NCBI RefSeq assembly: GCF_014696925.1 | Contig: NZ_JACJQY010000007.1 | Location: forward strand, 62,001 to 126,000 | DNA from: Phormidium tenue FACHB-1050 | GTDB taxonomy: Bacteria; Cyanobacteriota; Cyanobacteriia; Pseudanabaenales; Pseudanabaenaceae | Length of the DNA stretch: 64,000 nt | Reading direction: 5' to 3' | Part shown: positions 1-64,000 of the stretch, in pieces | How positions within the stretch are numbered: position 1 is the stretch's first letter | How the letters are laid out: every line of letters begins with the position of its first letter | Notes under the pieces: model-generated | Told to the model about the DNA's origin: nothing | Databases searched by the model: none | Seen by the model: only the letters and a program-made list of their open reading frames with translations | Position numbers and translations under genes: made by a program

Positions 1-1
1 C

Positions 2-3000
2 CTCGAATGCGCCCTGCAATACGATCGCAAAGCAGGATTTTTCAATAGCAGTATTCTCAGTCGCGTAGCTAGAGGCATTGGTGCATTACTGGAAAATCAA
101 GGCAGAATGCGCCTAATCATGGGTTGTCAGTTCTCACCCGAAGACTTGCAAGCCGTCCAACAGGGTTACGCCTTGCGTGATGCTTTGACCAGTCGCCTAG
201 ATACTGAACTCACCCCACCGAGCAACTTTGCCCAACTCAAGCATTTTGAAATCCTTAGTTGGTTAATTCAAAATGAATATCTCGACATTCGCATTGCCAT
301 ACCACTCAAGCCAAGCGGTCAACCTGACTCATCCGAACGAGTTCTCGATCCGCAACATCTCTTTCACGAAAAGGTAGGTATTATCTCTGACGCGAATGGG
401 GATTGTCTTGCTTTTAATGGCTCTAACAATGAGTCAATCGGGGGCTGGCAAGCCAATCGTGAATCGTTTCATGTCTTCTTTTCATGGGATGGCGGTAGAG
501 ATTTACAACGGGTACAACATGAAAGCGATCGCTTTGAACGTCTATGGAAAGATGAACTTCCCAATGTGCGAGTATTTGAAATTCCCACAGCCGTAAAACA
601 AAAGCTATTGCGCTATGCTCCAACCCAAAAGCCAGACTGGAATCGACAAGCTGAATTTGATGACCGTCCGATCGCAACAAAGCCAGAAATATTAGAACTG
701 CCTACTGAAGAAACTACACCACCACCTCAAGTAGAAATCCAAATCTCTAAAGAAGAAATACAAGCGGAACGCGAACAATTTATTCAACTTGCCAATATTC
801 ATGACCATGCAGGTTGTCTAGACTTTTCCGTTAAGTCCATTCCTGTCAAACCTTGGGCGCACCAAATGAAAATCTTGCGTCGGATGGCTGCCGAGTTTCC
901 CCGTAATGCCCTAATTGCCGATGAAGTTGGCTTAGGTAAAACCATTGAGACGGGTTTAGTATTGCGTTACTTACTGCTGTCCAAAAAAGTAAAACGGGTT
1001 TTAATCTTGGCTCCTGCCAGCGTTCAACCTCAATGGCAAGAAGAAATGCGTGAAAAATTTAATTTGCATTTCTGGTCGTATGGCAAAAACGAACTTATCG
1101 ATCCTTACAAACAATCAGTCACAGTTACAGGCAATCCTTGGAATCAGAAAAACTTAGTCCTTGCCTCTAGTCATTTGGTACGCCGCAAAGAGCGAATGCA
1201 AGAGTTATTAGAGTCTGAACCTTGGGACTTAGTAGTATTGGACGAAGCACACCATGCAAGGCGTAAAAGTCCTCAAAATCGTAAGGATACTCCCAACTGT
1301 CTACTCGAATTAATGGCGCAACTTAGAGCGCATACCCTAGCTCTCTTGCTTCTTTCGGCTACCCCAATGCAGATCGACGCGGTGGAAATGTTTGACCTCA
1401 TTAAATTGCTTGGTTTAAAAGGTCATTGGGAATTTGCCGATGCTTTTTGTGATTACTTTGCGACCCTATCCGAACCCGCCGACAAGCATAATCTCAACTT
1501 TTGGCAAACCATGTCTGTCGATTACTTTGCCAATGGAGGCAAGCCTTGCAGTAAGATTCAGCAAGCATTAGAGACTAGCGATCGCCTGTTGTCATACCAA
1601 ATCGAAGATATTTGGCAAACTGGTCAGAAGATAACTAATCCTCAAAAATACCTAGCTGACGATAATTTCATCAGTGAATCGAAAAAGTTTCTCGCCGCCA
1701 ATACCCCAATTAAAGACCTGATGTTTCGCCATACCCGCGATACCTTGCGCGAATATTACAAACGTGGCTTCTTAGATAAATCTGTACCAACGAGAGAGGT
1801 ATTTGATAATGCAATTACCCTAGAACAAGAACGGGAAGCCCATTTATATCGTGAAGTCAGCGATTATGTACGCCATTTTTACCGTCTCGCTCAAAAGGAA
1901 AACCGTAAGGCGCTAGGGTTTCTGATGACGCTATATCGCAAGCGCTTGACCAGTTCTTTTTATGCGATCAAGAAATCTTTACAACGGAGACTAGAGTATC
2001 TATTGACTCAACAAGGTAGCCTGTTTGGAGAAGACGATCTTAGAGATATTGACGATGCTGATGATGCGATTATCGAAGGCTTAGAGTCCTATATGGAGCC
2101 TATCGATCCTAAAGAAATTGAATATCTACAAGACTTATTGCAACAATTTGATAACACTGGAGAAGATACCAAACGTTCTGAATTTATCAAAAAACTACGT
2201 CAAGAATCCTTAGAGCGTGATAGTGCGATCGTCTTTACGCAATACACCGACACGATGGACTATTTACGCGATACCTTGATTCAGCTATACGGCTCACAGG
2301 TTGCTTGTTATTCAGGGCGTGGTGGTGAACTCAATCGCGATGGTACATGGCAGATTGTCAAAAAAGAAGAAATCAAAAGGCGATTTCGCGATGGAGAAAT
2401 CAAGCTCTTACTTTGTACTGAGTCAGCCAGTGAAGGACTAAACTTGCAAACCTGCGGTGTTTTATTTAACTACGATATGCCTTGGAATCCCATGCGTGTA
2501 GAGCAACGTATTGGCAGAATCGATCGCATTGGTCAAAAATTTGCAACGGTCAGAATCCACAACTTTTACTATGACGGCACGGTAGAAGCAAAGGTTTATC
2601 TCAAATTACGCGATCGTATCAAAGCATTTAAAAACGTTGTCGGAAATTTACAGCCTATACTTGCTCGCGTACCTACTTTTATCGAAAAAGCGGTAATGAG
2701 TGCAGACCCACTCGAGGAAGATGTTTTACTATCAGAATTTTTTGAAGCTCCTGATGCTCCATCCATACAACTAGCACTTGATGAAGCTGTGGCAATGGAT
2801 GTCGAAGCCGATCTTGCCGAATTGCGGAAACCTATACCGAGATCGCCCTTTGACGCTGAAGCGATCGAGCAAATGTTTACGCGATCGCTTCTACTGCAAA
2901 AATCTGGAATCACCTTTGAGGATTCAGGAGACAAGGTTTGGACAATGCAATTACAGCAAAAGTCTTATCAGGTTACTTTCCACCCTGATACCTTTGATGA

Positions 3001-3079
3001 GCATCCATCTTTACGGTTGATGACCTTTGGCGATCCTCTTTTTGAGTATCTCTTGGCAATTAGTTTAACAATTCTGTAA
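2..3079 (+). CDS. PLD-like / SNF2-family DEAH helicase, 5' end outside window
   Basis: The reading frame is open from base 2, so the ATG at 107 is internal and the true start lies before the window. The N-terminal part resembles a phospholipase-D-like nuclease module: YDRKAGFF near the window edge, FHEKVG (HxK) near 365-383 and FNGSNNES near 415-438. The helicase core follows: Walker A DEVGLGKTIE at 920, motif II DEAHH at 1241, LSATP near 1355, and the C-terminal lobe ending with EQRIGRIDRIGQ near 2500-2535. This is the SNF2/RapA-like arrangement common in phage-defence loci (DISARM DrmD and Dpd helicases are comparable). It probably tracks on DNA. It is co-directional with the giant gene 37 bp downstream, so the two may form an operon. 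The family call is firm; a defence role is inferred. Confidence 0.88.
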   Translation, partial: LECALQYDRKAGFFNSSILSRVARGIGALLENQGRMRLIMGCQFSPEDLQAVQQGYALRDALTSRLDTELTPPSNFAQLKHFEILSWLIQNEYLDIRIAIPLKPSGQPDSSERVLDPQHLFHEKVGIISDANGDCLAFNGSNNESIGGWQANRESFHVFFSWDGGRDLQRVQHESDRFERLWKDELPNVRVFEIPTAVKQKLLRYAPTQKPDWNRQAEFDDRPIATKPEILELPTEETTPPPQVEIQISKEEIQAEREQFIQLANIHDHAGCLDFSVKSIPVKPWAHQMKILRRMAAEFPRNALIADEVGLGKTIETGLVLRYLLLSKKVKRVLILAPASVQPQWQEEMREKFNLHFWSYGKNELIDPYKQSVTVTGNPWNQKNLVLASSHLVRRKERMQELLESEPWDLVVLDEAHHARRKSPQNRKDTPNCLLELMAQLRAHTLALLLLSATPMQIDAVEMFDLIKLLGLKGHWEFADAFCDYFATLSEPADKHNLNFWQTMSVDYFANGGKPCSKIQQALETSDRLLSYQIEDIWQTGQKITNPQKYLADDNFISESKKFLAANTPIKDLMFRHTRDTLREYYKRGFLDKSVPTREVFDNAITLEQEREAHLYREVSDYVRHFYRLAQKENRKALGFLMTLYRKRLTSSFYAIKKSLQRRLEYLLTQQGSLFGEDDLRDIDDADDAIIEGLESYMEPIDPKEIEYLQDLLQQFDNTGEDTKRSEFIKKLRQESLERDSAIVFTQYTDTMDYLRDTLIQLYGSQVACYSGRGGELNRDGTWQIVKKEEIKRRFRDGEIKLLLCTESASEGLNLQTCGVLFNYDMPWNPMRVEQRIGRIDRIGQKFATVRIHNFYYDGTVEAKVYLKLRDRIKAFKNVVGNLQPILARVPTFIEKAVMSADPLEEDVLLSEFFEAPDAPSIQLALDEAVAMDVEADLAELRKPIPRSPFDAEAIEQMFTRSLLLQKSGITFEDSGDKVWTMQLQQKSYQVTFHPDTFDEHPSLRLMTFGDPLFEYLLAISLTIL

Positions 3080-3116
3080 AAACTCAAAATAGTCTCTTTA
3101 CTTTACCTTAATTAAA

Positions 3117-6100
3117 ATGCTATCCCCCAGATATAATCCCAGTTTGCCGCCAAGATTTTATGAGATGGATGAATATGCCTTCGAGGAAATGTGTCAAGAC
3201 TTATTTGCCGCAGAATCTGGTATTGCAACATGTAATACCTATGGGACAAGAGGACAAATGCAACGCGGCATTGATTTATTAGCTCGCTCGGATGATGGTA
3301 AATATATTGAAGTAGGACAATGTAAATGCTATGAAGATTTTCCTCCGCTTAAAATTCGACAAGTATCAGAAGCGTTTTTTAAGCATCTAGATTACTGGAA
3401 GAAACATAAAGTTAGACGATTCATTCTTTTTGTTGCCTCTGAATTAGAAACTACTGACCGCCAAGATGAGATTTCTAATCAAATCAAACTCTTTCAACGT
3501 CATAAAATAAAATATGAAGTCTGGGAAGCTCGAACATTACGTCAAAAACTTTCTCCTCATCATGCAATTGCATTGCGTTACTTAAGATCGCAGGATTTAG
3601 TAGAGTCAATTTGTGGTTTACAGCCACAGCATACATCTAGAATCTCTGAGCTTACAATTGGTATTTTTTCTTCCAAAATTGATCGCCTGTCATCCGACAT
3701 ATCTAAAGTAAAAGCACTACGCTTGGATGAATATCGGGAACTATATCATCAAGGAAAATTACGTGAAGCTCGTATTTGCCTTGATTCATTAAGGAATGAT
3801 GAACATTGGGATGTTTTCGATAAACCATTACAGGCAAGAATTCTTCAAGCTATATCAGGTTATACAATTAACGTTGAGCAAAATGCTGATAAAGCACGCT
3901 CTCTAGCAGAAGAAGCATATGCTCTAGATCCAAAAGGAGATGACACACTTCTACAAGTACTAATTGCTTACCAGTCTGAAGGTGCAGAAGCTGCTCTGAG
4001 ATTAATTGACAACACATCAACGATTAATCTTTTTAATCTTAAATTAGGATTACTATTAGATCTTGAACATACATCACAAGTAATTGCCGCACTGCAAAAT
4101 CTCCCTCAAGGTTTAGAGCCAGATATTGAAACCAATCGCATTCATGCTTTAGCACTTTTAGGAAATGGTGATATTGCAGGTGCTCAGGTCAAGATTCAAC
4201 AAGCACTTTACGAAAAACCTAACTGGGAAAAAGTAAGAGCGACAGAGGCGACTATCAACTATTTTAGTGCGCTTTCAAGTGCTATTCCTCGACAATTAAC
4301 CACTTATCCACATCCAGTTGAGTGGTCGTTAATTAAGCGTGATGATGAAAGCTTAAAATATTTACGCAAAGCAGCAGAAGAATTTCAACGACTAGCATAT
4401 CAATCGGAACTGGGAGAACACCAACGAAAATATTGGCAAGTTTGGCATCTAGCTTGTTTGACAAACGATCCTGAGCAACAATCAGAGGCACAAGAACTCT
4501 GTTCTACATTGCTCTCAGAAGATCCCACTAATCCCCAAGCAATTACCTGGAAAATGGTCCTTAACTATGACATTGATTTGTCTCCAAGTCAGCAAGCTTT
4601 AGAAACGCTGTTACAGAATGAAAACATTGATTTAGAGCGTATTATTGCCTTATTGGAAATCTACCTATATCAAGATACTCCCAAAAAAGCCCTAGAACTC
4701 TTAACGAGAGAGAAAGATGCTTTTGTGCGAACTGGGAATGAAAAGCCTTGGCTCTTCTGGCATGTGCAGGCTTTAGCGGCAAGTGGTGACATAGAGAATG
4801 CACTTCAAGAAATTGAGCCTATAGATAGCCCTGAAATTCAGCGCAGTCTTCGAGTATCAATTCTACGGAAAAAGGCAAGAATAGATGGTGATGGGCAGAT
4901 ACTTGTTCAGTGTTTAGAGTCTTGTTGGCAAGAAAGCAAAAGTGCCATTTATTTATTAGAGCTTTGCCAGCTTCAGGCTAGTTTACAGAATTGGACATAT
5001 GTTGCAGATAAAGCTGAGGATTTAGTTAATTCAGTAGGTACATTGACTGCCCTTAGTCTTGCAGCAGAATGTGCTTGGCAGAGTAATCGTGCTGAACTAT
5101 GTTTAAGTTTGTTGAATGACCATAAGCAACTTTTTCCTAGTGGTACTTTGCCTACATCTTTTGGTCGTATTAAGGTTTACTGTCTAGCGCAACTAGGATT
5201 GATTTCGCAGGGGGTTACTGAGGCAGAAGAGCTAGTGCGATCGCACGAAACAGCCGAAACGTTAACCACTTTAATTGAACTCCAACTAAATCAAGGAAAC
5301 CTGCGAGGAGCAGCAATTAACGCATTTCGTCTTCTGAAGCAAGAGAATGTATATCCCTTATCTTTATTGCGAATTGCACGATGTTTGTTGTCAGAAGATC
5401 GAAATCTAGCTCGTGAATTATGGCAACGTGCTATAGGCTTAGAAATTACACCAGAGATATTAGGCGAAGTCATCAGTTTGGGATACTACCTAGAGCTAGA
5501 TCGCGAACTTCCACCATTTATTCACCGAGCACAAATAATCGCACTTGCTGGAGGAAGTGAAAGTCCATTTCATTCTGTTGAACTGAATGAGCTTCTAGAA
5601 ATGCAGCAGAATTGGGCAAATAACACCCAAGAAATATACAAAAAATACGATGAATCGGATTTCCCAATTCATTTGATTGCTCAAACTCTGAGATTCCCAC
5701 TTACCAAAGTTTTCCATGTTTTACCAAAAACAAATGCCAGCAATTCAAATCCCTATTTTCAAGTAGCGATTTTAGCACGATATGGTGCGCGACCCTTTCC
5801 AGAGTTTTTTGTAGACTCAACTACCAAATGGAGACTGCATCTTGATATTTCGGCTTTCTTGCTAGCTGCTCATCTTGGGATTTTAGATGCTGTAGAGCGC
5901 AGATTTAGTCCAATTCATATTTCACAGTCGTTACCCAAGGCTCTCTTGCAAGAATGTGAGTATTTTCAACCTCATCAGCCTTCTCGTTTGTATGCTTATC
6001 GTGAAATTTTACGGTTGCATCAGGCTAGCCAACTTCAGCAACATTCAGAATCTTTGCTACCAAGTTCTAATGAGTTAGTTGAACAATTGGGAGAACATTC

Positions 6101-9100
6101 AGCAATTTTGCTAGAGCAAGCTCGTACAGCAGATGGTCTAGTAGTTGAGTTTTTACCATTGCAGAGACTAGATTCTAACAGCGCTATGCAGTCATCTGTT
6201 CTAGATGAAGCTGATCGACAACGGATGATCAACTGTCGAACTCTAATTGAGTTACTGAACAAGAAAGGAACCTTATCTAGCAGTGCATATGAAACTGCAT
6301 TACAAGATCTCGGAGATCAAAGATATGCAAATTTACCGCCACAGTTACCAGACCATAATGCTCCGATATTTATAAACTCTGAACTAGCAATACTTCTTGC
6401 GGGGTCGGGTTTGCTAGTAAAGATATGTCGGGCTTTTAGAGTGTTTGTATCACCACAGTTCATCCAAGAAGCACAAGCAACAATCACGAGTAGTGATCAT
6501 TCGGCAGAAGTACTTAAATGGCTGAGAGATCTGACACAGCGAGTCTCGACTGGATTACTACAAGGCAAATATAAGATGCTTGCAACTCCACAAACCGTAT
6601 CTGAACAAGAGCATGAACCCTTAAATTCTTGGGATGCAAACGGATTAACCGTCTACGATCTTTTCAGATATACACCTCAGTCTAATGATGTTATCTGGAT
6701 TGATGAACGCTTCTTTAGCAAATACCCTAATCGAGATAATAGTGTTCCTGTTATCGGTGTTTTAGAGATTTTAGAAGCTTTAAGGGGCAATGACGATCTT
6801 AGCGAGTCACAATATTACGAGAAAATACTCCAACTTCGTAAAAGTAACATTCGGTATATTTCTATTGCGAGCAAAGAAATTCTTTATCACCTCAAACAAG
6901 CACAGGTTTCTGACAAAAGAGTTCGAGAGACTGAGGAATTGGAGATTATTCGTCGTTATATTGCTTCATGCCTCCTAGATTCTCAGAGGCTCCAACGTCC
7001 TCCTCTACCAGAAAAATCGCCAAATCCTGATGGTGAAATGATGTTTGTTTTTGAGTGCCTACGTGCAGTACAAATCTCAATCATCAATATTTGGGAAGAT
7101 ACTAGCGTTACAGTAGAAACAGCATTTGCCTATTCGGATTGGATACTCCAAAACTTATATACAGGAATGTTTGGGGTTCAACATCTCTTCCCTAACAGTG
7201 ACCCTAACAGCGATGCACTGGATTTGATTAGCCTTGATATTAGCGAACTTTATTTCCGAGGTATTCAATTATGGCGAATTGAGAGTGAAAGTGCTCATGC
7301 GACTTCTAGCCGTCGCCAAAAATATTTTGAGTGGATCGAACAGCGAATTTCAGAAATGCGCTTTCGAGCAAATCCAGAATTAATCTCCTCTGTTGCACAG
7401 CAAATCAAAGAAATTATGTTTCACTTAGGACGTGAACAAGATCGTGAACAAGAAGAGTCATTGCAACTTGCCAATCGACTCATGCTCAAGGATCTCTTTC
7501 GAGATCTGCCCAGTGTTTTACAAGATGAGCTAAAAACCGATCCTGACTTAATGTCTTATCTTCAAATTCAGTTAGCGGCTTCAATTAATATAGAGTTCCT
7601 AGAGTTGCCTGCTCCATTAATATTTCCTGCTTCAGAGTTTTTTAGCACAGTCGCTTCAGCCATCAATGGTGAAGAATCAACTATCAAAACCTTTCAGCCT
7701 GAAGTTTCATTCAGGGTTTGTACAATTAATCAAACTGACATATCTGTTGAATTTCAATTCATGAATGAGTCAAATTCAAATGTCTATGCATGGCAAGATA
7801 ACTTGATGCTACTTGCATCAGAAAATCCTATTGTACGTGAGCAGGTTTTGCGATCTCATCGAATTTGGTTTGATTGTGATAATTCTACTTTTGAGAAAGT
7901 AGTTAATGAAATAGTTTCAACTTTGGATCTACGCAAACGCATTAACCAAGCAAATCATTGGCACAGTGAATCAGCGGCAATTTTCTACTTGTCTCTTGAG
8001 AATAAAGTCTACGAGAGATCTGAATTCTCAACGGATGACTTAATTCCTCCTTCTGCCGTTGGATTACTTCGACATTTTTACCTAGATCGTTATGCATCGG
8101 AAAACATTAATTTTCATGCTTATCTCAATCAAGCTGCAAAATCTATGCTTGAATCTGAAGACCTTGAAACTTGTATAGAACGCTTTTCTTGTATGCCAGT
8201 AAAGCTTCCACTGCCACTCGAAGAGGCATTTCAACAATTGTCAAATAGTGTTCGCGAGCCTCTTTTACATAGATTAACAGCACGGTTAACTTCCCCAGTA
8301 TGTAAATTACATCTAATTAACTTAGCTCTACTTGTTCCTAACTCAACTAAACTTGCTCAGAATCTCCTTGACGAACTTTACAGTGATGTAGGTAATCTCC
8401 AATTCAAATTCTTTAGGGCAGTTCTTGATCTACTCAACCGTGAGTTCAGTTATTGGCATGAAATGCGGGCATGGTCAGCACCAACTCGCTTAGTAATGAT
8501 TTGGGCTCATACAAGTAAGCTTTATAATTTGCTATACAATCCTGAAGTCATTTTAGAGGAATTTATTCAAAGATTGGAAGAGCATAGCCATCAAAGACAA
8601 ATCAGCGCTGATATTCTTGATCGAGATCCAGAGTTTTGGAACAACGTTCTTCACCTTCGTCACCTAAATAGAATGAATTTAATCGTTCATGGGTTAGCAA
8701 CTATTTTAAAGGATAGAGACCCAGCGATTTTGCAAGCAGCAAAAATTTCTGAAAAAGTGATTGATTTTGCAGTTAAAAACTTGGATGAGCAGCAATTTCT
8801 CAACCCAGAATTATTTCATGACATTACACTTGCTCAGGATAGTATAGAGTCATTTCTTGGTGGAAATCGTAGTGATTGCTTAGGGTATCTACTTGGGGAG
8901 GAATTGGGACACCAAGTTTCATCGGATCATCTGAAGTTGCTTCTAACAAGTGCATTGGATGCTCTAATAAGCGAACCACTTTCTAGTGAAAAATGGCTTT
9001 TAATTACTTGGCTGATTGGAGATTTTCCAATTTACAACGATCTTGTGGGTAAACTTGACAACTTAATTAGAGAAATTAATTTCATTGAACTTTATAGTTT

Positions 9101-9488
9101 AGAGCCTTCTACAGCTTTGTTCGCTTTAACAGTTGCCTGCGATCATACAGCAAATACTATTAATGAAGAACTTCGCGTAAAGTTAGAAAATGAATTAGTT
9201 GAAATTGCTAAATTAATTAACAATCAGGAGCCAAAAGAGCCAGTCAGTGATGAAATTTCTGATCGTTTTATTGAATGTACTTTTAAGCTTACTGTTAGAG
9301 CTAATGACCCTCGCACAACTAGTCTTGCTCTTAATGACTTATTCAAACGAATTTTCTATGTTTGCCCTCGTTTTTTAGGTAGACGTATGATTGGGCTATC
9401 TAGAGGGCTACAGGAACTGCCTGCCAACCAATTACATGGTGCATGGGTAACAAATTTAATAGTTAGAGCTTTATGTGAGCGTCCATAA
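3117..9488 (+). CDS. Giant protein: Mrr-like nuclease domain, TPR-like body, PIN-like segment
   Basis: The predicted protein has 2123 residues. The first ~130 resemble a restriction-endonuclease (Mrr-type) fold with D53 and the strand E65-V-G-Q68-C-K70, matching D...(E/Q)xK. Residues ~190-880 are helical and TPR-like (repeated A-L-A patterns such as LAEEAYALDPKGD). Around 1080-1215 a PIN-like pattern appears, with FINSELAILLAGSGLL, FIQEAQ and WIDERFF (D1196, E1197), but the usual first aspartate is N1087, so this segment may be inactive. The last ~900 residues are alpha-helical and unrecognised. The gene has only one GCGATCGC in 6.4 kb, far fewer than its neighbours, suggesting different ancestry. 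Its position 37 bp after the helicase gene suggests joint action, perhaps target sensing by the repeats and cleavage by the N-terminus. That role is inference. Confidence 0.8.
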   Translation: MLSPRYNPSLPPRFYEMDEYAFEEMCQDLFAAESGIATCNTYGTRGQMQRGIDLLARSDDGKYIEVGQCKCYEDFPPLKIRQVSEAFFKHLDYWKKHKVRRFILFVASELETTDRQDEISNQIKLFQRHKIKYEVWEARTLRQKLSPHHAIALRYLRSQDLVESICGLQPQHTSRISELTIGIFSSKIDRLSSDISKVKALRLDEYRELYHQGKLREARICLDSLRNDEHWDVFDKPLQARILQAISGYTINVEQNADKARSLAEEAYALDPKGDDTLLQVLIAYQSEGAEAALRLIDNTSTINLFNLKLGLLLDLEHTSQVIAALQNLPQGLEPDIETNRIHALALLGNGDIAGAQVKIQQALYEKPNWEKVRATEATINYFSALSSAIPRQLTTYPHPVEWSLIKRDDESLKYLRKAAEEFQRLAYQSELGEHQRKYWQVWHLACLTNDPEQQSEAQELCSTLLSEDPTNPQAITWKMVLNYDIDLSPSQQALETLLQNENIDLERIIALLEIYLYQDTPKKALELLTREKDAFVRTGNEKPWLFWHVQALAASGDIENALQEIEPIDSPEIQRSLRVSILRKKARIDGDGQILVQCLESCWQESKSAIYLLELCQLQASLQNWTYVADKAEDLVNSVGTLTALSLAAECAWQSNRAELCLSLLNDHKQLFPSGTLPTSFGRIKVYCLAQLGLISQGVTEAEELVRSHETAETLTTLIELQLNQGNLRGAAINAFRLLKQENVYPLSLLRIARCLLSEDRNLARELWQRAIGLEITPEILGEVISLGYYLELDRELPPFIHRAQIIALAGGSESPFHSVELNELLEMQQNWANNTQEIYKKYDESDFPIHLIAQTLRFPLTKVFHVLPKTNASNSNPYFQVAILARYGARPFPEFFVDSTTKWRLHLDISAFLLAAHLGILDAVERRFSPIHISQSLPKALLQECEYFQPHQPSRLYAYREILRLHQASQLQQHSESLLPSSNELVEQLGEHSAILLEQARTADGLVVEFLPLQRLDSNSAMQSSVLDEADRQRMINCRTLIELLNKKGTLSSSAYETALQDLGDQRYANLPPQLPDHNAPIFINSELAILLAGSGLLVKICRAFRVFVSPQFIQEAQATITSSDHSAEVLKWLRDLTQRVSTGLLQGKYKMLATPQTVSEQEHEPLNSWDANGLTVYDLFRYTPQSNDVIWIDERFFSKYPNRDNSVPVIGVLEILEALRGNDDLSESQYYEKILQLRKSNIRYISIASKEILYHLKQAQVSDKRVRETEELEIIRRYIASCLLDSQRLQRPPLPEKSPNPDGEMMFVFECLRAVQISIINIWEDTSVTVETAFAYSDWILQNLYTGMFGVQHLFPNSDPNSDALDLISLDISELYFRGIQLWRIESESAHATSSRRQKYFEWIEQRISEMRFRANPELISSVAQQIKEIMFHLGREQDREQEESLQLANRLMLKDLFRDLPSVLQDELKTDPDLMSYLQIQLAASINIEFLELPAPLIFPASEFFSTVASAINGEESTIKTFQPEVSFRVCTINQTDISVEFQFMNESNSNVYAWQDNLMLLASENPIVREQVLRSHRIWFDCDNSTFEKVVNEIVSTLDLRKRINQANHWHSESAAIFYLSLENKVYERSEFSTDDLIPPSAVGLLRHFYLDRYASENINFHAYLNQAAKSMLESEDLETCIERFSCMPVKLPLPLEEAFQQLSNSVREPLLHRLTARLTSPVCKLHLINLALLVPNSTKLAQNLLDELYSDVGNLQFKFFRAVLDLLNREFSYWHEMRAWSAPTRLVMIWAHTSKLYNLLYNPEVILEEFIQRLEEHSHQRQISADILDRDPEFWNNVLHLRHLNRMNLIVHGLATILKDRDPAILQAAKISEKVIDFAVKNLDEQQFLNPELFHDITLAQDSIESFLGGNRSDCLGYLLGEELGHQVSSDHLKLLLTSALDALISEPLSSEKWLLITWLIGDFPIYNDLVGKLDNLIREINFIELYSLEPSTALFALTVACDHTANTINEELRVKLENELVEIAKLINNQEPKEPVSDEISDRFIECTFKLTVRANDPRTTSLALNDLFKRIFYVCPRFLGRRMIGLSRGLQELPANQLHGAWVTNLIVRALCERP

Positions 9489-9645
9489 AAGCTACATCAT
9501 TTTCTCAGATGAAGCTCAAAATAATTAACGATATAAAAAATAAGTCGTAGCTAAAATACTAAAACGAAGTTTGCTCTCGTAACTTTTATGTAGCGAATTT
9601 TCAAGGAAACTGCTGAACGGATTAATCATGTCAAACCCCTATGTA

Positions 9646-9812
9646 GGGGTAGCTACAGGATACATGGAAAAACCTGCAAGATAGCCATCAAAGCTATATA
9701 TAGAGAGGATTTCAAAAACATGTTTTTTGCCTTTCGTGTTAAAAAAATCAACGGTATAATGCGCGTTTGCGACCGATCTCGCAGGTTTTTCCATGTATCC
9801 TGTAGCTACCCC
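9646..9812. repeat. MITE-like element, copy 1 (37-bp terminal inverted repeats)
   Basis: A 167-bp segment begins GGGGTAGCTACAGGATACAT and ends with the complement of that sequence. The terminal inverted repeats are 37 bp with one mismatch. There is no credible gene inside: the 62-codon minus-strand frame is mostly inverted repeat, and the second copy breaks it with a 1-bp length change. A ~96% identical copy lies reversed at 19882-20049. The left border is TA; the right border is GA. The rest of 9489-9847 (downstream of the giant gene and of the convergent helicase gene) shows no gene and no strong terminator. Confidence 0.85.
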
Positions 9813-9847
9813 GATTAGTTCGCTCAAATAGCCTCAAACAACTCAGA

Positions 9848-12800
9848 TCATAAATGATCGCTGATAACTACATAGGTTGGTTTGGCTACTTCATAGACTG
9901 ATGGTGATATTTTTTTGAGAAAACTCATTCCTTGGTCTAATAGAATTCGGTAATGCTTACGGTCCTGTCTGTAAATTTCTAGTGATCTCCCATGATCAAA
10001 ATGTTGGCGATCGCGTAATGGCTGCTGTGTAACTGTGGCTTTGATTGGGCTTAAAGCTTTCTCAATTTCCGCACGTCGGTTTGGTGGCTGCTCTTTCTGC
10101 TCAAGAATACGCACTGATATTTGGACCTTAGCTTGTAGCCAAATACCCTGTAAGAGATCGGCGAGAATTTCTGCTTCTTGGGGTTGCAAATAGCGATCGC
10201 TGTAGGTAATTCGCTTGATTTGTTGATTTTGTAGGATTGTTGTTAAACCTAATTGATCGCGAAGTTCTTTGAGTGTCAGATTTTGCCATTGGGAATCTTG
10301 AGGATTGGGATAGATAACTTGAGTATCAGGATCATTGAGTTGTGATGCGAGAACTGAATGCGATCGCAAGTTTTCTAAACGCGCTCTCACAAATTCGTAA
10401 CCTTGATTACTACGAGTTTCAAGCCATGTGATCTCTTCTGTATCTGGATGTAATTTAAGCGCAATGGGACTTTGCGAACGCATTTGCATAACTAGTTCAG
10501 GATATTTACCATGATTATCAGTTTGATGAACTTCGAGTGATTTTTGGTCAATCCACTGAGCAAGACGCTTTCTGAGAAATAATTGCTCATCAGAATTAGG
10601 TCGAGGAAGTTCATGGAGAATTAATTTTATTGGATTTTCTGAATCTTTAATTAGAACCTCTAAATGCTTGAACCAATTTAGCCCTGTTTTGGATTCATCA
10701 AAACTAGGTAAATACCAAATAGCTGATACCGCCTGACGGCAATAGCTCAGGAAATTGCTATTGACTTTGAGCAAAGCAACTTGATGAGCATCTGGAGCAA
10801 AACTTGTTAGTGTTTCATTCGGTTCTATTTTTTCTAATAATGGTTTGAGAAACTCTATAACTGCGTAGCGATCGAGTTCTGCATGGAAAATCTGATTAGA
10901 ATAGGTGCGTAAGCAGTCATAGCAGCTACTACCGCAATCGCAAGACTGGACTAATTCGTATGTTCTTTGTAAAATTGCCTGAAACTGTCTGGCAATTTGT
11001 TGAGCATAGCCTGCACCTCCTGGCACATTGTCATAGATCACGATTTCGGCGATACCATTGCTATTTTGGATGGGTTGAAATAAGCCATCAAGTTCATTGC
11101 GTGGCACGTCAATCACCTGTGCGGCGGCAGCAAGCAAAGCATAGAGTAGAGATCGCCAAAAGCCTGTATTAGTTGTAGTCTCTTCCGTTTGGGTAGCAAT
11201 TTCATGACCATCAGCGAGATGGGTGACTTGTTGAAATAATCGGTATTGATTAGGAATATGACTAAATCGAACTTTTAATAAATCACTGCGAAACTCATGA
11301 CCTAAATGGATGCGGGTACATCCTCCCGTACATTCCCTGCCATCATTAGGACGAGTATGTTTTCCTTTTTTAATTTGATCATGGTTGAGATCACGCCCGC
11401 AAAAATTACAGATGGCAAAACCTTGATCGCTCTTACCCTTATTTGCTAAGAAAAATACTCCATTTTGGCTACAGGTTAGGCTATAAGCCTCGCTAGACGC
11501 ACCGAATGTTTCAGGTTTACTGCCGTCCTGCGCTAAAAACACCTGTGAAGTGGGTTGACGCATTGGCTTTTCGTAGGGAGTTACGCGAGGGGCTTGGGTT
11601 TGGTCGGTCACAAAAGCGGTGGGAACTCGGTACTGTCTCGTTTTCGCTTTCGCCGCAGATGAAGGAACTCTTTGACAGGTTGGGCAAGGATTTACAACTG
11701 CTTCTTGCTGCTGTGATTGAAAGTGATTGCAATGTTCGCAAACCCAGTAGTATCGTTTTTCTAAAGTGTCGGCTCGAAATACGCCAACGCTGGTATGTAC
11801 GCGGTCATCGACAACGACATCTTGACTGGGGGCATATTCTCCCAGAGCCAGACGGCGATCACGTTCTAGTCGATGTCTGTTTTGCCCTGCATTTTGACGG
11901 TAGCCACTGCTTTCATTAGTCATTAGGCGCACTACGTCAATCGGGAATCCATAGATCGGTAATATACTTGCTCTTGCCAATTCATCATGGAGACGGCGAT
12001 CGCCTATTTTTTCAAGTTCTCTTTGAATAGATGCCATGCGATTCGCGATACTTTGAATATTCTGAACTTCTGACGGATCGGTTAATCGTTGGTGTTGTGC
12101 TAATCGTTCGTTAGCCAAAGCGTTCCAATCGGAAATTTGTGATGCAATCAGATCATGAATAATCCTTGTATTGAAGTTACTAAGAACTATGTTAGGTGTC
12201 TCTGTGGAAGTACTTCCTAACCGATTTAGCCATAGTTGTGTAATCGCTCTAGCGGCATCAGAGTTTAACCAGTTTTGAAATTCTGCACAGATTGAACCTG
12301 TAGGTATAGTTCCATTGATTAATGGTATAAATGTAGTGATTGGTAGATCAAAGAATTCGCTAATTTTCACGTTTTCCGCAGCGAGGGCAGTGGTCAGATT
12401 CTCCCTTAAAAATGCTGCTAATAATTCAGCACGAATATGACGCTCTTGGATGTTGAAATTAGCAGGATCTAGTTTTGGGATCAGATTTTTCCCTGCGATT
12501 AACTTTTCAGGACGCTCGAAATAATAGCGATCATGGGGACGGCGTTGACCATACATCAGCGTGACTGCTACACCATCGGTACGTCTGCCTGCGCGTCCTG
12601 CACGTTGCTGATAGTTGCTAACATGGGGCGGAAAATTTCGTAAAGCTACGGCTTGGAGTTCTCCAATATCTACACCCATTTCCAATGTTGTAGAGCAACT
12701 TAGGAGATTAATCCAACCCTGACGGAATAGGCTTTCCCGTTGCGCTAGTTCATTTGTACCAAGTTGGGCGGTATGCTCGGCGGCACGGATGGCAATAGGT

Positions 12801-15800
12801 GATCGCTTGCCGATTAAATAGCGATAGTGATGATCGGCTAGTTGATTCCCTGAAAAAACTTCTAATCTGCCATTACATTTATTCGCCCGACAGGTGTAAT
12901 GGTTGCTGATGTCTGGCAAGGTTCCTAGCTCAGGAATATGGAAGATTTGCTGGCAGGTTTGGCATTGATACCAGTCTTCATTGGTTTCATAGAGATTTAA
13001 TAATTGCCAGTTGAGTCGAGATTCTTGTCCAGTTAGACTTAACAACTTATTTCTAAAAACATTTTCATACAGCCAATAGAGATGGTTATTGCTCTCTACT
13101 TCTGAATAATTGGGAAACACTTTCTCGAAATACAGAAACAAAGAACTTTTAATAATGCGATTGTTACTGGCTCGATAAGATCGTAAAGAAACTGCATTAG
13201 CATCATCCCCAGCCGCCTTTTGTAGTTTCAGATAACTCTTTAGCTTCCCGCCACTTAAAGCTGGTGGTCGTCCGCCAGCAACGCCACCTAGTTCAGGAAA
13301 GTAATCAGAGGGATTTTTGAGATCGACTAATCCCGCCTGACGGATGATATCGGTTAACCCTAGTAAGAATATTTTTGCCTCCGTATTGCTAATTTGGAAA
13401 TAGTTTGCAGTTGCTTGAATCTGCTCTTCACTAATATAAATATGACAGGCGAGTAAGCCCAAAGCCTCGATAGAAAAACGTCTTGCTGATGGCAGCCCAA
13501 ATTCTCTTAGTAATAACTCTTTGGCACGTTGGTGCGATCGCGTTTCACACTCCAAAGGATTTTTTGTAGTACCTTCTAATGGGTTCACATCATTTAGGAT
13601 ATAGCTACGATGATGCCATTCACTATTGCGATCGGGATGCGGAATAGAATTTTGTAAAAATTGTTGATAGAGCTTTTGTTCTACACCACCAATTGAAGCA
13701 ATTCCATCACTATTTTTGTCATTCTGAAAAGCTTGCCATACAGTTTGACGATAAAGTGCTTCGGTATGGGTGCGCTGATAGTGAGAGGCAAAGAATGAGG
13801 CATCTTGACGACCATCGGAAAAGGTCAAGAGTTTACGCTTTGTCGCAATATTTGTATTTTCATCATTTTGACTTGGTTCAGGTAATAGCCCGAATAGACT
13901 ATCAATAATCACTTCGAGAGGTGCGTCTGTACTGGATGCAAAACGCCGTAAACTAGGAGTATCACTTCGTCCCGCACCACAGGCAGGGCATTTGGATAAG
14001 TATCCCACTTTGTTGTCTTTATCGAGATGCAGAACTAAAGGATATTGTTTGCCATTGACAGGTGGAAGATTTGGGCTTGATTTTGAAGATGATTTAGATT
14101 TAGCTTTTGATTTCCCTTTGGGTGTTACCTCTGGTAAGTTCAAAATTGGCTGTCCTAGCCAACCCATACCATGATTTTCTTCATACAGGATAAATTGAGA
14201 AAAACTCAGGCTGTTTTGACCTTCAGGATTAGGCTCTGGAAATTCTGTCTCTTCTTCCTCATCCTCGGTAATGCTATCTAAACTGCCTGAAGTAAGAGTA
14301 TAGACATTGTCCTTGTTTTCTATAGCAGCAAGCGATCGCGGTAAAGTTGTAAGCTGATTACCGTCAAGCCTGACTAAGCTATAAGCCTGTCCACATTTGC
14401 GACAACTAGAAATCTCGATTACAGGTGATTGGCAATCTTCACATTTAGTTTTTTCGCTCAAATAAAGTCTGCCATAACGATTAGGATTAGGATTATGCGG
14501 GTCGCGTACTTTTCCTGAACATTCAGGATTTACACAGGCAAATAGTCCCTCGATACTACGGAATAGTAAATGTAATCTGACTGGCAGTAATGGTAAATCA
14601 TTCTCATTTTTCCTTGCCAAAGTTCCCAACTGGATTAAGTTGGCTAGAGCTTGTTTCAGTTGTTGCTCAACTTCAGCAGAGATTTCGCCATTTAGTGTTA
14701 ATGGATATTGCCAAAGATCACGCGATCGCCAAATTTGATCCCAAGGTTGTGGTGTTTTCAGGATTTGAATTAATTTATGAATGCTAGGATGTTGTTTGAT
14801 CGCATACCATAAGAATTTATGAACCTCATGATTTGCTTGAGTTTGAGCTAATTCTAAAATCTCATGGGGAACAAGTACATCTAATATCTTTCTCCATTCG
14901 TCAATAGGAGCAGTGAGAGGTAATAAATCTTTCGGTAGCATTGCCCAAAGTTCATAAATATCTTCTGCGGCTAGACCTAGTGGATAAGGCTTACCCAATC
15001 TATCATCCGCTTGACGGCGATCGCCTCGAATTACCTGTGCAAAATTTTCGCTAAAAAGCTGTCCCGCAAATTCAAGAACTTGAGGGTCTGAGGAGCGATC
15101 GCCTAAGCTTGCGCTTGTACCAATACAACGAATTGTGCCTTTTTCCTCTTTACCCACTGCGCTTTTGAGGCGACGGATTAGCATGGATACTTCTGTACCC
15201 GTTGAACCGTTATAGCTGTGAGCTTCATCAACTACCAACATTTTGAAAGTGCTACGCGATCTCTCAAAAATATCTGTGCGTTCTCTGGGACGCATCAGCA
15301 TATATTCCAACATGGAATAGTTGGTAACAAGGATATGGGGCGGATTTGTCCAAATTTCTTCACGGGAAATAGCTTGTACTTGTTTTGTTCTCTCGATGGC
15401 TGCTTGTACTAAATCATCAAGCGATCTCCCCTGCATTGCTGCTTGTTGTGCAACGGGTAGAAGCTGTAATAGTTCACTTTTTTCGTAACCTCTCAGTTCA
15501 TCTCTGAGAGAATTTGTGGCTTTATCGTCAGTTCTTTCAGTGCGACTGGTATAAAAACCAAAGCGAATTTTAGGTTGATCTTGTTGGCAGAGTAACTGAC
15601 GTAAGCGTTTTACCTGATCATTAACCAGTGCATTCATCGGATAGAGAATTAATGCTCTGACCCCACTCGCTAAACTTTGATCCTTGAGCAACATATCCAA
15701 CATCGGTATTAGGAAACATTCTGTTTTCCCTGAACCTGTCCCCGTTGCCACGATGATATTTTGATTTTGTTCAACCACGGCTCTGATTGCCGATTCTTGG

Positions 15801-16072
15801 TGTTGATACAATAGGCGATCGCTTGGTAAAAGATTGACAGTGTTTGAATGTAGAACCTTCTGCCCTACTAATTGTCGAATGCTCTGCCCCGATTCATAGG
15901 GTTGAGAACCTTCTAAATAGGGTGTTTGCCAGACATTGCTAACCTGATCTAGCAATTGCTTAAAGCCGTAACGCAAATGGGAATCTCTGAGAGAATACTC
16001 TGTTAACAGATAACGGATAAAATCACGGCGGGGTTCTTCAGTAGCGGCAATGGGGTTAAGGTAGTTAGACAT
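9848..16072 (-). CDS. Large DEAH helicase with zinc-binding clusters and DUF1998-type C-terminus
   Basis: The protein has 2074 residues. Lobe 1 has Walker A GTGSGKT at residues 111-117, VVDEAHSYNGS for motif II and GTSASLGDR for motif III. A long insert carries Cys clusters (CVNPECSG, CEDC..CRKCG, CPACG). Lobe 2 has FSDGRQDASFF, TLEMGVDIG and QQRAGRAGRR. More Cys clusters (CEHC..CPTC, CNFCGRD) precede a DUF1998-type end with DNVPGGAGYA and CDCGSSCYDCLRTY. About 300 unrecognised residues follow. The design resembles MrfA/YprA helicases and the very large helicase of Druantia; DISARM DrmB also carries DUF1998. It is the last gene of a three-gene operon, 95 bp after the 401-residue gene, and has many GCGATCGC sites. 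The helicase identity is firm; assignment to a named defence system is not. Confidence 0.9.
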   Translation of the reverse strand: MSNYLNPIAATEEPRRDFIRYLLTEYSLRDSHLRYGFKQLLDQVSNVWQTPYLEGSQPYESGQSIRQLVGQKVLHSNTVNLLPSDRLLYQHQESAIRAVVEQNQNIIVATGTGSGKTECFLIPMLDMLLKDQSLASGVRALILYPMNALVNDQVKRLRQLLCQQDQPKIRFGFYTSRTERTDDKATNSLRDELRGYEKSELLQLLPVAQQAAMQGRSLDDLVQAAIERTKQVQAISREEIWTNPPHILVTNYSMLEYMLMRPRERTDIFERSRSTFKMLVVDEAHSYNGSTGTEVSMLIRRLKSAVGKEEKGTIRCIGTSASLGDRSSDPQVLEFAGQLFSENFAQVIRGDRRQADDRLGKPYPLGLAAEDIYELWAMLPKDLLPLTAPIDEWRKILDVLVPHEILELAQTQANHEVHKFLWYAIKQHPSIHKLIQILKTPQPWDQIWRSRDLWQYPLTLNGEISAEVEQQLKQALANLIQLGTLARKNENDLPLLPVRLHLLFRSIEGLFACVNPECSGKVRDPHNPNPNRYGRLYLSEKTKCEDCQSPVIEISSCRKCGQAYSLVRLDGNQLTTLPRSLAAIENKDNVYTLTSGSLDSITEDEEEETEFPEPNPEGQNSLSFSQFILYEENHGMGWLGQPILNLPEVTPKGKSKAKSKSSSKSSPNLPPVNGKQYPLVLHLDKDNKVGYLSKCPACGAGRSDTPSLRRFASSTDAPLEVIIDSLFGLLPEPSQNDENTNIATKRKLLTFSDGRQDASFFASHYQRTHTEALYRQTVWQAFQNDKNSDGIASIGGVEQKLYQQFLQNSIPHPDRNSEWHHRSYILNDVNPLEGTTKNPLECETRSHQRAKELLLREFGLPSARRFSIEALGLLACHIYISEEQIQATANYFQISNTEAKIFLLGLTDIIRQAGLVDLKNPSDYFPELGGVAGGRPPALSGGKLKSYLKLQKAAGDDANAVSLRSYRASNNRIIKSSLFLYFEKVFPNYSEVESNNHLYWLYENVFRNKLLSLTGQESRLNWQLLNLYETNEDWYQCQTCQQIFHIPELGTLPDISNHYTCRANKCNGRLEVFSGNQLADHHYRYLIGKRSPIAIRAAEHTAQLGTNELAQRESLFRQGWINLLSCSTTLEMGVDIGELQAVALRNFPPHVSNYQQRAGRAGRRTDGVAVTLMYGQRRPHDRYYFERPEKLIAGKNLIPKLDPANFNIQERHIRAELLAAFLRENLTTALAAENVKISEFFDLPITTFIPLINGTIPTGSICAEFQNWLNSDAARAITQLWLNRLGSTSTETPNIVLSNFNTRIIHDLIASQISDWNALANERLAQHQRLTDPSEVQNIQSIANRMASIQRELEKIGDRRLHDELARASILPIYGFPIDVVRLMTNESSGYRQNAGQNRHRLERDRRLALGEYAPSQDVVVDDRVHTSVGVFRADTLEKRYYWVCEHCNHFQSQQQEAVVNPCPTCQRVPSSAAKAKTRQYRVPTAFVTDQTQAPRVTPYEKPMRQPTSQVFLAQDGSKPETFGASSEAYSLTCSQNGVFFLANKGKSDQGFAICNFCGRDLNHDQIKKGKHTRPNDGRECTGGCTRIHLGHEFRSDLLKVRFSHIPNQYRLFQQVTHLADGHEIATQTEETTTNTGFWRSLLYALLAAAAQVIDVPRNELDGLFQPIQNSNGIAEIVIYDNVPGGAGYAQQIARQFQAILQRTYELVQSCDCGSSCYDCLRTYSNQIFHAELDRYAVIEFLKPLLEKIEPNETLTSFAPDAHQVALLKVNSNFLSYCRQAVSAIWYLPSFDESKTGLNWFKHLEVLIKDSENPIKLILHELPRPNSDEQLFLRKRLAQWIDQKSLEVHQTDNHGKYPELVMQMRSQSPIALKLHPDTEEITWLETRSNQGYEFVRARLENLRSHSVLASQLNDPDTQVIYPNPQDSQWQNLTLKELRDQLGLTTILQNQQIKRITYSDRYLQPQEAEILADLLQGIWLQAKVQISVRILEQKEQPPNRRAEIEKALSPIKATVTQQPLRDRQHFDHGRSLEIYRQDRKHYRILLDQGMSFLKKISPSVYEVAKPTYVVISDHL

Positions 16073-16167
16073 TTCTTTGTGATGAGTTAAATGTTTACAA
16101 GGGATTTGAGGATTTAGAGAACTGGATAAAACTCCTGAATTCGATCACCTTTTATGAGTTCTCCCAT

Positions 16168-17373
16168 TTAGATAGTTTGACAACCTAGTTTTTTCAAAAT
16201 CTGTTCAACTTGTCTACGCCGATTAGGTTCGACATAGCGATCGCGATTATCGGTATCGGTTGGATTCGAGAGTCGCCATAAACATTGAGCATAGCCGCTA
16301 GGCAAGTTCACACTTTTGAGATCCAGATGACCGCGATCGCTGTCCCACACAACCCTAATCGGCTGTCCAGATTCTCGATCTAATGTGAACATTGCTAAAA
16401 TTGCCGCATCTTTCTCTAGTTGATAGAATATTCCCTGCTCATGCCATAAATATTCACCCGTAGGAAGTCTTAATAAGTCAGGATTGTAGATTGTACTACG
16501 GCTCGGCTCTCGCCAGCGATCGCTTTGTTCTCCCCACTGTGGCACATAGTGCAGAATTCCAGCATAATCATGATTTACAAATGGATCTTCAACATCATAT
16601 CCGCGCAGCATTGGAGTTAATGGGAGACTTGGCGCTGGCAAATGTTGCAGACTTTGCGCGATCGTAGTCAAGCTAATTCCACGTTCTGAAAACTTTTGTT
16701 GGAGAACTTCAAAACTCAGATCTGGGAATACCAGTTCATTAGTTTCCGTGACGGGATTTCCCAATACTTGATGAGCAAGGGGTAAGTAAGCGCGATCGCC
16801 TATAAATAATGCTTCTTCGTACAGCACAGTTGGATGGGCAATACAAAAGCGATTGCCGACACCTGCATAAATCTCTCCCTTTGTCTCTAGTTCCCTAAGT
16901 GAAGATTCTAATTCTTTGATTAGTTTATCCTGTGGATAATCAGGACTAAGGCTAGATTCTAGGACAGATAAAATTTGTCTTTTTGTGAGAGTGAGAGGTT
17001 TTGATTGAGTAACAGGTGATCGATGATTACTAAGTATAGTAACTATCTTGACAGCAATATCTTGGTTAACTGAATTAACAATCACTTTTCCAGTCGGTAG
17101 CTTATCTTTCTCTTTACCCGTTGATCTTGAGATATTTCCTTCAATTAAACCTCCAGCAATTTTCCAATCTCTCTCTTTACAAGCTAGCCTTAAAATACGG
17201 CGAACATCACCAGCTAATAGTTCTGAGTCGATTTCAATATAAAACTCTGTTCTTAAATCTCTCTCTTCTGGGATGATAACTCTAACATTGAGTTGAGCCA
17301 GTCTAATTTGTCTCTCAAGTTCGGCGATAACGGAGTTTCTTTGTCCTCTAAGAATTTGGTGCATATATCGCAT
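16168..17373 (-). CDS. Protein of unknown function in the helicase operon (401 residues)
   Basis: I recognise no family. The N-terminal ~110 residues are basic and mixed, followed by a stretch of paired helices (KRQILSVLESSL, IKELESSLRELETKGEIYAG) resembling a winged-helix fold. The C-terminal half is rich in Trp, Tyr and Pro with no obvious catalytic motif. There is no signal peptide or membrane segment. The gene lies 10 bp after the upstream 690-residue gene and 95 bp before the helicase gene on the same strand, so the three are very likely co-transcribed. It may be a DNA-binding accessory subunit of the helicase; that is inference from context alone. Confidence 0.7.
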   Translation of the reverse strand: MRYMHQILRGQRNSVIAELERQIRLAQLNVRVIIPEERDLRTEFYIEIDSELLAGDVRRILRLACKERDWKIAGGLIEGNISRSTGKEKDKLPTGKVIVNSVNQDIAVKIVTILSNHRSPVTQSKPLTLTKRQILSVLESSLSPDYPQDKLIKELESSLRELETKGEIYAGVGNRFCIAHPTVLYEEALFIGDRAYLPLAHQVLGNPVTETNELVFPDLSFEVLQQKFSERGISLTTIAQSLQHLPAPSLPLTPMLRGYDVEDPFVNHDYAGILHYVPQWGEQSDRWREPSRSTIYNPDLLRLPTGEYLWHEQGIFYQLEKDAAILAMFTLDRESGQPIRVVWDSDRGHLDLKSVNLPSGYAQCLWRLSNPTDTDNRDRYVEPNRRRQVEQILKKLGCQTI

Positions 17374-17383
17374 AATCTTTACC

Positions 17384-19453
17384 TCATTCCACTTCTGTTA
17401 ATATCTCGATTAATTTCTGAGAATTGCCAAGTCTGACCCATTCTAAAGTATAGCGATCGCTATCTAGTAAAACTTCCCGCAAAGACATCAGAGACAAATT
17501 TAAACAACCTGTTTGATCTGCTTGGGTAGAATAATTGTATTTCTGATTCTCCTCACTGCCAGATAGGACAAAGATCACTGGCTCAAAGGACCATAGCCCT
17601 TGAATTGTAATCTGTTCTTCCCAAAAGTCACTCCTGCCATGACATCGAATTGGCAAGATCGTAGGTATTTCGGGATGCCTTGAACTTTGAATTTGAATTG
17701 GTTGCGTATTGATGTTTGCTGAGATTTGGCTTTGAGACTGAATCGTAAATGCTGCTGACCAACTCCAATTTCCCTGCCAAAGTCTGACTTCATAATTGCC
17801 CGTAGTCTTACATTGATTCAGTTTGATCTCTTGCCATGCTTCACCAGTCATCAGCTTTACTGAGATTTTCTCATCAGGTTCAGTAATAGTTTTTTGAAGA
17901 TCCATATCTTCAATTTGAATACGGATAGCCTCCACTGAATCACCCAAGGGATAATAAATTTGTGGTGCTTCTAGATAAATTGGTTTCTTGCCCTTGATTT
18001 GCAATCCTCTCATAGTTGGCTGTCTACTGCTTGCGACCTGCCATTTCACAGAAATATCAATGTTTTCTCCAATCATTTTAAAAGTTGCCGATCGCCCGTT
18101 TAGTCGGATCTGTTTTGCTTGCCAGTTTTGGATTAAACAGGGAAAACAAGCATCGGTTACTTCAATGTCGCTATTTGTCTGCAAATTGGTATGAGCAGGG
18201 AAATAACAAACTAATTCATTAATCCCCGTGATTTGTGGATTTTCTGAATTCAGGTTAAGGCGATCGCCTGTTTCTGCATCAAAAATTAGCAGTGGAAAAT
18301 TATCGTTAATTCCTTCACAATGCCACTCGATTAAATCGCATTTATTTGCGTCTTTGAGCTGCCATGTCCAGTGATCGCTTAAATCATGCAAGTTAACGCA
18401 TAGCTCAGGAACCTCTAGACTATTAGGATAGTTAATGTTAGATTCCCATTTAGTCTGAGGAATTCGACAGAAGCTATTGTTTAAGTTTCTCCATTCTTTC
18501 CGCCATAGACTCTGCTCTGGTAAAGCAAGCTGAAGATTTAGCTCTAAGGTATCTAGACGTAATGCAAGTTCACGCTTTCTTTGCCGAATTACTTGATTTG
18601 CTCTTGTTGATGTTACCTGTCGAGGTGTTAAGACTGATGCGAGATTATCCCAATTTCTGAGAAAGAAGTTGTAGGGCAAGCTTAATCCTTGTAGACATTT
18701 CTCTCTTTCTTTCTCGTTTTTGAGAATGCTAGGATCTTTTTGCCTACGTTGTAGCTCTAAGGCAACTGTAGCAATATATTTGAGAAGTTGACCAGATAAC
18801 GGCTTGTCAGATTCACTGGTGACATCATCTAAGCAATTCTTAAGAAAACGTCTAAGAGTTTTTCTTGTTGAATGATTTTCTACGGCAAGATCATACAAGG
18901 TTTGGGCAAGGTCGATTTCGTTGTAGCGATGAACAATATTCCACCAACCCAAATTATTGGCAACATATTTCAGCAACTCAGCAAAATGGGGCAGAGTTCT
19001 TTGTGGAATACCGCTTTGTAAATATAGCGTTGAAATATATTTGTAGCCCCCTTTAGCTCTAACCACGCCAAGTAAAACAAAACCTTCTCTGAGGATATTA
19101 TAAAAAGTTGGCTTTGCCCCTTGAGGATCGCTGATTCTTAGTCTCACAAAAAGGCTATCCCAAAAACCAGCTTCTGAGTCGTTGTAATAGGCATACTCAG
19201 ATAATAAAAAGGTAATGATTTTTACCCAGTTACGATTTTGGCGATCGCCCCACCGATGATTTAGTCTGTCAATTGATATTGTGCCTATATTTGATAAATT
19301 TTCCGCTAATGCATCAAGCAGAGCATTGACTGAATTTGAGGAAAATTTGTTATTCCCCAGAAATCTTGATCCTTCAGGCTTTTGGAGATCGCGCAAAATT
19401 GGCTTAATCTGTTCCCACACACATCTTGTATGTTCGGGACTACTAAAATTCAT
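17384..19453 (-). CDS. Protein of unknown function, first gene of the helicase operon
   Basis: The ATG at 19453 gives 689 residues; a TTG four codons upstream is possible but has no better ribosome-binding site. The N-terminal ~280 residues are helical (for example VNALLDALAENLSNIG, TLRRFLKNCLDDV). The C-terminal ~400 residues look beta-rich, with repeated Ig-like strands such as IRIQIEDMDLQ and YEVRLWQGNWSW. There is no signal peptide, membrane segment or nuclease/ATPase motif I can see. It heads the operon with the 401-residue protein and the large helicase. Sizes and order (about 690, 401, 2074) are loosely reminiscent of the C-D-E part of Druantia type I, but no signature supports that. 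The GCGATCGC content resembles the helicase gene, so the operon seems to have a common history. Confidence 0.7.
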   Translation of the reverse strand: MNFSSPEHTRCVWEQIKPILRDLQKPEGSRFLGNNKFSSNSVNALLDALAENLSNIGTISIDRLNHRWGDRQNRNWVKIITFLLSEYAYYNDSEAGFWDSLFVRLRISDPQGAKPTFYNILREGFVLLGVVRAKGGYKYISTLYLQSGIPQRTLPHFAELLKYVANNLGWWNIVHRYNEIDLAQTLYDLAVENHSTRKTLRRFLKNCLDDVTSESDKPLSGQLLKYIATVALELQRRQKDPSILKNEKEREKCLQGLSLPYNFFLRNWDNLASVLTPRQVTSTRANQVIRQRKRELALRLDTLELNLQLALPEQSLWRKEWRNLNNSFCRIPQTKWESNINYPNSLEVPELCVNLHDLSDHWTWQLKDANKCDLIEWHCEGINDNFPLLIFDAETGDRLNLNSENPQITGINELVCYFPAHTNLQTNSDIEVTDACFPCLIQNWQAKQIRLNGRSATFKMIGENIDISVKWQVASSRQPTMRGLQIKGKKPIYLEAPQIYYPLGDSVEAIRIQIEDMDLQKTITEPDEKISVKLMTGEAWQEIKLNQCKTTGNYEVRLWQGNWSWSAAFTIQSQSQISANINTQPIQIQSSRHPEIPTILPIRCHGRSDFWEEQITIQGLWSFEPVIFVLSGSEENQKYNYSTQADQTGCLNLSLMSLREVLLDSDRYTLEWVRLGNSQKLIEILTEVE

Positions 19454-19582
19454 TTTACAACCCAAAAATCTATATTTTTAATTATTCTAACTATAATATG
19501 AGTATTTGATATGTTTTTTTGAGATAAAGTACACGGATATTTTGATTTGCATAGCTTGAATTCTAGATTTAAAGCCAACTAT

Positions 19583-19841
19583 AACGGGTGCGACCTTCAT
19601 ATTTGGACTTTGGACAAAGTTAAAAACTACGCTATTAGTGGTGGTTTAGATCTCAAATCACAGGCTAAAAAACGCTACCTACAACATTTGTCCAAAATCC
19701 AATCATATGATACCTTCTCAAATTAGCGAAATCTTTGCCTAGCAGAGCTTTCATCAAATCCATTCAAAATTATTTCCTTAATTAGGGGAAGCCAGAATCC
19801 TTACACCGTAACGGGTTATCAAGTAGAGGTCGCACCCCGTT
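19583..19841. repeat. Nested inverted-repeat segment, MITE-like remnant
   Basis: Outer arms AACGGGTGCGACCT (from 19583) and AGGTCGCACCCCGTT (to 19841) are complementary apart from one extra C. Inside them, TTTGGACTTTGGACAAA near 19601-19618 pairs with TTTGTCCAAAATCCAA near 19688-19704. There is no coding frame of note. The segment lies just upstream of the helicase operon start and outside any gene. It looks like a short non-autonomous element or degraded IS; a TA border is not evident. Confidence 0.45.
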
Positions 19842-19881
19842 CAACTAATCCACAAGCTTCTAATTTTCGTAAGTTTTGAAT

Positions 19882-20049
19882 GGGGTAGCTACAGGATACA
19901 TGGAAAAACCTGCAAGATCGGTCGCAAACGCGCATTATACCGTTGATTTTTTTTAACACGAAAGGCAAAAAACATATTTTTTAAATCCTTTCTATATATA
20001 GCTTTGATGGTTATCTTGCAGGTTTTTCCATGTATCCTGTAGCTACCCC
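19882..20049. repeat. MITE-like element, copy 2 (inverted relative to copy 1)
   Basis: A 168-bp element with perfect 37-bp terminal inverted repeats, beginning GGGGTAGCTACAGGATACAT and ending in its complement. Read in reverse complement it matches the copy at 9646-9812 with about five substitutions and a one-base length difference in a T run. The right border is TA; the left border is AT. Together the two copies bracket the helicase operon. Confidence 0.85.
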
Positions 20050-20543
20050 TATGTATATATTAATTATGTGAGTTCAAAAACATATCCTGAAATTATTGCA
20101 GAATTCTAATCTTGACTATACACATATAAATACTACTTTAACTTGAATTATTCACTATGATTTTGGTAAATAGTTAAAAGCGTTGAACTTTAAGGGAGGC
20201 AGATTTAGTGATAAAGGCAGTCTGCTTTCTTAATGTTTTTTACTACAAGCTATCTCCAGTATGGACTTTAGAGACAGCCTTTAGTACTGACGAATAATTC
20301 AAGATAAGTGGGTTCAACATACGAGTTTTTAAACCTATGTCAAAAATAATTTTAAATATATGCTTTAATCTTCAACTTGTCTTAGAAACATCTTAGAGCA
20401 AATAATCATACATTATTTGTTCTATGATTTAAACGAATGAGTATTTATGCTTATTTTGGCTGACGTGTTTTCAAGGTTTCAGGGCTTTGCTTGGCGCGTT
20501 GTTATATATTGAAGAGGTGTCTGCCCGTTAGTTAGCTGTCGTT
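20050..20543. other. Intergenic stretch without recognised gene
   Basis: An AT-rich 494-bp stretch between MITE copy 2 and the AAA ATPase gene. No frame above about 40 codons with plausible composition is visible. It presumably holds the promoter of the ATPase gene, but I see no clear -35/-10 pair or operator. Confidence 0.5.
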
Positions 20544-22088
20544 ATGAAAAAATGGTTTAATACTGCTGGTCCTTGTAAGGCTGACATTCACTACATGTTG
20601 TCAGCCACAGATCGCTTGCCTGAAATCAAACAACTAATTGCTCAAGAAAATTATTTTGTGATCCATGCACCAAGGCAGGTGGGTAAAACTACAGCGATGT
20701 TGGCACTTGCCCAAGAACTAACTGCTAGCGGTCAGTATACGGCGGTAATGTTATCTCTGGAAGTGGGGGCCGCTTTCTCTGATGATTTGGGAGCAGCTGA
20801 ACTGGCTATTTTAGGTGAGTGGAAGCAATCGATACGGTTTCGGTTGCCCAAAGATTTGCAACCTAACCAGTGGTTAGATGCCGAAGCAGGAGCGAGAATT
20901 GGTACAAACTTAAGCAACTGGGCTGAACAATCTTCCCGTCCATTAGTTGTCTTTTTGGATGAAATTGATGCCTTGAGCAACGAAACGTTAATTTCTGTAT
21001 TAAGACAAATCCGATCTGGTTTTCCTAATCGTCCCCAGGGATTTCCGCAGTCGGTTGCGTTGGTGGGGATGCGTGATGTGCGGGATTATAAATATGCGTC
21101 AGGGGGAAGCGATCGCCTAAATACTTCTAGCCCTTTCAATATCAAAGTACGCTCTTTTACTTTGAGTAATTTCACCCTTGAGGATGTGAGGAATCTCTAT
21201 CACCAACATACGGAAGCCACAGGACAAATATTTACACCAGAAGCAGTTGATTTAGCCTTTCATTTGACACAGGGACAGCCTTGGTTAGTGAATGCGATCG
21301 CTAAGGAAATAGTTGAATATATTGCACAAGACCCAGTCACTCCAATTACAGTTGAGTTAGTAAGTCAAGCAAAAGAGATCTTGATTAAGAGACAAGATAC
21401 GCATCTGGATAGTCTTGCAGAAAGGTTGAGAGAAGATAGAGTCAGAGCAGTGATTCAGCCTATTCTTGCGGGGCAGGAATTGCCAGATGTGCCACAGGAT
21501 GATATTCGCTACGTTTTAGATTTGGGACTTTGTACCAATCAAGATGGTCTGGCTATTGCTAATCCTATTTATCAGGAAGTCATACCAAGAGTGCTTGCCT
21601 ATGTAACAACTGCGTCAATAGGATATGTTCGACCAATCTGGCTAAGCAAGCAAGGCGAATTTTTGCCTGAGCGCTTGTTAGAAGCGTTCTTATTATTCTG
21701 GCGACAGCATGGAGAACCATTGTTTGGAAGCACGCCCTATCCAGAGATTGCTCCACATATAGTATTGATGGCTTTTCTGCATCGGGTTGTTAATGGTGGT
21801 GGTACTTTGGAGAGAGAATATGCGATCAGTTCTGGGCGTATGGATATTTGTTTGCGCTATGGTAAGGTGACTTTGGGAATGGAGTTGAAGGTATGGCGCG
21901 ATAAGAAGCCTGATCCAATTAAGGAAGGATTATCGCAGTTGGATAAATATTTATCGGGATTGAGTTTGGATACAGGTTGGTTGGTAATATTCGATCGCCG
22001 TTCTGGGTTGCCGCCGATAAGCGATCGGACTACTACTGAGAATGTCATCAGTCCCGCAGGTCGAGAAATCATTGTGATTCGTGGATAG
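20544..22088 (+). CDS. AAA ATPase with C-terminal PD-(D/E)XK-like motif
   Basis: A 514-residue protein. The N-terminal P-loop domain has Walker A APRQVGKTT near residue 43 and Walker B VVFLDEIDAL near 133, the arrangement of the COG1672-like / AAA-ATPase-like group. After a winged-helix-like linker, the C-terminal 100 residues contain SGRMDICLRYGK followed by MELKVW, matching D...ExK of the PD-(D/E)XK nuclease-like domain that often closes these proteins. The substrate is unknown; the family is widespread in mobile and defence regions. The integrase gene follows after 23 bp on the same strand, suggesting a shared transcript. Confidence 0.85.
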   Translation: MKKWFNTAGPCKADIHYMLSATDRLPEIKQLIAQENYFVIHAPRQVGKTTAMLALAQELTASGQYTAVMLSLEVGAAFSDDLGAAELAILGEWKQSIRFRLPKDLQPNQWLDAEAGARIGTNLSNWAEQSSRPLVVFLDEIDALSNETLISVLRQIRSGFPNRPQGFPQSVALVGMRDVRDYKYASGGSDRLNTSSPFNIKVRSFTLSNFTLEDVRNLYHQHTEATGQIFTPEAVDLAFHLTQGQPWLVNAIAKEIVEYIAQDPVTPITVELVSQAKEILIKRQDTHLDSLAERLREDRVRAVIQPILAGQELPDVPQDDIRYVLDLGLCTNQDGLAIANPIYQEVIPRVLAYVTTASIGYVRPIWLSKQGEFLPERLLEAFLLFWRQHGEPLFGSTPYPEIAPHIVLMAFLHRVVNGGGTLEREYAISSGRMDICLRYGKVTLGMELKVWRDKKPDPIKEGLSQLDKYLSGLSLDTGWLVIFDRRSGLPPISDRTTTENVISPAGREIIVIRG

Positions 22089-22111
22089 ATAACTAATCAA
22101 TTGATATAGAT

Positions 22112-23056
22112 ATGTCCATTCCAGAACCAATTTTAGTTGTTTATAGTGAACCGCCCAAAGCGATCTCCGCCACAGACTTGCGCCAATCACGAGTTGATGA
22201 ATTTTTAGCATCAAGGTCTTTGCAGCCTAAGAGTCGTAAAGCTTATCAAGCAGACTTGCGGATATTTATGGATTGGTGCGATTTAGCTTGGGTGGATGTG
22301 AGTCGTCGTAAAGTGACGCAGTTTAAAACTTTTTTGCTGAAAGAGCGTGAGTTGGCGCTGAGTTCGGTGAATCGGGTGTTGCGGACTCTGAAATCTTTTT
22401 ATCGGTGGATGTTGCTCTCGGAATATGTGACGGCTGATCCGACAATTGGCATTCAGCAGGAAAGATTGCCAGATCCTGTGGCAAAGGATTTGGAAGATGA
22501 GGAGGTGTTGCGGATTTATGAGGCGATCTCGTTAGGTAAGGTGGTGTTGCGCGATCGGGCTTTGTTTTCGATTTTGTTGCATGGGTTGCGGGCGGAGGAG
22601 GTTTGTCGTTTGAATATTGAAGATTACGTGAATGGGGAATTGGTGATTAAAGAAGCGAAGTGGGATAGTAAGGGGGAAGTGCCTTTGACAAAGTTGGGTA
22701 TTCAGGATTTGGATGCTTATTTGGATTGGAGGAAGGAGAAAGAAGGAGAGTTGTCGGATGAAAGTCCTTTATTTGTATCTTGCTCCAATCGTAGTCAAGG
22801 TAAGCGCTTAACCTATTGGGGAATTCGTCATGTGATGGACGATCTGGCTGAGAAAACGAGGATTGATTTGCATTCGCATCGAGGACGGCATACATTTGCG
22901 ACGAATTTGATTGTGAAGTATGAGTTAGACCCGTCTTTGGCGATGGAGTTGACGCGCCATCGTGATGTTAGGAGTTTTAGACGTTATACGAATCGCAAAA
23001 ATAAGATTGCGGCGAAACGTGCTTTTTTGAAAGCGTCGGAGAGATTGGAGCATTGA
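22112..23056 (+). CDS. Tyrosine recombinase / phage-type integrase
   Basis: A 314-residue Xer-like site-specific recombinase. The N-terminal SAM-like DNA-binding part (SRKAYQADLRIFMDWC) is followed by the catalytic domain with Arg I in LLHGLRAEEVCRL, HxxR in LHSHRGRHTFATNL, a later His in LTRHRDVRSF and the Tyr nucleophile in RRYTNRK. All key residues are present, so it is probably active. It cuts and rejoins DNA through a 3'-phosphotyrosine link. It sits next to an AAA ATPase gene and MITE-like elements, in keeping with an integrating island. No flanking tRNA or att repeat was found in this window. Confidence 0.92.
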   Translation: MSIPEPILVVYSEPPKAISATDLRQSRVDEFLASRSLQPKSRKAYQADLRIFMDWCDLAWVDVSRRKVTQFKTFLLKERELALSSVNRVLRTLKSFYRWMLLSEYVTADPTIGIQQERLPDPVAKDLEDEEVLRIYEAISLGKVVLRDRALFSILLHGLRAEEVCRLNIEDYVNGELVIKEAKWDSKGEVPLTKLGIQDLDAYLDWRKEKEGELSDESPLFVSCSNRSQGKRLTYWGIRHVMDDLAEKTRIDLHSHRGRHTFATNLIVKYELDPSLAMELTRHRDVRSFRRYTNRKNKIAAKRAFLKASERLEH

Positions 23057-23331
23057 GAGTCGCAAATTAATTATTGAGGATAGTCATGTAAATAGAGTAA
23101 AATCTGTCCTCTATTGATGATTTTTTAAACTCAATTAATCATGACTCTACCTCAGAAAAAGGTAGTCCTAAAAAGGAAAGGATGTAGGAAAATATTCGAG
23201 TATGGCAACGATTCGTGTAAAACTGTATCACAACAGGATTAAAAGTAATATATAGCAATACTTTCAGCGATTGATTTAAGAAAGGTGTATGAACCGTTTT
23301 ACAGCCGATCTGGAATCAACCCTCAGTTTTT

Positions 23332-23362
23332 ATAGACAGAGTATTGAATATACTCTGTCTAT
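23332..23362. terminator. Hairpin downstream of the integrase gene
   Basis: Perfect 13-bp arms ATAGACAGAGTAT / ATACTCTGTCTAT with a 5-nt loop, 276 bp after the integrase stop codon. There is no strong T run on the plus strand, so terminator function is uncertain. The remainder of 23057-23938 holds a MITE-like element (23382-23661), one clear terminator and no credible gene. Confidence 0.4.
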
Positions 23363-23381
23363 GAAATTAATACACTCCAAT

Positions 23382-23661
23382 TAGGGGTCAACGCACGAAA
23401 CGGATTAATGTGTACGCTAAGTGCAAAAATTTAACTGATATCAATATTAAATACACTATGATTCTGGCAAAGGTTCTTGCAATGAAATCAGGCTGAAAAC
23501 AAGAATATACAGTGAAGACATTGCACAGTGCAGAAAGTAGACTTTTTGCACTCCTTAAAGCTTGAATTCTAAGTGGAATATTTTCTATTAGCTAGAAGAT
23601 AGGCTAGCAAAGGAATATAGCCTTAGCGTACAAAAATTTCCTTTTCGTGCGTTGACCCCTA
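23382..23661. mobile_element. MITE-like element with TA borders
   Basis: A 280-bp segment with perfect 19-bp terminal repeats, TAGGGGTCAACGCACGAAA on the left and its complement on the right. After an 11-bp gap on both sides a second matched block, GTACGCTAAG, extends the imperfect repeat to about 40 bp. Both ends begin with TA, as expected for an element moved by an IS630/Tc1-type transposase. It carries no gene. It is unrelated in sequence to the 167-bp elements. Confidence 0.75.
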
Positions 23662-23790
23662 TTAGATCTTTTCTTGATGTTTCTGGAAACAAGTAGTAAA
23701 TTGATAAAAACCAACGTTAAGATTAAAAACCTTGCTCAGCCTACAAGAGAGATAAATAGCTTTCTACAAAAAAGCAATAAAAGTGGTGTA

Positions 23791-23826
23791 AAAAACACCA
23801 ACTTTAGAGTCTAAGTTGGTGTTTTA
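23791..23826 (-). terminator. Rho-independent terminator of the MerR gene
   Basis: Inverted repeat AACACCAACTT / AAGTTGGTGTT with a short loop. On the minus strand the stem is followed by a T run (AAAAAA on the plus strand), as expected downstream of the MerR gene that ends at 23939. Confidence 0.8.
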
Positions 23827-23938
23827 GTCAATCATCTCTTGAATTTTATGGGCTTTAGACAGGCTGATGTGTTTGTCCAAATATCTTGGTAAAATTTATT
23901 TAAGCACAAGTCTCCTAATTTCTAAAGACTTGAAGATA

Positions 23939-24451
23939 TTAGGACTTGAGGGTTTGTATTGTCTTAACGTTGGTTTTTGCCCATTTACTACTTGATCTCC
24001 TGCTAGACGGAATAATATTTTGTTGTGTCGATTCTTTTACTTTGACAACTTCAATAATGGGACAGATAATTTCTGAATTCTCAGAGAGAATCGGTTCACC
24101 AACCAGTAGAGATTCTAAATTAGATTGAAGAGTCAATAGCTGTTGGATCTGGCGATTAACTTCAGCAATTTTATCTTGAAGTTTTACCTTGACATGATCA
24201 CAGGGTAATTCGCCTTGATCGTGAATAAAAAGAAACTCTTTGATTTCTGAAAGGCTTAAGCCCAGTCCTTGAGCGCGTTTAATAAAGCTAAGGCGATTAA
24301 GTACATCTGTTGTAAATAATCTAAATCCGCCCTCAGTACGTCCTGAAGATTCCAATAACCCTAGCTCTTCATAATAGCGAATAGTTTTAATGGGAATTCC
24401 GCTTTCTTTGGCGATCGCCCCGATTTGTTTACGTTCCTCTTGGGCTGACAT
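23939..24451 (-). CDS. MerR-family metal-responsive regulator
   Basis: A 170-residue protein with the MerR N-terminal helix-turn-helix (IGAIAKESGIPIKTIRYYEE), a long dimerisation helix and metal-site cysteines (LPCDHV and IICPII), as in the CueR/ZntR/CadR class. Such regulators bind the 19-20 bp spacer of a promoter and twist the DNA on metal binding. Three or four matching promoters exist in this window (near 29950, 27005, 34580 and 35165), and two of them drive copper genes. Copper(I) is the likeliest effector, by context. It lies at the distal end of the lipoprotein-copA block. A second MerR gene with the same layout is at 34663. Confidence 0.9.
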   Translation of the reverse strand: MSAQEERKQIGAIAKESGIPIKTIRYYEELGLLESSGRTEGGFRLFTTDVLNRLSFIKRAQGLGLSLSEIKEFLFIHDQGELPCDHVKVKLQDKIAEVNRQIQQLLTLQSNLESLLVGEPILSENSEIICPIIEVVKVKESTQQNIIPSSRRSSSKWAKTNVKTIQTLKS

Positions 24452-24509
24452 ATATATTTCCTCGTTTTGTGCCTATTTCTATAGCAAAGAAAGTTTTGCT
24501 TAGGATATA

Positions 24510-24560
24510 AAACCAGAAGCTGAGTTGCGCCGCTTCACGCCGCAACTCGTTTCTTGGTTT
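24510..24560 (-). terminator. Terminator between lipoprotein and MerR genes
   Basis: A long stem with GAGTTGCG / CGCAACTC as the core, extended outward by AACCAGAA / TTCTTGGTT with small bulges. It lies downstream of the lipoprotein gene ending at 24638 and upstream of the MerR gene. Confidence 0.7.
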
Positions 24561-24637
24561 TTGGTTTGTACTAGCTAACTCTAGCTTTGCTGTATTCTTA
24601 TTTTGCAACCTAATTTAGAATTGCCACAACTATTTTA

Positions 24638-25516
24638 TCAATCACGCACATGAATCCCAAAATCAGCCGTGACAATTTTGCCATTGCGATTAAACTGTCC
24701 CCAGAGTTTATATTCTCCTGATGTGGGGAACTTAGTCACGAAAGTAACTTTCCCTACAGAGCTATCAGCTAATGCATGGGCATGAATATAATCAGATGCA
24801 GTCAATGGTGTTGATTTTTTAATGATGACAAGGTGTCCTTTTTCTCCCAAGTAGGGCTGCAAATCAGTAAGCGCCTGATTAGTGTCAGTATCCTTTAGAT
24901 CAAAAGTCAAGGTCACTTCCTCACTAGCTTTGATGTGATCTTGAGAACTGATCAAGTTGATTTGTGCTGTTCCAAATGTTTTAGTGTGATCGAAGTTAAT
25001 CGGTGTAGCAGATGGGCTTTCACCAACAACTTGGGTTTTTAGAACGGAAATTTGTTCTGGAGACTGTGCTGGCTTGTAGTCACTAAATAAGGTGTAGCTT
25101 CCCGCCTGTGGAAAGTTTGCCGACACTTTAAATTTTCCATTGTGTTGATAGTTGGGATGAAGATGCTCAAAAAACTGAAGATCGTCACTGACAACAATCA
25201 AATGCATCAGCTTCTTTTGAAAGACCTCAAAGTTTTCAATTGCTTTGCCATTGAGGTTGTGAACATCGATTGATAATGGCACAGTGGTGTTAGGAAGAAT
25301 ATTGAGTGGAGTGTTCAACTTTGCCTTGGCAATAGTTGCTTCTGGTGATGTCTTTTTGCTGTCATCAGCGTGTTCTCCATGCTTATTAGTATTGTCATGA
25401 TTGTCTTTGACAACAGGTTTTGATTCTTCAGCATTAGATATGTTGGACAATGAGGAGCAGGCTTGAGTCAATGCCAAAATAGAAGTCAGTGCGATCGCGG
25501 AAATTAGTTTGTTCAT
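24638..25516 (-). CDS. His-rich periplasmic lipoprotein of the copper block
   Basis: A 292-residue protein with a lipoprotein signal (LALTQAC, lipid-modified Cys at residue 20) and a His-rich spacer (NKHGEHADD). Two beta-sandwich-like repeats follow, the first with a conserved HLIVVSDDLQFFEHLHPNY stretch, the second with YIHAHALADSS and a C-terminal FPTSGEYKLWGQF. This pattern is common in secreted proteins next to copper pumps and suggests metal binding at the outer face of a membrane; the exact function is unknown. The start codon is 3 bp from the end of an IS630-type element, so the original ribosome-binding site has been displaced and expression is doubtful. The coding frame itself is intact. 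Confidence 0.8.
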   Translation of the reverse strand: MNKLISAIALTSILALTQACSSLSNISNAEESKPVVKDNHDNTNKHGEHADDSKKTSPEATIAKAKLNTPLNILPNTTVPLSIDVHNLNGKAIENFEVFQKKLMHLIVVSDDLQFFEHLHPNYQHNGKFKVSANFPQAGSYTLFSDYKPAQSPEQISVLKTQVVGESPSATPINFDHTKTFGTAQINLISSQDHIKASEEVTLTFDLKDTDTNQALTDLQPYLGEKGHLVIIKKSTPLTASDYIHAHALADSSVGKVTFVTKFPTSGEYKLWGQFNRNGKIVTADFGIHVRD

Positions 25517-25525
25517 TGTAAGTAG

Positions 25526-26053
25526 CTAGGCATAAGAAAACTCAAAATAGGAAGTATCAAAGCCAAGGGAATCGTAGCGGGAATGAAGAGCATCTTCTAT
25601 ACCCCAAATCAAATTATCCTCAGAGTCAAACATTTGCCCAGAAATATAGTCACGCTTTAAATGTAACCACTCTAATTCAATGGGATTCATCTCAGAGCAG
25701 TAGGGAGGTAATTGAAATAAAAATAAGCCTTTACGTTGCCACTCAGGAATTTTTAGTTGTACCGCCTTACAGGTATGAGTAGAGCCATTGTCTTGACCAA
25801 TGACGGTAATAATACGGTTAATCATGAATAAATCCGCAGCTAAATCAGCCTGTCTATCCATGATCTCAATATATTCTTTGCTGGTGATACTACCGATGAG
25901 ATAAGCGCCATCAAAACTTACTTCAGGTTCCAAGACTCCAATCAAACTGACCCGTTTCCCACGCAAGACTGTTTGTTCAAGGCGTTTGCTCTGTCCCTGC
26001 CGAATCCAGCCATATTGCACAGCCGACCAACAACTAAATCCCGTCTCATCCAA
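25526..26053 (-). CDS. IS630-type transposase, DDE catalytic part (ORFB)
   Basis: Catalytic half of the transposase, with a DDE pattern: LDETGFSCW (first D), VIGQDNGSTH (second D) and NPIELEWLHLKRD (E). It runs 175 codons from the ATG at 26053, but the same frame is open further upstream to the A run at 26184-26191, encoding KRARISHQDKQ and IKQADLDFLELAAAAG, typical of full-length IS630 transposases. It therefore probably functions as an ORFA-ORFB fusion made by a -1 frameshift. Confidence 0.88.
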   Translation of the reverse strand: MDETGFSCWSAVQYGWIRQGQSKRLEQTVLRGKRVSLIGVLEPEVSFDGAYLIGSITSKEYIEIMDRQADLAADLFMINRIITVIGQDNGSTHTCKAVQLKIPEWQRKGLFLFQLPPYCSEMNPIELEWLHLKRDYISGQMFDSEDNLIWGIEDALHSRYDSLGFDTSYFEFSYA

Positions 26054-26100
26054 ATATTTTAAACAAATGTCGCCTGCTGCTGCCGCTAACTCTAAGAAAT

Positions 26101-26586
26101 CTAAATCGGCTTGTTTAATTGCTTTGGTTGATTGATCCTGTTTGTCTTGGTGGGAAATTCGCGCCCGTTTCCATACCCATCCCTTTTTTTTAGTAGTTTC
26201 CTAACTCGGTCACTACTTAGTGTTACTTGTCTTTCTTGCTGAAGCTTGGCGGATAATTGCTGACTGTTGTATAACTGACCATCTTTTTCAAGACAGGTTT
26301 CTAAATATTTCAGGTCTTCTTCTTGCCATTGTTTTGGTCTACCTGTTTTCGGTAAGTCATACAACCCTTTTTCTCCATTTTGTTTCCATCTTTGGATGAT
26401 TTCTCTGACTGTTTGTTCATGACACTCAAAATATGCAGATATTTGGGCTACTTTCCATCCATGACTGCTCATCCGTATGGCTTCGGCTCTTTGCTTTACT
26501 CGTTTTCCTGTTTCTTCACTTTGGCTGATTTCCAGCAGTCTTTTGTCTTCTTCTATACTCAGTTTTATTTTTAGGGCGGCTGGCAT
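26101..26586 (-). CDS. IS630-type transposase, DNA-binding part (ORFA)
   Basis: 161 residues with helix-turn-helix / homeodomain-like motifs that bind the transposon ends (WKVAQISAYFECHEQTVREIIQRW, shown here only as a span near residues 54-77). It is followed by the linker GLYDLPKTGRP found in this family. The frame stops at 26101 after passing the A8 run. Made alone, this product could repress transposition; the fusion would be the active enzyme. Confidence 0.87.
   Translation of the reverse strand: MPAALKIKLSIEEDKRLLEISQSEETGKRVKQRAEAIRMSSHGWKVAQISAYFECHEQTVREIIQRWKQNGEKGLYDLPKTGRPKQWQEEDLKYLETCLEKDGQLYNSQQLSAKLQQERQVTLSSDRVRKLLKKRDGYGNGREFPTKTNRINQPKQLNKPI
26184..26191 (-). other. Probable -1 frameshift site in the transposase
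   Basis: On the minus strand a run of eight A is followed by GGG. Frame A reads CTA AAA AAA AGG GAT; slipping back one base joins the frame encoding K-K-G-W-V-W-K-R-A-R and leads into ORFB. A-run slippage is known for several IS families. An inactivating deletion cannot be excluded. Confidence 0.65.
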
Positions 26587-26726
26587 CTTTTTGCGCGTTA
26601 CTCAACATTACTATCTTAACTTTTTTTTTGCTTCTCTACTTAGTTATTCCTTAATTTGTAATAATTTTGCGGGTTAAAGAACGATAGAAATATGCGTTCA
26701 GATTTGAACGCATATTCTGTAAAGGA

Positions 26727-26921
26727 TTAGGCGGCTGGATAGCCAGCATTAATTAAAGCTTCTCGAATTGCCAATTCAGATGCTTGAGTTTCGACAACAA
26801 TCAGTTTTGTTTTGGTGTTAGCTTGAATTTCTGCATCAGCATCAACGTTCTTAATTGCGGCTGTAACTGTATCTACACAGCTAGAACAAGCAAGAGTAGG
26901 TGTTTTGAGTTGAATAGTCAT
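26727..26921 (-). CDS. Small HMA-domain metallochaperone
   Basis: 64 residues forming a single heavy-metal-associated (HMA) domain with the metal motif LACSSC in place of the usual MTCxxC. It probably carries Cu(I) in the cytoplasm to the neighbouring P-type ATPase. It has its own MerR-type promoter (26990-27021), separated from the cupredoxin gene by a terminator. A paralogue of the same length (57519-57713) sits beside the second copper ATPase. The IS630 element lies about 80 bp downstream. Confidence 0.88.
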   Translation of the reverse strand: MTIQLKTPTLACSSCVDTVTAAIKNVDADAEIQANTKTKLIVVETQASELAIREALINAGYPAA

Positions 26922-26989
26922 GATTTTAAATAACCTCTATTGATTGACTGGAAAGAGAAACTGAATGATGACTTCTCTATCTGAAAACA

Positions 26990-27021
26990 ACTCTACATTC
27001 TCTATTCGAGTGGAGAGTCAA
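26990..27021 (-). promoter_or_regulatory. MerR-type promoter of the HMA chaperone gene
   Basis: On the minus strand TTGACT (27016-27021), a 20-bp spacer containing the dyad CTCC...TAGAGA, then TAGAGT (26990-26995). The overlong spacer is the hallmark of MerR-activated promoters. The layout is nearly the same as that before copA at 29936-29967. Confidence 0.78.
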
Positions 27022-27032
27022 GGGGTAAAACA

Positions 27033-27067
27033 AAAAAAGAGTAGGTGCTTAGCACCTACTCTTTTTT
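27033..27067 (-). terminator. Terminator of the cupredoxin gene
   Basis: Perfect 17-bp palindrome arms AAAAAAGAGTAGGTGCT and their complement, with T runs in both directions. It lies directly downstream of the cupredoxin stop codon (27079, minus strand). Confidence 0.9.
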
Positions 27068-27078
27068 GGAGAGAGCTA

Positions 27079-27606
27079 TTATTTTGCCTCGATCGCACCG
27101 CGAAACATATTCATGCCACAGGCAAACTCATAGTTTCCTGCCTTGGGCGGCGTGAATTCGATGGTTGTGGTTTTATTTAGTTCTAGATGTTGGGCGATGT
27201 GGAAATCAGCGAGTCGTACTTCTTCTAGGCAACTGCTAGGATCGCGGCGGAGAAAGTTGAGACGGACAAGTTGACCCGCATTGACCACAATTCGCGAAGG
27301 TTCGTAACCACCATCAACGACGACGGTTACTTCTTGAATGCCAGATTCAGATTCGGCTTTTTTTGACTTAGGCTTGCTGAGGAGAAACCACCAAAGCTCT
27401 GCACCGATTAAACTAATACCAACAGCAGTTACTACTATTTTATTAGTCAGTGGTTGATTAATCGCTTTGAGTTGAGTGTTTTTGCGCGTCTCAGTCTGCA
27501 TATTGTGATCATCAGGCATTTTTTCAGAGGCGATCGCCCCAGAGATGGCTCCAAATAGAAAGCCAATGCCAACGAGGTTTCCCAAAAATGTAGCTTTTTT
27601 TAACAT
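27079..27606 (-). CDS. Membrane-anchored cupredoxin-domain protein
   Basis: 175 residues: an N-terminal signal/anchor, a second hydrophobic segment (IVVTAVGISLIGAELWWFL) and a cupredoxin domain starting near QEVTVVVDGGYEPSRI. Likely copper ligands are the His of DFHIAQH and the Cys/Met of FACGMNMF. It probably handles copper on the outer side of the membrane next to the ATPase. It follows the copper ATPase gene after 25 bp on the same strand, so the two are co-transcribed. A paralogue with the same architecture (60277-60783) follows the second ATPase. Confidence 0.88.
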   Translation of the reverse strand: MLKKATFLGNLVGIGFLFGAISGAIASEKMPDDHNMQTETRKNTQLKAINQPLTNKIVVTAVGISLIGAELWWFLLSKPKSKKAESESGIQEVTVVVDGGYEPSRIVVNAGQLVRLNFLRRDPSSCLEEVRLADFHIAQHLELNKTTTIEFTPPKAGNYEFACGMNMFRGAIEAK

Positions 27607-27631
27607 GATAGTTTTTTCCTTTAGTAATGGG

Positions 27632-29884
27632 CTATGAGCTAAACTTAAAATTCTTCAATCGCAAAGCATTAGTCACCACAGAAACAGAACTAAATGCCAT
27701 TGCGCCGCCAGCAATTATGGGACTGAGTAACCAACCGAAGAATGGGAAGAGAATCCCTGCGGCGATAGGAATGCCTAAGATGTTATAGATGAATGCAAAG
27801 AAGAGATTTTGGCGGATATTTTGCATGGTGGCGCGCGATAGTTGGATCGCAATGACAATGCCTTGTAAATCGCCCGAAATAAGAGTGATATCACTAGCAG
27901 CGATCGCCACATCCGTACCCGTACCGATTGCAATGCCGACATCTGCTTGAGCAAGAGCAGGAGCGTCGTTGATGCCATCACCGACCATTGCGACAACCTT
28001 TCCTTCGTTTTGTAAACGCTGAATTTGCGCTGCTTTTTGGTCAGGACGGACTTCTGCAAACACGCGATCAATGCCAACTTCATGGGCAATTACTTCGGCA
28101 GTGCGGCGATTGTCGCCTGTAAGCATGACTACTTCTAAGCCCATGCGTTGTAAGGTACGAATCGCTTTGACTGAGGAAGGTTTGATCGCATCGGTAATGC
28201 CCATAACGCCTTGAATTTTGCCATTGACCGCAATCCAGATTGCAGTATTACCTTTTCTTTCTAGCGTATCCCAAGTTTGTTCTAAGGAATCTGTCGTAAT
28301 TCCTAATTCCTGCATCCAGCGATAGGTTCCAATTTGAACTAGATGATCACCAATGTAGCCACGCACGCCACTACCTGCGATCGCTTCAAAATCTTGAACA
28401 TCAGTCAATTCCACATTGAGGGCATTGGCATAACGCACAATTGCTTCTGCTAAAGGATGTTCAGAATAGCGTTCCACAGAGGCTGCCATACTGAGCAAAG
28501 TTAAGACTTTACTATCGGGCATTCCTGCGGTAGTTACGAAATGGGTGACGCTAGGCTTGCCTTGGGTAATCGTTCCTGTTTTATCAAGAACAATTGTTTG
28601 CAAATTATGAGCCTGTTCCAAACTATCCGCGCCCTTAATTAGAATTCCATTTTCTGCACCTTTACCAGTTCCGACCATGATCGATGTGGGTGTTGCTAAG
28701 CCCAAAGCGCAGGGACAGGCGATAATCAGCACGCCGACAGTGGTAATCACCGCGAGGGTGACATTGCCCATGAAGTTGTACCAAATGATAAAAGTAGAAA
28801 TGGCGATCGCAATTACGATTGGTACAAAGAAACCTGTAACGCGATCGGCAAGGCGTTGAATTGGAGCCTTAGAACCTTGGGCTTGCTGTACCAATTTTAC
28901 AATTTGCGCTAAAAAAGTATCCTTGCCAATGCGGGTAGCGCGAAACTTGAAACTACCAGTTTTATTGATAGTCGCGCCGATTACCTCATCACCGACTTGC
29001 TTCTTCACGGCGACACTTTCACCAGTCACCATCGCTTCATCAATAGTAGAGCCTCCTTCAATAATCTCGCCATCAACAGGAATCTTTTCCCCAGGACGCA
29101 CCAAGATCACATCATCAAGTTGCACTTCCGCGATCGCAATATCCATTTCCCGACCATGCCGAATTACTCGCGCCGTTTTTGCTTGTAAACCCATTAACTT
29201 TCGCATTGCCTCAGAGGTACTTCCCTTGGCGCGATTCTCAAAGAGTTTACCGAGCAGAATCAAGGTGATAATCACGGCTGATGCTTCAAAATAAACGTCG
29301 GCAGTTAAACCCTGCGAAGTGAAAAATGTTGGATTAATCGTGGCAAAAATAGAATAACCATAGGCGGCTCCCGTACCAGTGGCGACTAGCGTATCCATTG
29401 AAGCGGCGTGACGTTTGGAAGCTTTCGCGGCATTAATATAGAAGGCTGCACCACACCAAAACTGCACAGGGATAGTCAAAACCAATTGCAACCAAGCGTT
29501 ATGCATCCATGCAGGAATAAAGGGCAAACTCAATCCTGTCATCATTGGTAATCCACCAATTACCAGAAATAGACTAATCGCACTACCAATCATCACCTTG
29601 CGATTGAGATCATTCTCTTCCTTACGTCTTGCTGCTTGTTCCTCGTCATCATCAACTAAGGGATTTTCCTCTTTCAACAGTTGCGAAGAATAACCTGCAT
29701 CAGCGATCGCCTGTTGTATACGCTTCACATCAACGGATCTAGGGTTATAGGTGACAGTGGCTTGCTCTGCACCAAAGTTGACATTACATTGCTCAACACC
29801 TGTGACATTACTAATCGCTGTTTCAATGCTATTGGCACAAGAAGCACAACTCATCCCTCGTAACTTCAATGTACTAGTTTCCAT
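27632..29884 (-). CDS. copA: Copper-exporting P1B-type ATPase (copy 1)
   Basis: A P-type ATPase that pumps Cu(I) out of the cytoplasm at the cost of ATP. From the ATG at 29884 it has 750 residues: an N-terminal HMA domain with GMSCASC, the actuator TGES, the ion-pathway ACPCALG in a membrane helix, phosphorylation loop DKTGT, the SEHPLAEA His-Pro motif and [10 protein letters not shown]. The CPC motif and Asn/Tyr/Met context fit the copper subgroup. The start at 29884 is chosen because GAGGT precedes it by 5 bp; the upstream ATG at 29920 lacks a site. It is driven by a MerR-type promoter at 29936-29967 and is followed by the cupredoxin gene. Copy 2 is at 58031-60265. Confidence 0.95.
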
Positions 29885-29935
29885 GTTTACCTCTTCAAAC
29901 TCTTGAAAAATCAAGTCCACAAATCATCTGCATGT

Positions 29936-29967
29936 ATCATGCATTCTCTAGTAGGGTGGAGAGTCAA
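29936..29967 (-). promoter_or_regulatory. MerR-type promoter of copA copy 1
   Basis: On the minus strand TTGACT (29962-29967), a 20-bp spacer with CTCC...TAGAGA dyad, then CATGAT (29936-29941). It sits 52 bp before the chosen copA start. The rest of 29968-30283 has no gene and contains a TTTCAT direct repeat pointing toward the plus-strand genes. Confidence 0.8.
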
Positions 29968-30161
29968 GGGGTAAACCAAAATATTTTAAAAGGTGACGCT
30001 TCGCGAAACTTTGCAATCAAACCAAAACGAGGTTGAGCCAAGATATGTGTAGAAGTACCTCTTTGTCTAAAAATATTAACCTACAAGCTTTCAACAAAAT
30101 CAACCGAGAGAAGTATAACTCCCTAACCCCAATTTAAAATTCACTCTTATATGATATGAAA

Positions 30162-30194
30162 TTTCATCCTGATTTCATTTTCTTGGCTTACAGT
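30162..30194 (+). promoter_or_regulatory. TTTCAT-N5-TTTCAT box and -10 before the oxygenase gene
   Basis: TTTCAT at 30162 and 30173 (11-bp period), then a 10-bp gap and TACAGT at 30189-30194. Direct repeats with one helical turn spacing are typical targets of OmpR/PhoB-type regulators and replace the -35 element. One such regulator is encoded two genes downstream. Confidence 0.65.
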
Positions 30195-30283
30195 AAAAAA
30201 TACGATGTCAATGTATATATTAAAAAAAACTAAAAAATGTACGAAAAAAAGTGAATCAAATAGATGTGAGACTTGTATAAATA

Positions 30284-30892
30284 ATGGTAAGACAGAGAGA
30301 TGACTGGTTTCCTACTCCGATTTGGCACTTTGATATTCCAAATTATGAGCAGCTAAACAAAAAATTACTTCAAGCAATTTGTGTTGAAAAGCAAAAAGAT
30401 AATCAAGGTGTCAGTTGGTCAAATGGAATAGGATGGCATAGCAAAGACTATTTACATCAACGTCCAGAATTCCAAGATATTGGCCAAATCATTGTAACTA
30501 ATGCGCTAGAGTCTGGAGAAGAAATTGGCTTTGACTTGAAAAAGTTCACAATGATTCTTGGGAATTGTTGGGCAGTTGTAAATCCAAAGTTTGCTTTTAA
30601 TTTTGTCCACAATCACCCGAATTCAGTACTTAGTGGAGTCTATTATGTGAAAGCTGCCGAAAACTGTGGCGGTATTTTCTTTAAAGATTCTCGTGATGTT
30701 GCTCATATGTTTATGCCAGCACTTACCGAACTGACTCCTTGGACGCTCCAAAAAATTACCTATAAAGCAACAGAAGGCAAAATGATAATTTTCCCAAGTT
30801 GGTTAAATCATGGTGTGGAACCAAATCTCAGCGATGAAGAGCGTGTTTGCATTAGCTTTAATATCAGTATGACTTATTTAACATCAGTATAA
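30284..30892 (+). CDS. 2OG-Fe(II) oxygenase-like protein (TIGR02466 type)
   Basis: 202 residues resembling the TIGR02466 group of putative 2-oxoglutarate/iron(II) oxygenases. Likely iron-binding residues lie in VHNHPNSVLSGVYY and FPSWLNHGVEPN; the 2-oxoglutarate-binding Arg may be the one in EERVCISFNIS. The substrate is unknown. The gene starts 90 bp after a TTTCAT-box promoter and is 59 bp upstream of a response-regulator gene, so it may share that transcript. An oxygenase at the head of a metal-sensing operon is unusual; no metal-binding domain other than the iron site is apparent. Confidence 0.8.
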   Translation: MVRQRDDWFPTPIWHFDIPNYEQLNKKLLQAICVEKQKDNQGVSWSNGIGWHSKDYLHQRPEFQDIGQIIVTNALESGEEIGFDLKKFTMILGNCWAVVNPKFAFNFVHNHPNSVLSGVYYVKAAENCGGIFFKDSRDVAHMFMPALTELTPWTLQKITYKATEGKMIIFPSWLNHGVEPNLSDEERVCISFNISMTYLTSV

Positions 30893-30951
30893 ATTTAGAG
30901 TTGTAGGATAGACGGAACGAAGCACCGCTCATCCTCAAGATTGAAAATCAT

Positions 30952-31641
30952 ATGAGAATTTTGCTAGTTGAAGATGAAGAGGATCTTGGTAAGGCTCTAC
31001 AACGGAGCCTGAAGCAAGAAAAATATGTTGTTGATTGGGTACAGGACGGTGCAGAAGCTTGGAAATATCTTACGAGTTCTGAAGTAGATTATGTGCTGGC
31101 AATTGTCGATTGGATGTTGCCAAGTTTATCAGGGCTGGAAATATGTAAGCGATTGAGAGCGCAGGGTAATTCACTGCCAGTGTTAATGTTGACAGCGAAA
31201 GATCAGATTGAAGATCGGGTGATGGGTTTAGATTCAGGGGCGGATGATTACCTTGTTAAGCCATTTGGAATGGTTGAACTAATGGCGCGGCTGAGAGCAT
31301 TGCTACGAAGACCCACTCAAGTTCAGCTACAAATCTTACAGGTGGGAAATTTGATTCTTGATTATGGAAAGTCAACAATTGCGATTGCCAATCAAAGTGA
31401 GATCGTTGAAGGTCTCATGCTGACAACTAAAGAATTTCAATTATTGGAATACTTTATGCAGCATCCTAATCAGATTCTTACCCGTGACCAGATTATGAAT
31501 CGACTATGGGAATTTCAATCCGAACCTGCTAGTAATGTCGTAGCAGCACAGATTCGTCTGTTAAGAAAGAAATTAGCAGAATATAATTGTGATATCGGGA
31601 TTGAGACAATCTATGGTTGGGGATATCGCTTGAATTCATGA
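30952..31641 (+). CDS. OmpR-family response regulator (RppA/CopR-like)
   Basis: 229 residues. Receiver domain with acidic pocket VEDEED, phospho-acceptor Asp in AIVDWMLP, Thr in MLTAKD and Lys in YLVKPFG. The C-terminal winged-helix domain ends with IETIYGWGYRL. It is most like the cyanobacterial RppA/NrsR/CopR group. It probably binds the TTTCAT direct repeats found in front of many metal genes here, including that of its own operon. It overlaps the kinase gene by four bases (ATGA), so the two are translationally coupled. Confidence 0.92.
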   Translation: MRILLVEDEEDLGKALQRSLKQEKYVVDWVQDGAEAWKYLTSSEVDYVLAIVDWMLPSLSGLEICKRLRAQGNSLPVLMLTAKDQIEDRVMGLDSGADDYLVKPFGMVELMARLRALLRRPTQVQLQILQVGNLILDYGKSTIAIANQSEIVEGLMLTTKEFQLLEYFMQHPNQILTRDQIMNRLWEFQSEPASNVVAAQIRLLRKKLAEYNCDIGIETIYGWGYRLNS

Positions 31642-32975
31642 ATCACAATAAAATCTTTTTTGGAGCGCGTTTACATCTTGCAGGTTGGTATGCAGGAGTG
31701 ATGGGAATCATTTTGACTCTATCAGGAGTTGGTATTTATCAGGTGATGGCTCATGCTCATTGGCAAGCGGTTGATCGTGAGTTAGAGTCTATAGCTGGAA
31801 CATTGCATGATAGTTTGGAGCCTCTGCTAATAGAAAGCGATCGCATCAATCCGAATGTACAACAAACTCTGCCTAATCTTTGTGTGATCAACGAGAAATG
31901 TGATCAAGAATCTTCCACAAGACATATTCTGGGTGCAATCCAGCAAGAAAGTTTTTATGCATTATTTCTGACTCGTTCTGGAACCTTGATCGCCACAGTC
32001 GGAAAACCACCGATAGGAATCGTCCCTAAAATTGGACAAGATGCTTGGCAAACAATTGAGGATCGAGAGGGAAATCGCTATCACCAAATCTCACTTTTAC
32101 TTAAAAATAATCGTGGGAAATCATGGGGATATCTGCAAGTAGGGCGATCGCTGGCTGACTATGACCATCATCTCGAACAATCAAAACTGATATTGATCGT
32201 CAGTTTACCAATCGCTTTTCTGATTGTGAGCATCGCAAGTTGGTATTTAGCAGGTATAGCGATGAAACCAGTTTATTTCTCTTATCGTCAAATCCAGCAA
32301 TTTACGGCTGATGCTGCCCATGAACTGCGGACTCCGCTTGCAGCAATTCGAGCTACAGTTGAATCTACTCTTAGTAGTGATCCAATTTCAGAACTAGAGT
32401 CAAGAGATGTTTTACAAACAATCAATCGCCAAACGGTGCGTCTTTCAGAATTAGTTCAAGATTTACTTCTCCTTTCACGGATGGATTTACAACTAATTGC
32501 TTTACAAAAGCAGACTTGCTGTTTGAATGAAATTGTTAGTGATTTAGTTGAAGAAGTCTCAGCACTTGCCATTCAGTCAGATATCGATCTAAAGCTAAAA
32601 GTTGCTAATGAATCTGCAATTTATGTCAATGGTAACGAAGATCAACTCTATCGACTGATTCTCAATATTCTGATCAATGCGATTCATTACACGCCTGAGC
32701 ATGGCAAAGTTGAAGTATCTCTTGATCACGTCGATCACCATGCGATTATCCAAATTCAGGATAATGGAATTGGTATAAGTTCTAGCGATTTACCCAACAT
32801 CTTTGATCGCTTCTATCGAGTAAGTAACGATCGCGCTCGTAAAAAAGGTGGATCGGGACTAGGACTGGCGATCGCCATGGCGATCGCCAAAGCTCATGGT
32901 GGAGATATTCAAGTCAAAAGTGAGTTTAGCGAAGGTAGTACATTCACGATTAAAATTCCTTCTATTTGTTGTTAG
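31638..32975 (+). CDS. Membrane sensor histidine kinase (RppB/CopS-like)
   Basis: From the ATG at 31638, which overlaps the regulator's stop codon, the protein has 445 residues. Two membrane helices flank a ~150-residue periplasmic sensor containing GTLHDSLEPLL, a feature of the RppB/NrsS kinases. Then come the HisKA box AHELRTPLAA and the ATP-binding domain with N box NILINAIHYTP, G1 DNGIGIS, F box and G2 GSGLGLAIA. It senses a periplasmic signal, presumably metal, and phosphorylates the adjacent regulator. A related kinase fragment is at 37284-37940. Confidence 0.92.
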   Translation: MNHNKIFFGARLHLAGWYAGVMGIILTLSGVGIYQVMAHAHWQAVDRELESIAGTLHDSLEPLLIESDRINPNVQQTLPNLCVINEKCDQESSTRHILGAIQQESFYALFLTRSGTLIATVGKPPIGIVPKIGQDAWQTIEDREGNRYHQISLLLKNNRGKSWGYLQVGRSLADYDHHLEQSKLILIVSLPIAFLIVSIASWYLAGIAMKPVYFSYRQIQQFTADAAHELRTPLAAIRATVESTLSSDPISELESRDVLQTINRQTVRLSELVQDLLLLSRMDLQLIALQKQTCCLNEIVSDLVEEVSALAIQSDIDLKLKVANESAIYVNGNEDQLYRLILNILINAIHYTPEHGKVEVSLDHVDHHAIIQIQDNGIGISSSDLPNIFDRFYRVSNDRARKKGGSGLGLAIAMAIAKAHGGDIQVKSEFSEGSTFTIKIPSICC

Positions 32976-32979
32976 GACA

Positions 32980-33012
32980 TTTCATTATCATTTCATAACA
33001 ATCCGTCATAGT
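32980..33012 (+). promoter_or_regulatory. TTTCAT-N5-TTTCAT box and -10 before DUF2808 copy 1
   Basis: TTTCAT at 32980 and 32991, a 10-bp gap, CATAGT at 33007-33012. It begins 5 bp after the kinase stop codon, and the ATG of the DUF2808 gene is 33 bp beyond the -10. Confidence 0.75.
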
Positions 33013-33045
33013 TGAAATGTCAGCATTTGAATTAAAAAGTCAATC

Positions 33046-33528
33046 ATGAAAAAATTAATGTTTCTCGGCACAATATTAGCAGCAACATTTGCATCTGTGT
33101 CCGCTACCTTCGCCACTCCTTCATTACCTAATTTATCTGCACCGCACATTGATGCATCTGAAGCGCTACCCAATAATGTAGGTGCGTCACGACCTACCTA
33201 CGTCTTTAAAGTTCATGTACAAAAATATACTCTTTCGAGTCTGACCATTGACTTACCTGAAGGGATTAAGGTTGGTGGAACTATTGATGTAGTTGATCAA
33301 CTTAATCGTTCATTAGGAGCAACGATTACTTCACAAGGCAATAAATCTGTAATCTCCTTTGCCCAGCCAATTGCCGTTGGCACAACTCTAAAATTTTCCA
33401 TGCGTGATATGAAGGTTGATAAGAATCAAACAACCTTTATCCATCTGATTCCTGTTTCTGCAAAATTTGCAAATTTAGATGCGAACATTCCACTTGGACT
33501 TGTGCGTATTCAAATCTATGACAACTAA
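33046..33528 (+). CDS. Secreted DUF2808-family protein, copy 1
   Basis: 160 residues with a signal peptide ending near SATFA, then the DUF2808 fold common in cyanobacteria: VFKVHVQKYTLSSLTIDLP, IDVVDQLN and a C-terminal GLVRIQIYDN. The function is not known. It follows the two-component genes and has a TTTCAT-box promoter, so it is probably an output of that system. A diverged tandem copy follows at 33753. Confidence 0.82.
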   Translation: MKKLMFLGTILAATFASVSATFATPSLPNLSAPHIDASEALPNNVGASRPTYVFKVHVQKYTLSSLTIDLPEGIKVGGTIDVVDQLNRSLGATITSQGNKSVISFAQPIAVGTTLKFSMRDMKVDKNQTTFIHLIPVSAKFANLDANIPLGLVRIQIYDN

Positions 33529-33543
33529 TGGATTGATTTTTTG

Positions 33544-33618
33544 AGAAAAGCTAGATCAATAGTGGAATTTAGCGATCGCAACAGTGATGGCTAAATCCCA
33601 CTATTGATCTAGCTTTTC
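33544..33618 (+). terminator. Long-stem terminator of DUF2808 copy 1
   Basis: Perfect 21-bp arms beginning GAAAAGCTAGATCAATAGTG at 33544 and complementary at 33598-33618, with inner pairing TTTAGC / GCTAAA around a GCGATCGC-containing loop. Confidence 0.75.
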
Positions 33619-33687
33619 AAATCAAGAGTGAGTTGAAACAAGGTAGTACATTCACAACTAAAATTCCTTTTATTTTTTGTTAGGACA

Positions 33688-33720
33688 TTTCATCATCATT
33701 TCATAACAATCCGTCATAGT
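33688..33720 (+). promoter_or_regulatory. TTTCAT-N5-TTTCAT box and -10 before DUF2808 copy 2
   Basis: TTTCAT at 33688 and 33699, a 10-bp gap, CATAGT at 33715-33720: a conserved copy of the promoter at 32980-33012. Confidence 0.75.
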
Positions 33721-33752
33721 TGAAATATAAGCAATCAAATAAAGAGTCAATC

Positions 33753-34235
33753 ATGAAAAAATCAATGTTTCTCGGCACACTATTAGCAGCAACATTTGCA
33801 TCTGTGTCCGCCACTTTTGCTACTCCTTCATTACCTAATCTATCCGCACCGCACATTGACGCAACTGGAGCATTACCAAATAACAGAGGTGCATCAAGTT
33901 CTACCTATTTCTTCCAAGTTCATGTACAAGGACATACGCTTTCAAGTGTGACTATCGACTTACCCGAAGAGATTAAGGGTGGTGGCACTATTGATGTAGT
34001 CGATCAACTCAATCGTTCTGTAGGAGCAACCGTCACGCCGCAGGGTAACAAAGCTGTGGTCTCTTTTGCTCAGCCAGTTGCCACTGGTACAACGCTAAAC
34101 TTTTATATGCGTAATATATCAATTGCTTGGAACAAAAAAGACTTGATCCATCAAATTCCTGTTTCTGCAAAGTTCGCAAATTTAGATGCTGATATTTCAC
34201 TTGGACTTGTTCGCATTCAAACCTACGGCAAGTAA
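33753..34235 (+). CDS. Secreted DUF2808-family protein, copy 2
   Basis: 160 residues from the ATG at 33753, chosen because it aligns exactly with the start of copy 1; an upstream in-frame ATG at 33720 lies inside the promoter. The signal peptide is almost identical to copy 1, while the mature part differs more, notably TYFFQVHVQGHTLSSVTIDL and FYMRNISIAW. Both reading frames are intact, so divergence has occurred under constraint. The function is unknown; co-regulation with copy 1 is predicted from the duplicated promoter. Confidence 0.82.
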   Translation: MKKSMFLGTLLAATFASVSATFATPSLPNLSAPHIDATGALPNNRGASSSTYFFQVHVQGHTLSSVTIDLPEEIKGGGTIDVVDQLNRSVGATVTPQGNKAVVSFAQPVATGTTLNFYMRNISIAWNKKDLIHQIPVSAKFANLDADISLGLVRIQTYGK

Positions 34236-34264
34236 CGAATAACGGGTTGATTTGTGTAGACTAA

Positions 34265-34311
34265 CCTAAAAGAGTAAAAGCTTAGCATTGCTAAGCTTTT
34301 ACTCTTTTAGG
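34265..34311. terminator. Bidirectional terminator between convergent genes
   Basis: Perfect 22-bp arms starting CCTAAAAGAGTAAAAGCTTA, loop ATT. It separates DUF2808 copy 2 (plus) from the 52-codon peptide gene (minus). Confidence 0.88.
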
Positions 34312-34351
34312 CATGGGTAAGGAAGCGGTTGTGTGAATCCTTACTTTAGAA

Positions 34352-34510
34352 TTATTTGCTTATAGAACTCGGCATCGGCATTGAACCCATTTTTTTACAG
34401 CAGGCACATCCACTATCTTCTGCACTTGCAGATCCTGCAACTAGAGTCAGCGCTGCTACACCTGCAAGCAAGGAACCAACTAGAATTCTGAATTTAATTT
34501 GATTTGGCAT
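34352..34510 (-). CDS. Small secreted Cys-rich peptide, MerR-linked
   Basis: A 52-codon gene. A signal peptide (hydrophobic core VGSLLAGVAALTLVAG, cleavage predicted after SASA) precedes a mature part of ~22 residues with GCACCKKMGSMPMP, three Cys and three Met. It could bind Cu(I) or another soft metal in the periplasm, or be a remnant of a larger protein. Support that it is real: clean signal peptide, a MerR-type promoter upstream in the right orientation, and its own shared terminator. It is divergent from a MerR gene. I know of no named family for it. Confidence 0.72.
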   Translation of the reverse strand: MPNQIKFRILVGSLLAGVAALTLVAGSASAEDSGCACCKKMGSMPMPSSISK

Positions 34511-34565
34511 TTGTACTTATTTCCAAAATGAGAATGTTTAGATTTGTCTTTTTAAGACTTTAGGT

Positions 34566-34597
34566 ACTTTAGAGCCTCTAGCCGACTATAGAGTCAA
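34566..34597 (-). promoter_or_regulatory. MerR-type promoter of the small Cys-rich peptide gene
   Basis: On the minus strand TTGACT (34592-34597), 20-bp spacer with CTATAG..CTAGAG dyad, TAAAGT (34566-34571). It lies in the divergent region shared with the MerR gene starting at 34663, so that regulator is the obvious candidate. Confidence 0.78.
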
Positions 34598-34662
34598 GAG
34601 ATGTAGTCACATAATTGATTGTTCATGTAAATCCACAGTATTAAAAGCATGAGAATAGTAAA

Positions 34663-35130
34663 ATGTTAAAGATTGGAAACCTTGCCAAGCAGACAGGCGT
34701 GTCAGTTGGGACTTTACGCTATTACGAAAGTCTGGGACTGATTGAGCCATCTCAAAGGTCAGAAAATGGTTATCGATACTATGAGGATGCAGCAATTTGC
34801 AAAATCCAATTTATTAAAAAGGCTCAAGCCCTGCAATTTTCTCTTACAGACATTAAGCAGATTCTAGTAACTTGTGAACAAGGTAATCCAGCTTGTGTAA
34901 CTGTTAAAAAGCTTCTAAACGAAAAGATCGATCAAGTTAATAGAGAAATTCAGCATCTTCATGAATTTAAGGCGGAGTTGGAACAGTACCGTGATCGATG
35001 GGCTGAGCGTTCTTTGGATCAGCCCGATACGCCTAAACTTTGTAGCCTGATTGATGAGGTTGCTGCACCATTACCTAGTAATGATTTGGCAATCACCACA
35101 TCGTTAAATATAAAACGTCGGCTGGTTTAA
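34663..35130 (+). CDS. MerR-family metal-responsive regulator, second copy
   Basis: 155 residues with the MerR helix-turn-helix (IGNLAKQTGVSVGTLRYYES), dimerisation helix and cysteines in VTCEQGNPACVTV and KLCSLID. The C-terminus is truncated or variable relative to the copy at 23939. It probably controls the divergent Cys-rich peptide gene and the downstream thioredoxin-fold gene, both with MerR-type promoters. The effector metal is not evident from sequence alone; it differs from the first copy around the metal loop. Confidence 0.9.
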   Translation: MLKIGNLAKQTGVSVGTLRYYESLGLIEPSQRSENGYRYYEDAAICKIQFIKKAQALQFSLTDIKQILVTCEQGNPACVTVKKLLNEKIDQVNREIQHLHEFKAELEQYRDRWAERSLDQPDTPKLCSLIDEVAAPLPSNDLAITTSLNIKRRLV

Positions 35131-35148
35131 TTAAGTTTTGTAAATCTT

Positions 35149-35180
35149 CTAGCCCTCTATCCAACTGGAGACTTGTAGAT
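35149..35180 (+). promoter_or_regulatory. MerR-type promoter before the thioredoxin-fold gene
   Basis: Weak -35 CTAGCC (35149-35154), 20-bp spacer with dyad CTCTA...TGGAGA, -10 GTAGAT (35175-35180). It matches the three other MerR-type sites in geometry, but its -35 is poorer. Confidence 0.6.
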
Positions 35181-35219
35181 TTAGAAAGTAAATTTTTGTT
35201 GAAATTTTTAGTAATTCTT

Positions 35220-35507
35220 ATGACAAACCGAAAAATTGAAATTTTTACTGGAAATTGTTCACTTTGTGATGACGCTGTAAAACTAGTTAAAGAATTTGCT
35301 AGCAACAGTTTTACAGTAAATGTTTATAACATTCAGAAAGAACCAAATCGATTTCAGCAGTATCATATAAAAGCTGTTCCATCAATTGCTATTGATGGAA
35401 GGGTCGTTCATACAGGTAAACCAAGCCGAACTCAATTGGAAGCATTAGGTTTGACGCAACGTGACGATAATCTACATAAATTAACTTACTTGGGTATGGG
35501 AATTTGA
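35220..35507 (+). CDS. Small thioredoxin/glutaredoxin-fold protein
   Basis: 95 residues from the ATG at 35220; an upstream start at 35196 would place the promoter's transcript start too close. The redox motif is CSLC in FTGNCSLCDDAVKLV, with the cis-Pro in HIKAVPSIAIDG: a glutaredoxin-like fold. It may reduce or carry metal or disulfide substrates in the cytoplasm. It lies 89 bp after the second MerR gene under a MerR-type promoter, in keeping with metal-stress control. Confidence 0.82.
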   Translation: MTNRKIEIFTGNCSLCDDAVKLVKEFASNSFTVNVYNIQKEPNRFQQYHIKAVPSIAIDGRVVHTGKPSRTQLEALGLTQRDDNLHKLTYLGMGI

Positions 35508-35576
35508 TTGGCAATCTGCATTACTAAATATTTTCAGTAATATTCTAGCGAACAAATAAGAACTAACTGTTGCTTG

Positions 35577-35615
35577 AGCAATGAAAGAGGTAGCAATGCA
35601 AATGCTTTCATTGCT
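35577..35615 (+). terminator. Hairpin after the thioredoxin-fold gene
   Basis: 11-bp arms AGCAATGAAAG / CTTTCATTGCT; followed on the plus strand by AATTTTAAAG, a weak T run. Confidence 0.55.
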
Positions 35616-35626
35616 AATTTTAAAGA

Positions 35627-35659
35627 TTTCATTCCTATTTCATTTTGTTGTGAGATGCT
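35627..35659 (+). promoter_or_regulatory. TTTCAT-N5-TTTCAT box before the CusB-like adaptor gene
   Basis: TTTCAT at 35627 and 35638, a 10-bp gap, then GATGCT at 35654-35659 as a weak -10. The adaptor ATG follows 53 bp on. Confidence 0.65.
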
Positions 35660-35711
35660 TTATTCAAAAGGAAACGCAATAAATTTTAAGTACAAAAACT
35701 AGGTTAAGTAA

Positions 35712-37277
35712 ATGAGCATATCCCCAAGACTTCGCACTCCCATTGTTAAGGTACTTCTTAGTGTGATCTTGCTATCTAATCCTGCGATCGCACTGGCTCA
35801 TGCTGGACATGGAGATGAATTTAAGGGAAATAACACAACTCAGATTACGGGAATAACTGTAGAGGATGAAGTTGCTAAATCTCTTGGAATTAAAGTAGAA
35901 ATTGTAAAGCAACAGCCCCTAAAATTTAGTATTCAAACTACAGGACAAATTGAGACTTTACCGAACCAACAAGTAAAAGTGACCACTCCGATTAAGGGAA
36001 CAATTGTTAATTTGCTGGTAGAGCCAGGGGCTTTAGTTCAGGCAGGTCAACCTGTTGCGATTCTATCTAGTCCAGAACTAGCTGATTTACGAGTTGGGGC
36101 GCTAGAGAAACAGGCAGAAGCAAGTGGAAATGTTTTGACTTCTGAATCAAATTTACGTTTAGCTCGACAAAATCTTGAACGTCAGAAGCTACTGGTTGAA
36201 GCAGATATCCGTCAGGCTCAGACTGAATTAAATTTAGATAAGGAGCGTTATGAGCGCGATAAAGAATTATTAGAGAAAGGTGCGATCGCCAAACGACAGT
36301 TACAAGAATCGGAAGCAAAATTTGCTGCTGCAAGAGCTACATTAACTAAGGCGCAAAGTCGCTTACCTTTGCTAGAAGCCCAAGCACAGCTAGAAAGAGC
36401 AGAAGCTGATGTACAAGTGTCTTCGATTAGAGTCGATCTCAGTACAGCAGCTTACTCGGCACGTTTGAATCAGTTAGATGCTAGTGCAAACTCTAATGGC
36501 ACGATTACGATATCTGCACCAATTGATGGAGTTGTCAGCGATCGCGAAGCGACAATTGGAGAATCAGTTGATGCAGCAGGAAAGCCTATAATGACCATCG
36601 TCAATGATCAAAGGGTTCTTGCCACTGCGAATATTAACGAAAAAGATATAAGTAAAATCCGTATTGGTCAACCCGTACAGGTGAAAATCGCAGGACAGCC
36701 TTCGACTACGGTTTTTCAAGGAAAGGTGACGGTGATTGGTACGACTGTAGAAGGACAAAGCCGTATTGTTCCAGTGAAAGCTGAGATTGGCAATGTGAAG
36801 GGGCAGTTAAAGGCAGGGATGTTTACCAATATCGAAATCCTCACAGATAACGTTTCTGTGCCAACCTTAGCGATTCCTGCTGCATCAGTAGTAGAAGCCA
36901 ATGGCAAGCAGCTAGTATTTGTGCAAAATGGCAAGTCTTATCAGCCCGTTGATGTGACTTTAGGACGGACTTCGGGTGACTTAGTAGAAGTTAAAAGCGG
37001 ATTATTTGAAGGCGATCGCATTGTGACTCAACGTGCTAGTCAACTATATGCCCAATCTCTACGTGGAGATAATAAGCCCAAAGATGAGAAAGTTGATGCT
37101 GTGGTATCTGCACCTAATTCTGCAAATGGACAAATTGCTTGGTGGGCAATCATCTTAGCGGGCGGAATTGGCGGCGGCGGGATTGTTGCGGCTTCGTTTT
37201 GGTTAGGAAGGCGATCGGGTACAAAAATGGTGATCCTGCGTGAGCCTTTAAGTACAAGCGATCATATTGATAGATAA
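35712..37277 (+). CDS. RND-efflux periplasmic adaptor (CusB/CzcB-like)
   Basis: 521 residues: a signal peptide, a short His motif (HAGHGDEF), a lipoyl/barrel half (VKVTTPIKGTIVNLLVEPG), a long coiled-coil hairpin (~130-250), the second lipoyl half (TISAPIDGVVSD) and beta-barrel domains, then an unusual C-terminal membrane helix (WWAIILAGGIGGGGIVAASFWLG). It links an inner-membrane RND pump with an outer-membrane channel to export copper or silver. The matching pump gene is not adjacent: it lies 12 kb away at 49466. The equivalent protein in Synechocystis is CopB of CopBAC. A damaged kinase gene follows immediately. Confidence 0.9.
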   Translation: MSISPRLRTPIVKVLLSVILLSNPAIALAHAGHGDEFKGNNTTQITGITVEDEVAKSLGIKVEIVKQQPLKFSIQTTGQIETLPNQQVKVTTPIKGTIVNLLVEPGALVQAGQPVAILSSPELADLRVGALEKQAEASGNVLTSESNLRLARQNLERQKLLVEADIRQAQTELNLDKERYERDKELLEKGAIAKRQLQESEAKFAAARATLTKAQSRLPLLEAQAQLERAEADVQVSSIRVDLSTAAYSARLNQLDASANSNGTITISAPIDGVVSDREATIGESVDAAGKPIMTIVNDQRVLATANINEKDISKIRIGQPVQVKIAGQPSTTVFQGKVTVIGTTVEGQSRIVPVKAEIGNVKGQLKAGMFTNIEILTDNVSVPTLAIPAASVVEANGKQLVFVQNGKSYQPVDVTLGRTSGDLVEVKSGLFEGDRIVTQRASQLYAQSLRGDNKPKDEKVDAVVSAPNSANGQIAWWAIILAGGIGGGGIVAASFWLGRRSGTKMVILREPLSTSDHIDR

Positions 37278-37283
37278 TGTGAT

Positions 37284-37940
37284 TTGATTAGATGTTCAGA
37301 CCTACTTAACTTAGCGGAAGTACAGCGAATCAAACTAATTTTGGCGATTGGATTGCTGATCGCTTTGATTTTGATTGCGATTTCTAGTTGGTGGCTCTCT
37401 AAAATGGCAATGCAACCGATTTATGAATCCTATCAACAACAGCAACAGTTCACCGCCAATGCTGCCCATGAATTGCGATCGCCCCTCGCCAGTCTCCTTG
37501 CTACTATCGAAGCAATCTTACGAGTACCACAAGCTAATCCCGAAGATACGCAAACTATGCTCTACAAAGTAGAAAAGCAGGGAAGGCGCTTGAGTAATTT
37601 AATTGCTGACTTACTTGTGCTGTCTAGTCTTGAGCAAAATTCATCTCCAAAAAAATTTCAATCCTGCTGTTTAAATGGCATTCCTAAAGCTGAGCAAAAT
37701 CGAATTTTTGATCGCTTCTATCGAGATGGCGATCGCTCTCGCAAAACTGGAGGGACGGGTTTAGGCTTGGCGATCGCGCAGGCGATCGTGCATCATCACC
37801 AAGGTCATCTCACTGTCAAGAGTGAGCAGGAACAAGGCAGTTTATTCATGATTCACTTACCCTACCTTAAGCACTCACCAACAGCGCCGTTCCATACATC
37901 ACGGCTAGCCCCAGACCAAATCCCGCCAAACTCGATTTAG
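37284..37940 (+). pseudogene. Histidine kinase remnant lacking sensor and ATP-binding core
   Basis: The frame is RppB-like but broken. It begins just before the second membrane helix (LILAIGLLIALILIAISSWW), so the periplasmic sensor and first helix are missing. The phospho-acceptor box AHELRSPLAS is intact. At QSCCLNGIPKAEQ the sequence jumps from the dimerisation helix straight to the F box, deleting about 95 residues with the N and G1 boxes; the G2 box GTGLGLAIA remains. Such a protein cannot bind ATP normally. The frame runs 74 bp into the convergent ZIP gene, so its original end has also been lost. Confidence 0.85.
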
Positions 37941-39033
37941 ATAACCACGAACTACCCTGCTTTTGGGCAGTGCGAGTTAGATATGACCCAACCTCGACAA
38001 TTACTTGTAATACGGCTCCTGCGCCAATACTCAAAAACAGCACGGCGAAAATCGGCATAAACGCGAATGCTCCGATCCAAGTGCCGATCACCGCAGGTAA
38101 CCCCGCTAAAGCGACTAAACTAATCAAGGTTCCGAGTTTTGGGCGGAGGTCAATGAGCGGAGCCGCAAGACCAATTCCTTCAGTAATGTTATGCAACGTA
38201 AAACCAATCACAAGCATAGATCCTAGAGCCGCTTCTCCAACTGCAAAAGCAGCCCCGATCGCCAATCCTTCACCTAGGTTGTGAATACCAATGCCTATAG
38301 CCATGTATGTCGATAACTTAGTTCCTTCTGGAGCTTTACCAGCCCGTCTACCAATCATAAAGACTGTTAAGAAGCTAGCCGCAGTAATCAACCAAACTAG
38401 CGTACTGCCTGAGAAAGCCGTAGCGACTTTCGTGGCTTTCTCAATTGACTCCAAAAGGGTATCAACAAACAAGAAGACCAACATACCAAGTGTCAGTGAC
38501 AATAAAAATTTCATTCCCTGACCACTCAATGCTTTTAGGGCAGGGTAGAACATCATTCCCAAACCAACAGGTACAATACCGACATACAACCCTAATAAGG
38601 CAAAGCTCAACAAGCGATTGCCCGAAATCATGGGAGTTTGCACCGCGACTTCGATTTTATGTTCAAACGTCACGCCCGTATTCGTCAACAAACTAATATG
38701 ATGAGATTCTCCCTCGACCCATTGATAAGGCAGTCGAATCCAAGCACTCGAAAGCCGAGGTAACTCACCTGCTGGATCTTGCGTAAATTGCCAATATGCT
38801 CCATCGATTTGCACTTGAGCAATTTGCATGGGTTGTGAACCATCGGCACGAACCGAAAGAGAAATGCCTGTCTCATCTAAAATTGTCTGTTCTACGGTGA
38901 GTTTTTCTACGGGTGGTGCAGCACTCTTCAACAGTGCTAAAGGATTTGTCGTTAGAAAAATGCCAATTAATGCAGTAATCAAAACTAGGGGAAGAATCAC
39001 CCAAAGCCAAGTATTTTGTTTTTGCTCATTCAT
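37867..39033 (-). CDS. ZIP-family metal transporter with N-terminal extension
   Basis: 388 residues. Eight-helix ZIP core with both signatures, HNLGEGLAIG and HNITEGIGLA, that form the metal path. An N-terminal ~130-residue soluble extension with beta character precedes the first ZIP helix, anchored by an extra membrane segment. ZIP proteins import divalent metals; the physiological metal is unknown. It overlaps the upstream multicopper-oxidase gene by four bases (ATGA), so translation is coupled. Its 3' end overlaps the kinase remnant on the other strand. Confidence 0.88.
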   Translation of the reverse strand: MNEQKQNTWLWVILPLVLITALIGIFLTTNPLALLKSAAPPVEKLTVEQTILDETGISLSVRADGSQPMQIAQVQIDGAYWQFTQDPAGELPRLSSAWIRLPYQWVEGESHHISLLTNTGVTFEHKIEVAVQTPMISGNRLLSFALLGLYVGIVPVGLGMMFYPALKALSGQGMKFLLSLTLGMLVFLFVDTLLESIEKATKVATAFSGSTLVWLITAASFLTVFMIGRRAGKAPEGTKLSTYMAIGIGIHNLGEGLAIGAAFAVGEAALGSMLVIGFTLHNITEGIGLAAPLIDLRPKLGTLISLVALAGLPAVIGTWIGAFAFMPIFAVLFLSIGAGAVLQVIVEVGSYLTRTAQKQGSSWLSKSSLAGFGLGLAVMYGTALLVSA

Positions 39034-40127
39034 ACCATTACCTCAAAAGCAGACATCCAACCTAATTCCAGAAATTCAGACTGATGGGCATGAAACATAT
39101 ACTTTCCAGCTTCAAAATCTTTAAAAGAAAATTCTAAAATGCCTCGCTGGGCTTGGATCATTGATACCGTATCGATTATGCGATGGGTCGGGGTGAGCGT
39201 TGTGCCGTGATCGTAGAAATCAAAGAAATTAGCGTGGAGATGAAAAGAATTGATCGGGTCAAATTCAACCACATTGATCAGGTAAATCCGAATCGGGCGA
39301 TCGCGTTCAACCCGAATTGGACGCTTCATAAACTCGAAGGGAATTGTATTGATTGCATAGACTTCATTCTTCTCGTCAAAATTAGTGTCAAAAGCATTCA
39401 TCACCATGACAAACTCTTGCCACTTAGCATTTTCAGGGGTTCCTAGTTGCCGAGATTTCGCCACCGCTTCCTGTTCGAGATGCTTTTGAGGATCAGGGTC
39501 AACAATAAATGCTCCATACATTCCCTTATGCATATGGCGTTTAAATGGAACCGAGTGGCAGTGATATAAATGGCAGCCAAATGGTTTTGCCTCAAACTCA
39601 TAGGTGACTTCCATCTCAGGGAATGCTTCGAGTGTTCCAGCAATTCCATCTTGACGCGCTGAATGAATGCCGTGAAAGTGAATTGTGTGGGGATGAGATC
39701 CAGCATTCTTGAAATTAATCCGCACGCGATCGCCCTCTGTGACTCGGATTGTTGGTCCAGGTACTCGACCGTTGTATGTCCAAGCTGGATACTTTATGCC
39801 AGGGGCAATTTCAATTTCTTTTTCTTTTACAACAATGTTGTATTCCCGCAGTGTTTGACCATTAGACAACTGCGAGACTTTCCCTCCATCCCAATCGGTT
39901 AACATTTTGCGCGGGTCAAATCCATTCTTAGTCGAATCTACATCTCCGACCATCATGTTACCGCCATGCACCATGCCCGACTGGGACATATCCATCCCTT
40001 TTTGATCGCCCTTTGACAGGTCGGAGGACTGAGCAAAAACATTGGCAGGAAACAACTTACCGAAAAGAGTTCCAGCCCCTAGTAAGCCTGCTCCAAGGAG
40101 AGATCGCCGAATTGAATTGGGTTCCAT
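39030..40127 (-). CDS. Two-domain multicopper oxidase-like protein
   Basis: 365 residues with a twin-Arg-like or Sec signal (SIRRSLLGAGLLGAG). Copper sites: HPHTIHFHGIH, HLYHCHS, FHLHANFF and MFHAHQSEFLELGWM. Length and order match two-domain multicopper oxidases and nitrite-reductase relatives; the Met-rich stretch MDMSQSGMVHGGNMM precedes the domains. It probably oxidises Cu(I) outside the cytoplasm, lowering toxicity. It is coupled to the downstream ZIP gene. Two TTTCAT direct repeats lie upstream but point away from it. Confidence 0.85.
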   Translation of the reverse strand: MEPNSIRRSLLGAGLLGAGTLFGKLFPANVFAQSSDLSKGDQKGMDMSQSGMVHGGNMMVGDVDSTKNGFDPRKMLTDWDGGKVSQLSNGQTLREYNIVVKEKEIEIAPGIKYPAWTYNGRVPGPTIRVTEGDRVRINFKNAGSHPHTIHFHGIHSARQDGIAGTLEAFPEMEVTYEFEAKPFGCHLYHCHSVPFKRHMHKGMYGAFIVDPDPQKHLEQEAVAKSRQLGTPENAKWQEFVMVMNAFDTNFDEKNEVYAINTIPFEFMKRPIRVERDRPIRIYLINVVEFDPINSFHLHANFFDFYDHGTTLTPTHRIIDTVSMIQAQRGILEFSFKDFEAGKYMFHAHQSEFLELGWMSAFEVMV

Positions 40128-40168
40128 AAAAAATACTACGGTTAAGCAGCCTTAAGCCATAAACAGTT

Positions 40169-40230
40169 TTTCATAATCGTTTCATTATTTATGATATCAC
40201 AGCCATAAACAGTTTTCATAATCGTTTCAT
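40169..40230. promoter_or_regulatory. Double TTTCAT-N5-TTTCAT box, upstream of the two-domain oxidase gene
   Basis: TTTCAT at 40169 and 40180, and again at 40214 and 40225, within a tandem repeat of about 45 bp. They point plus, opposite to the minus-strand oxidase gene, and no -10 occurs at the usual position, so their use as a promoter element here is uncertain. Confidence 0.5.
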
Positions 40231-40255
40231 TATTCAGTGTTGGTACAAAATCAGA

Positions 40256-40302
40256 CCCCAAAAGGGAATGGCGGCGCGAAGCGCCGCCATTCCCTTTTGG
40301 GG
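40256..40302 (-). terminator. Terminator of the cobalt-linked membrane-protein gene
   Basis: Perfect 22-bp arms starting CCCCAAAAGGGAATGGCGGC with a GAA loop. It lies downstream of the minus-strand gene ending at 40356. Confidence 0.85.
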
Positions 40303-40355
40303 TTTACGCTATGAGATTTGACTTTAGCCAATACTGAATAGTCATACGATCTGAT

Positions 40356-41540
40356 TTAGATTGATTCTGACTTCTGCTGTAACCATAATCCTCCAATCAA
40401 CCCCAATGCCAAAATAGCAGTGAAGTAAAATAACCCGATAAATCGAACTAGCATCGGCGGGGCAATCCCTTCTACATCAATTTCTTGGATCACTTGGAAT
40501 GACTGGAATTGACGGTTACTAGTTGGGCTAGGTGATACTTTAACTTCAACTTTGTGAGGCGCACCATCAAAAAATTGCTCTTGCCATGTCAGTAAACCCT
40601 TAGAATCAGCAACACCTTGATAGCCAAAAGCTACCCAGTTATTTTCTAGTTGTGTGGACTTAATCGCAACAATGACATCACTGACAGGCTGATTAGTTTT
40701 GCTGTCGGTAATTTTTGCTTGAAAAGCTGCCATTTGTCCAACTGTAGTGGATTTATCTCCAGTTAGCTCCAGTCTTAGTCCTTGAGATTCGATTAAACTA
40801 GAATTATTAGCAGTAGATTTCTCTGACTCCATGCCTGACTGTGCTTTGACTAATTCGGCATTGATATTAAAGAACAGCAGGGCGGCGATCGCTAAAACAG
40901 TCACACCACTGAGAAGTAATCGAACTGGTTGCGGGGCAATTTCTCCAGCTTGAATCTTAGTCTTTTGCCCGCCACCGATAATCCAACCACCACCAAACCC
41001 GATCACTAACAATACTGCAATAAGAACGGGAAAGTAGCGAAACTTCAAGGGATTTTCAGGAACTGTGAGATTTAAAGTCTGCTCAATTGGGGTAAACGCA
41101 TCAGCTACAGTTGGATTGACATTAATCTTCAACCGATACTCACCGCGAATTGGAAAAACCTGCTGCACCAAAAACTCACCTGTAGGAGCATCTCCAACAA
41201 TGTCTAACAGTTTTGTTCCCTCGACAATTGGAAAGTCTGTCGTAAACCAAGGTGTTGGTGCAGGAGTGAGGATTTGTAGATGAAACTGTGCATTATGTAA
41301 TGACTTACCTGCGGCATCTTGCGCCTGTAACTTTAACTGGACAGGTGAATCATATTTTCCTGAGCCTAAGTATTTTGTGGCTTCCGCCTCTAGTGGAGTC
41401 ACTTGCGTGATCGGCGGCGTTGTCACTAATTGCACAGAGGGTAGGGATGATTGAGAAACTCCAATGAATGCGGTACTTGTAATAATGATGAAGCAGGTGA
41501 AGCCCATCAAGAATGTTGATAATTTAAACTTTGATAACAC
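40356..41540 (-). CDS. Membrane protein of unknown function under B12-riboswitch control
   Basis: 394 residues: a signal/anchor segment, an external beta domain (TPPITQVTPLE..., with YtkA/FixH-like features), a membrane hairpin (VLIAVLLVIGFGGGW and LLLSGVTVLAIAALLFF), a second external beta domain with KITDSKTNQPVSDVIVAI and a C-terminal membrane helix. I recognise no family. It follows cbtB after 34 bp and shares the cobalamin riboswitch, so it likely takes part in cobalt uptake, perhaps filling the place of CbtA, which is absent. That role is inferred from context only. Confidence 0.72.
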   Translation of the reverse strand: MLSKFKLSTFLMGFTCFIIITSTAFIGVSQSSLPSVQLVTTPPITQVTPLEAEATKYLGSGKYDSPVQLKLQAQDAAGKSLHNAQFHLQILTPAPTPWFTTDFPIVEGTKLLDIVGDAPTGEFLVQQVFPIRGEYRLKINVNPTVADAFTPIEQTLNLTVPENPLKFRYFPVLIAVLLVIGFGGGWIIGGGQKTKIQAGEIAPQPVRLLLSGVTVLAIAALLFFNINAELVKAQSGMESEKSTANNSSLIESQGLRLELTGDKSTTVGQMAAFQAKITDSKTNQPVSDVIVAIKSTQLENNWVAFGYQGVADSKGLLTWQEQFFDGAPHKVEVKVSPSPTSNRQFQSFQVIQEIDVEGIAPPMLVRFIGLFYFTAILALGLIGGLWLQQKSESI

Positions 41541-41574
41541 AATTAAAAACTCCTGTAAGTACTGAACTCAAACA

Positions 41575-41763
41575 TTAATGGCAACTCACACCAAGTGTGT
41601 GATGTCGCAGTGAATGAACCGAGTCATGTACCGCAGGATATGTTGTAAAGTAAACCGACCAGATTATTAGCGCCCACAAGACAACATATAAAGCTGCTTG
41701 TACTTGCACTGACATAGCGAACTGCTCAGTCCGCCACCATATTGTTTGAACGGAATTTTTCAT
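41575..41763 (-). CDS. cbtB: CbtB-type cobalt transporter subunit
   Basis: 62 residues with one membrane helix (AALYVVLWALIIWSVYF) and a His-rich C-terminus with HDSVHSLRHHTLGVSCH, the signature of CbtB, a small predicted cobalt-uptake subunit. It is directly downstream of a cobalamin riboswitch, which supports a cobalt/B12 role. Its usual partner CbtA is not adjacent; an unrelated membrane-protein gene follows instead. Confidence 0.88.
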   Translation of the reverse strand: MKNSVQTIWWRTEQFAMSVQVQAALYVVLWALIIWSVYFTTYPAVHDSVHSLRHHTLGVSCH

Positions 41764-41787
41764 TTTGTACCTCGCAAATGAAATAAG

Positions 41788-41933
41788 AGTTTGAGATTGC
41801 TCATTAGCGGGTATTCTGACTAAAAAAGATGATTACTTTTATTACAGTTGCGGGACAGCGTTGGATTTGCACCAAACTTTCCCCGTCTTCTCTAGTGACT
41901 GTTATTCACTAGAACTGATAAGCATCTCAAACT
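41788..41933 (-). promoter_or_regulatory. Cobalamin riboswitch
   Basis: On the minus strand the core GGTGCAAATCC is followed by GCTGTCCCGCAACTGTAA and AGTCAGAATACCCGCT, the conserved B12-box and core of cobalamin riboswitches. The P1 stem closes with AGTTTGAGATGCT at 41921-41933 and AGCAATCTCAAACT at 41788-41801. It controls cbtB and the following membrane-protein gene; adenosylcobalamin binding should reduce expression. Confidence 0.92.
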
Positions 41934-42078
41934 ATACCAGCATGAGTAATGAGTATTTTGTGGAAGGAAAAAACTTAATGCTGCGTCTAAGGTATATCCA
42001 AAGTTGTGATCGCTTTAAAAAATAGTCTGATAAGTCAAATGCTTTTTAGAGCGATCACTATGCAAGAGTCAGTATTTT

Positions 42079-42936
42079 TTATGTGTGACTATCTTTTTGA
42101 GAAACTTTTTGGGAAACTGTGTCGGGAAAACGCCGCCGCAGTCCGTATAGCCAAACTAAACCCGCAATACCTAATGAGATCGCCACAAGACTGAAAATTT
42201 GAGCAGTACGCAGTGATCCAAACATCAGGCTATCTGTACGCAATCCTTCAATCCAAAAGCGTCCTAGACTATAGGCGATCGCATAAGTCATGGTTAATGT
42301 CCCAGTTCTAATTTTGGGAAATCTGAAGAATAGAAACATGAGGATCGCGAACACACCAATATTCCAGACTGATTCGTAAAGAAATGTGGGATGGAAGTAA
42401 GACTCACTTACAAATTCAGGAGGACGACGATCAACGGGAATAAATAATTTCCAAGGGAGATCTGTGGGTCTACCAAAAGCCTCAGAATTAAAGAAATTGC
42501 CCCAACGCCCGATCGCTTGTCCTAAAATCAGCGCAGGCATAATAATATCTGCCATTAACCATGCTGAGACTTTTTGGCGTTGGCAAAAAATAATTGTGGC
42601 AACTGCACCGCCAATAATTGCACCATGAATCGCGATGCCGCCTTCCCAGATTGCAAAAGCCTTATACCAAGGTTGATTTTGGAAGCGTTGCCATTCAAAT
42701 AAAACATAGTATAGACGGGCGCAGGGAATAGCTCCAACCACCAACCAAATTACGAGATTGCCGACTATATCTGGATCAACACCACGTTTTTTCGCAAGTT
42801 TTTGGGCTAATAGTGTGCCGATAACAACTGCGGAGGCAATTAGCATTCCGTACCAACGAATCGAAAGTGCTCCGATTCCAAAAGCGATCGGACCCGGAGA
42901 TGTAAACTCAAATGCAAATGGTAAGAAGTTAAGCAT
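42079..42936 (-). CDS. lgt: Prolipoprotein diacylglyceryl transferase
   Basis: 285 residues, a multi-span inner-membrane enzyme that transfers diacylglyceryl from phosphatidylglycerol to the lipobox Cys of prolipoproteins. The Lgt signature [13 protein letters not shown] is complete, and the flanking IRWYGM and HPTFLYE motifs are present. Length is usual. It is separated from the upstream VKOR gene by a terminator. A housekeeping gene inside a metal island is noteworthy; several lipoproteins are encoded around it. Whether another lgt exists elsewhere cannot be seen here. Confidence 0.95.
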
Positions 42937-42982
42937 TAGGATTTTATGTTGTGTGAAGTTGAAACAAGAATCTATTCAAAAA

Positions 42983-43008
42983 CAAAAATGCTATAAACAG
43001 CATTTTTG
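42983..43008 (-). terminator. Terminator of the VKOR gene
   Basis: 10-bp arms CAAAAATGCT / AGCATTTTTG with T-rich flanks on both strands, 16 bp past the stop codon. Confidence 0.8.
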
Positions 43009-43024
43009 AGTATTTTTTTGAGAG

Positions 43025-44065
43025 TTAATGATCAGGCAGCATATAAAGAAAATTACGATCGCCTTGATAGCCTGACAAATCAGCAAGCTTTTGAAGTGAT
43101 TGCTCACCCTGATAAAACTTGCCATTGATATCCCATGTAGGTACTGTCTGAATCTTGGCTGCTTCGCATAGTTGAGGCTGGGCATTTTTCCCATCAGGTA
43201 AACATTCAATCCAATTCAATTCGGCTAAAGCTTCTTTACCAAATAATTGCTTTTGTTTATAGCAATGGGGACAGGTATAGAGAACGTACATTTTTGCCCC
43301 GATTTGTTTGAGATGTTTAGCTAGGGCAATTTCGGCGCTGCCTGAAGTTGTTGTTACTTCCCAGCCGATTCCCTTTTTAGGTCTTGTTGTCGGTGTTTGG
43401 ATAATTTGTTTACCTGTAATTGCATCAATGGGTAAAGTTGCACTAACGATCGGTTTATTCACACTTCCATAAATAACCAATGTCCCGACAATTGTGAGCG
43501 TAGCGATGATAGCACCTGTGAAGAATAATTTGCCGATGTCTTCCCATTTACGACCGATGACGGAGAATACAAATAAACTGGTGGATAGAAGTGCAGAAGC
43601 GATGCAGTAAATGCAAGCAGCTTGAATTACCGTAACTAACAAATAAATCAAGTAGCCACTAAATATCATCATGGCAGTGCCACCCATAAAGAGTAGTAAT
43701 CCTGTCCAGTTATCTAGCTTGGTACGAAGTTCTTTTTGTTCTTGCTTAACTAATAAGGGGGTGATCGCAAAGGCAATCATACTGGCATATCCCAAGCAAC
43801 CAAATAGCGATAGCGGCAAGCCGAAAATTTTGGCATAGGGAGAAGTAAGCACGACATCACAGGCATTGGTCGGACAGGCTACCGATGATTGGGAAAAACT
43901 GACAAAGGTGAGATATATAGTAATTACTAATCCCAGAGCTGATATCCCAGCCATGATTGGGCGTTGATATCGCTGTAACCAACTATGCGATCGCTGTTTC
44001 TTGCGGAGTTCTTTGACTTTTTGAGCGGTGGATGAGATGGTCTCTTCAGGAATATTTTCGTTCAT
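43025..44065 (-). CDS. VKOR-thioredoxin fusion, disulfide-bond formation
   Basis: 346 residues. The N-terminal vitamin-K-epoxide-reductase domain has four to five membrane helices, the loop pair CPTNACDVV and the redox centre CIYC. The C-terminal thioredoxin-like domain has CPHC in YTCPHCYKQKQLFG. The fusion is characteristic of cyanobacteria: VKOR uses quinone to oxidise the fused thioredoxin, which oxidises secreted proteins. Many Cys-bearing exported proteins are nearby. It follows the TPR gene after 32 bp, in line with one transcript. Confidence 0.94.
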   Translation of the reverse strand: MNENIPEETISSTAQKVKELRKKQRSHSWLQRYQRPIMAGISALGLVITIYLTFVSFSQSSVACPTNACDVVLTSPYAKIFGLPLSLFGCLGYASMIAFAITPLLVKQEQKELRTKLDNWTGLLLFMGGTAMMIFSGYLIYLLVTVIQAACIYCIASALLSTSLFVFSVIGRKWEDIGKLFFTGAIIATLTIVGTLVIYGSVNKPIVSATLPIDAITGKQIIQTPTTRPKKGIGWEVTTTSGSAEIALAKHLKQIGAKMYVLYTCPHCYKQKQLFGKEALAELNWIECLPDGKNAQPQLCEAAKIQTVPTWDINGKFYQGEQSLQKLADLSGYQGDRNFLYMLPDH

Positions 44066-44097
44066 AATTTCTAATTCAGATTTGATTAATAAATTGA

Positions 44098-45168
44098 CTA
44101 TTTGAGATCTTTAATGGCTGCTTGGACTTCATTTATAGCTTTAAGATCACCTAGGCGGGTATATAGTTCTTCTGCCCGTTGAAATGACTGCAAAGCTTCT
44201 TGGTTACGTTTTTGCTGTACCAAGATTTTACCCATATTAAAGTGGGCAAGGGCATCTTCAGGATCGTTTTTGATGATTTCACGATAGGTGATGATTGCCA
44301 TAGAAAGTCTGTTTTGCCTAGTATATAAAGTTGCGATTACTTGATGTATAAGTGGATTGGGTTTAAGTTTGGCAGCAGTTTTATAAAAACCAATAGCCTC
44401 ATCTAATTTGCTTTGTGTAGTTAGAGCTTGGGCGATCATTAAATTTGTTTCAAGATGACGAGGATTAATTTTAAGAATCTGCTGATATCTCGCAATCGCT
44501 TCTTCTGTTGTAATCTTTGCGCGGTCTAAACTTACGCTAGTAAATAAAACATCTGGATTTGCGGGGGCAAGGCGGACAGCTTTGGCATAGATATCTGAGG
44601 CAGCTTGGAAGTTCTGCTGCTTTTCAAAAACATGACCTAGATCAAGATATGCTTTCACATTGCTTGGAGCAATGGTAATCAGTTGTTGATATGCTCTAGC
44701 CGCATTTGCAAGATCATTCTGACTATCGAAAATATAGCCAATACTTTGATAAGCATCAATATTTTTAGGATCGATGGCGATCACTCGCTGATAAAACCCC
44801 AATGCTTCTGTAAAGTTTTTCTGCTGGGTATATATGAAACCTAGACCAATTAGAGATTTTACATCTTTGTTATCTAAACGGATGGCTTGTTGAAATGCGG
44901 CGATCGCCTCTGGAAATTTACTTTGTTGGGTAAACAGAAAGCCAATACTTGCTTGGATTTTGGCGTTTTTAGATTCGATGGTGGCGGCTAGTTGATAGTC
45001 AGCTAATGCACTGGTTATATCCTTTTTATCCCACAACTCTCTACCATGTTTGACTAAATCTGTAACCCTAGGTTTAGTTTTGTCTGATGGCGAGATTACG
45101 TGGGAAAACGCTGCCGTATTCCCAGACATGAAAAACACCAAAAAAGTAATGAATATCTTTTTGAACAT
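44098..45168 (-). CDS. Secreted tetratricopeptide-repeat protein
   Basis: 356 residues with an N-terminal signal (FITFLVFFMSGNTAAFS) followed by about nine TPR units with the usual A..G..Y..A...F..A pattern, e.g. IGFLFTQQSKFPEAIAAFQQ. TPRs mediate protein-protein contacts; the partner is unknown. It lies 63 bp downstream of the zinc ATPase gene and 32 bp upstream of VKOR, and probably shares their transcript. Role in metal handling is not shown. Confidence 0.85.
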   Translation of the reverse strand: MFKKIFITFLVFFMSGNTAAFSHVISPSDKTKPRVTDLVKHGRELWDKKDITSALADYQLAATIESKNAKIQASIGFLFTQQSKFPEAIAAFQQAIRLDNKDVKSLIGLGFIYTQQKNFTEALGFYQRVIAIDPKNIDAYQSIGYIFDSQNDLANAARAYQQLITIAPSNVKAYLDLGHVFEKQQNFQAASDIYAKAVRLAPANPDVLFTSVSLDRAKITTEEAIARYQQILKINPRHLETNLMIAQALTTQSKLDEAIGFYKTAAKLKPNPLIHQVIATLYTRQNRLSMAIITYREIIKNDPEDALAHFNMGKILVQQKRNQEALQSFQRAEELYTRLGDLKAINEVQAAIKDLK

Positions 45169-45231
45169 AAATTAGATGAAATTTATTTGAGAACTTTATT
45201 TAATAATTGGCTCATACAAGAGTAATAGGTA

Positions 45232-47175
45232 CTATTTCAAAACCCTAGTCGCATTGGCGATCGCCAACAAAGCCATACCGACATCAGCAAAAATTGCCTC
45301 CCACATATTCGCCACACCAAAGGAACCAAGGACAATGAATAACCCCTTGATTCCCATAGCGAGGTAGATATTTTGGAGAACGATAAGGTGTGTTTTTTGT
45401 CCGATCACGATCGCTTCCGACACCTTAGAAGGAGCATCAGTCATCAGCACCACATCCGCAGTTTCAATCGCTGCATCCGAACCTAATCCACCCATCGCAA
45501 TCCCCACATCAGATCTTGCGAGAACAGGCGCGTCATTGATGCCATCCCCAACAAAAGCAACTTTCTCTCCCTTTTTGACATTTTTTAAGAGCTTGTCGAG
45601 GACATCAACTTTCCCTTCAGGTAAGAGATCAGCGTAGTAGCGATTTACGCCCAAACGTTCGGCAATGATCTTAGCCACATTGTCGCGATCGCCTGTGAGC
45701 ATGACTGTATAAATACCCTGTTGTTTTAGCGATTTGATTGCCTGATCTGCATCACCTTTGAGTTCGTCAGCAATCTGAATATAGCCAGCATAAACATGGT
45801 CAACTGCTAGATGGACAATCGTGCCTTGATTGGAAGGAATTGTGTAAGCAATATGTTCACGTTGTAAAAGGCGTTCGTTACCCGCAAAGATAATTTGATT
45901 GCCAGTTTGATAGTTAATTTGCGATCGCACACCATGACCAGCGATCTCTTCAAACTCACCCATATCAGACAGATCAGGCTCTTTCCCATAAGCTTCCAAA
46001 ATCGATTTAGCAATAGGATGATTCGATCTCGCTTCCACTTTTGCGGCAATCTCAAGTAGTTCTGATTCGGTAAATCCATTGCTAGGAGCAATCTTAGCTA
46101 CCTTAAAGTTGCCTTGAGTTAAAGTTCCTGTTTTATCAAAAGCAACCACTTTCACCGCCGCTAAGGTATCTAGGAAAGTGGAACCTTTAACCAAAATACC
46201 GCGCTTTGCTGCACCACCGACACCACCAAAATATCCTAATGGAATACTAATCACCAAACCACAAGGACAGGAAATTACCAGAATAACTAAGGCGCGATAG
46301 AACCATTCGGATTGAGTTGCCCCTTGAATTACCAATGGTGGAATCGTTGCCACTGCTAAAGAGATAAACACCACAATCGGCGTATAGATGCGGGCAAACT
46401 TCGTGATAAATTTCTCGGTTTCTGCCTTCTGACTACTGGCATTTTCGACTAAATCGAGAATCTTGGCGATTGAAGATTCACCATAAACCTTGGTCACTCT
46501 CACAGTCAGATATCCAGTCTCATTGATCATGCCCGATAAAACCGTATCGCCAATGTCCACAGTACGAGGGACAGATTCTCCCGTTAGCGCCGCTGTATTT
46601 AGTTGAGCATTACCTGCAATGACTTCACCATCAAGGGGGATTTTCTCTCCTGCTTTGACGATGATGACCTCACCTACAGATACAGATTCTGGAGAAATTT
46701 GCTCCACGCCTGACTCGGTTTGACGAAAAGCGACATCGGGGCGCACTTCTAAAAGAGCCTTGATCGATCGCCGCGAATTACCGATCGCCATGTCTTGAAA
46801 CAATTCACCGATTTTGTAGAACAGCATGACCGCAACGGCTTCAGGTAGCTTATGTATGGCAAATGCTCCTAATGTAGCGATCGTCATTAAGAAATTCTCA
46901 TCAAAGAATCGCCCACGCAAAATATTCTTTCCTGCAATTGTGAGAACGCTCCATCCACTCAATAGGTAAGCAACTGTAAATAGGACATAATCTACAAACC
47001 AGTAGCTCATATGATGTAGGATTTCTTCACAAATGAGACCAACGGTGAATAGTACGATTGTCGCTGCAATTGTAATTACCTCACCCTTAAGTCCTGAAGA
47101 ATCGGCACTATTGTGATCATGGTCATGATTGTGAGAACTTCTAGGCTCATCGTCACCGCAACAACTTTTTGTCAT
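45232..47175 (-). CDS. ziaA: Zinc/cadmium-type P1B ATPase (ZiaA-like)
   Basis: 647 residues. The N-terminus is a Cys/His stretch (SCCGDDEPRSSHNHDHDHN) in place of an HMA domain. Motifs: TGES, the ion-path SCPCGLV, phosphorylation loop DKTGTLTQG, SNHPIAKSI and [19 protein letters not shown] followed by a Gly and the absence of copper-type downstream residues favour zinc/cadmium/lead. It follows an SmtB/ArsR regulator whose operator overlaps its start region, the arrangement of cyanobacterial ziaR-ziaA, here co-directional rather than divergent. It should export Zn(II) under excess. Confidence 0.9.
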   Translation of the reverse strand: MTKSCCGDDEPRSSHNHDHDHNSADSSGLKGEVITIAATIVLFTVGLICEEILHHMSYWFVDYVLFTVAYLLSGWSVLTIAGKNILRGRFFDENFLMTIATLGAFAIHKLPEAVAVMLFYKIGELFQDMAIGNSRRSIKALLEVRPDVAFRQTESGVEQISPESVSVGEVIIVKAGEKIPLDGEVIAGNAQLNTAALTGESVPRTVDIGDTVLSGMINETGYLTVRVTKVYGESSIAKILDLVENASSQKAETEKFITKFARIYTPIVVFISLAVATIPPLVIQGATQSEWFYRALVILVISCPCGLVISIPLGYFGGVGGAAKRGILVKGSTFLDTLAAVKVVAFDKTGTLTQGNFKVAKIAPSNGFTESELLEIAAKVEARSNHPIAKSILEAYGKEPDLSDMGEFEEIAGHGVRSQINYQTGNQIIFAGNERLLQREHIAYTIPSNQGTIVHLAVDHVYAGYIQIADELKGDADQAIKSLKQQGIYTVMLTGDRDNVAKIIAERLGVNRYYADLLPEGKVDVLDKLLKNVKKGEKVAFVGDGINDAPVLARSDVGIAMGGLGSDAAIETADVVLMTDAPSKVSEAIVIGQKTHLIVLQNIYLAMGIKGLFIVLGSFGVANMWEAIFADVGMALLAIANATRVLK

Positions 47176-47180
47176 ACATG

Positions 47181-47204
47181 AATACTTGAATAACTATTCA
47201 ATAG
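47181..47204. promoter_or_regulatory. SmtB/ZiaR-type operator before the zinc ATPase gene
   Basis: TTGAATAGTTATTCAA (minus-strand reading, 47185-47202 region) is an inverted repeat close to the 12-2-12 operators of SmtB-type repressors, 6-30 bp before the ATPase start codon. The adjacent regulator gene is the natural candidate to bind it. Confidence 0.75.
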
Positions 47205-47255
47205 ATTAACAGTAAATTTGATCAGATGTAAGCTAAAAGTCACTGAATATTAGAA

Positions 47256-47645
47256 TTAAATCTCCTGCAAATGCTCTGCGACTTCTTTGTAGAGATTGAC
47301 AATATGTTTGTCTACAAGTCTGTAGTAAACATTACGCCCTTCCTTACGGTAAGTTACTAATCTCGCTGATCGCAAAATCCGCAGTTGATGAGACACCGCC
47401 GAATCACTCATTTTCATCGCCACAGCCAAATCACAAACACATAATTCTTGCCCTGTAAGAGCAGATATAAGACGCAATCGGTGCGGATCAGACAAAACCG
47501 CAAAAAAATCTGCCATCTGTTGTGCTTGATCGAGAGTAGCAATATTCGACTGACAGGCAACCACTTTATCTAAATGCACCAGATGAACTTCACAATTCGC
47601 GACATCATCAGTTTTTGCGGGTTGCGCTTTTGATTTAGCGGTCAT
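47256..47645 (-). CDS. ziaR: SmtB/ArsR-family zinc-responsive repressor (ZiaR-like)
   Basis: 129 residues with the winged helix-turn-helix (SDSAVSHQLRILRSARLV). Both metal sites known in this family are visible: alpha-3 site ELCVCDLA plus an N-terminal NCEVHLVH, and alpha-5 site D-K-H...H-L-Q-E, which matches the D/H/H/E set of SmtB exactly in spacing. It releases its operator on Zn binding (family knowledge). It sits 80 bp before the zinc ATPase gene on the same strand. Confidence 0.92.
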   Translation of the reverse strand: MTAKSKAQPAKTDDVANCEVHLVHLDKVVACQSNIATLDQAQQMADFFAVLSDPHRLRLISALTGQELCVCDLAVAMKMSDSAVSHQLRILRSARLVTYRKEGRNVYYRLVDKHIVNLYKEVAEHLQEI

Positions 47646-47726
47646 GGCAATAAAAATTGATAATCATTTTCAACTTTAATCTTACCAGAGCTTTATTTTT
47701 ACTTTGAACATTATTTAGTCTTTAAG

Positions 47727-49208
47727 CTATGCTTGCATATCCACAATCCCCATCATGCCAAGATCTTCATGGTCAAGTATATGACAGTGATATACAGTTT
47801 TTCCCACAAAATCGCGGAACGGAATCCGAATCCGTACTGTTTCCTTTCCACCAACTCGTAATGTATCTTTCCATGATCGGTAGGGTTCAGGCTTGCCATT
47901 GCGATCAATGACTTGGAAAGGATTGATGTGTAAATGAAATGGGTGTTCCATGCCATCAGGATCTACGTTTGCGATCTCCCAATCTTCAGTAGTCCCTAAT
48001 TTTACGGCGGCATCCACGCGATTCATATCAAAGGTTTTGCCATTAAATAGAAATGTCATTTGCATTCCCATTCCTGTTCCCATTGCCATTGACATTTCGA
48101 TGCGGCGAGTTGCGATTGGTTGAGGCAATACTTCAACGGGAATGAGTTTTTGTGGTAATGGGAGTGGTTTTGCTAGCGCGTCTTTGTAAGCGATTGTGGC
48201 AATAACTTGGGTTGTGCTAGCTTCAGTTACAGGATTACCCATCATGTTGCCATTATTCATGCTGCCCATCATCGAAAATCCACCGCGATCATAAGGTAAA
48301 TTTAGCAATCGATATTGTTTGGGAGTGCGATCGCCTCGAACTAATACTTCTGCACGCTCACCAGGAGATAACAGCAGTTCTTTTAGTTCAACAGGTTCGG
48401 CGATCGCGCCACCATCAGTAGCAATCAAATAAAACGGATGATCTTCGAGGCTGAGACGATAAAAACGGGATGTTGAAGCATTGATAATCCGAAGGCGCAA
48501 CAAACCGCCAGAAGCCAAAGAAAATGTGGGATTTACTTGTCCGTTAACGGTAAGAATTGACCCTTCTCGTCCGCGCATAGCTTCCATATGATTAGGGACA
48601 GGAATTTGACCGTTCGCATCAAGGGAAAAATCTTTCAAAAACAAAAACTCTTCTTTAGCGGCTCGAATTTCAGGAATTTCATCCAATGCACCACGCACAA
48701 TAAAGATTCCACCTAAGCCACTAAACACCTGTTCTGCAACCATTTTATGCAAGTGAGGATGATAGAAAAATGTTCCCGCAGGATGATTTTTTGGTAGGGT
48801 AAATTCATAGGTTTCAGTTTCACCAGAGGGAATGGAAAGAAAAGCATTGTCAGCTTTGCCTGTGGGCGGAATGTGCAGCCCGTGATAATGAAGGTTTGAG
48901 GCTTGAGATAACTTGTTAGTGAAGCGGATGCGTACAGAGTCCCCAGCTTTTGCTTCTAATCTTGGTCCTGGAATTTGTCCGTTATAGGTCAATAAGTTGC
49001 CCTGCTGTTGCCCCAATTTGATGAGACTGGGACGTGCTTCTAAAGCCACATCTAATAAACCGTCGGAATTAGTTGTAAATACTTCAGCACCATTAGTTTT
49101 TTGAGTAAGTTGCCTTGAAGTATTAGCCCAACTGCACTGGGTTAATAGTAAAGATCCAGTAGTACCAGCACTTAAAGAGAGAAACCTACGTCGATTAATG
49201 GAATTCAT
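47727..49208 (-). CDS. Three-domain multicopper oxidase (CueO/CotA-like)
   Basis: 493 residues with a twin-arginine signal (INRRRFLSLSAG). All four copper-binding motifs are present: HYHGLHIP, HPHLHK, HPFHLHINPF and YHCHILDHEDLGMM. Met-rich inserts (GSMNNGNMMG and SMAMGTGMGMQM) resemble those that deliver Cu(I) in CueO-type cuprous oxidases. It should oxidise Cu(I) to Cu(II) in the periplasm. A TTTCAT direct repeat points at it from 49330, sharing the divergent region with the RND pump. Confidence 0.93.
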   Translation of the reverse strand: MNSINRRRFLSLSAGTTGSLLLTQCSWANTSRQLTQKTNGAEVFTTNSDGLLDVALEARPSLIKLGQQQGNLLTYNGQIPGPRLEAKAGDSVRIRFTNKLSQASNLHYHGLHIPPTGKADNAFLSIPSGETETYEFTLPKNHPAGTFFYHPHLHKMVAEQVFSGLGGIFIVRGALDEIPEIRAAKEEFLFLKDFSLDANGQIPVPNHMEAMRGREGSILTVNGQVNPTFSLASGGLLRLRIINASTSRFYRLSLEDHPFYLIATDGGAIAEPVELKELLLSPGERAEVLVRGDRTPKQYRLLNLPYDRGGFSMMGSMNNGNMMGNPVTEASTTQVIATIAYKDALAKPLPLPQKLIPVEVLPQPIATRRIEMSMAMGTGMGMQMTFLFNGKTFDMNRVDAAVKLGTTEDWEIANVDPDGMEHPFHLHINPFQVIDRNGKPEPYRSWKDTLRVGGKETVRIRIPFRDFVGKTVYHCHILDHEDLGMMGIVDMQA

Positions 49209-49313
49209 ATACTTTTATTTGGGCTATGAGCCATGATAAAGGAATCTAGGAACTAATGGCATAGAGACTTGATTGAAGGGACTAATGTATATCTAGCCAT
49301 TACTTTTACATCT

Positions 49314-49346
49314 AGTTTGACTTAGAGCAATGAAATCAGGATGAAA
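49314..49346 (-). promoter_or_regulatory. TTTCAT-box promoter of the multicopper oxidase
   Basis: On the minus strand TTTCAT at 49346-49341 and 49335-49330, a 10-bp gap, CAAACT at 49319-49314. Confidence 0.7.
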
Positions 49347-49391
49347 TCTCTTGTTTGCTTGCAAACCTTAATAAATTGCTAATTCAGCTAA

Positions 49392-49424
49392 TTTCATTGT
49401 GGTTTCATAATTCTATGGCAACAT
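49392..49424 (+). promoter_or_regulatory. TTTCAT-box promoter of the RND pump
   Basis: TTTCAT at 49392 and 49403, a 10-bp gap, CAACAT at 49419-49424. Together with the box at 49330 this makes a divergent, two-sided control region. Confidence 0.7.
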
Positions 49425-49465
49425 AATCTTACTTTGGCTTTATCATATCTTCAATACTTTAAATC

Positions 49466-52400
49466 ATGCTCAATTCTATTCTCAGATGGTCGATCGCCCA
49501 GCGCTGGCTAGTAGTAATTTGTGCAGTGATCATTACCTTTTTAGGAAGTTATAACCTAACAAAGATGCCTCTAGATGTATTTCCTAACTTCGCTCCACCT
49601 CAAGTGGAGATTCAAACCGAAGCTGATGGGCTAGCCCCCGAAGAAGTTGAATCATTAATTACACTGCCGATTGAAAGTGCAGTAAATGGAACCCCTGGGG
49701 TGGAGGTAGTACGATCTGCTTCTGCGGTGGGAATTTCAGTTGTTAGGGTAATTTTTCAGGCAGATACAAATATCTATCAGGCTCGTCAATTAGTGGCGGA
49801 GAGATTACAACAAGCTCGTTCCAAACTACCACAGGGAACAGGTGAACCGCAGATTTCTCCTGTCTCTTCACCGATTGGGACGATTTTAATGTATGCCTTT
49901 ACTATTGATGAGCAAAATGAAAGTCAAAAGCCCAAGACTGATCTAATGGAACTACGTCGATTAGTTGATCGGAACGTGACTAATCGACTTTTAGCAGTTT
50001 CAGGTGTGTCCCAAGTAATTGCCTATGGCGGTGATGTGCGTGAGTATCAGGTATTGGTTGATCCTGACAAACTGACAAAATTTAATATTTCTTTAGCGGA
50101 AGCTACACAAGCGGCAAGGGAAGCAAACAACAATGCGGCGGGAGGATTTTTAATTTCTACTGATCGTGAGGAAATAATTCGGGGTATCGGTAGAATTGAA
50201 TCTATAGAAGATTTAGGAGCATCAGTAATTAAGGCGAGAAATGGACAGCCTATAAAACTAAGTGATGTAGCCGAAGTAAAGCTAGGTGCTGCTTTGGCTC
50301 GGGGAGATGGTAGTGTTAATGGCAAGAGAGCCGTAATTTTGCTGGTGAATAAACAACCTCAATCCGATACGCCTACAGTCACAAGAGCTGTTGAAAAAGC
50401 AATTGCTGAATTGGAATTAGGATTGCCAAAAGATATAAAAGTTCAAATTACATTTCGCCAAGAGAGTTTTATTGAGTCAGCAATTGAAAATGTGCGTGAT
50501 TCTCTGCGGGATGGCATCATAATTGTTTCGGTGATTATGTTGATGTTTTTGATGAACTGGCGCACGGCAATAATTACATTAAGTGCAATTCCGCTTTCAG
50601 TCTTGATTGGGATGTTGATTTTAAATTGGTTTGGACAGGGCATAAACACGATGACCTTAGGTGGATTAGCCGTAGCGATTGGTTCGGTGGTCGATGATTC
50701 GATTGTGGATATGGAGAACTGCTATCGGGGGATGCGAAAAAATCAAGCTATAGGTAATCCCAAGCATGATTTTGATGTAGTTTATGATACTTCGGTGGAA
50801 GTGCGGACTAGCGTCCTTTTTTCAACGATAATTATCGTGGTTATATTTGCTCCCATTTTTAGTTTGAGTGGAGTAGAAGGCAGGATTTTTACCCCAATGG
50901 GAGTCGCTTATCTGGTGTCGATCGCTGCTTCAACTTTAGTCGCTATGACTCTTTCTCCAGCTCTCTGTGCAATTTTATTAGCCCATCGCCAATTGCCACC
51001 TGATGATACTTGGGTATCAGCTTTTAGCCAACGATTGTATTTACCTGCTCTTGACATGGCAATTCGTCGTCCCAAAATGATTCTCATCCCTGCAATTGCT
51101 GCTTTTGTCGCTTCCTTAATTGTGATGACTTCCTTTGGGCGAACATTCTTACCAGAATTTCAAGAGCGATCGCTTGTCAATACGATGCTTCTCTATCCTG
51201 GAAGTTCTCTTAGTGCTACCAATGACATGGGATTAGCTATCCAAAATGCTCTCAAGAACGATCCCCGTTTTAGTGCGATTCAGATGCGATCAGGTAGAGC
51301 GCCTGGGGATGCCGATGCGGCAGGCGTAAACTTAGGACACCTTGATGTGGAATTAAGTGACGAAGGAATTCAAAATCGCGAAGCAAGTATCGCTAAAATC
51401 CGCGAAGAGTTCAATAAATTACCCGGCGTGGCGACCAGTGTGGGTGGTTTTATTTCCCATCGCATGGATGAGGTTTTATCAGGAGTACGCAGTGCGATCG
51501 CTGTGAAAGTTTTTGGCTCTGACCTATCGGAACTACGCGCAATTGGCAAAGAAGTAGAAACAGCGATGCGAGGAGTTAATGGTGTTGTTGATTTACAATT
51601 AGAGCAGCAGATTCCGATTCGCCAATTGCAGATTAAGTTTGATCGCTCGGCTGCGGCGCGTTATGGTCTTACGATTAAGGAGCTTTCCGAAGTTACAGAA
51701 ACCGCTTTGAATGGTCAAGTAGTTTCTCAAGTGTTAAAAAATCAACAATTGTTTGATTTATTAGTATGGTTAAAACCTGATAGCCGCAGTAACCTTGAGG
51801 CTATTCAGAATTTATTAATAGATACTCCTACAGGGCAAAAAATTCCTCTTGTTCAAGTTGCTCAAGTTACCTATGGTGACGGTCCAAATACGATTAATCG
51901 AGAGAATGTATCTCGCTTTTTAGTAGTTTCTGCCAATGTGTCGGGTAGAGATTTGCGCTCAGTGGTGAACGAAATTGAAACAAAAGTACAGCAACAGGTT
52001 GTTTTACCATCAGGTTACTTTATTCAGTATGGTGGACAATTTGAATCAGAAAGTCGTGCAACTCAGAACTTACTGGTATTTGGAGGATTAGCATTAGTCA
52101 TAATTGCTATTTTGATGTACTTTGCGATTAAATCTTTCGCTGGCATGGTGATGATCATGATTAATTTACCTCTAGCGATTGTGGGTGGGATTTTTTCGAT
52201 CGCGATCGCGGGTGGTATTGTCTCCGTTGCTTCTCTCGTAGGTTTTATTACGCTCTTTGGAGTGGCAGTTCGCAATGGTCTATTGCTAGTGGATAACTAC
52301 AACCAAAAACTTGCACAAGGAATGTCTTTATCCCAAGTGATCAAAGAAGGTTCAATGGAAAGGCTAGTGGCAATTCTAATGACAGCTTTTACTTCGGCTT

Positions 52401-52612
52401 TAGGTATGGCTCCCTTAGTTATTGGCACTGGCGCAGGCAAAGAGATTCTACAACCGTTAGCGGTTGTAGTTTTAGGTGGGTTGTTTACTTCGACAGCCCT
52501 AACCTTGCTGGTTTTACCAGCTTTGTATTCCCAATTTGGGAAATACATCGTTCCCAAATCTAATTTGGATAGACAGGTTGAAGTGCTATCTATCCAAGAA
52601 TCTATCACTTAA
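49466..52612 (+). CDS. Heavy-metal RND efflux pump (CusA-like)
   Basis: 1048 residues, a proton-driven heavy-metal RND transporter. Two six-helix halves flank large periplasmic loops. The fourth helix carries GLAVAIGSVVDDSIVDMENC with acidic residues for proton transfer. PLDVFPNFAPPQVEIQTEA and ARYGLTIKELSE are family signatures. Substrate is likely Cu/Ag by context: the CusB-like adaptor is at 35712 and a TolC-like channel at 60809. In Synechocystis the pump is CopA of CopBAC; the symbol is avoided here because of the ATPase copA. It is 8 bp upstream of a lipoprotein gene. Confidence 0.94.
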   Translation: MLNSILRWSIAQRWLVVICAVIITFLGSYNLTKMPLDVFPNFAPPQVEIQTEADGLAPEEVESLITLPIESAVNGTPGVEVVRSASAVGISVVRVIFQADTNIYQARQLVAERLQQARSKLPQGTGEPQISPVSSPIGTILMYAFTIDEQNESQKPKTDLMELRRLVDRNVTNRLLAVSGVSQVIAYGGDVREYQVLVDPDKLTKFNISLAEATQAAREANNNAAGGFLISTDREEIIRGIGRIESIEDLGASVIKARNGQPIKLSDVAEVKLGAALARGDGSVNGKRAVILLVNKQPQSDTPTVTRAVEKAIAELELGLPKDIKVQITFRQESFIESAIENVRDSLRDGIIIVSVIMLMFLMNWRTAIITLSAIPLSVLIGMLILNWFGQGINTMTLGGLAVAIGSVVDDSIVDMENCYRGMRKNQAIGNPKHDFDVVYDTSVEVRTSVLFSTIIIVVIFAPIFSLSGVEGRIFTPMGVAYLVSIAASTLVAMTLSPALCAILLAHRQLPPDDTWVSAFSQRLYLPALDMAIRRPKMILIPAIAAFVASLIVMTSFGRTFLPEFQERSLVNTMLLYPGSSLSATNDMGLAIQNALKNDPRFSAIQMRSGRAPGDADAAGVNLGHLDVELSDEGIQNREASIAKIREEFNKLPGVATSVGGFISHRMDEVLSGVRSAIAVKVFGSDLSELRAIGKEVETAMRGVNGVVDLQLEQQIPIRQLQIKFDRSAAARYGLTIKELSEVTETALNGQVVSQVLKNQQLFDLLVWLKPDSRSNLEAIQNLLIDTPTGQKIPLVQVAQVTYGDGPNTINRENVSRFLVVSANVSGRDLRSVVNEIETKVQQQVVLPSGYFIQYGGQFESESRATQNLLVFGGLALVIIAILMYFAIKSFAGMVMIMINLPLAIVGGIFSIAIAGGIVSVASLVGFITLFGVAVRNGLLLVDNYNQKLAQGMSLSQVIKEGSMERLVAILMTAFTSALGMAPLVIGTGAGKEILQPLAVVVLGGLFTSTALTLLVLPALYSQFGKYIVPKSNLDRQVEVLSIQESIT

Positions 52613-52620
52613 GGAAATTT

Positions 52621-53121
52621 ATGCGATTATTTCAACCGATCCTTCTCAGTCTCAGTTTGGCTAGTTTAGTTGTACTAGCCGCCTGTAGTAACAGTACCCC
52701 AACGGCGACAAGCTCAGCACCTGCAACTACAGTAGCTAAGTCCGATGAGACACCTAAAGCTAGTTCTGCTCCTAGCATGGCAAAACCTGAAACTAAGAAT
52801 GATAATTCTAAGCAAGCAGGACAAGTTATTGAATCAGGAATCTACCATTTGGAGCTAATTCCAGAGAAAGAAGAGAATGCAATCCATCTTGATTTCTTTT
52901 TGCAAAAGGGCGACAATCATGAGGCAATTCCTGATGCTAAGGTAACTGCACAGGTACAATTGCCTGATGGTACTCAAAAGAATCTCGATCTAAAATATGA
53001 TGCTCCTGCAAAGCACTACACAGTTGCGCTGCCAAGTAAAGCAACGGGTGAGTATAAAGTTGCGATTTTGTCAGATATTAAAGGTGAAAAGGTAAACGGG
53101 CGATTTAACTTTAAGTTGTAG
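52621..53121 (+). CDS. Lipoprotein downstream of the RND pump
   Basis: 166 residues with a lipobox (LVVLAACS), a Ser/Thr/Ala/Pro-rich linker and a C-terminal beta domain (YHLELIPEKEENAIHLDFFLQ..., GEYKVAILSDIKGEKVNGRFNF) resembling FixH/YtkA-like Ig folds. It follows the pump after 8 bp and has its own good ribosome-binding site (AAGGAAATTT), so they are one operon. It may bind metal near the pump, but Cys/His/Met are few. The function is unknown. Confidence 0.82.
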   Translation: MRLFQPILLSLSLASLVVLAACSNSTPTATSSAPATTVAKSDETPKASSAPSMAKPETKNDNSKQAGQVIESGIYHLELIPEKEENAIHLDFFLQKGDNHEAIPDAKVTAQVQLPDGTQKNLDLKYDAPAKHYTVALPSKATGEYKVAILSDIKGEKVNGRFNFKL

Positions 53122-53142
53122 TGGTCGTTTTCTAAATACAGA

Positions 53143-53181
53143 AAAACCTGTGGCTCATGCTGCGCGTGAGCCACAGGTTTT
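53143..53181 (+). terminator. Terminator of the RND pump operon
   Basis: 15-bp arms AAAACCTGTGGCTCA / TGAGCCACAGGTTTT with a GC-rich loop. Confidence 0.85.
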
Positions 53182-53245
53182 GACTCGGCTTTTTAATTCT
53201 GCCCAGCTACTTATTTAAAATAGAACTACCTAGAAAATAGTTTGA

Positions 53246-53278
53246 TTTCATCTTGATTTCATTGTCTCGCTTTAAACT
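53246..53278 (+). promoter_or_regulatory. TTTCAT-box promoter of the CopM-like gene
   Basis: TTTCAT at 53246 and 53257, a 10-bp gap, TAAACT at 53273-53278. It is the cleanest member of this promoter family, with the ATG 28 bp further on. Confidence 0.8.
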
Positions 53279-53305
53279 ATTTAGTGACTAAAAAATTTGA
53301 GTTCT

Positions 53306-54028
53306 ATGAATTTTACTAAATTGAACATCCTATCTCACAGTTTGGGTCTAGTAGCAATTATCTCGATTGCAACTGGAGCTTTAGCGGCTTGTTCCACAAC
53401 AACTCCAGAAACATCTGCTTCTACTTCTACTGTTGTGATTAAACCTAGCTCTACACCTGAGTCTAAGACGGCTATGCCTAGCATGGACAATATGCATAAT
53501 ATGGGCAATACGCATATGACAATGGATTTAGGACCAGCCGATGCTGACTTTGACCTGCGATTTATTGATGGGATGATTCCGCATCACAAAGGTGCAGTTG
53601 AAATGGCAAAAGAAGCTCAACAAAAATCACAGCGTCCTGAAATTAAAAAACTAGCTGATGATATTATTGCTGCTCAAGCTAAAGAAATTAATGAACTACA
53701 GACTTGGCGTAAACAATGGTATCCCAACGCTAGCAACAAGCCAATGGCATACAATGCCCAAATGGGACATATGATGGAGATGAGCGATGAACAAATGAAA
53801 GGCATGATGATGAGCCAAGACTTAGGTGCAAAGGATGCCGAATTTGATTTACGCTTTATCAATGCGATGATTCCTCATCATGAGAGTGCTGTGATAATGG
53901 CGAAAGATGCTTTAGCTAAGTCAACTCGTCCCGAAATCAAGAAGCTTGCACAGGATATTATTTCTTCTCAGCAAGCAGAAATCAAACAAATGCAAGAATG
54001 GAAGCAAGTTTGGTATAAAAAACAATAG
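53306..54028 (+). CDS. Double DUF305 periplasmic copper-binding protein (CopM-like)
   Basis: From the ATG at 53306, 240 residues (a TTG three codons earlier is possible). A lipoprotein-like signal (ALAACS) is followed by a Met/His-rich stretch (MPSMDNMHNMGNTHMTM) and two tandem DUF305 domains, each with FIxxMIPHHxxAVxMA and a conserved helix EIKKLAxDIIxxQxxEI. Synechocystis CopM, a secreted copper-binding protein, has this domain type. It likely buffers copper outside the membrane. Its TTTCAT promoter ties it to the two-component system. The stop codon lies inside the terminator stem. Confidence 0.9.
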   Translation: MNFTKLNILSHSLGLVAIISIATGALAACSTTTPETSASTSTVVIKPSSTPESKTAMPSMDNMHNMGNTHMTMDLGPADADFDLRFIDGMIPHHKGAVEMAKEAQQKSQRPEIKKLADDIIAAQAKEINELQTWRKQWYPNASNKPMAYNAQMGHMMEMSDEQMKGMMMSQDLGAKDAEFDLRFINAMIPHHESAVIMAKDALAKSTRPEIKKLAQDIISSQQAEIKQMQEWKQVWYKKQ

Positions 54029-54080
54029 AAATTAGGAGAGGCGGCGCTTTGCGCCGCCTCTCCTAATTTCTATTGTTTTT
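54018..54080 (+). terminator. 30-bp perfect terminator overlapping the CopM-like stop codon
   Basis: Arms of 30 bp starting AAAAACAATAGAAATTAGGA with a TTT loop and a trailing T run. The TAG stop (54026-54028) lies within the left arm. Confidence 0.9.
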
Positions 54081-54128
54081 AATGCGCCTGAATAATGAGC
54101 TTAAAAGCAAATTTGGAGAAAACAGTCA

Positions 54129-55196
54129 ATGAATGATCAGAAGCAAAATAATCAGGAAAGCGGAAAATTGAAAGAACCGCAAGATTCCAGTAGGTCTGGG
54201 ATGAAAATGATGATGGTGATGATGATCGCGTGTTGTGCTATCCCGATCGCTTTAATCTTTTTTACAGGAGGAGGTTTAGGCTGGTGGTTAGGACGCTCTA
54301 ATCAACAAACAACTGGCACTCAACCAATTAGTCAGCCAAGCAATCCCCAAAATCTGCCAAAATTAGCTAATAATGTCACCCTAACTCCTGCCCAAAATTG
54401 GCAAGCCGATAACCACATTCATGGTTTAACCATTAATCCTGAAAATCCAAATATTATCTATGTTGCTAGCCATAATGGACTGTTGCAACGTGCTGAATCA
54501 GGACAATGGTTTTGGGTTGGCAAAGACCGATCAGACTATATGGGCTTTACTGGCGATCGCACTAACGGTCAACGCTTTTACTCTAGTGGACACCCTTCAA
54601 GTGGTGGAAATCTTGGTTTTCGGATTAGTGAGAATGGAGGTGAAGATTGGCAGTTTATCTCAATGGAAGGAGTGGATTTTCATGTTTTAGGTATCTCTCC
54701 TAGTAATCCTAAAGTTCTTTATGGTTGGGCTAGTTCGGGTGCAAAAGGTTTATTTGTCAGTTCCGATAGTGGTAAAACTTGGACTCAACCTAAGATGACA
54801 GGACTAACTGATGCTCCTTTTGATCTCGTTGTCGATCCTGAGAAGCCCGATCGCGTCTTTGCGACCACTCGTTCAGGTATGTATGAGAGCGTAAATCGTG
54901 GAGATGACTGGACTGCGATCAGTGAAACTCAAACTGCGCCAATTCTGGCTTTGAATTTGGTCAAGCAAGGCGATCACACAATCATGTATGGCTATCGCTT
55001 TGATAAACTAAATTCTGGTATCTATCGTAGCAATGATGACGGTAAGAACTGGGAGAAACTTTGGTCGGAAACAGATGGAGTGATTGTCAAACTAGCAGTC
55101 GCTCCTAGCAATTCCCAAATTCTTTATGCTGCTAACGAAAAAAATCAAATTTTTAAATCTCAAAATGCTGGCAAAACTTGGGAAACCTTGAGCTAA
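54129..55196 (+). CDS. Membrane-anchored beta-propeller protein (F510_1955-type)
   Basis: 355 residues. The N-terminus has a charged tail, then a Met-rich GMKMMMVMMIACCAIP entering a single membrane helix followed by GGGLGWWLGR. The exterior part is a BNR-like beta propeller: repeats of SxDxGKTW (VSSDSGKTWTQ, RSNDDGKNWEK, KSQNAGKTWET), as in the F510_1955 glycosylhydrolase-like family. No catalytic acid could be identified. Role unknown; the paired Cys and Met cluster hints at copper. A truncated paralogue is at 57731. Confidence 0.85.
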   Translation: MNDQKQNNQESGKLKEPQDSSRSGMKMMMVMMIACCAIPIALIFFTGGGLGWWLGRSNQQTTGTQPISQPSNPQNLPKLANNVTLTPAQNWQADNHIHGLTINPENPNIIYVASHNGLLQRAESGQWFWVGKDRSDYMGFTGDRTNGQRFYSSGHPSSGGNLGFRISENGGEDWQFISMEGVDFHVLGISPSNPKVLYGWASSGAKGLFVSSDSGKTWTQPKMTGLTDAPFDLVVDPEKPDRVFATTRSGMYESVNRGDDWTAISETQTAPILALNLVKQGDHTIMYGYRFDKLNSGIYRSNDDGKNWEKLWSETDGVIVKLAVAPSNSQILYAANEKNQIFKSQNAGKTWETLS

Positions 55197-55230
55197 AGTA
55201 GTTCACCTTATCTGATACAGATATTTAAAA

Positions 55231-55263
55231 TTTCATCGTCATTTCATAATTGTATAGTAAGCT
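55231..55263 (+). promoter_or_regulatory. TTTCAT-N5-TTTCAT box before the DUF2933 gene
   Basis: TTTCAT at 55231 and 55242, a 10-bp gap, TAAGCT at 55258-55263. The start codon is 232 bp further; the interval 55264-55494 is AT-rich with no gene. Confidence 0.6.
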
Positions 55264-55494
55264 GAATTTAGCACTCTATTTGATTGAAAAATAAAGCAAG
55301 TATTTGATTGAGAATTATTATATTTGATATCGCTTTATGCTGTAGTTAATCAACTCAATCTAGTAATCAATCATTGTTCTGAGTTAATGAAAGAGCAAGA
55401 GATTATAAACTATTTATAGCCATTTGCCTTTCAATTTAGGAGCCGAATTTTGGATCTAATTTGATTCTTAGTGATTACACAAATTGAGGTTTTT

Positions 55495-55806
55495 ATGCAT
55501 CAGCATGGTTCATCAAATCAACCCCAACCTCATCGTCCTCAAGCTGGTCTGAGCTTACCGATTAGACTTGTGCTATATGTTTCGATTGGGATTGTGGCTT
55601 ACTTCCTGATTACAGAACATTTAGTACATTTATCGAGCTTCTTACCATACTCTTTTGTAATCATCTTTGTACTCATGCATCTATTCATGCACGGAGGAAA
55701 TGGAAGAGATGGAAGTAGTAACAGCGGCAATAGTCGAGAAAGCGATCGTACGGACTCTACAAATAAATTTACTTCGAGGAGAGGGAATCATGCAAGACAT
55801 GAGTGA
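55495..55806 (+). CDS. DUF2933-family small membrane protein
   Basis: 103 residues from the ATG at 55495 (upstream frame start at 55471 has no ribosome-binding site). A His-rich N-terminus (MHQHGSSNQPQPHRP), two membrane helices (LPIRLVLYVSIGIVAYFLI and PYSFVIIFVLMHLFMHGG) and the LMHLFMHGG ending typical of DUF2933. Such proteins recur in copper-resistance clusters; the biochemical role is unknown. The tail overlaps the following methyltransferase gene by 17 bp. Confidence 0.85.
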   Translation: MHQHGSSNQPQPHRPQAGLSLPIRLVLYVSIGIVAYFLITEHLVHLSSFLPYSFVIIFVLMHLFMHGGNGRDGSSNSGNSRESDRTDSTNKFTSRRGNHARHE

Positions 55807-56461
55807 GGTTCCTGCTTATGGACTTTGGGGTTTGGTGATTATCAATTCTCTGGTATTTATCATCTTTGCCTTTAGTTTCACTAAGCCGCGTAATCCTAGA
55901 GATTGGCGATCGTTCGGAGCATTCTCAGCATTCATTGTGGCTTTGTTCACAGAAATGTATGGATTTCCTTTAACGATTTACTTGCTCTCAGGCTGGCTGC
56001 AAACTCGCTATCCAGGACTGAACTTCTTTTCCCATGACGCTGGACATCTTTGGGGAACATTGCTGGGATGGAAAGGCGATCCCCATTGGAATCCGATACA
56101 CATTCTGAGCAGCGTTTTGATTTTTGGTGGACTGTTCTATTTAGGCAATGCTTGGGAAGTTCTCTACAAAGCCCAACGAAGTCATACATTAGCGGTTGCA
56201 GGCCCTTATGCAAAAATCCGTCATCCGCAATACATGAGCTTTATTGTGATTATGTTGGGCTTTTTGATGCAATGGCCCACGATCGTGACACTGCTTATGT
56301 TTCCCGTCTTAGTGACGATGTACGTCCGATTGGCACACCGAGAAGAAGGCGATGCTTTGGCAGAATTTGGTGAGACGTATGCCAGTTATGCCGCCGTAAC
56401 CCCTGCATTTTTCCCGTGGGGTCGTCGCTATACTCAGAAAAAACTACGCACTCATGAATAA
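55790..56461 (+). CDS. Integral-membrane methyltransferase (isoprenylcysteine/PEMT-like)
   Basis: From the ATG at 55790, with GGAGAGGG just upstream, 223 residues. Five or so membrane helices lead to the SAM-site signature GPYAKIRHPQYMSFIV and AHREEGDALAEFGETYASY, as in the ICMT/phosphatidylethanolamine methyltransferase superfamily. The substrate is unknown. It often accompanies DUF2933 in metal-resistance loci. The stop codon abuts a multicopper-oxidase remnant. Confidence 0.88.
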   Translation: MQDMSEVPAYGLWGLVIINSLVFIIFAFSFTKPRNPRDWRSFGAFSAFIVALFTEMYGFPLTIYLLSGWLQTRYPGLNFFSHDAGHLWGTLLGWKGDPHWNPIHILSSVLIFGGLFYLGNAWEVLYKAQRSHTLAVAGPYAKIRHPQYMSFIVIMLGFLMQWPTIVTLLMFPVLVTMYVRLAHREEGDALAEFGETYASYAAVTPAFFPWGRRYTQKKLRTHE

Positions 56462-56604
56462 AAAATACGGTTATGGTAGTGCCGAGTGAGCGAGTGAAAC
56501 TGCTCATGAAATTTGAGAAATACTGTGGATTGTATACATACCACTGTCATAACTTGGAGTATGAAGATGCTGGCATGATGAGAAATTATCGAATCGAAGG
56601 ATAA
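56461..56604 (+). pseudogene. Multicopper oxidase C-terminal remnant
   Basis: An open stretch with a possible ATG at 56473 encodes KNTVMVVPSERVKLLMKF, followed by YTYHCHNLEYEDAGMM and ending RNYRIEG. YHCHNLE..D.GMM is the terminal copper site of bilirubin-oxidase/CotA-type multicopper oxidases. Only the last ~47 residues remain, fused to the end of the methyltransferase gene, so a full-length oxidase gene once stood here. It is too short to fold as an enzyme. Confidence 0.82.
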
Positions 56605-56651
56605 CTGAGACATCTATTTTAACTATTAAAATTAATTTGCAGGAAAAGAAA

Positions 56652-57185
56652 ATGAGTGACTTAATTGTTATCGGTTTTAAAGATGAATTCAAAGCGGATG
56701 AGGTTCTTATTGATTTGAGGAAACTTGAACTAGAGTATCTTATTGACTTGGAAGACGCAGCTATTGTCGTCAGAAATAAAGATGGCAAAGTTAAGGTTAA
56801 CCAAACTCAAGAACTTGTCGCTTCTGGCGCATTAAATGGCGGCTTTTGGGGGCTGCTAATCGGCTTGCTGTTCTTCCAGCCCTTGCTAGGAATTTTGGGT
56901 GCAGCGGTTGGGGCACTTTCTGGCGCATTAACAGATGTTGGCATTGATGATAATTTCATTCAAGAACTAGGTAATACAATCGAATCTGGAACTTCGGCAA
57001 TTTTTATCTTGGTGAGAAAATCTACACCCGACAGAGTTTTGGAAGATTTGAGCAAATTCGAGGGAAAAGTCTTACAAACTTCGTTATCCCATGAAGATGA
57101 AGCAAAACTTCAAGCAGCTCTTACCAAAAGCGAACTAAAAACAGATTCTATGTTTAGAGAAGAACTCACATGGAACCAAAATTGA
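56652..57185 (+). CDS. DUF1269-family membrane protein
   Basis: 177 residues from the ATG at 56652, chosen for its AGGAAAAG ribosome-binding site. A soluble N-terminal part (LIVIGFKDEFKADEVLIDLRKLE) precedes a Gly-rich membrane hairpin (GGFWGLLIGLLFFQPLLGILG), the DUF1269 pattern, then a C-terminal helix. The function is unknown; some members are linked to stress and mechanosensing. Its stop overlaps the next start by 16 bp. Confidence 0.85.
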   Translation: MSDLIVIGFKDEFKADEVLIDLRKLELEYLIDLEDAAIVVRNKDGKVKVNQTQELVASGALNGGFWGLLIGLLFFQPLLGILGAAVGALSGALTDVGIDDNFIQELGNTIESGTSAIFILVRKSTPDRVLEDLSKFEGKVLQTSLSHEDEAKLQAALTKSELKTDSMFREELTWNQN

Positions 57186-57487
57186 TCGCAATTCAACCAT
57201 CTAATTCAATCCTTCCAAGCCAGAAAGCGATTGAACCTCGTCTTGCTGATATAGCTTTCTTTATTATCCTTAATCTTGTGCTACTCTCAGCGATCGCTGT
57301 TCCCATCTATATTTTTATTGTTAAGCGAAAGCGGGCTTCATTTGGCTTCAAACCATCGCCCAAGGTTATATGTCATCGCTGTCAATATTTTAGCGATAAC
57401 CGTTATCTTAAATGCGCTCTCCATCCAGTAACTGTACTGACTGAAGAAACAGTTGATTGTGTAGATCATCGCTCAATCAATTCATAA
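57170..57487 (+). CDS. Small membrane protein with Cys motif (DUF6464-like)
   Basis: 105 residues with one membrane helix (FFIILNLVLLSAIAVPIYIFIV) and a cytoplasmic-side Cys domain: CHRCQYFSDN, CALHP and TVDCVDHR, reminiscent of the cyanobacterial DUF6464 family. It may bind a metal or iron-sulfur-like site through four Cys. Overlap with the upstream gene suggests translational coupling. Family assignment is from memory. Confidence 0.7.
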   Translation: MEPKLIAIQPSNSILPSQKAIEPRLADIAFFIILNLVLLSAIAVPIYIFIVKRKRASFGFKPSPKVICHRCQYFSDNRYLKCALHPVTVLTEETVDCVDHRSINS

Positions 57488-57518
57488 CTAAACCACTTAA
57501 AAATAACTATTTAACACT

Positions 57519-57713
57519 ATGAAACTCCAATTAAAAGTTCCTGACATGACCTGTGGGGGCTGTGTAAGCACTATCACTAATGCGATTAAAACAGTCGATG
57601 CGAATGCTTCTATTCAGGGCGATCCAAAAAACAAGATTGTATTAGTGGAAACTGAATTTCCTGAAGTTGCTATTAAGAATGCAATTACGACGGCTGGCTA
57701 TCAAGTAAATTAA
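57519..57713 (+). CDS. Small HMA-domain metallochaperone, copy 2
   Basis: 64 residues forming one HMA domain with DMTCGGC, closer to the canonical MTCxxC than its paralogue at 26727. It probably passes Cu(I) to the downstream ATPase. No MerR-type promoter is apparent in front of it, so it may be transcribed with the DUF1269 genes upstream. Confidence 0.9.
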   Translation: MKLQLKVPDMTCGGCVSTITNAIKTVDANASIQGDPKNKIVLVETEFPEVAIKNAITTAGYQVN

Positions 57714-57730
57714 TTTAGAGGATAAATTCA

Positions 57731-57961
57731 ATGAATCGTAAAGAGCCAAATAATCAAGAAAGTAGCGAATCGAAAGATTCTGATAAATCTGGGATGAAAA
57801 TGATGATGTGGATGATGATCGCCTGTTGCGCTATTCCACTTGCCATTATCTTTTTTACAGGAGGAGGTTTAGGCTGGTGGCTAGGACGCTCTAACCAACA
57901 ACCATCAAACCCTCAACCAACTAGCCAGTCAAGCAATTCCCAAAAAAATCAGAATCAGTAG
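57731..57961 (+). CDS. Truncated paralogue of the propeller protein (membrane part only)
   Basis: 76 residues. Residues ~20-57 are nearly identical (35 of 38) to the N-terminus of the propeller protein at 54129, including GMKMMMWMMIACCAIP and GGGLGWWLGRSNQQ; the exterior domain is missing. DNA similarity continues past the stop codon (57962-58015) in the decayed propeller sequence, so the truncation is secondary. It could still be expressed as a small Met/Cys membrane peptide. Confidence 0.75.
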   Translation: MNRKEPNNQESSESKDSDKSGMKMMMWMMIACCAIPLAIIFFTGGGLGWWLGRSNQQPSNPQPTSQSSNSQKNQNQ

Positions 57962-58030
57962 TATTACGCTAGACTCCGCTCAAAATTGCTAAGTCGATAA
58001 AACAAAACATTCAGGTAAAAAGGATTCAAA

Positions 58031-60265
58031 ATGAGTAAAGTTACACTTAACTTACACGGAATGCACTGCGCTTCTTGTGCCAGTAGTATTCAATCGGCGA
58101 CTCGTTCTATATCTGGTGTTGTTAGTAGTAATGTTAATTTTGCTACCGAAGAAGCGGTGGTTGAATTCGATGAGAAAAAAACCTCTGCTTCTGCTATTCA
58201 GAAGGTAATTAAAGATATTGGATATGAAGCGATTCTGCCAGATCAAGTAGATGCTGACTCTGACAAGAAATCCAGACTGACTGAAAATCAAGATTTAACC
58301 CGTAAAGTGTGGGTGGGTGGGGTGATTAGCGTAGTTCTAGTAACTGGTGTGCTACCTATGATGACAGGGCTACAGATCCCTTTGATTCCCGATTGGTTGC
58401 ATAATCGCTGGTTTCAGCTTGCTCTGGCTCTCCCCGTGCAGGTTTGGTGTGGTAGTTCTTTTTATACGGGGGCTTGGAAAGCCTTTAAAAATCATACAGC
58501 TACGATGGATACACTGATTGCATTAGGTACACTCGCAGCTTTCTCTTATTCACTTACTGTTACCTTCAATCCTAGTTTCTTCATCTCTCAGGGCTTGCAG
58601 CCTGAAGTTTACTATGAAGTGTCAGTAGTTGTAATTACCCTGATTCTCTTGGGTAAATTATTCGAGAATCGCGCTAAGGGCGAAACTTCGGAGGCGATTC
58701 GTAAGTTAATCGGATTGCAAGCAAAAACGGCACGAGTCTTGCGCGATGGTCAAGAATCAGACATTCCTATTGAAGACGTGCAAATTAACGATATCGTGCT
58801 GGTGCGCCCTGGAGAGAAAATTCCCGTCGATGGTGAGGCGATAGCAGGTAACTCCACCGTTGATGAGTCAATGGTTACAGGAGAAAGTATTCCCATTGAG
58901 AAAAAGGTTGGAGATCGCGTAATTGGCGCAACGATAAATAGATCTGGAAGTTTGCAAATCAAAGCTAGTCACATCGGCAAAGATTCAGTTCTTTCGCAAA
59001 TTGTCCAGTTAGTAAAAGACGCTCAGGGTTCTAAAGCGCCAATTCAAAGACTTGCCGACCAAGTGACAGGTTGGTTTGTGCCAGTTGTAATTTCGATTGC
59101 GATCGCCACATTTATTGTCTGGTTTGAGATTATGGGCAACATCACCCTAGCCACAATTTCTGCTGTGGGTGTACTGATTATTGCCTGTCCTTGCGCTCTG
59201 GGCTTAGCGGCTCCCACTTCGATCATGGTAGGAACTGGTAAAGGTGCAGAGAACGGAATTTTAATCAAAGATGCAGGTAGTTTAGAACTTGCTCATAAAA
59301 TTCAGACTATCGTTTTAGATAAAACGGGAACTTTGACTGAAGGTAAACCCGTTGTTACAGATATCTTTTCTATCAATAAGAATGATGATGAATTATTAAA
59401 GCTTGTCGCCGCGATCGAGCGTAATTCTGAGCACCCTTTAGCAGAAGCGGTTGTGAACCATGCTAAGCAAAAGGATATGACTATTTCTGAAGTGACTGAG
59501 TTTCTGGCGATCGCAGGTAGTGGTGTGCAAGGCAAGGTAGATAATTCTTTAGTACAGGTCGGAACGAGGCGATGGATGGATGAGTTAAAGATTGATACTA
59601 GTGAGATTCATCAATACCAAGACTCATGGGAAACAGGCGGAAAAACTGTTGTTTTGGTTGCGGTTGACAATGCTGCCTGTGGCTTAATTGGCATTGCGGA
59701 CAAGCTCAAGCCTTCATCTCAAGTGGCAGTTGCGGCTTTACAAAGGATGAAAATAGAAGTAGTAATGTTGACTGGCGACAATCAATCAACGGCGGAGGCG
59801 ATCGCCCGTGAAGTTGGCATTAAACGAGTATTTGCAGGAGTCCGTCCCGATCAGAAAGTTGCCAAAATTAGAGAGTTGCAAGCTGAAAGTAAAGTTGTGG
59901 CGATGGTTGGTGATGGCATTAATGATGCTCCTGCTTTAGCTCAAGCCGATGTTGGTTTAGCGATCGGTACTGGAACAGATGTAGCGATCGCGGCTAGCGA
60001 TATCACCCTAATATCTGGCGATCTGCAAGGAATTGTGACTGCGATTCAGCTCAGTCGCGCCACGATTAGTAATATTCAACAAAATCTCTTCTTTGCCTTT
60101 ATCTACAATGTGGCAGGTATTCCGATCGCCGCAGGGATTCTTTATCCGTTCTTTGGCTGGTTGCTTAATCCGATTATTGCGGGTGGCGCAATGGCACTTA
60201 GTTCTCTCTCTGTTGTTACAAATGCTTTACGACTGAGAAACTTTCGTCCTTCTTCAACTAACTAA
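58031..60265 (+). CDS. copA: Copper-exporting P1B-type ATPase (copy 2)
   Basis: 744 residues with one HMA domain (HGMHCASC), [24 protein letters not shown] and [10 protein letters not shown]. The P-type machinery and CPC motif are intact. It closely resembles the copy at 27632-29884 throughout, with matching order of a downstream cupredoxin. The start ATG at 58031 has AAAAGGA upstream. Having two copper ATPases may separate detoxification from a supply to secreted or thylakoid cuproproteins, as in cyanobacterial CtaA/PacS; which copy does which is not evident. Confidence 0.95.
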
Positions 60266-60276
60266 AAGAAACAACC

Positions 60277-60783
60277 ATGAAAAAATATCAAGTGATCAGT
60301 ATTCTAGTAAGTATTGGTTTATCTTTTGTCATAGTTTCCAGCATGTCAGCAGAGGAGATGACAAATCATAATTCAAGCTCGAAAGGATTTCAATCGATTG
60401 AACAGCCTATAGCGCTTAAAATGGCGATCGCTGTCGGTGGTCTATCTCTAATGGTTGCTCAACTATGGTGGTTTTTAGGCAGCAAGCCCAAATCCCAACA
60501 AGCAAAAGTTAATGAAGGCATTCAAGAAGTCACAATTACCGTCGATGGTGGCTATGTACCTTCGTTGGTGACAGTTAAGCGCGGTCAGCCTGTGCGATTG
60601 CAGTTTGATCGTCGCGATCCCAGTAGTTGCCTAGAAAAAGTTCTCTTTCCTGATTTCCATATTGCTCAAGATCTAGTTCTTAATCAGACTACACTTGTAG
60701 AGTTTACGCCTCAAACTGTGGGAATGTTTCAGTTTAGCTGTGGCATGGGTATGTTTCACGGTGCGATCACTGTAGAGGATTAG
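60277..60783 (+). CDS. Membrane-anchored cupredoxin-domain protein, copy 2
   Basis: 168 residues, paralogue of 27079-27606. A signal segment, a second hydrophobic helix (MAIAVGGLSLMVAQLWWFL) and a cupredoxin domain from QEVTITVDGGYVPSL, with probable ligands in DFHIAQ and FSCGMGMFHG. It follows the second copper ATPase after 11 bp. Its stop is 25 bp from the convergent TolC-like gene. Confidence 0.88.
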   Translation: MKKYQVISILVSIGLSFVIVSSMSAEEMTNHNSSSKGFQSIEQPIALKMAIAVGGLSLMVAQLWWFLGSKPKSQQAKVNEGIQEVTITVDGGYVPSLVTVKRGQPVRLQFDRRDPSSCLEKVLFPDFHIAQDLVLNQTTLVEFTPQTVGMFQFSCGMGMFHGAITVED

Positions 60784-60808
60784 TCCAGAAAATCTTAGGT
60801 CTAAATTA

Positions 60809-62311
60809 TTATTTGGAAACCTCTTTTGATGAGTTGCTATTGCTTACTGCACGCTGTAAAGCGGCTAGAGCACGATTGTAATTAAGAATAGCTTTGATGC
60901 GATTTACTTCTGCACGAGTAAGTTCATTTTCAGCAATGATTACATCAAGTTGAGTAGCTACTTCTGCCTTAAACTGCAAACGGGCTATTTCTAAACCTTC
61001 TTTTGCCTGTTTTAACGCAGACTCTGATGTCTTAATATTTTTAGTATTTGCCTGTAATGTTTTGTAAGCTCGCTCTACTTGAAAGCGAATCTGATTTCGG
61101 GTATCAACAAAACGAGTTTCGGCGATCGCCTTATTTGCTTCTTCTTGTTGCGCCCCTGCTAAGGCTGCCCCGCCATCAAATAAGTTCCAACGCAATCTGA
61201 TGCCAACAGCATAGCCATCTACTGTGTTGAAGCGATCGCTCAAGTTGTCTCGCACTTGATAGTTGGCAAATAGACCAATTTGAGGCTGCGTTTCACTAAG
61301 TGCAATAGTGCGTTGCTGTTCGCTAATTTGACGTTGTGAAAGTTGTTGTTCTAATTCAGGACGGTTTTTGAAAGCAAGAATGATGCTCTCTTCCAGAGAC
61401 TGTTGCCACTGCTCTTGTGGCTGCACTGGATCGGAGGCTGTGAAATCAATAGATTCTACTAAACCAAGTAGAGGTAACAATTGCCGACGTGCAATCTCTA
61501 AAGCACTCTGTGCTTGAACAAATTCTTGTTCAGCATTAGCCAGTTGAACTCTTGATTTAAGAACATCATATTTTGAAACCCTGCCTCCTTTTTCTAATGC
61601 TTCAGCGTCAACCAGACTTTTTTGAGCATTTTGGGTTGCTGCTTGGGTAATTCTTACCTGCTCTGAGGCTTCCTGTAGATCATAATAAGCATTAGATATC
61701 TCTAGTCGAATTTGCTCCTTTAGACGGGTTACTTCTAATTGGTCAGAGCGCACTAAAGCTTCTGCTGCTGCAATCTTTGCGGATCGTCTTCCACCATTAA
61801 ATAGGTCATAGCTCAATTCGAGCCTTCCTGTCAGTAAGTTTCCTGTTTGCTCAATCTCACCTTTTTTCAACTCATCAAGAGTATCTTTCGCATCTCGCTC
61901 GTTGGCAAATTCTGTTTCTAAATTAAGCGCAGGGAGTTGAGTTGCTTGGACTTGCCTTAACGCCGCTTCATTACGTTGAAGGGTACGTTCAGCGATTTGT
62001 AACTCACGGTTATGTTTTTGGGCTATTTGGATTGCTTGTTCTAAGGTAACTGGTTGTACAACTTGTAGCTTCACCTCTTCAGGCTTTGTTGGTAGCTGTA
62101 AGGGATCAGCTTTCTGATCTAGCTTAATTGTCTCTATATATCCCTGACTGTCGGAGTTTTTAGAGGGTGCAGGGGAATTGGTTATCGAAGGTTCAGCAGC
62201 AGTCTCTTTTACCCAGAATAAGGAAAATGTCATACTAGTGCTAATCCCAATAAGAAAAGCGATTGTAAAGCATTCTAGGGAGAATATCGGTTTTTTAATG
62301 TATTGATGCAA
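60809..62311 (-). CDS. TolC-family outer-membrane channel protein
   Basis: 500 residues with a signal/anchor at the N-terminus. The two-repeat TolC fold is evident: VTLEQAIQIAQKHNRELQIAE and LEISNAYYDLQEASEQV, long coiled helices, and VERAYKTLQANTKNIKTSE in the second repeat. It would form the outer-membrane duct for an RND pump. Adaptor and pump genes lie 25 and 12 kb away in the window, and a one-mismatch TTTCAT box precedes this gene, supporting joint use. Confidence 0.9.
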   Translation of the reverse strand: MHQYIKKPIFSLECFTIAFLIGISTSMTFSLFWVKETAAEPSITNSPAPSKNSDSQGYIETIKLDQKADPLQLPTKPEEVKLQVVQPVTLEQAIQIAQKHNRELQIAERTLQRNEAALRQVQATQLPALNLETEFANERDAKDTLDELKKGEIEQTGNLLTGRLELSYDLFNGGRRSAKIAAAEALVRSDQLEVTRLKEQIRLEISNAYYDLQEASEQVRITQAATQNAQKSLVDAEALEKGGRVSKYDVLKSRVQLANAEQEFVQAQSALEIARRQLLPLLGLVESIDFTASDPVQPQEQWQQSLEESIILAFKNRPELEQQLSQRQISEQQRTIALSETQPQIGLFANYQVRDNLSDRFNTVDGYAVGIRLRWNLFDGGAALAGAQQEEANKAIAETRFVDTRNQIRFQVERAYKTLQANTKNIKTSESALKQAKEGLEIARLQFKAEVATQLDVIIAENELTRAEVNRIKAILNYNRALAALQRAVSNSNSSKEVSK

Positions 62312-62368
62312 GATTCGGTTTTCCTAACTCAGTCTGTATTTGCTTGTAAATATTTAGCTAATAGTCTG

Positions 62369-62401
62369 ACAATAAATTAAGAAAATGAAGCCATGATGAA
62401 A
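62369..62401 (-). promoter_or_regulatory. TTTCAT-type box and -10 before the TolC-like gene
   Basis: On the minus strand TTTCAT (62401-62396) and CTTCAT (62390-62385), a 10-bp gap, TATTGT (62374-62369). One hexamer has a single mismatch; the geometry is otherwise the same as the other sites. Confidence 0.65.
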
Positions 62402-62470
62402 TTGTCTAAAAAAAGTCAATTTTGTCTTGTAATTTCCCTATTAATAAAGTTATCTGAAGATAAATACTGT

Positions 62471-62944
62471 TTATCTCTCTTGCCCATAGCCCAACATATG
62501 AAGTTTAGTCATATACAAAATCAGAGGTGGCAGGATTACCCATTGCAGAAGCGGTAGCCAGCTAATATTAATAACTGGCACGATTAGCATGGAAACGCCG
62601 TAAAGCTTGGCAATGTGAACGCGGTAAATTTCCGAAATGAGGGTGTATATCCAACCTAGAGCCGTAAATAGCAATGTTGATTTCCAAGTATTTCTGAGTA
62701 TCCATTTGCGCGATCGATATAACCCAGCTACCATCCATCCGCTAACCACAGTAATTACTCCATCTCCTACAGTACAGTGAGTAATGTAGTTTACCTTATC
62801 AGACAAAGAAGGCATCGCGTAGAAATCAAAGTAAGGTGATTCCCAAACTTCATAAACAAAGTGCAGTAAAAAGGCAAATAAAAATAAATTTGTTTCTGGT
62901 GCAGATAAAATTCGATCTATCCATTGGGTTAATAACTTTTTCAT
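62471..62944 (-). CDS. Small membrane protein of unknown function
   Basis: 157 residues with four predicted membrane helices: LFLFAFLLHFVYEVWE, ITHCTVGDGVITVVSGWMV, TLLFTALGWIYTLISEI and LIVPVINISWLPLLQWV. HFVYEVWESPYF and CTVGDGV look conserved-like, but I recognise no family. It lies alone, 160 bp upstream of the TolC-like gene on the same strand, with no clear promoter box. Confidence 0.72.
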   Translation of the reverse strand: MKKLLTQWIDRILSAPETNLFLFAFLLHFVYEVWESPYFDFYAMPSLSDKVNYITHCTVGDGVITVVSGWMVAGLYRSRKWILRNTWKSTLLFTALGWIYTLISEIYRVHIAKLYGVSMLIVPVINISWLPLLQWVILPPLILYMTKLHMLGYGQER

Positions 62945-63038
62945 TGCAAGTCTATTGGTTTGAACTATTTACTTTGAAATTCAAGATGGAGTTTGAAGTT
63001 TGGAGCCGAAAGACCATCCCAATGATTTAGGATTATAT

Positions 63039-64000
63039 TCAAATTTTTGGGGACTTAAGAATTGCTAAAAGGATTAACCACCATGGAACTCGAAGAGATG
63101 GAATTAACTTGGCTCTAGATTTAAGCATCGGTAAACCTTGTGGCAATAAAAATCTGAGGGATCGTAACGAAGCAGGGCAATGACCATATTCATCAACTAC
63201 TCCGTAATAATTTGCTAGTTCCGCCACAATTTGAACCTTCCCATTTCTCTGCATCAGGTTCGAGTCATTACATAGGGCAGCAATAACTCTACCGACAAAT
63301 AAAGGAGTTTCCCAATTAAATTTATCTGCGATCGCTGCAACACCAAGATTATTCTCATTACCCTCAAGGTTTGCATCCGCCAACTGATGAAACTGTTCAG
63401 TGCCAACAATCCCCGGCCAAAGTGAAATCGAAGCAACATTAAACGGCTTTAGTTCGACTGCCATATCGGATGCAAGGCGATCGCAAGCTGATTTACCAGT
63501 ACCATAGGCAACGCCAAAGATCGGAGCCAATCCACCCCAAGAAGATATCGTCACAATCAAACCTTGTTTGCGTTGGGTCATCATCTTCGCAGCAAAATGA
63601 CTTGCCACATAGTGACTTCGCAAGCCGACTTGATTGCAAGCATCCCAGAGACTAAGATCTGCTTCCCAGAATGGTTTACCATTAGATGAGATTAGCGATC
63701 GCACGCCACCATAAGCATTATTTACCAATAAATCTAATTGACCATTTTGTTCGAGATCAATTTGCTCAAATAGAGATTTAATTTGCTCATCATCACTATG
63801 ATCAACGGGAACTGCAATACAAATTCCACCCGCTTTTTCTATGGCGGTTTTGGTTTCTAGTAAACTACCAGAAATAGAATCTATAGAATTTGTCTGATTC
63901 ACACTGCGCCCCGTGATATAAACCATTGCACCAGATTCGCCTAAACCAATAGCAATACCTTTTCCAATTCCCCGTGAAGCCCCTGTTACCAAGGCAACTT
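63039..64000 (-). CDS. Short-chain dehydrogenase/reductase, 5' end outside window
   Basis: An NAD(P)-dependent SDR. The frame is open to the window edge (V-A-L-V-T-G-A...), so the start lies beyond 64000; a TTG at 63992 is internal. Motifs: cofactor TGASRGIG, NNAYGG, and catalytic YxxxK in VAYGTGKSACDRL, preceded by the Ser in TISSWGG. The C-terminal extension (VPWWLILLAILKSPKI) and overall layout resemble the DHRS1-type group. The substrate is unknown, and nothing links it to metals. Confidence 0.9.
   Translation of the reverse strand, partial: VALVTGASRGIGKGIAIGLGESGAMVYITGRSVNQTNSIDSISGSLLETKTAIEKAGGICIAVPVDHSDDEQIKSLFEQIDLEQNGQLDLLVNNAYGGVRSLISSNGKPFWEADLSLWDACNQVGLRSHYVASHFAAKMMTQRKQGLIVTISSWGGLAPIFGVAYGTGKSACDRLASDMAVELKPFNVASISLWPGIVGTEQFHQLADANLEGNENNLGVAAIADKFNWETPLFVGRVIAALCNDSNLMQRNGKVQIVAELANYYGVVDEYGHCPASLRSLRFLLPQGLPMLKSRAKLIPSLRVPWWLILLAILKSPKI

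What the first reader, a model, noticed from the sequence alone, without database searches (positions are those of the whole stretch)
9646..20049. Three-gene helicase operon bracketed by inverted MITE-like elements
Copies at 9646-9812 and 19882-20049 are about 96% identical, reversed, with 37-bp terminal repeats. The outer borders of the pair carry TA, the inner borders do not (GA and AT). That is what a composite 10.4-kb unit moved by a TA-targeting transposase would leave. The left outside flank (ACCCCTATGTA) also matches the sequence spanning the right outer border.
Basis: partly seen in the sequence, partly recalled or inferred. Interest (0 to 1): 0.75.

Follow-up and report, generated by a model that had tools for sequence, protein, structure and literature searches.

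The report
Tn3-type miniature elements bracket Druantia-like operon
In a Pseudanabaena-group cyanobacterium, a three-gene, probably anti-phage operon built around a giant Druantia-type helicase sits between two inverted 167-bp Tn3-derived miniature elements, and the border sequences indicate that the whole 10.4-kb block was moved as one unit by a borrowed transposase.

Summary
In detail: two inverted, 96%-identical 167/168-bp elements with 37-bp terminal repeats bracket the operon. The flank duplication is 6 bp (TATGTA), not TA, and neither copy has a duplication of its own. The same repeats bound 4.7-kb Tn3-family transposons (TnpA with DDE_Tnp_Tn3, tyrosine recombinase) on plasmids of a congener, Pseudanabaena galeata CCNP1313. 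So these are Tn3-derived miniature elements (TIMEs), and the unit is a TIME-COMP, a known kind of non-autonomous composite. The host genome has no Tn3 transposase, so the unit looks stranded. The cargo is a Druantia-type DruE helicase (2074 aa) with two proteins that match nothing in Pfam, PADLOC or NCBIfam. The same A-B-DruE operon occurs, without such elements, in 20 of 24 cyanobacterial loci found with gene A, so it is a conserved system independent of its vehicle. Predicted folds: A = helical domain plus Ig/FN3-like string, like the sensor DruH only in broad outline; B = winged helix plus alpha/beta domain. No empty site was found, so movement as a unit is inferred. Vehicle: new member of a known kind. 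Cargo: apparently uncatalogued Druantia variant.

The parts
9635..9645 (.). left outer flank: 11-mer ACCCCTATGTA ending in the 6-bp target duplication TATGTA (9640-9645)
   Evidence: sequence; flank comparison; the 11-mer occurs only here and at 20045
9646..9812 (+). left TIME (Tn3-derived miniature element), 167 bp, with 37-bp inverted repeats
   Evidence: same ends bound Tn3-family transposons in P. galeata
9848..16072 (-). druE-like gene: 2074-aa YprA/MrfA-type DEAH helicase with MrfA Zn-binding domain
   Evidence: Pfam, PADLOC DruE1 4.9e-238 and DruE3 5.6e-225, solved relative 9tu7 2.9e-98
16168..17373 (-). gene B, 401 aa: predicted winged-helix domain (about 105-180) plus alpha/beta C-terminal part; no family match
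17384..19465 (-). gene A, 693 aa: predicted helical N-terminal part (1-280) and a string of Ig/FN3-like beta-sandwich domains (295-690); no family match
19882..20049 (-). right TIME, 168 bp, inverted relative to the left copy
20050..20055 (.). right copy of the 6-bp target duplication TATGTA

Best explanation
Window 9646-20049 is a 10,404-bp TIME-COMP: a non-autonomous composite transposon bounded by two inverted copies of a Tn3-derived miniature element. A Tn3-family TnpA supplied in trans (of the kind still carried by plasmids of Pseudanabaena galeata) recognised the two outermost 37-bp ends and inserted the block as one unit, duplicating TATGTA. Shown: the repeats, the outer-only duplication, the Tn3 identity of the ends, and the absence of a Tn3 transposase from this genome. 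Inferred: the replicative Tn3 route and the transposition event itself. The cargo is a conserved cyanobacterial operon A-B-DruE. By analogy with Druantia III it most likely acts against phage DNA: A (Ig-like string) as infection sensor, B (winged helix) as DNA-binding adaptor, DruE as 3'-ssDNA-loading helicase. The division of labour is inference.
For: Exact 6-bp direct repeat at the outer borders (chance for a random pair of sites 3.6e-4), with no duplication around either copy alone and no signature of inversion or intramolecular replicative transposition. The ends are shared by complete Tn3 transposons with 988-aa TnpA (DDE_Tnp_Tn3, 8e-153; DUF4158) and a tyrosine recombinase; 3 of 8 complete copies examined keep 5-bp duplications, the rest being apparently rearranged. 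TIMEs are published to give 5- or 6-bp AT-rich duplications (PMC4133298), and TIME-COMPs with inverted TIMEs of up to 11.4 kb and one with a 6-bp duplication (TGTTTA) are known (PMC13367494). In 4 of the 6 genomes of this genus that hold two full copies (the window's own included), the copies lie within 10.4 kb of each other (chance about 4e-9 if independent); the pair in G008 has a 5-bp outer duplication AAGGC. No Tn3 TnpA in the own genome. Cargo: DruE by PADLOC and by the solved DruE structure; operon conserved without TIMEs in 20 of 24 loci.
Against: No empty site or second copy was found. Tn3 duplications are usually 5 bp, here 6. The pairs in G022 and G011 lack outer duplications. The two TIMEs are 96%, not 100%, identical, so the unit is not fresh. 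The extra 5-bp match ACCCC left of the duplication is unexplained. The TIME interior does not match the autonomous transposon's interior. Defence activity of the operon is untested.
Confidence: 0.78

Rival explanations
1. The two TIMEs inserted independently on either side of a resident operon; the TATGTA match is chance or reflects a preferred target sequence.
For: TIME families like AT-rich targets (PMC4133298); pairs in G022 and G011 have no outer duplication; the operon lies beside other island genes in relatives without TIMEs.
Against: Neither copy has a 5- or 6-bp duplication of its own, and the only matching pair of the six flank pairings is the outer one. The only two full copies in 5.63 Mb lie 10 kb apart, as in three congeners.
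Confidence: 0.13
2. The block entered as a circle by recombination at the 11-bp sequence ACCCCTATGTA, perhaps using a tyrosine recombinase, and not by Tn3-type transposition.
For: The 11-mer occurs exactly twice in the window, at the two borders. A tyrosine recombinase gene lies 2 kb to the right (22112-23056).
Against: Five of the 11 bases on the right are simply the element's own end. The recombinase belongs to a separate multicopy cassette that starts about 20374. I know of no such mode for Tn3-type ends.
Confidence: 0.05
3. The elements are MITEs of an IS630/Tc1-type transposase that targets TA.
For: TA at both outer borders.
Against: The ends are those of Tn3-family transposons with 5-bp duplications; 37-bp ends starting GGGG; the repeat is 6 bp.
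Confidence: 0.01
4. An ordinary inversion: homologous recombination or intramolecular replicative transposition between two TIMEs created the inverted pair.
For: Inverted TIMEs are known to invert their interior (PMC13367494).
Against: It predicts that left-outer and right-inner (and left-inner and right-outer) flanks match as inverses; they do not. A later inversion of the interior inside a TIME-COMP would leave no trace in the flanks and is not excluded.
Confidence: 0.03

Closest known systems
TIME-COMP elements of Pseudomonas and Enterobacteriaceae (TIME-COMP1/2, TIME244, IS101, MITESen1; PMC4133298, PMC13367494)
   Same: Two miniature elements with about 38-bp Tn3-type ends, inverted or direct, no transposase inside, 5- or 6-bp outer duplication, size up to 11.4 kb
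   Different: Cyanobacterial, TIME only 167 bp, cargo is a defence-type operon (published cargoes read here: resistance genes, a plasmid replication module, a resolvase); res site not identified
Autonomous Tn3-family transposon of Pseudanabaena galeata CCNP1313 plasmids (4,693-4,694 bp, e.g. L115-L117)
   Same: Outer 37 bp of the ends match at 35/37
   Different: Encodes TnpA and a tyrosine recombinase; its interior shows no match to the TIME interior
Druantia type III (DruH + DruE)
   Same: DruE family helicase (26% identity over the helicase core to the E. coli protein); a large partner with several Ig-like domains
   Different: Two partner genes in place of DruH; no sequence similarity of A or B to DruH; cyanobacteria only in our search
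Druantia types I, II and IV
   Same: DruE family helicase; best PADLOC score is to DruE1
   Different: None of the partner models (DruA-D, DruF, DruG, DruL, DruM) matches A or B

Membership tests
TIME (Tn3-derived inverted-repeat miniature element) | short element without transposase gene, with about 38-bp inverted ends of a Tn3-family transposon | tested here: met
   167/168 bp, 37-bp ends; same ends on P. galeata Tn3 transposons
TIME-COMP | two TIMEs bracket unrelated cargo | tested here: met
TIME-COMP | 5- or 6-bp target duplication at the outer borders only | tested here: met
   TATGTA at outer borders; none at the borders of single copies
TIME-COMP | transposes as a unit when TnpA is supplied in trans | not testable with these tools
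   needs a trap-plasmid experiment; no empty site found
TIME-COMP | resolution site inside the TIME (seen in some, e.g. TIME244) | tested here: inconclusive
   TIME interior versus autonomous elements no better than shuffles; not obligatory
IS630/Tc1-type MITE | TA duplication and ends of an IS630/Tc1 element | tested here: not met
   duplication is 6 bp, ends are Tn3-family
Druantia (DruE helicase) | large YprA-type helicase with DUF1998/MrfA Zn-binding domain | tested here: met
Druantia type III | DruH partner | tested here: not met
   no PADLOC match for A or B at E<=10; profile comparison with an E. coli DruH gave no match, though that side was a single sequence
Druantia types I, II, IV | DruA-D, or DruM/F/G, or DruF/L partners | tested here: not met
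   no PADLOC match for A or B or their homologues
[quoted passage not shown]
   A and B match no helicase or methyltransferase family; the SNF2 helicase at 107-3079 lies outside the unit on the other strand
any anti-phage system | protects cells from phage | not testable with these tools
   no assay possible

The most novel reading that the evidence does not exclude
Tn3-derived miniature elements act in Pseudanabaena as a general vehicle that picks up and moves whole operons, including an undescribed Druantia type (A-B-DruE) in which an Ig-domain protein unrelated in sequence to DruH is the phage sensor. It would be the first defence system known to travel in a TIME-COMP.
Probability: 0.4. Interest if true: 0.6.

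Novelty: new variant of a known kind. Interest (0 to 1): 0.45.

Why it matters
Defence systems are known to move on integrases, prophages and satellites. A pair of 167-bp miniature elements that carries a complete 10-kb operon with no transposase of its own would be a cheap, easily missed route, and standard annotation would show no mobile element here. The operon itself is a recurrent cyanobacterial DruE system that the defence library searched (PADLOC 2.0) recognises only by its helicase, so its two partner families are candidates for a new Druantia type.

Tried and rejected
Search for an empty site with the two outer flanks joined, in 58 genomes: only the own two flanks matched. Viral contigs with the terminal repeat and with the predicted empty site: no match. 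Independent insertion, inversion and intramolecular replicative transposition were tested on the four flanks and did not fit. A degenerate older copy left of the unit (to explain ACCCC): not above shuffles. A resolution site shared by the TIME interior and the parent transposon: not above shuffles. Promoter inside the TIME driving the operon: no more consensus hits than in shuffles. Adjacency of the AAA-ATPase/recombinase pair to DruE in G005 and G018 first looked like a shared ancestral locus; it is a multicopy cassette in this genome, so it says little. Foldseek matches of A are all generic Ig/FN3 strings and those of B cover mainly the winged helix; neither names a family. Two literature searches for a defence operon in a TIME-COMP or for a cyanobacterial Druantia operon found none, in a library that lacks most subscription papers.

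Full report
Observation. They are inverted, differ at 5 bases and one gap in 168 columns, and carry 37-bp terminal inverted repeats. A search of the own genome (5.63 Mb, 89 contigs, 99.98% complete) finds no other full copy and one 42-bp remnant of an end.

Borders. Written towards the element, the four flanks are: left outer ...CCCCTATGTA, left inner ...ACTAATC, right inner ...TTTTGAAT, right outer ...TATACATA. Only the two outer ones match, as an exact 6-bp direct repeat TATGTA. Two random sites of this window share a 6-mer with probability 3.6e-4. Independent insertions would give each copy its own duplication. An inversion, or an intramolecular replicative event, would make outer and opposite inner flanks inverse matches. 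Neither is seen.

Parent. Congeners carry the same family. Complete elements with these ends occur many times in G022, which is Pseudanabaena galeata CCNP1313 (plasmid coordinates agree). The full element (4,693-4,694 bp; larger where other insertions sit in it) encodes a 988-aa TnpA with DDE_Tnp_Tn3 and DUF4158, a tyrosine recombinase and a small HTH/zinc-ribbon protein. Three of the eight complete copies examined (L035, L116, and the copy across the start of C5) keep 5-bp duplications; the flanks of the others look shuffled between copies, as replicative elements do. These are Tn3-family ends. TIMEs, the Tn3-derived miniature elements, are published to make 5- or 6-bp AT-rich duplications and to form composites (TIME-COMPs) in direct or inverted orientation (PMC4133298); TIME-COMPs of 1.3 to 11.4 kb with resistance genes are listed in PMC13367494. 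The own genome has no Tn3 transposase by profile or by TnpA query, so the unit cannot move here unaided.

Pairs. Full-length copies of the TIME family were found in eight genomes of the genus, counting the window's own. Six have two copies, and in four of these the two lie within 10.4 kb (G000, G008, G011, G022), against about 4e-9 expected for independent insertions. The G008 pair has a 5-bp outer duplication AAGGC which, when closed up, restores an intact hairpin repeat. The G022 pair brackets a nitrile hydratase operon on plasmid pPg_02; it and the G011 pair show no outer duplication.

Cargo. The 2074-aa protein is a DruE-family helicase: PADLOC DruE1 4.9e-238 and DruE3 5.6e-225, Pfam DEAD, Helicase_C and MZB, and the solved structure 9tu7 at 2.9e-98. 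Its partners A (693 aa) and B (401 aa), with their longer or shorter homologues, match nothing in PADLOC, NCBIfam or the PDB sequences, and nothing significant in Pfam. A scan of GTDB species genomes with A returned 24 loci, all cyanobacterial (Nostoc, Komarekiella, Tolypothrix, Leptolyngbya, Hydrococcus, Thermosynechococcus and others). By tblastn, 20 of them carry A, B and DruE in this order, sometimes with broken genes, 13 have a WYL-type regulator gene upstream, and none has the terminal repeat. So the operon is an independent, conserved system and the TIME pair is particular to this genome. Within the genus, relatives at 88-92% identity (fragments in G005 and G009) also lack TIMEs.

Mechanism. 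AlphaFold models from 17-19 relatives give A a helical N-terminal part and a string of Ig/FN3-like domains (mean pLDDT 78), and B a confident winged helix (residues 105-180) with an alpha/beta C-terminal part (pLDDT 79). In Druantia III, DruH carries three Ig-like domains and is the proposed sensor, while DruE is the helicase-nuclease that loads on 3' single strands (PMC13192584). I therefore propose A as sensor, B as DNA-binding adaptor and DruE as effector. Ig strings are common, A shows no sequence similarity to DruH, and this remains an analogy. It works like Druantia in its effector; membership in types I-IV failed on the partners.

Surroundings. To the left lie a BrxHII/DrmD-like SNF2 helicase (107-3079) and a 2123-aa protein with Mrr-type nuclease and double-PIN-upstream HTH domains (3117-9488). 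To the right, an AAA-ATPase plus tyrosine recombinase cassette begins at about 20374 and is multicopy in this genome, followed by a metal-resistance region. Thus the unit landed in, or helped build, a defence-rich island.

Verdict. The composite is supported and best named a TIME-COMP; the TA/IS630 mechanism is wrong. The event itself is inferred, since no empty site was found in any collection searched. The vehicle is a new member of a known kind; the cargo is a variant of a known kind whose partner genes are in none of the libraries searched.

Noticed in passing
window 20374-22500 (and beyond): AAA-ATPase (514 aa) plus tyrosine recombinase (314 aa) cassette is present in further copies at 75-83% identity on contigs C49, C53 and C22 (two in tandem) with fragments on C56; left boundary about 20374-20377. 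It may be a mobile cassette in its own right.
   Followed up: partly
window 107-9488: Adjacent SNF2/BrxHII-DrmD-like helicase and a 2123-aa protein with Mrr-type nuclease and HTH_upstream_double_PIN domains; looks like another two-gene defence candidate.
   Followed up: partly
L037 301-8362 (P. galeata plasmid pPg_02, NZ_CP112876): A directly repeated pair of the same TIME family brackets a nitrile hydratase operon with HupE and a CobW-like GTPase, next to a Tn3 transposase fragment; no outer duplication found.
   Followed up: partly
L041 2001-2769 (G008): A 769-bp direct TIME pair with a 5-bp outer duplication AAGGC inside a GC-rich hairpin repeat; a small TIME-COMP with a clear closed-up site.
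   Followed up: yes
gene A and B in window and L076/L089: In this clade A lacks about 270 C-terminal residues present in most relatives while B carries about 100 extra N-terminal residues. The missing end of A (WYLV...VP...YLLVRL...) looks NusG-N-like by eye only.
   Followed up: no
window 23939-62311: Metal-resistance region: three P-type ATPases, CusA/AcrB-type pump, HlyD/CusB, multicopper oxidase, outer-membrane efflux protein, VKOR protein.
   Followed up: partly
L072 (G005) 4801-5163: The 92%-identical DruE of G005 is cut at about residue 1028 by what looks, by eye, like an ISAs1-type transposase fragment at the contig end.
   Followed up: no
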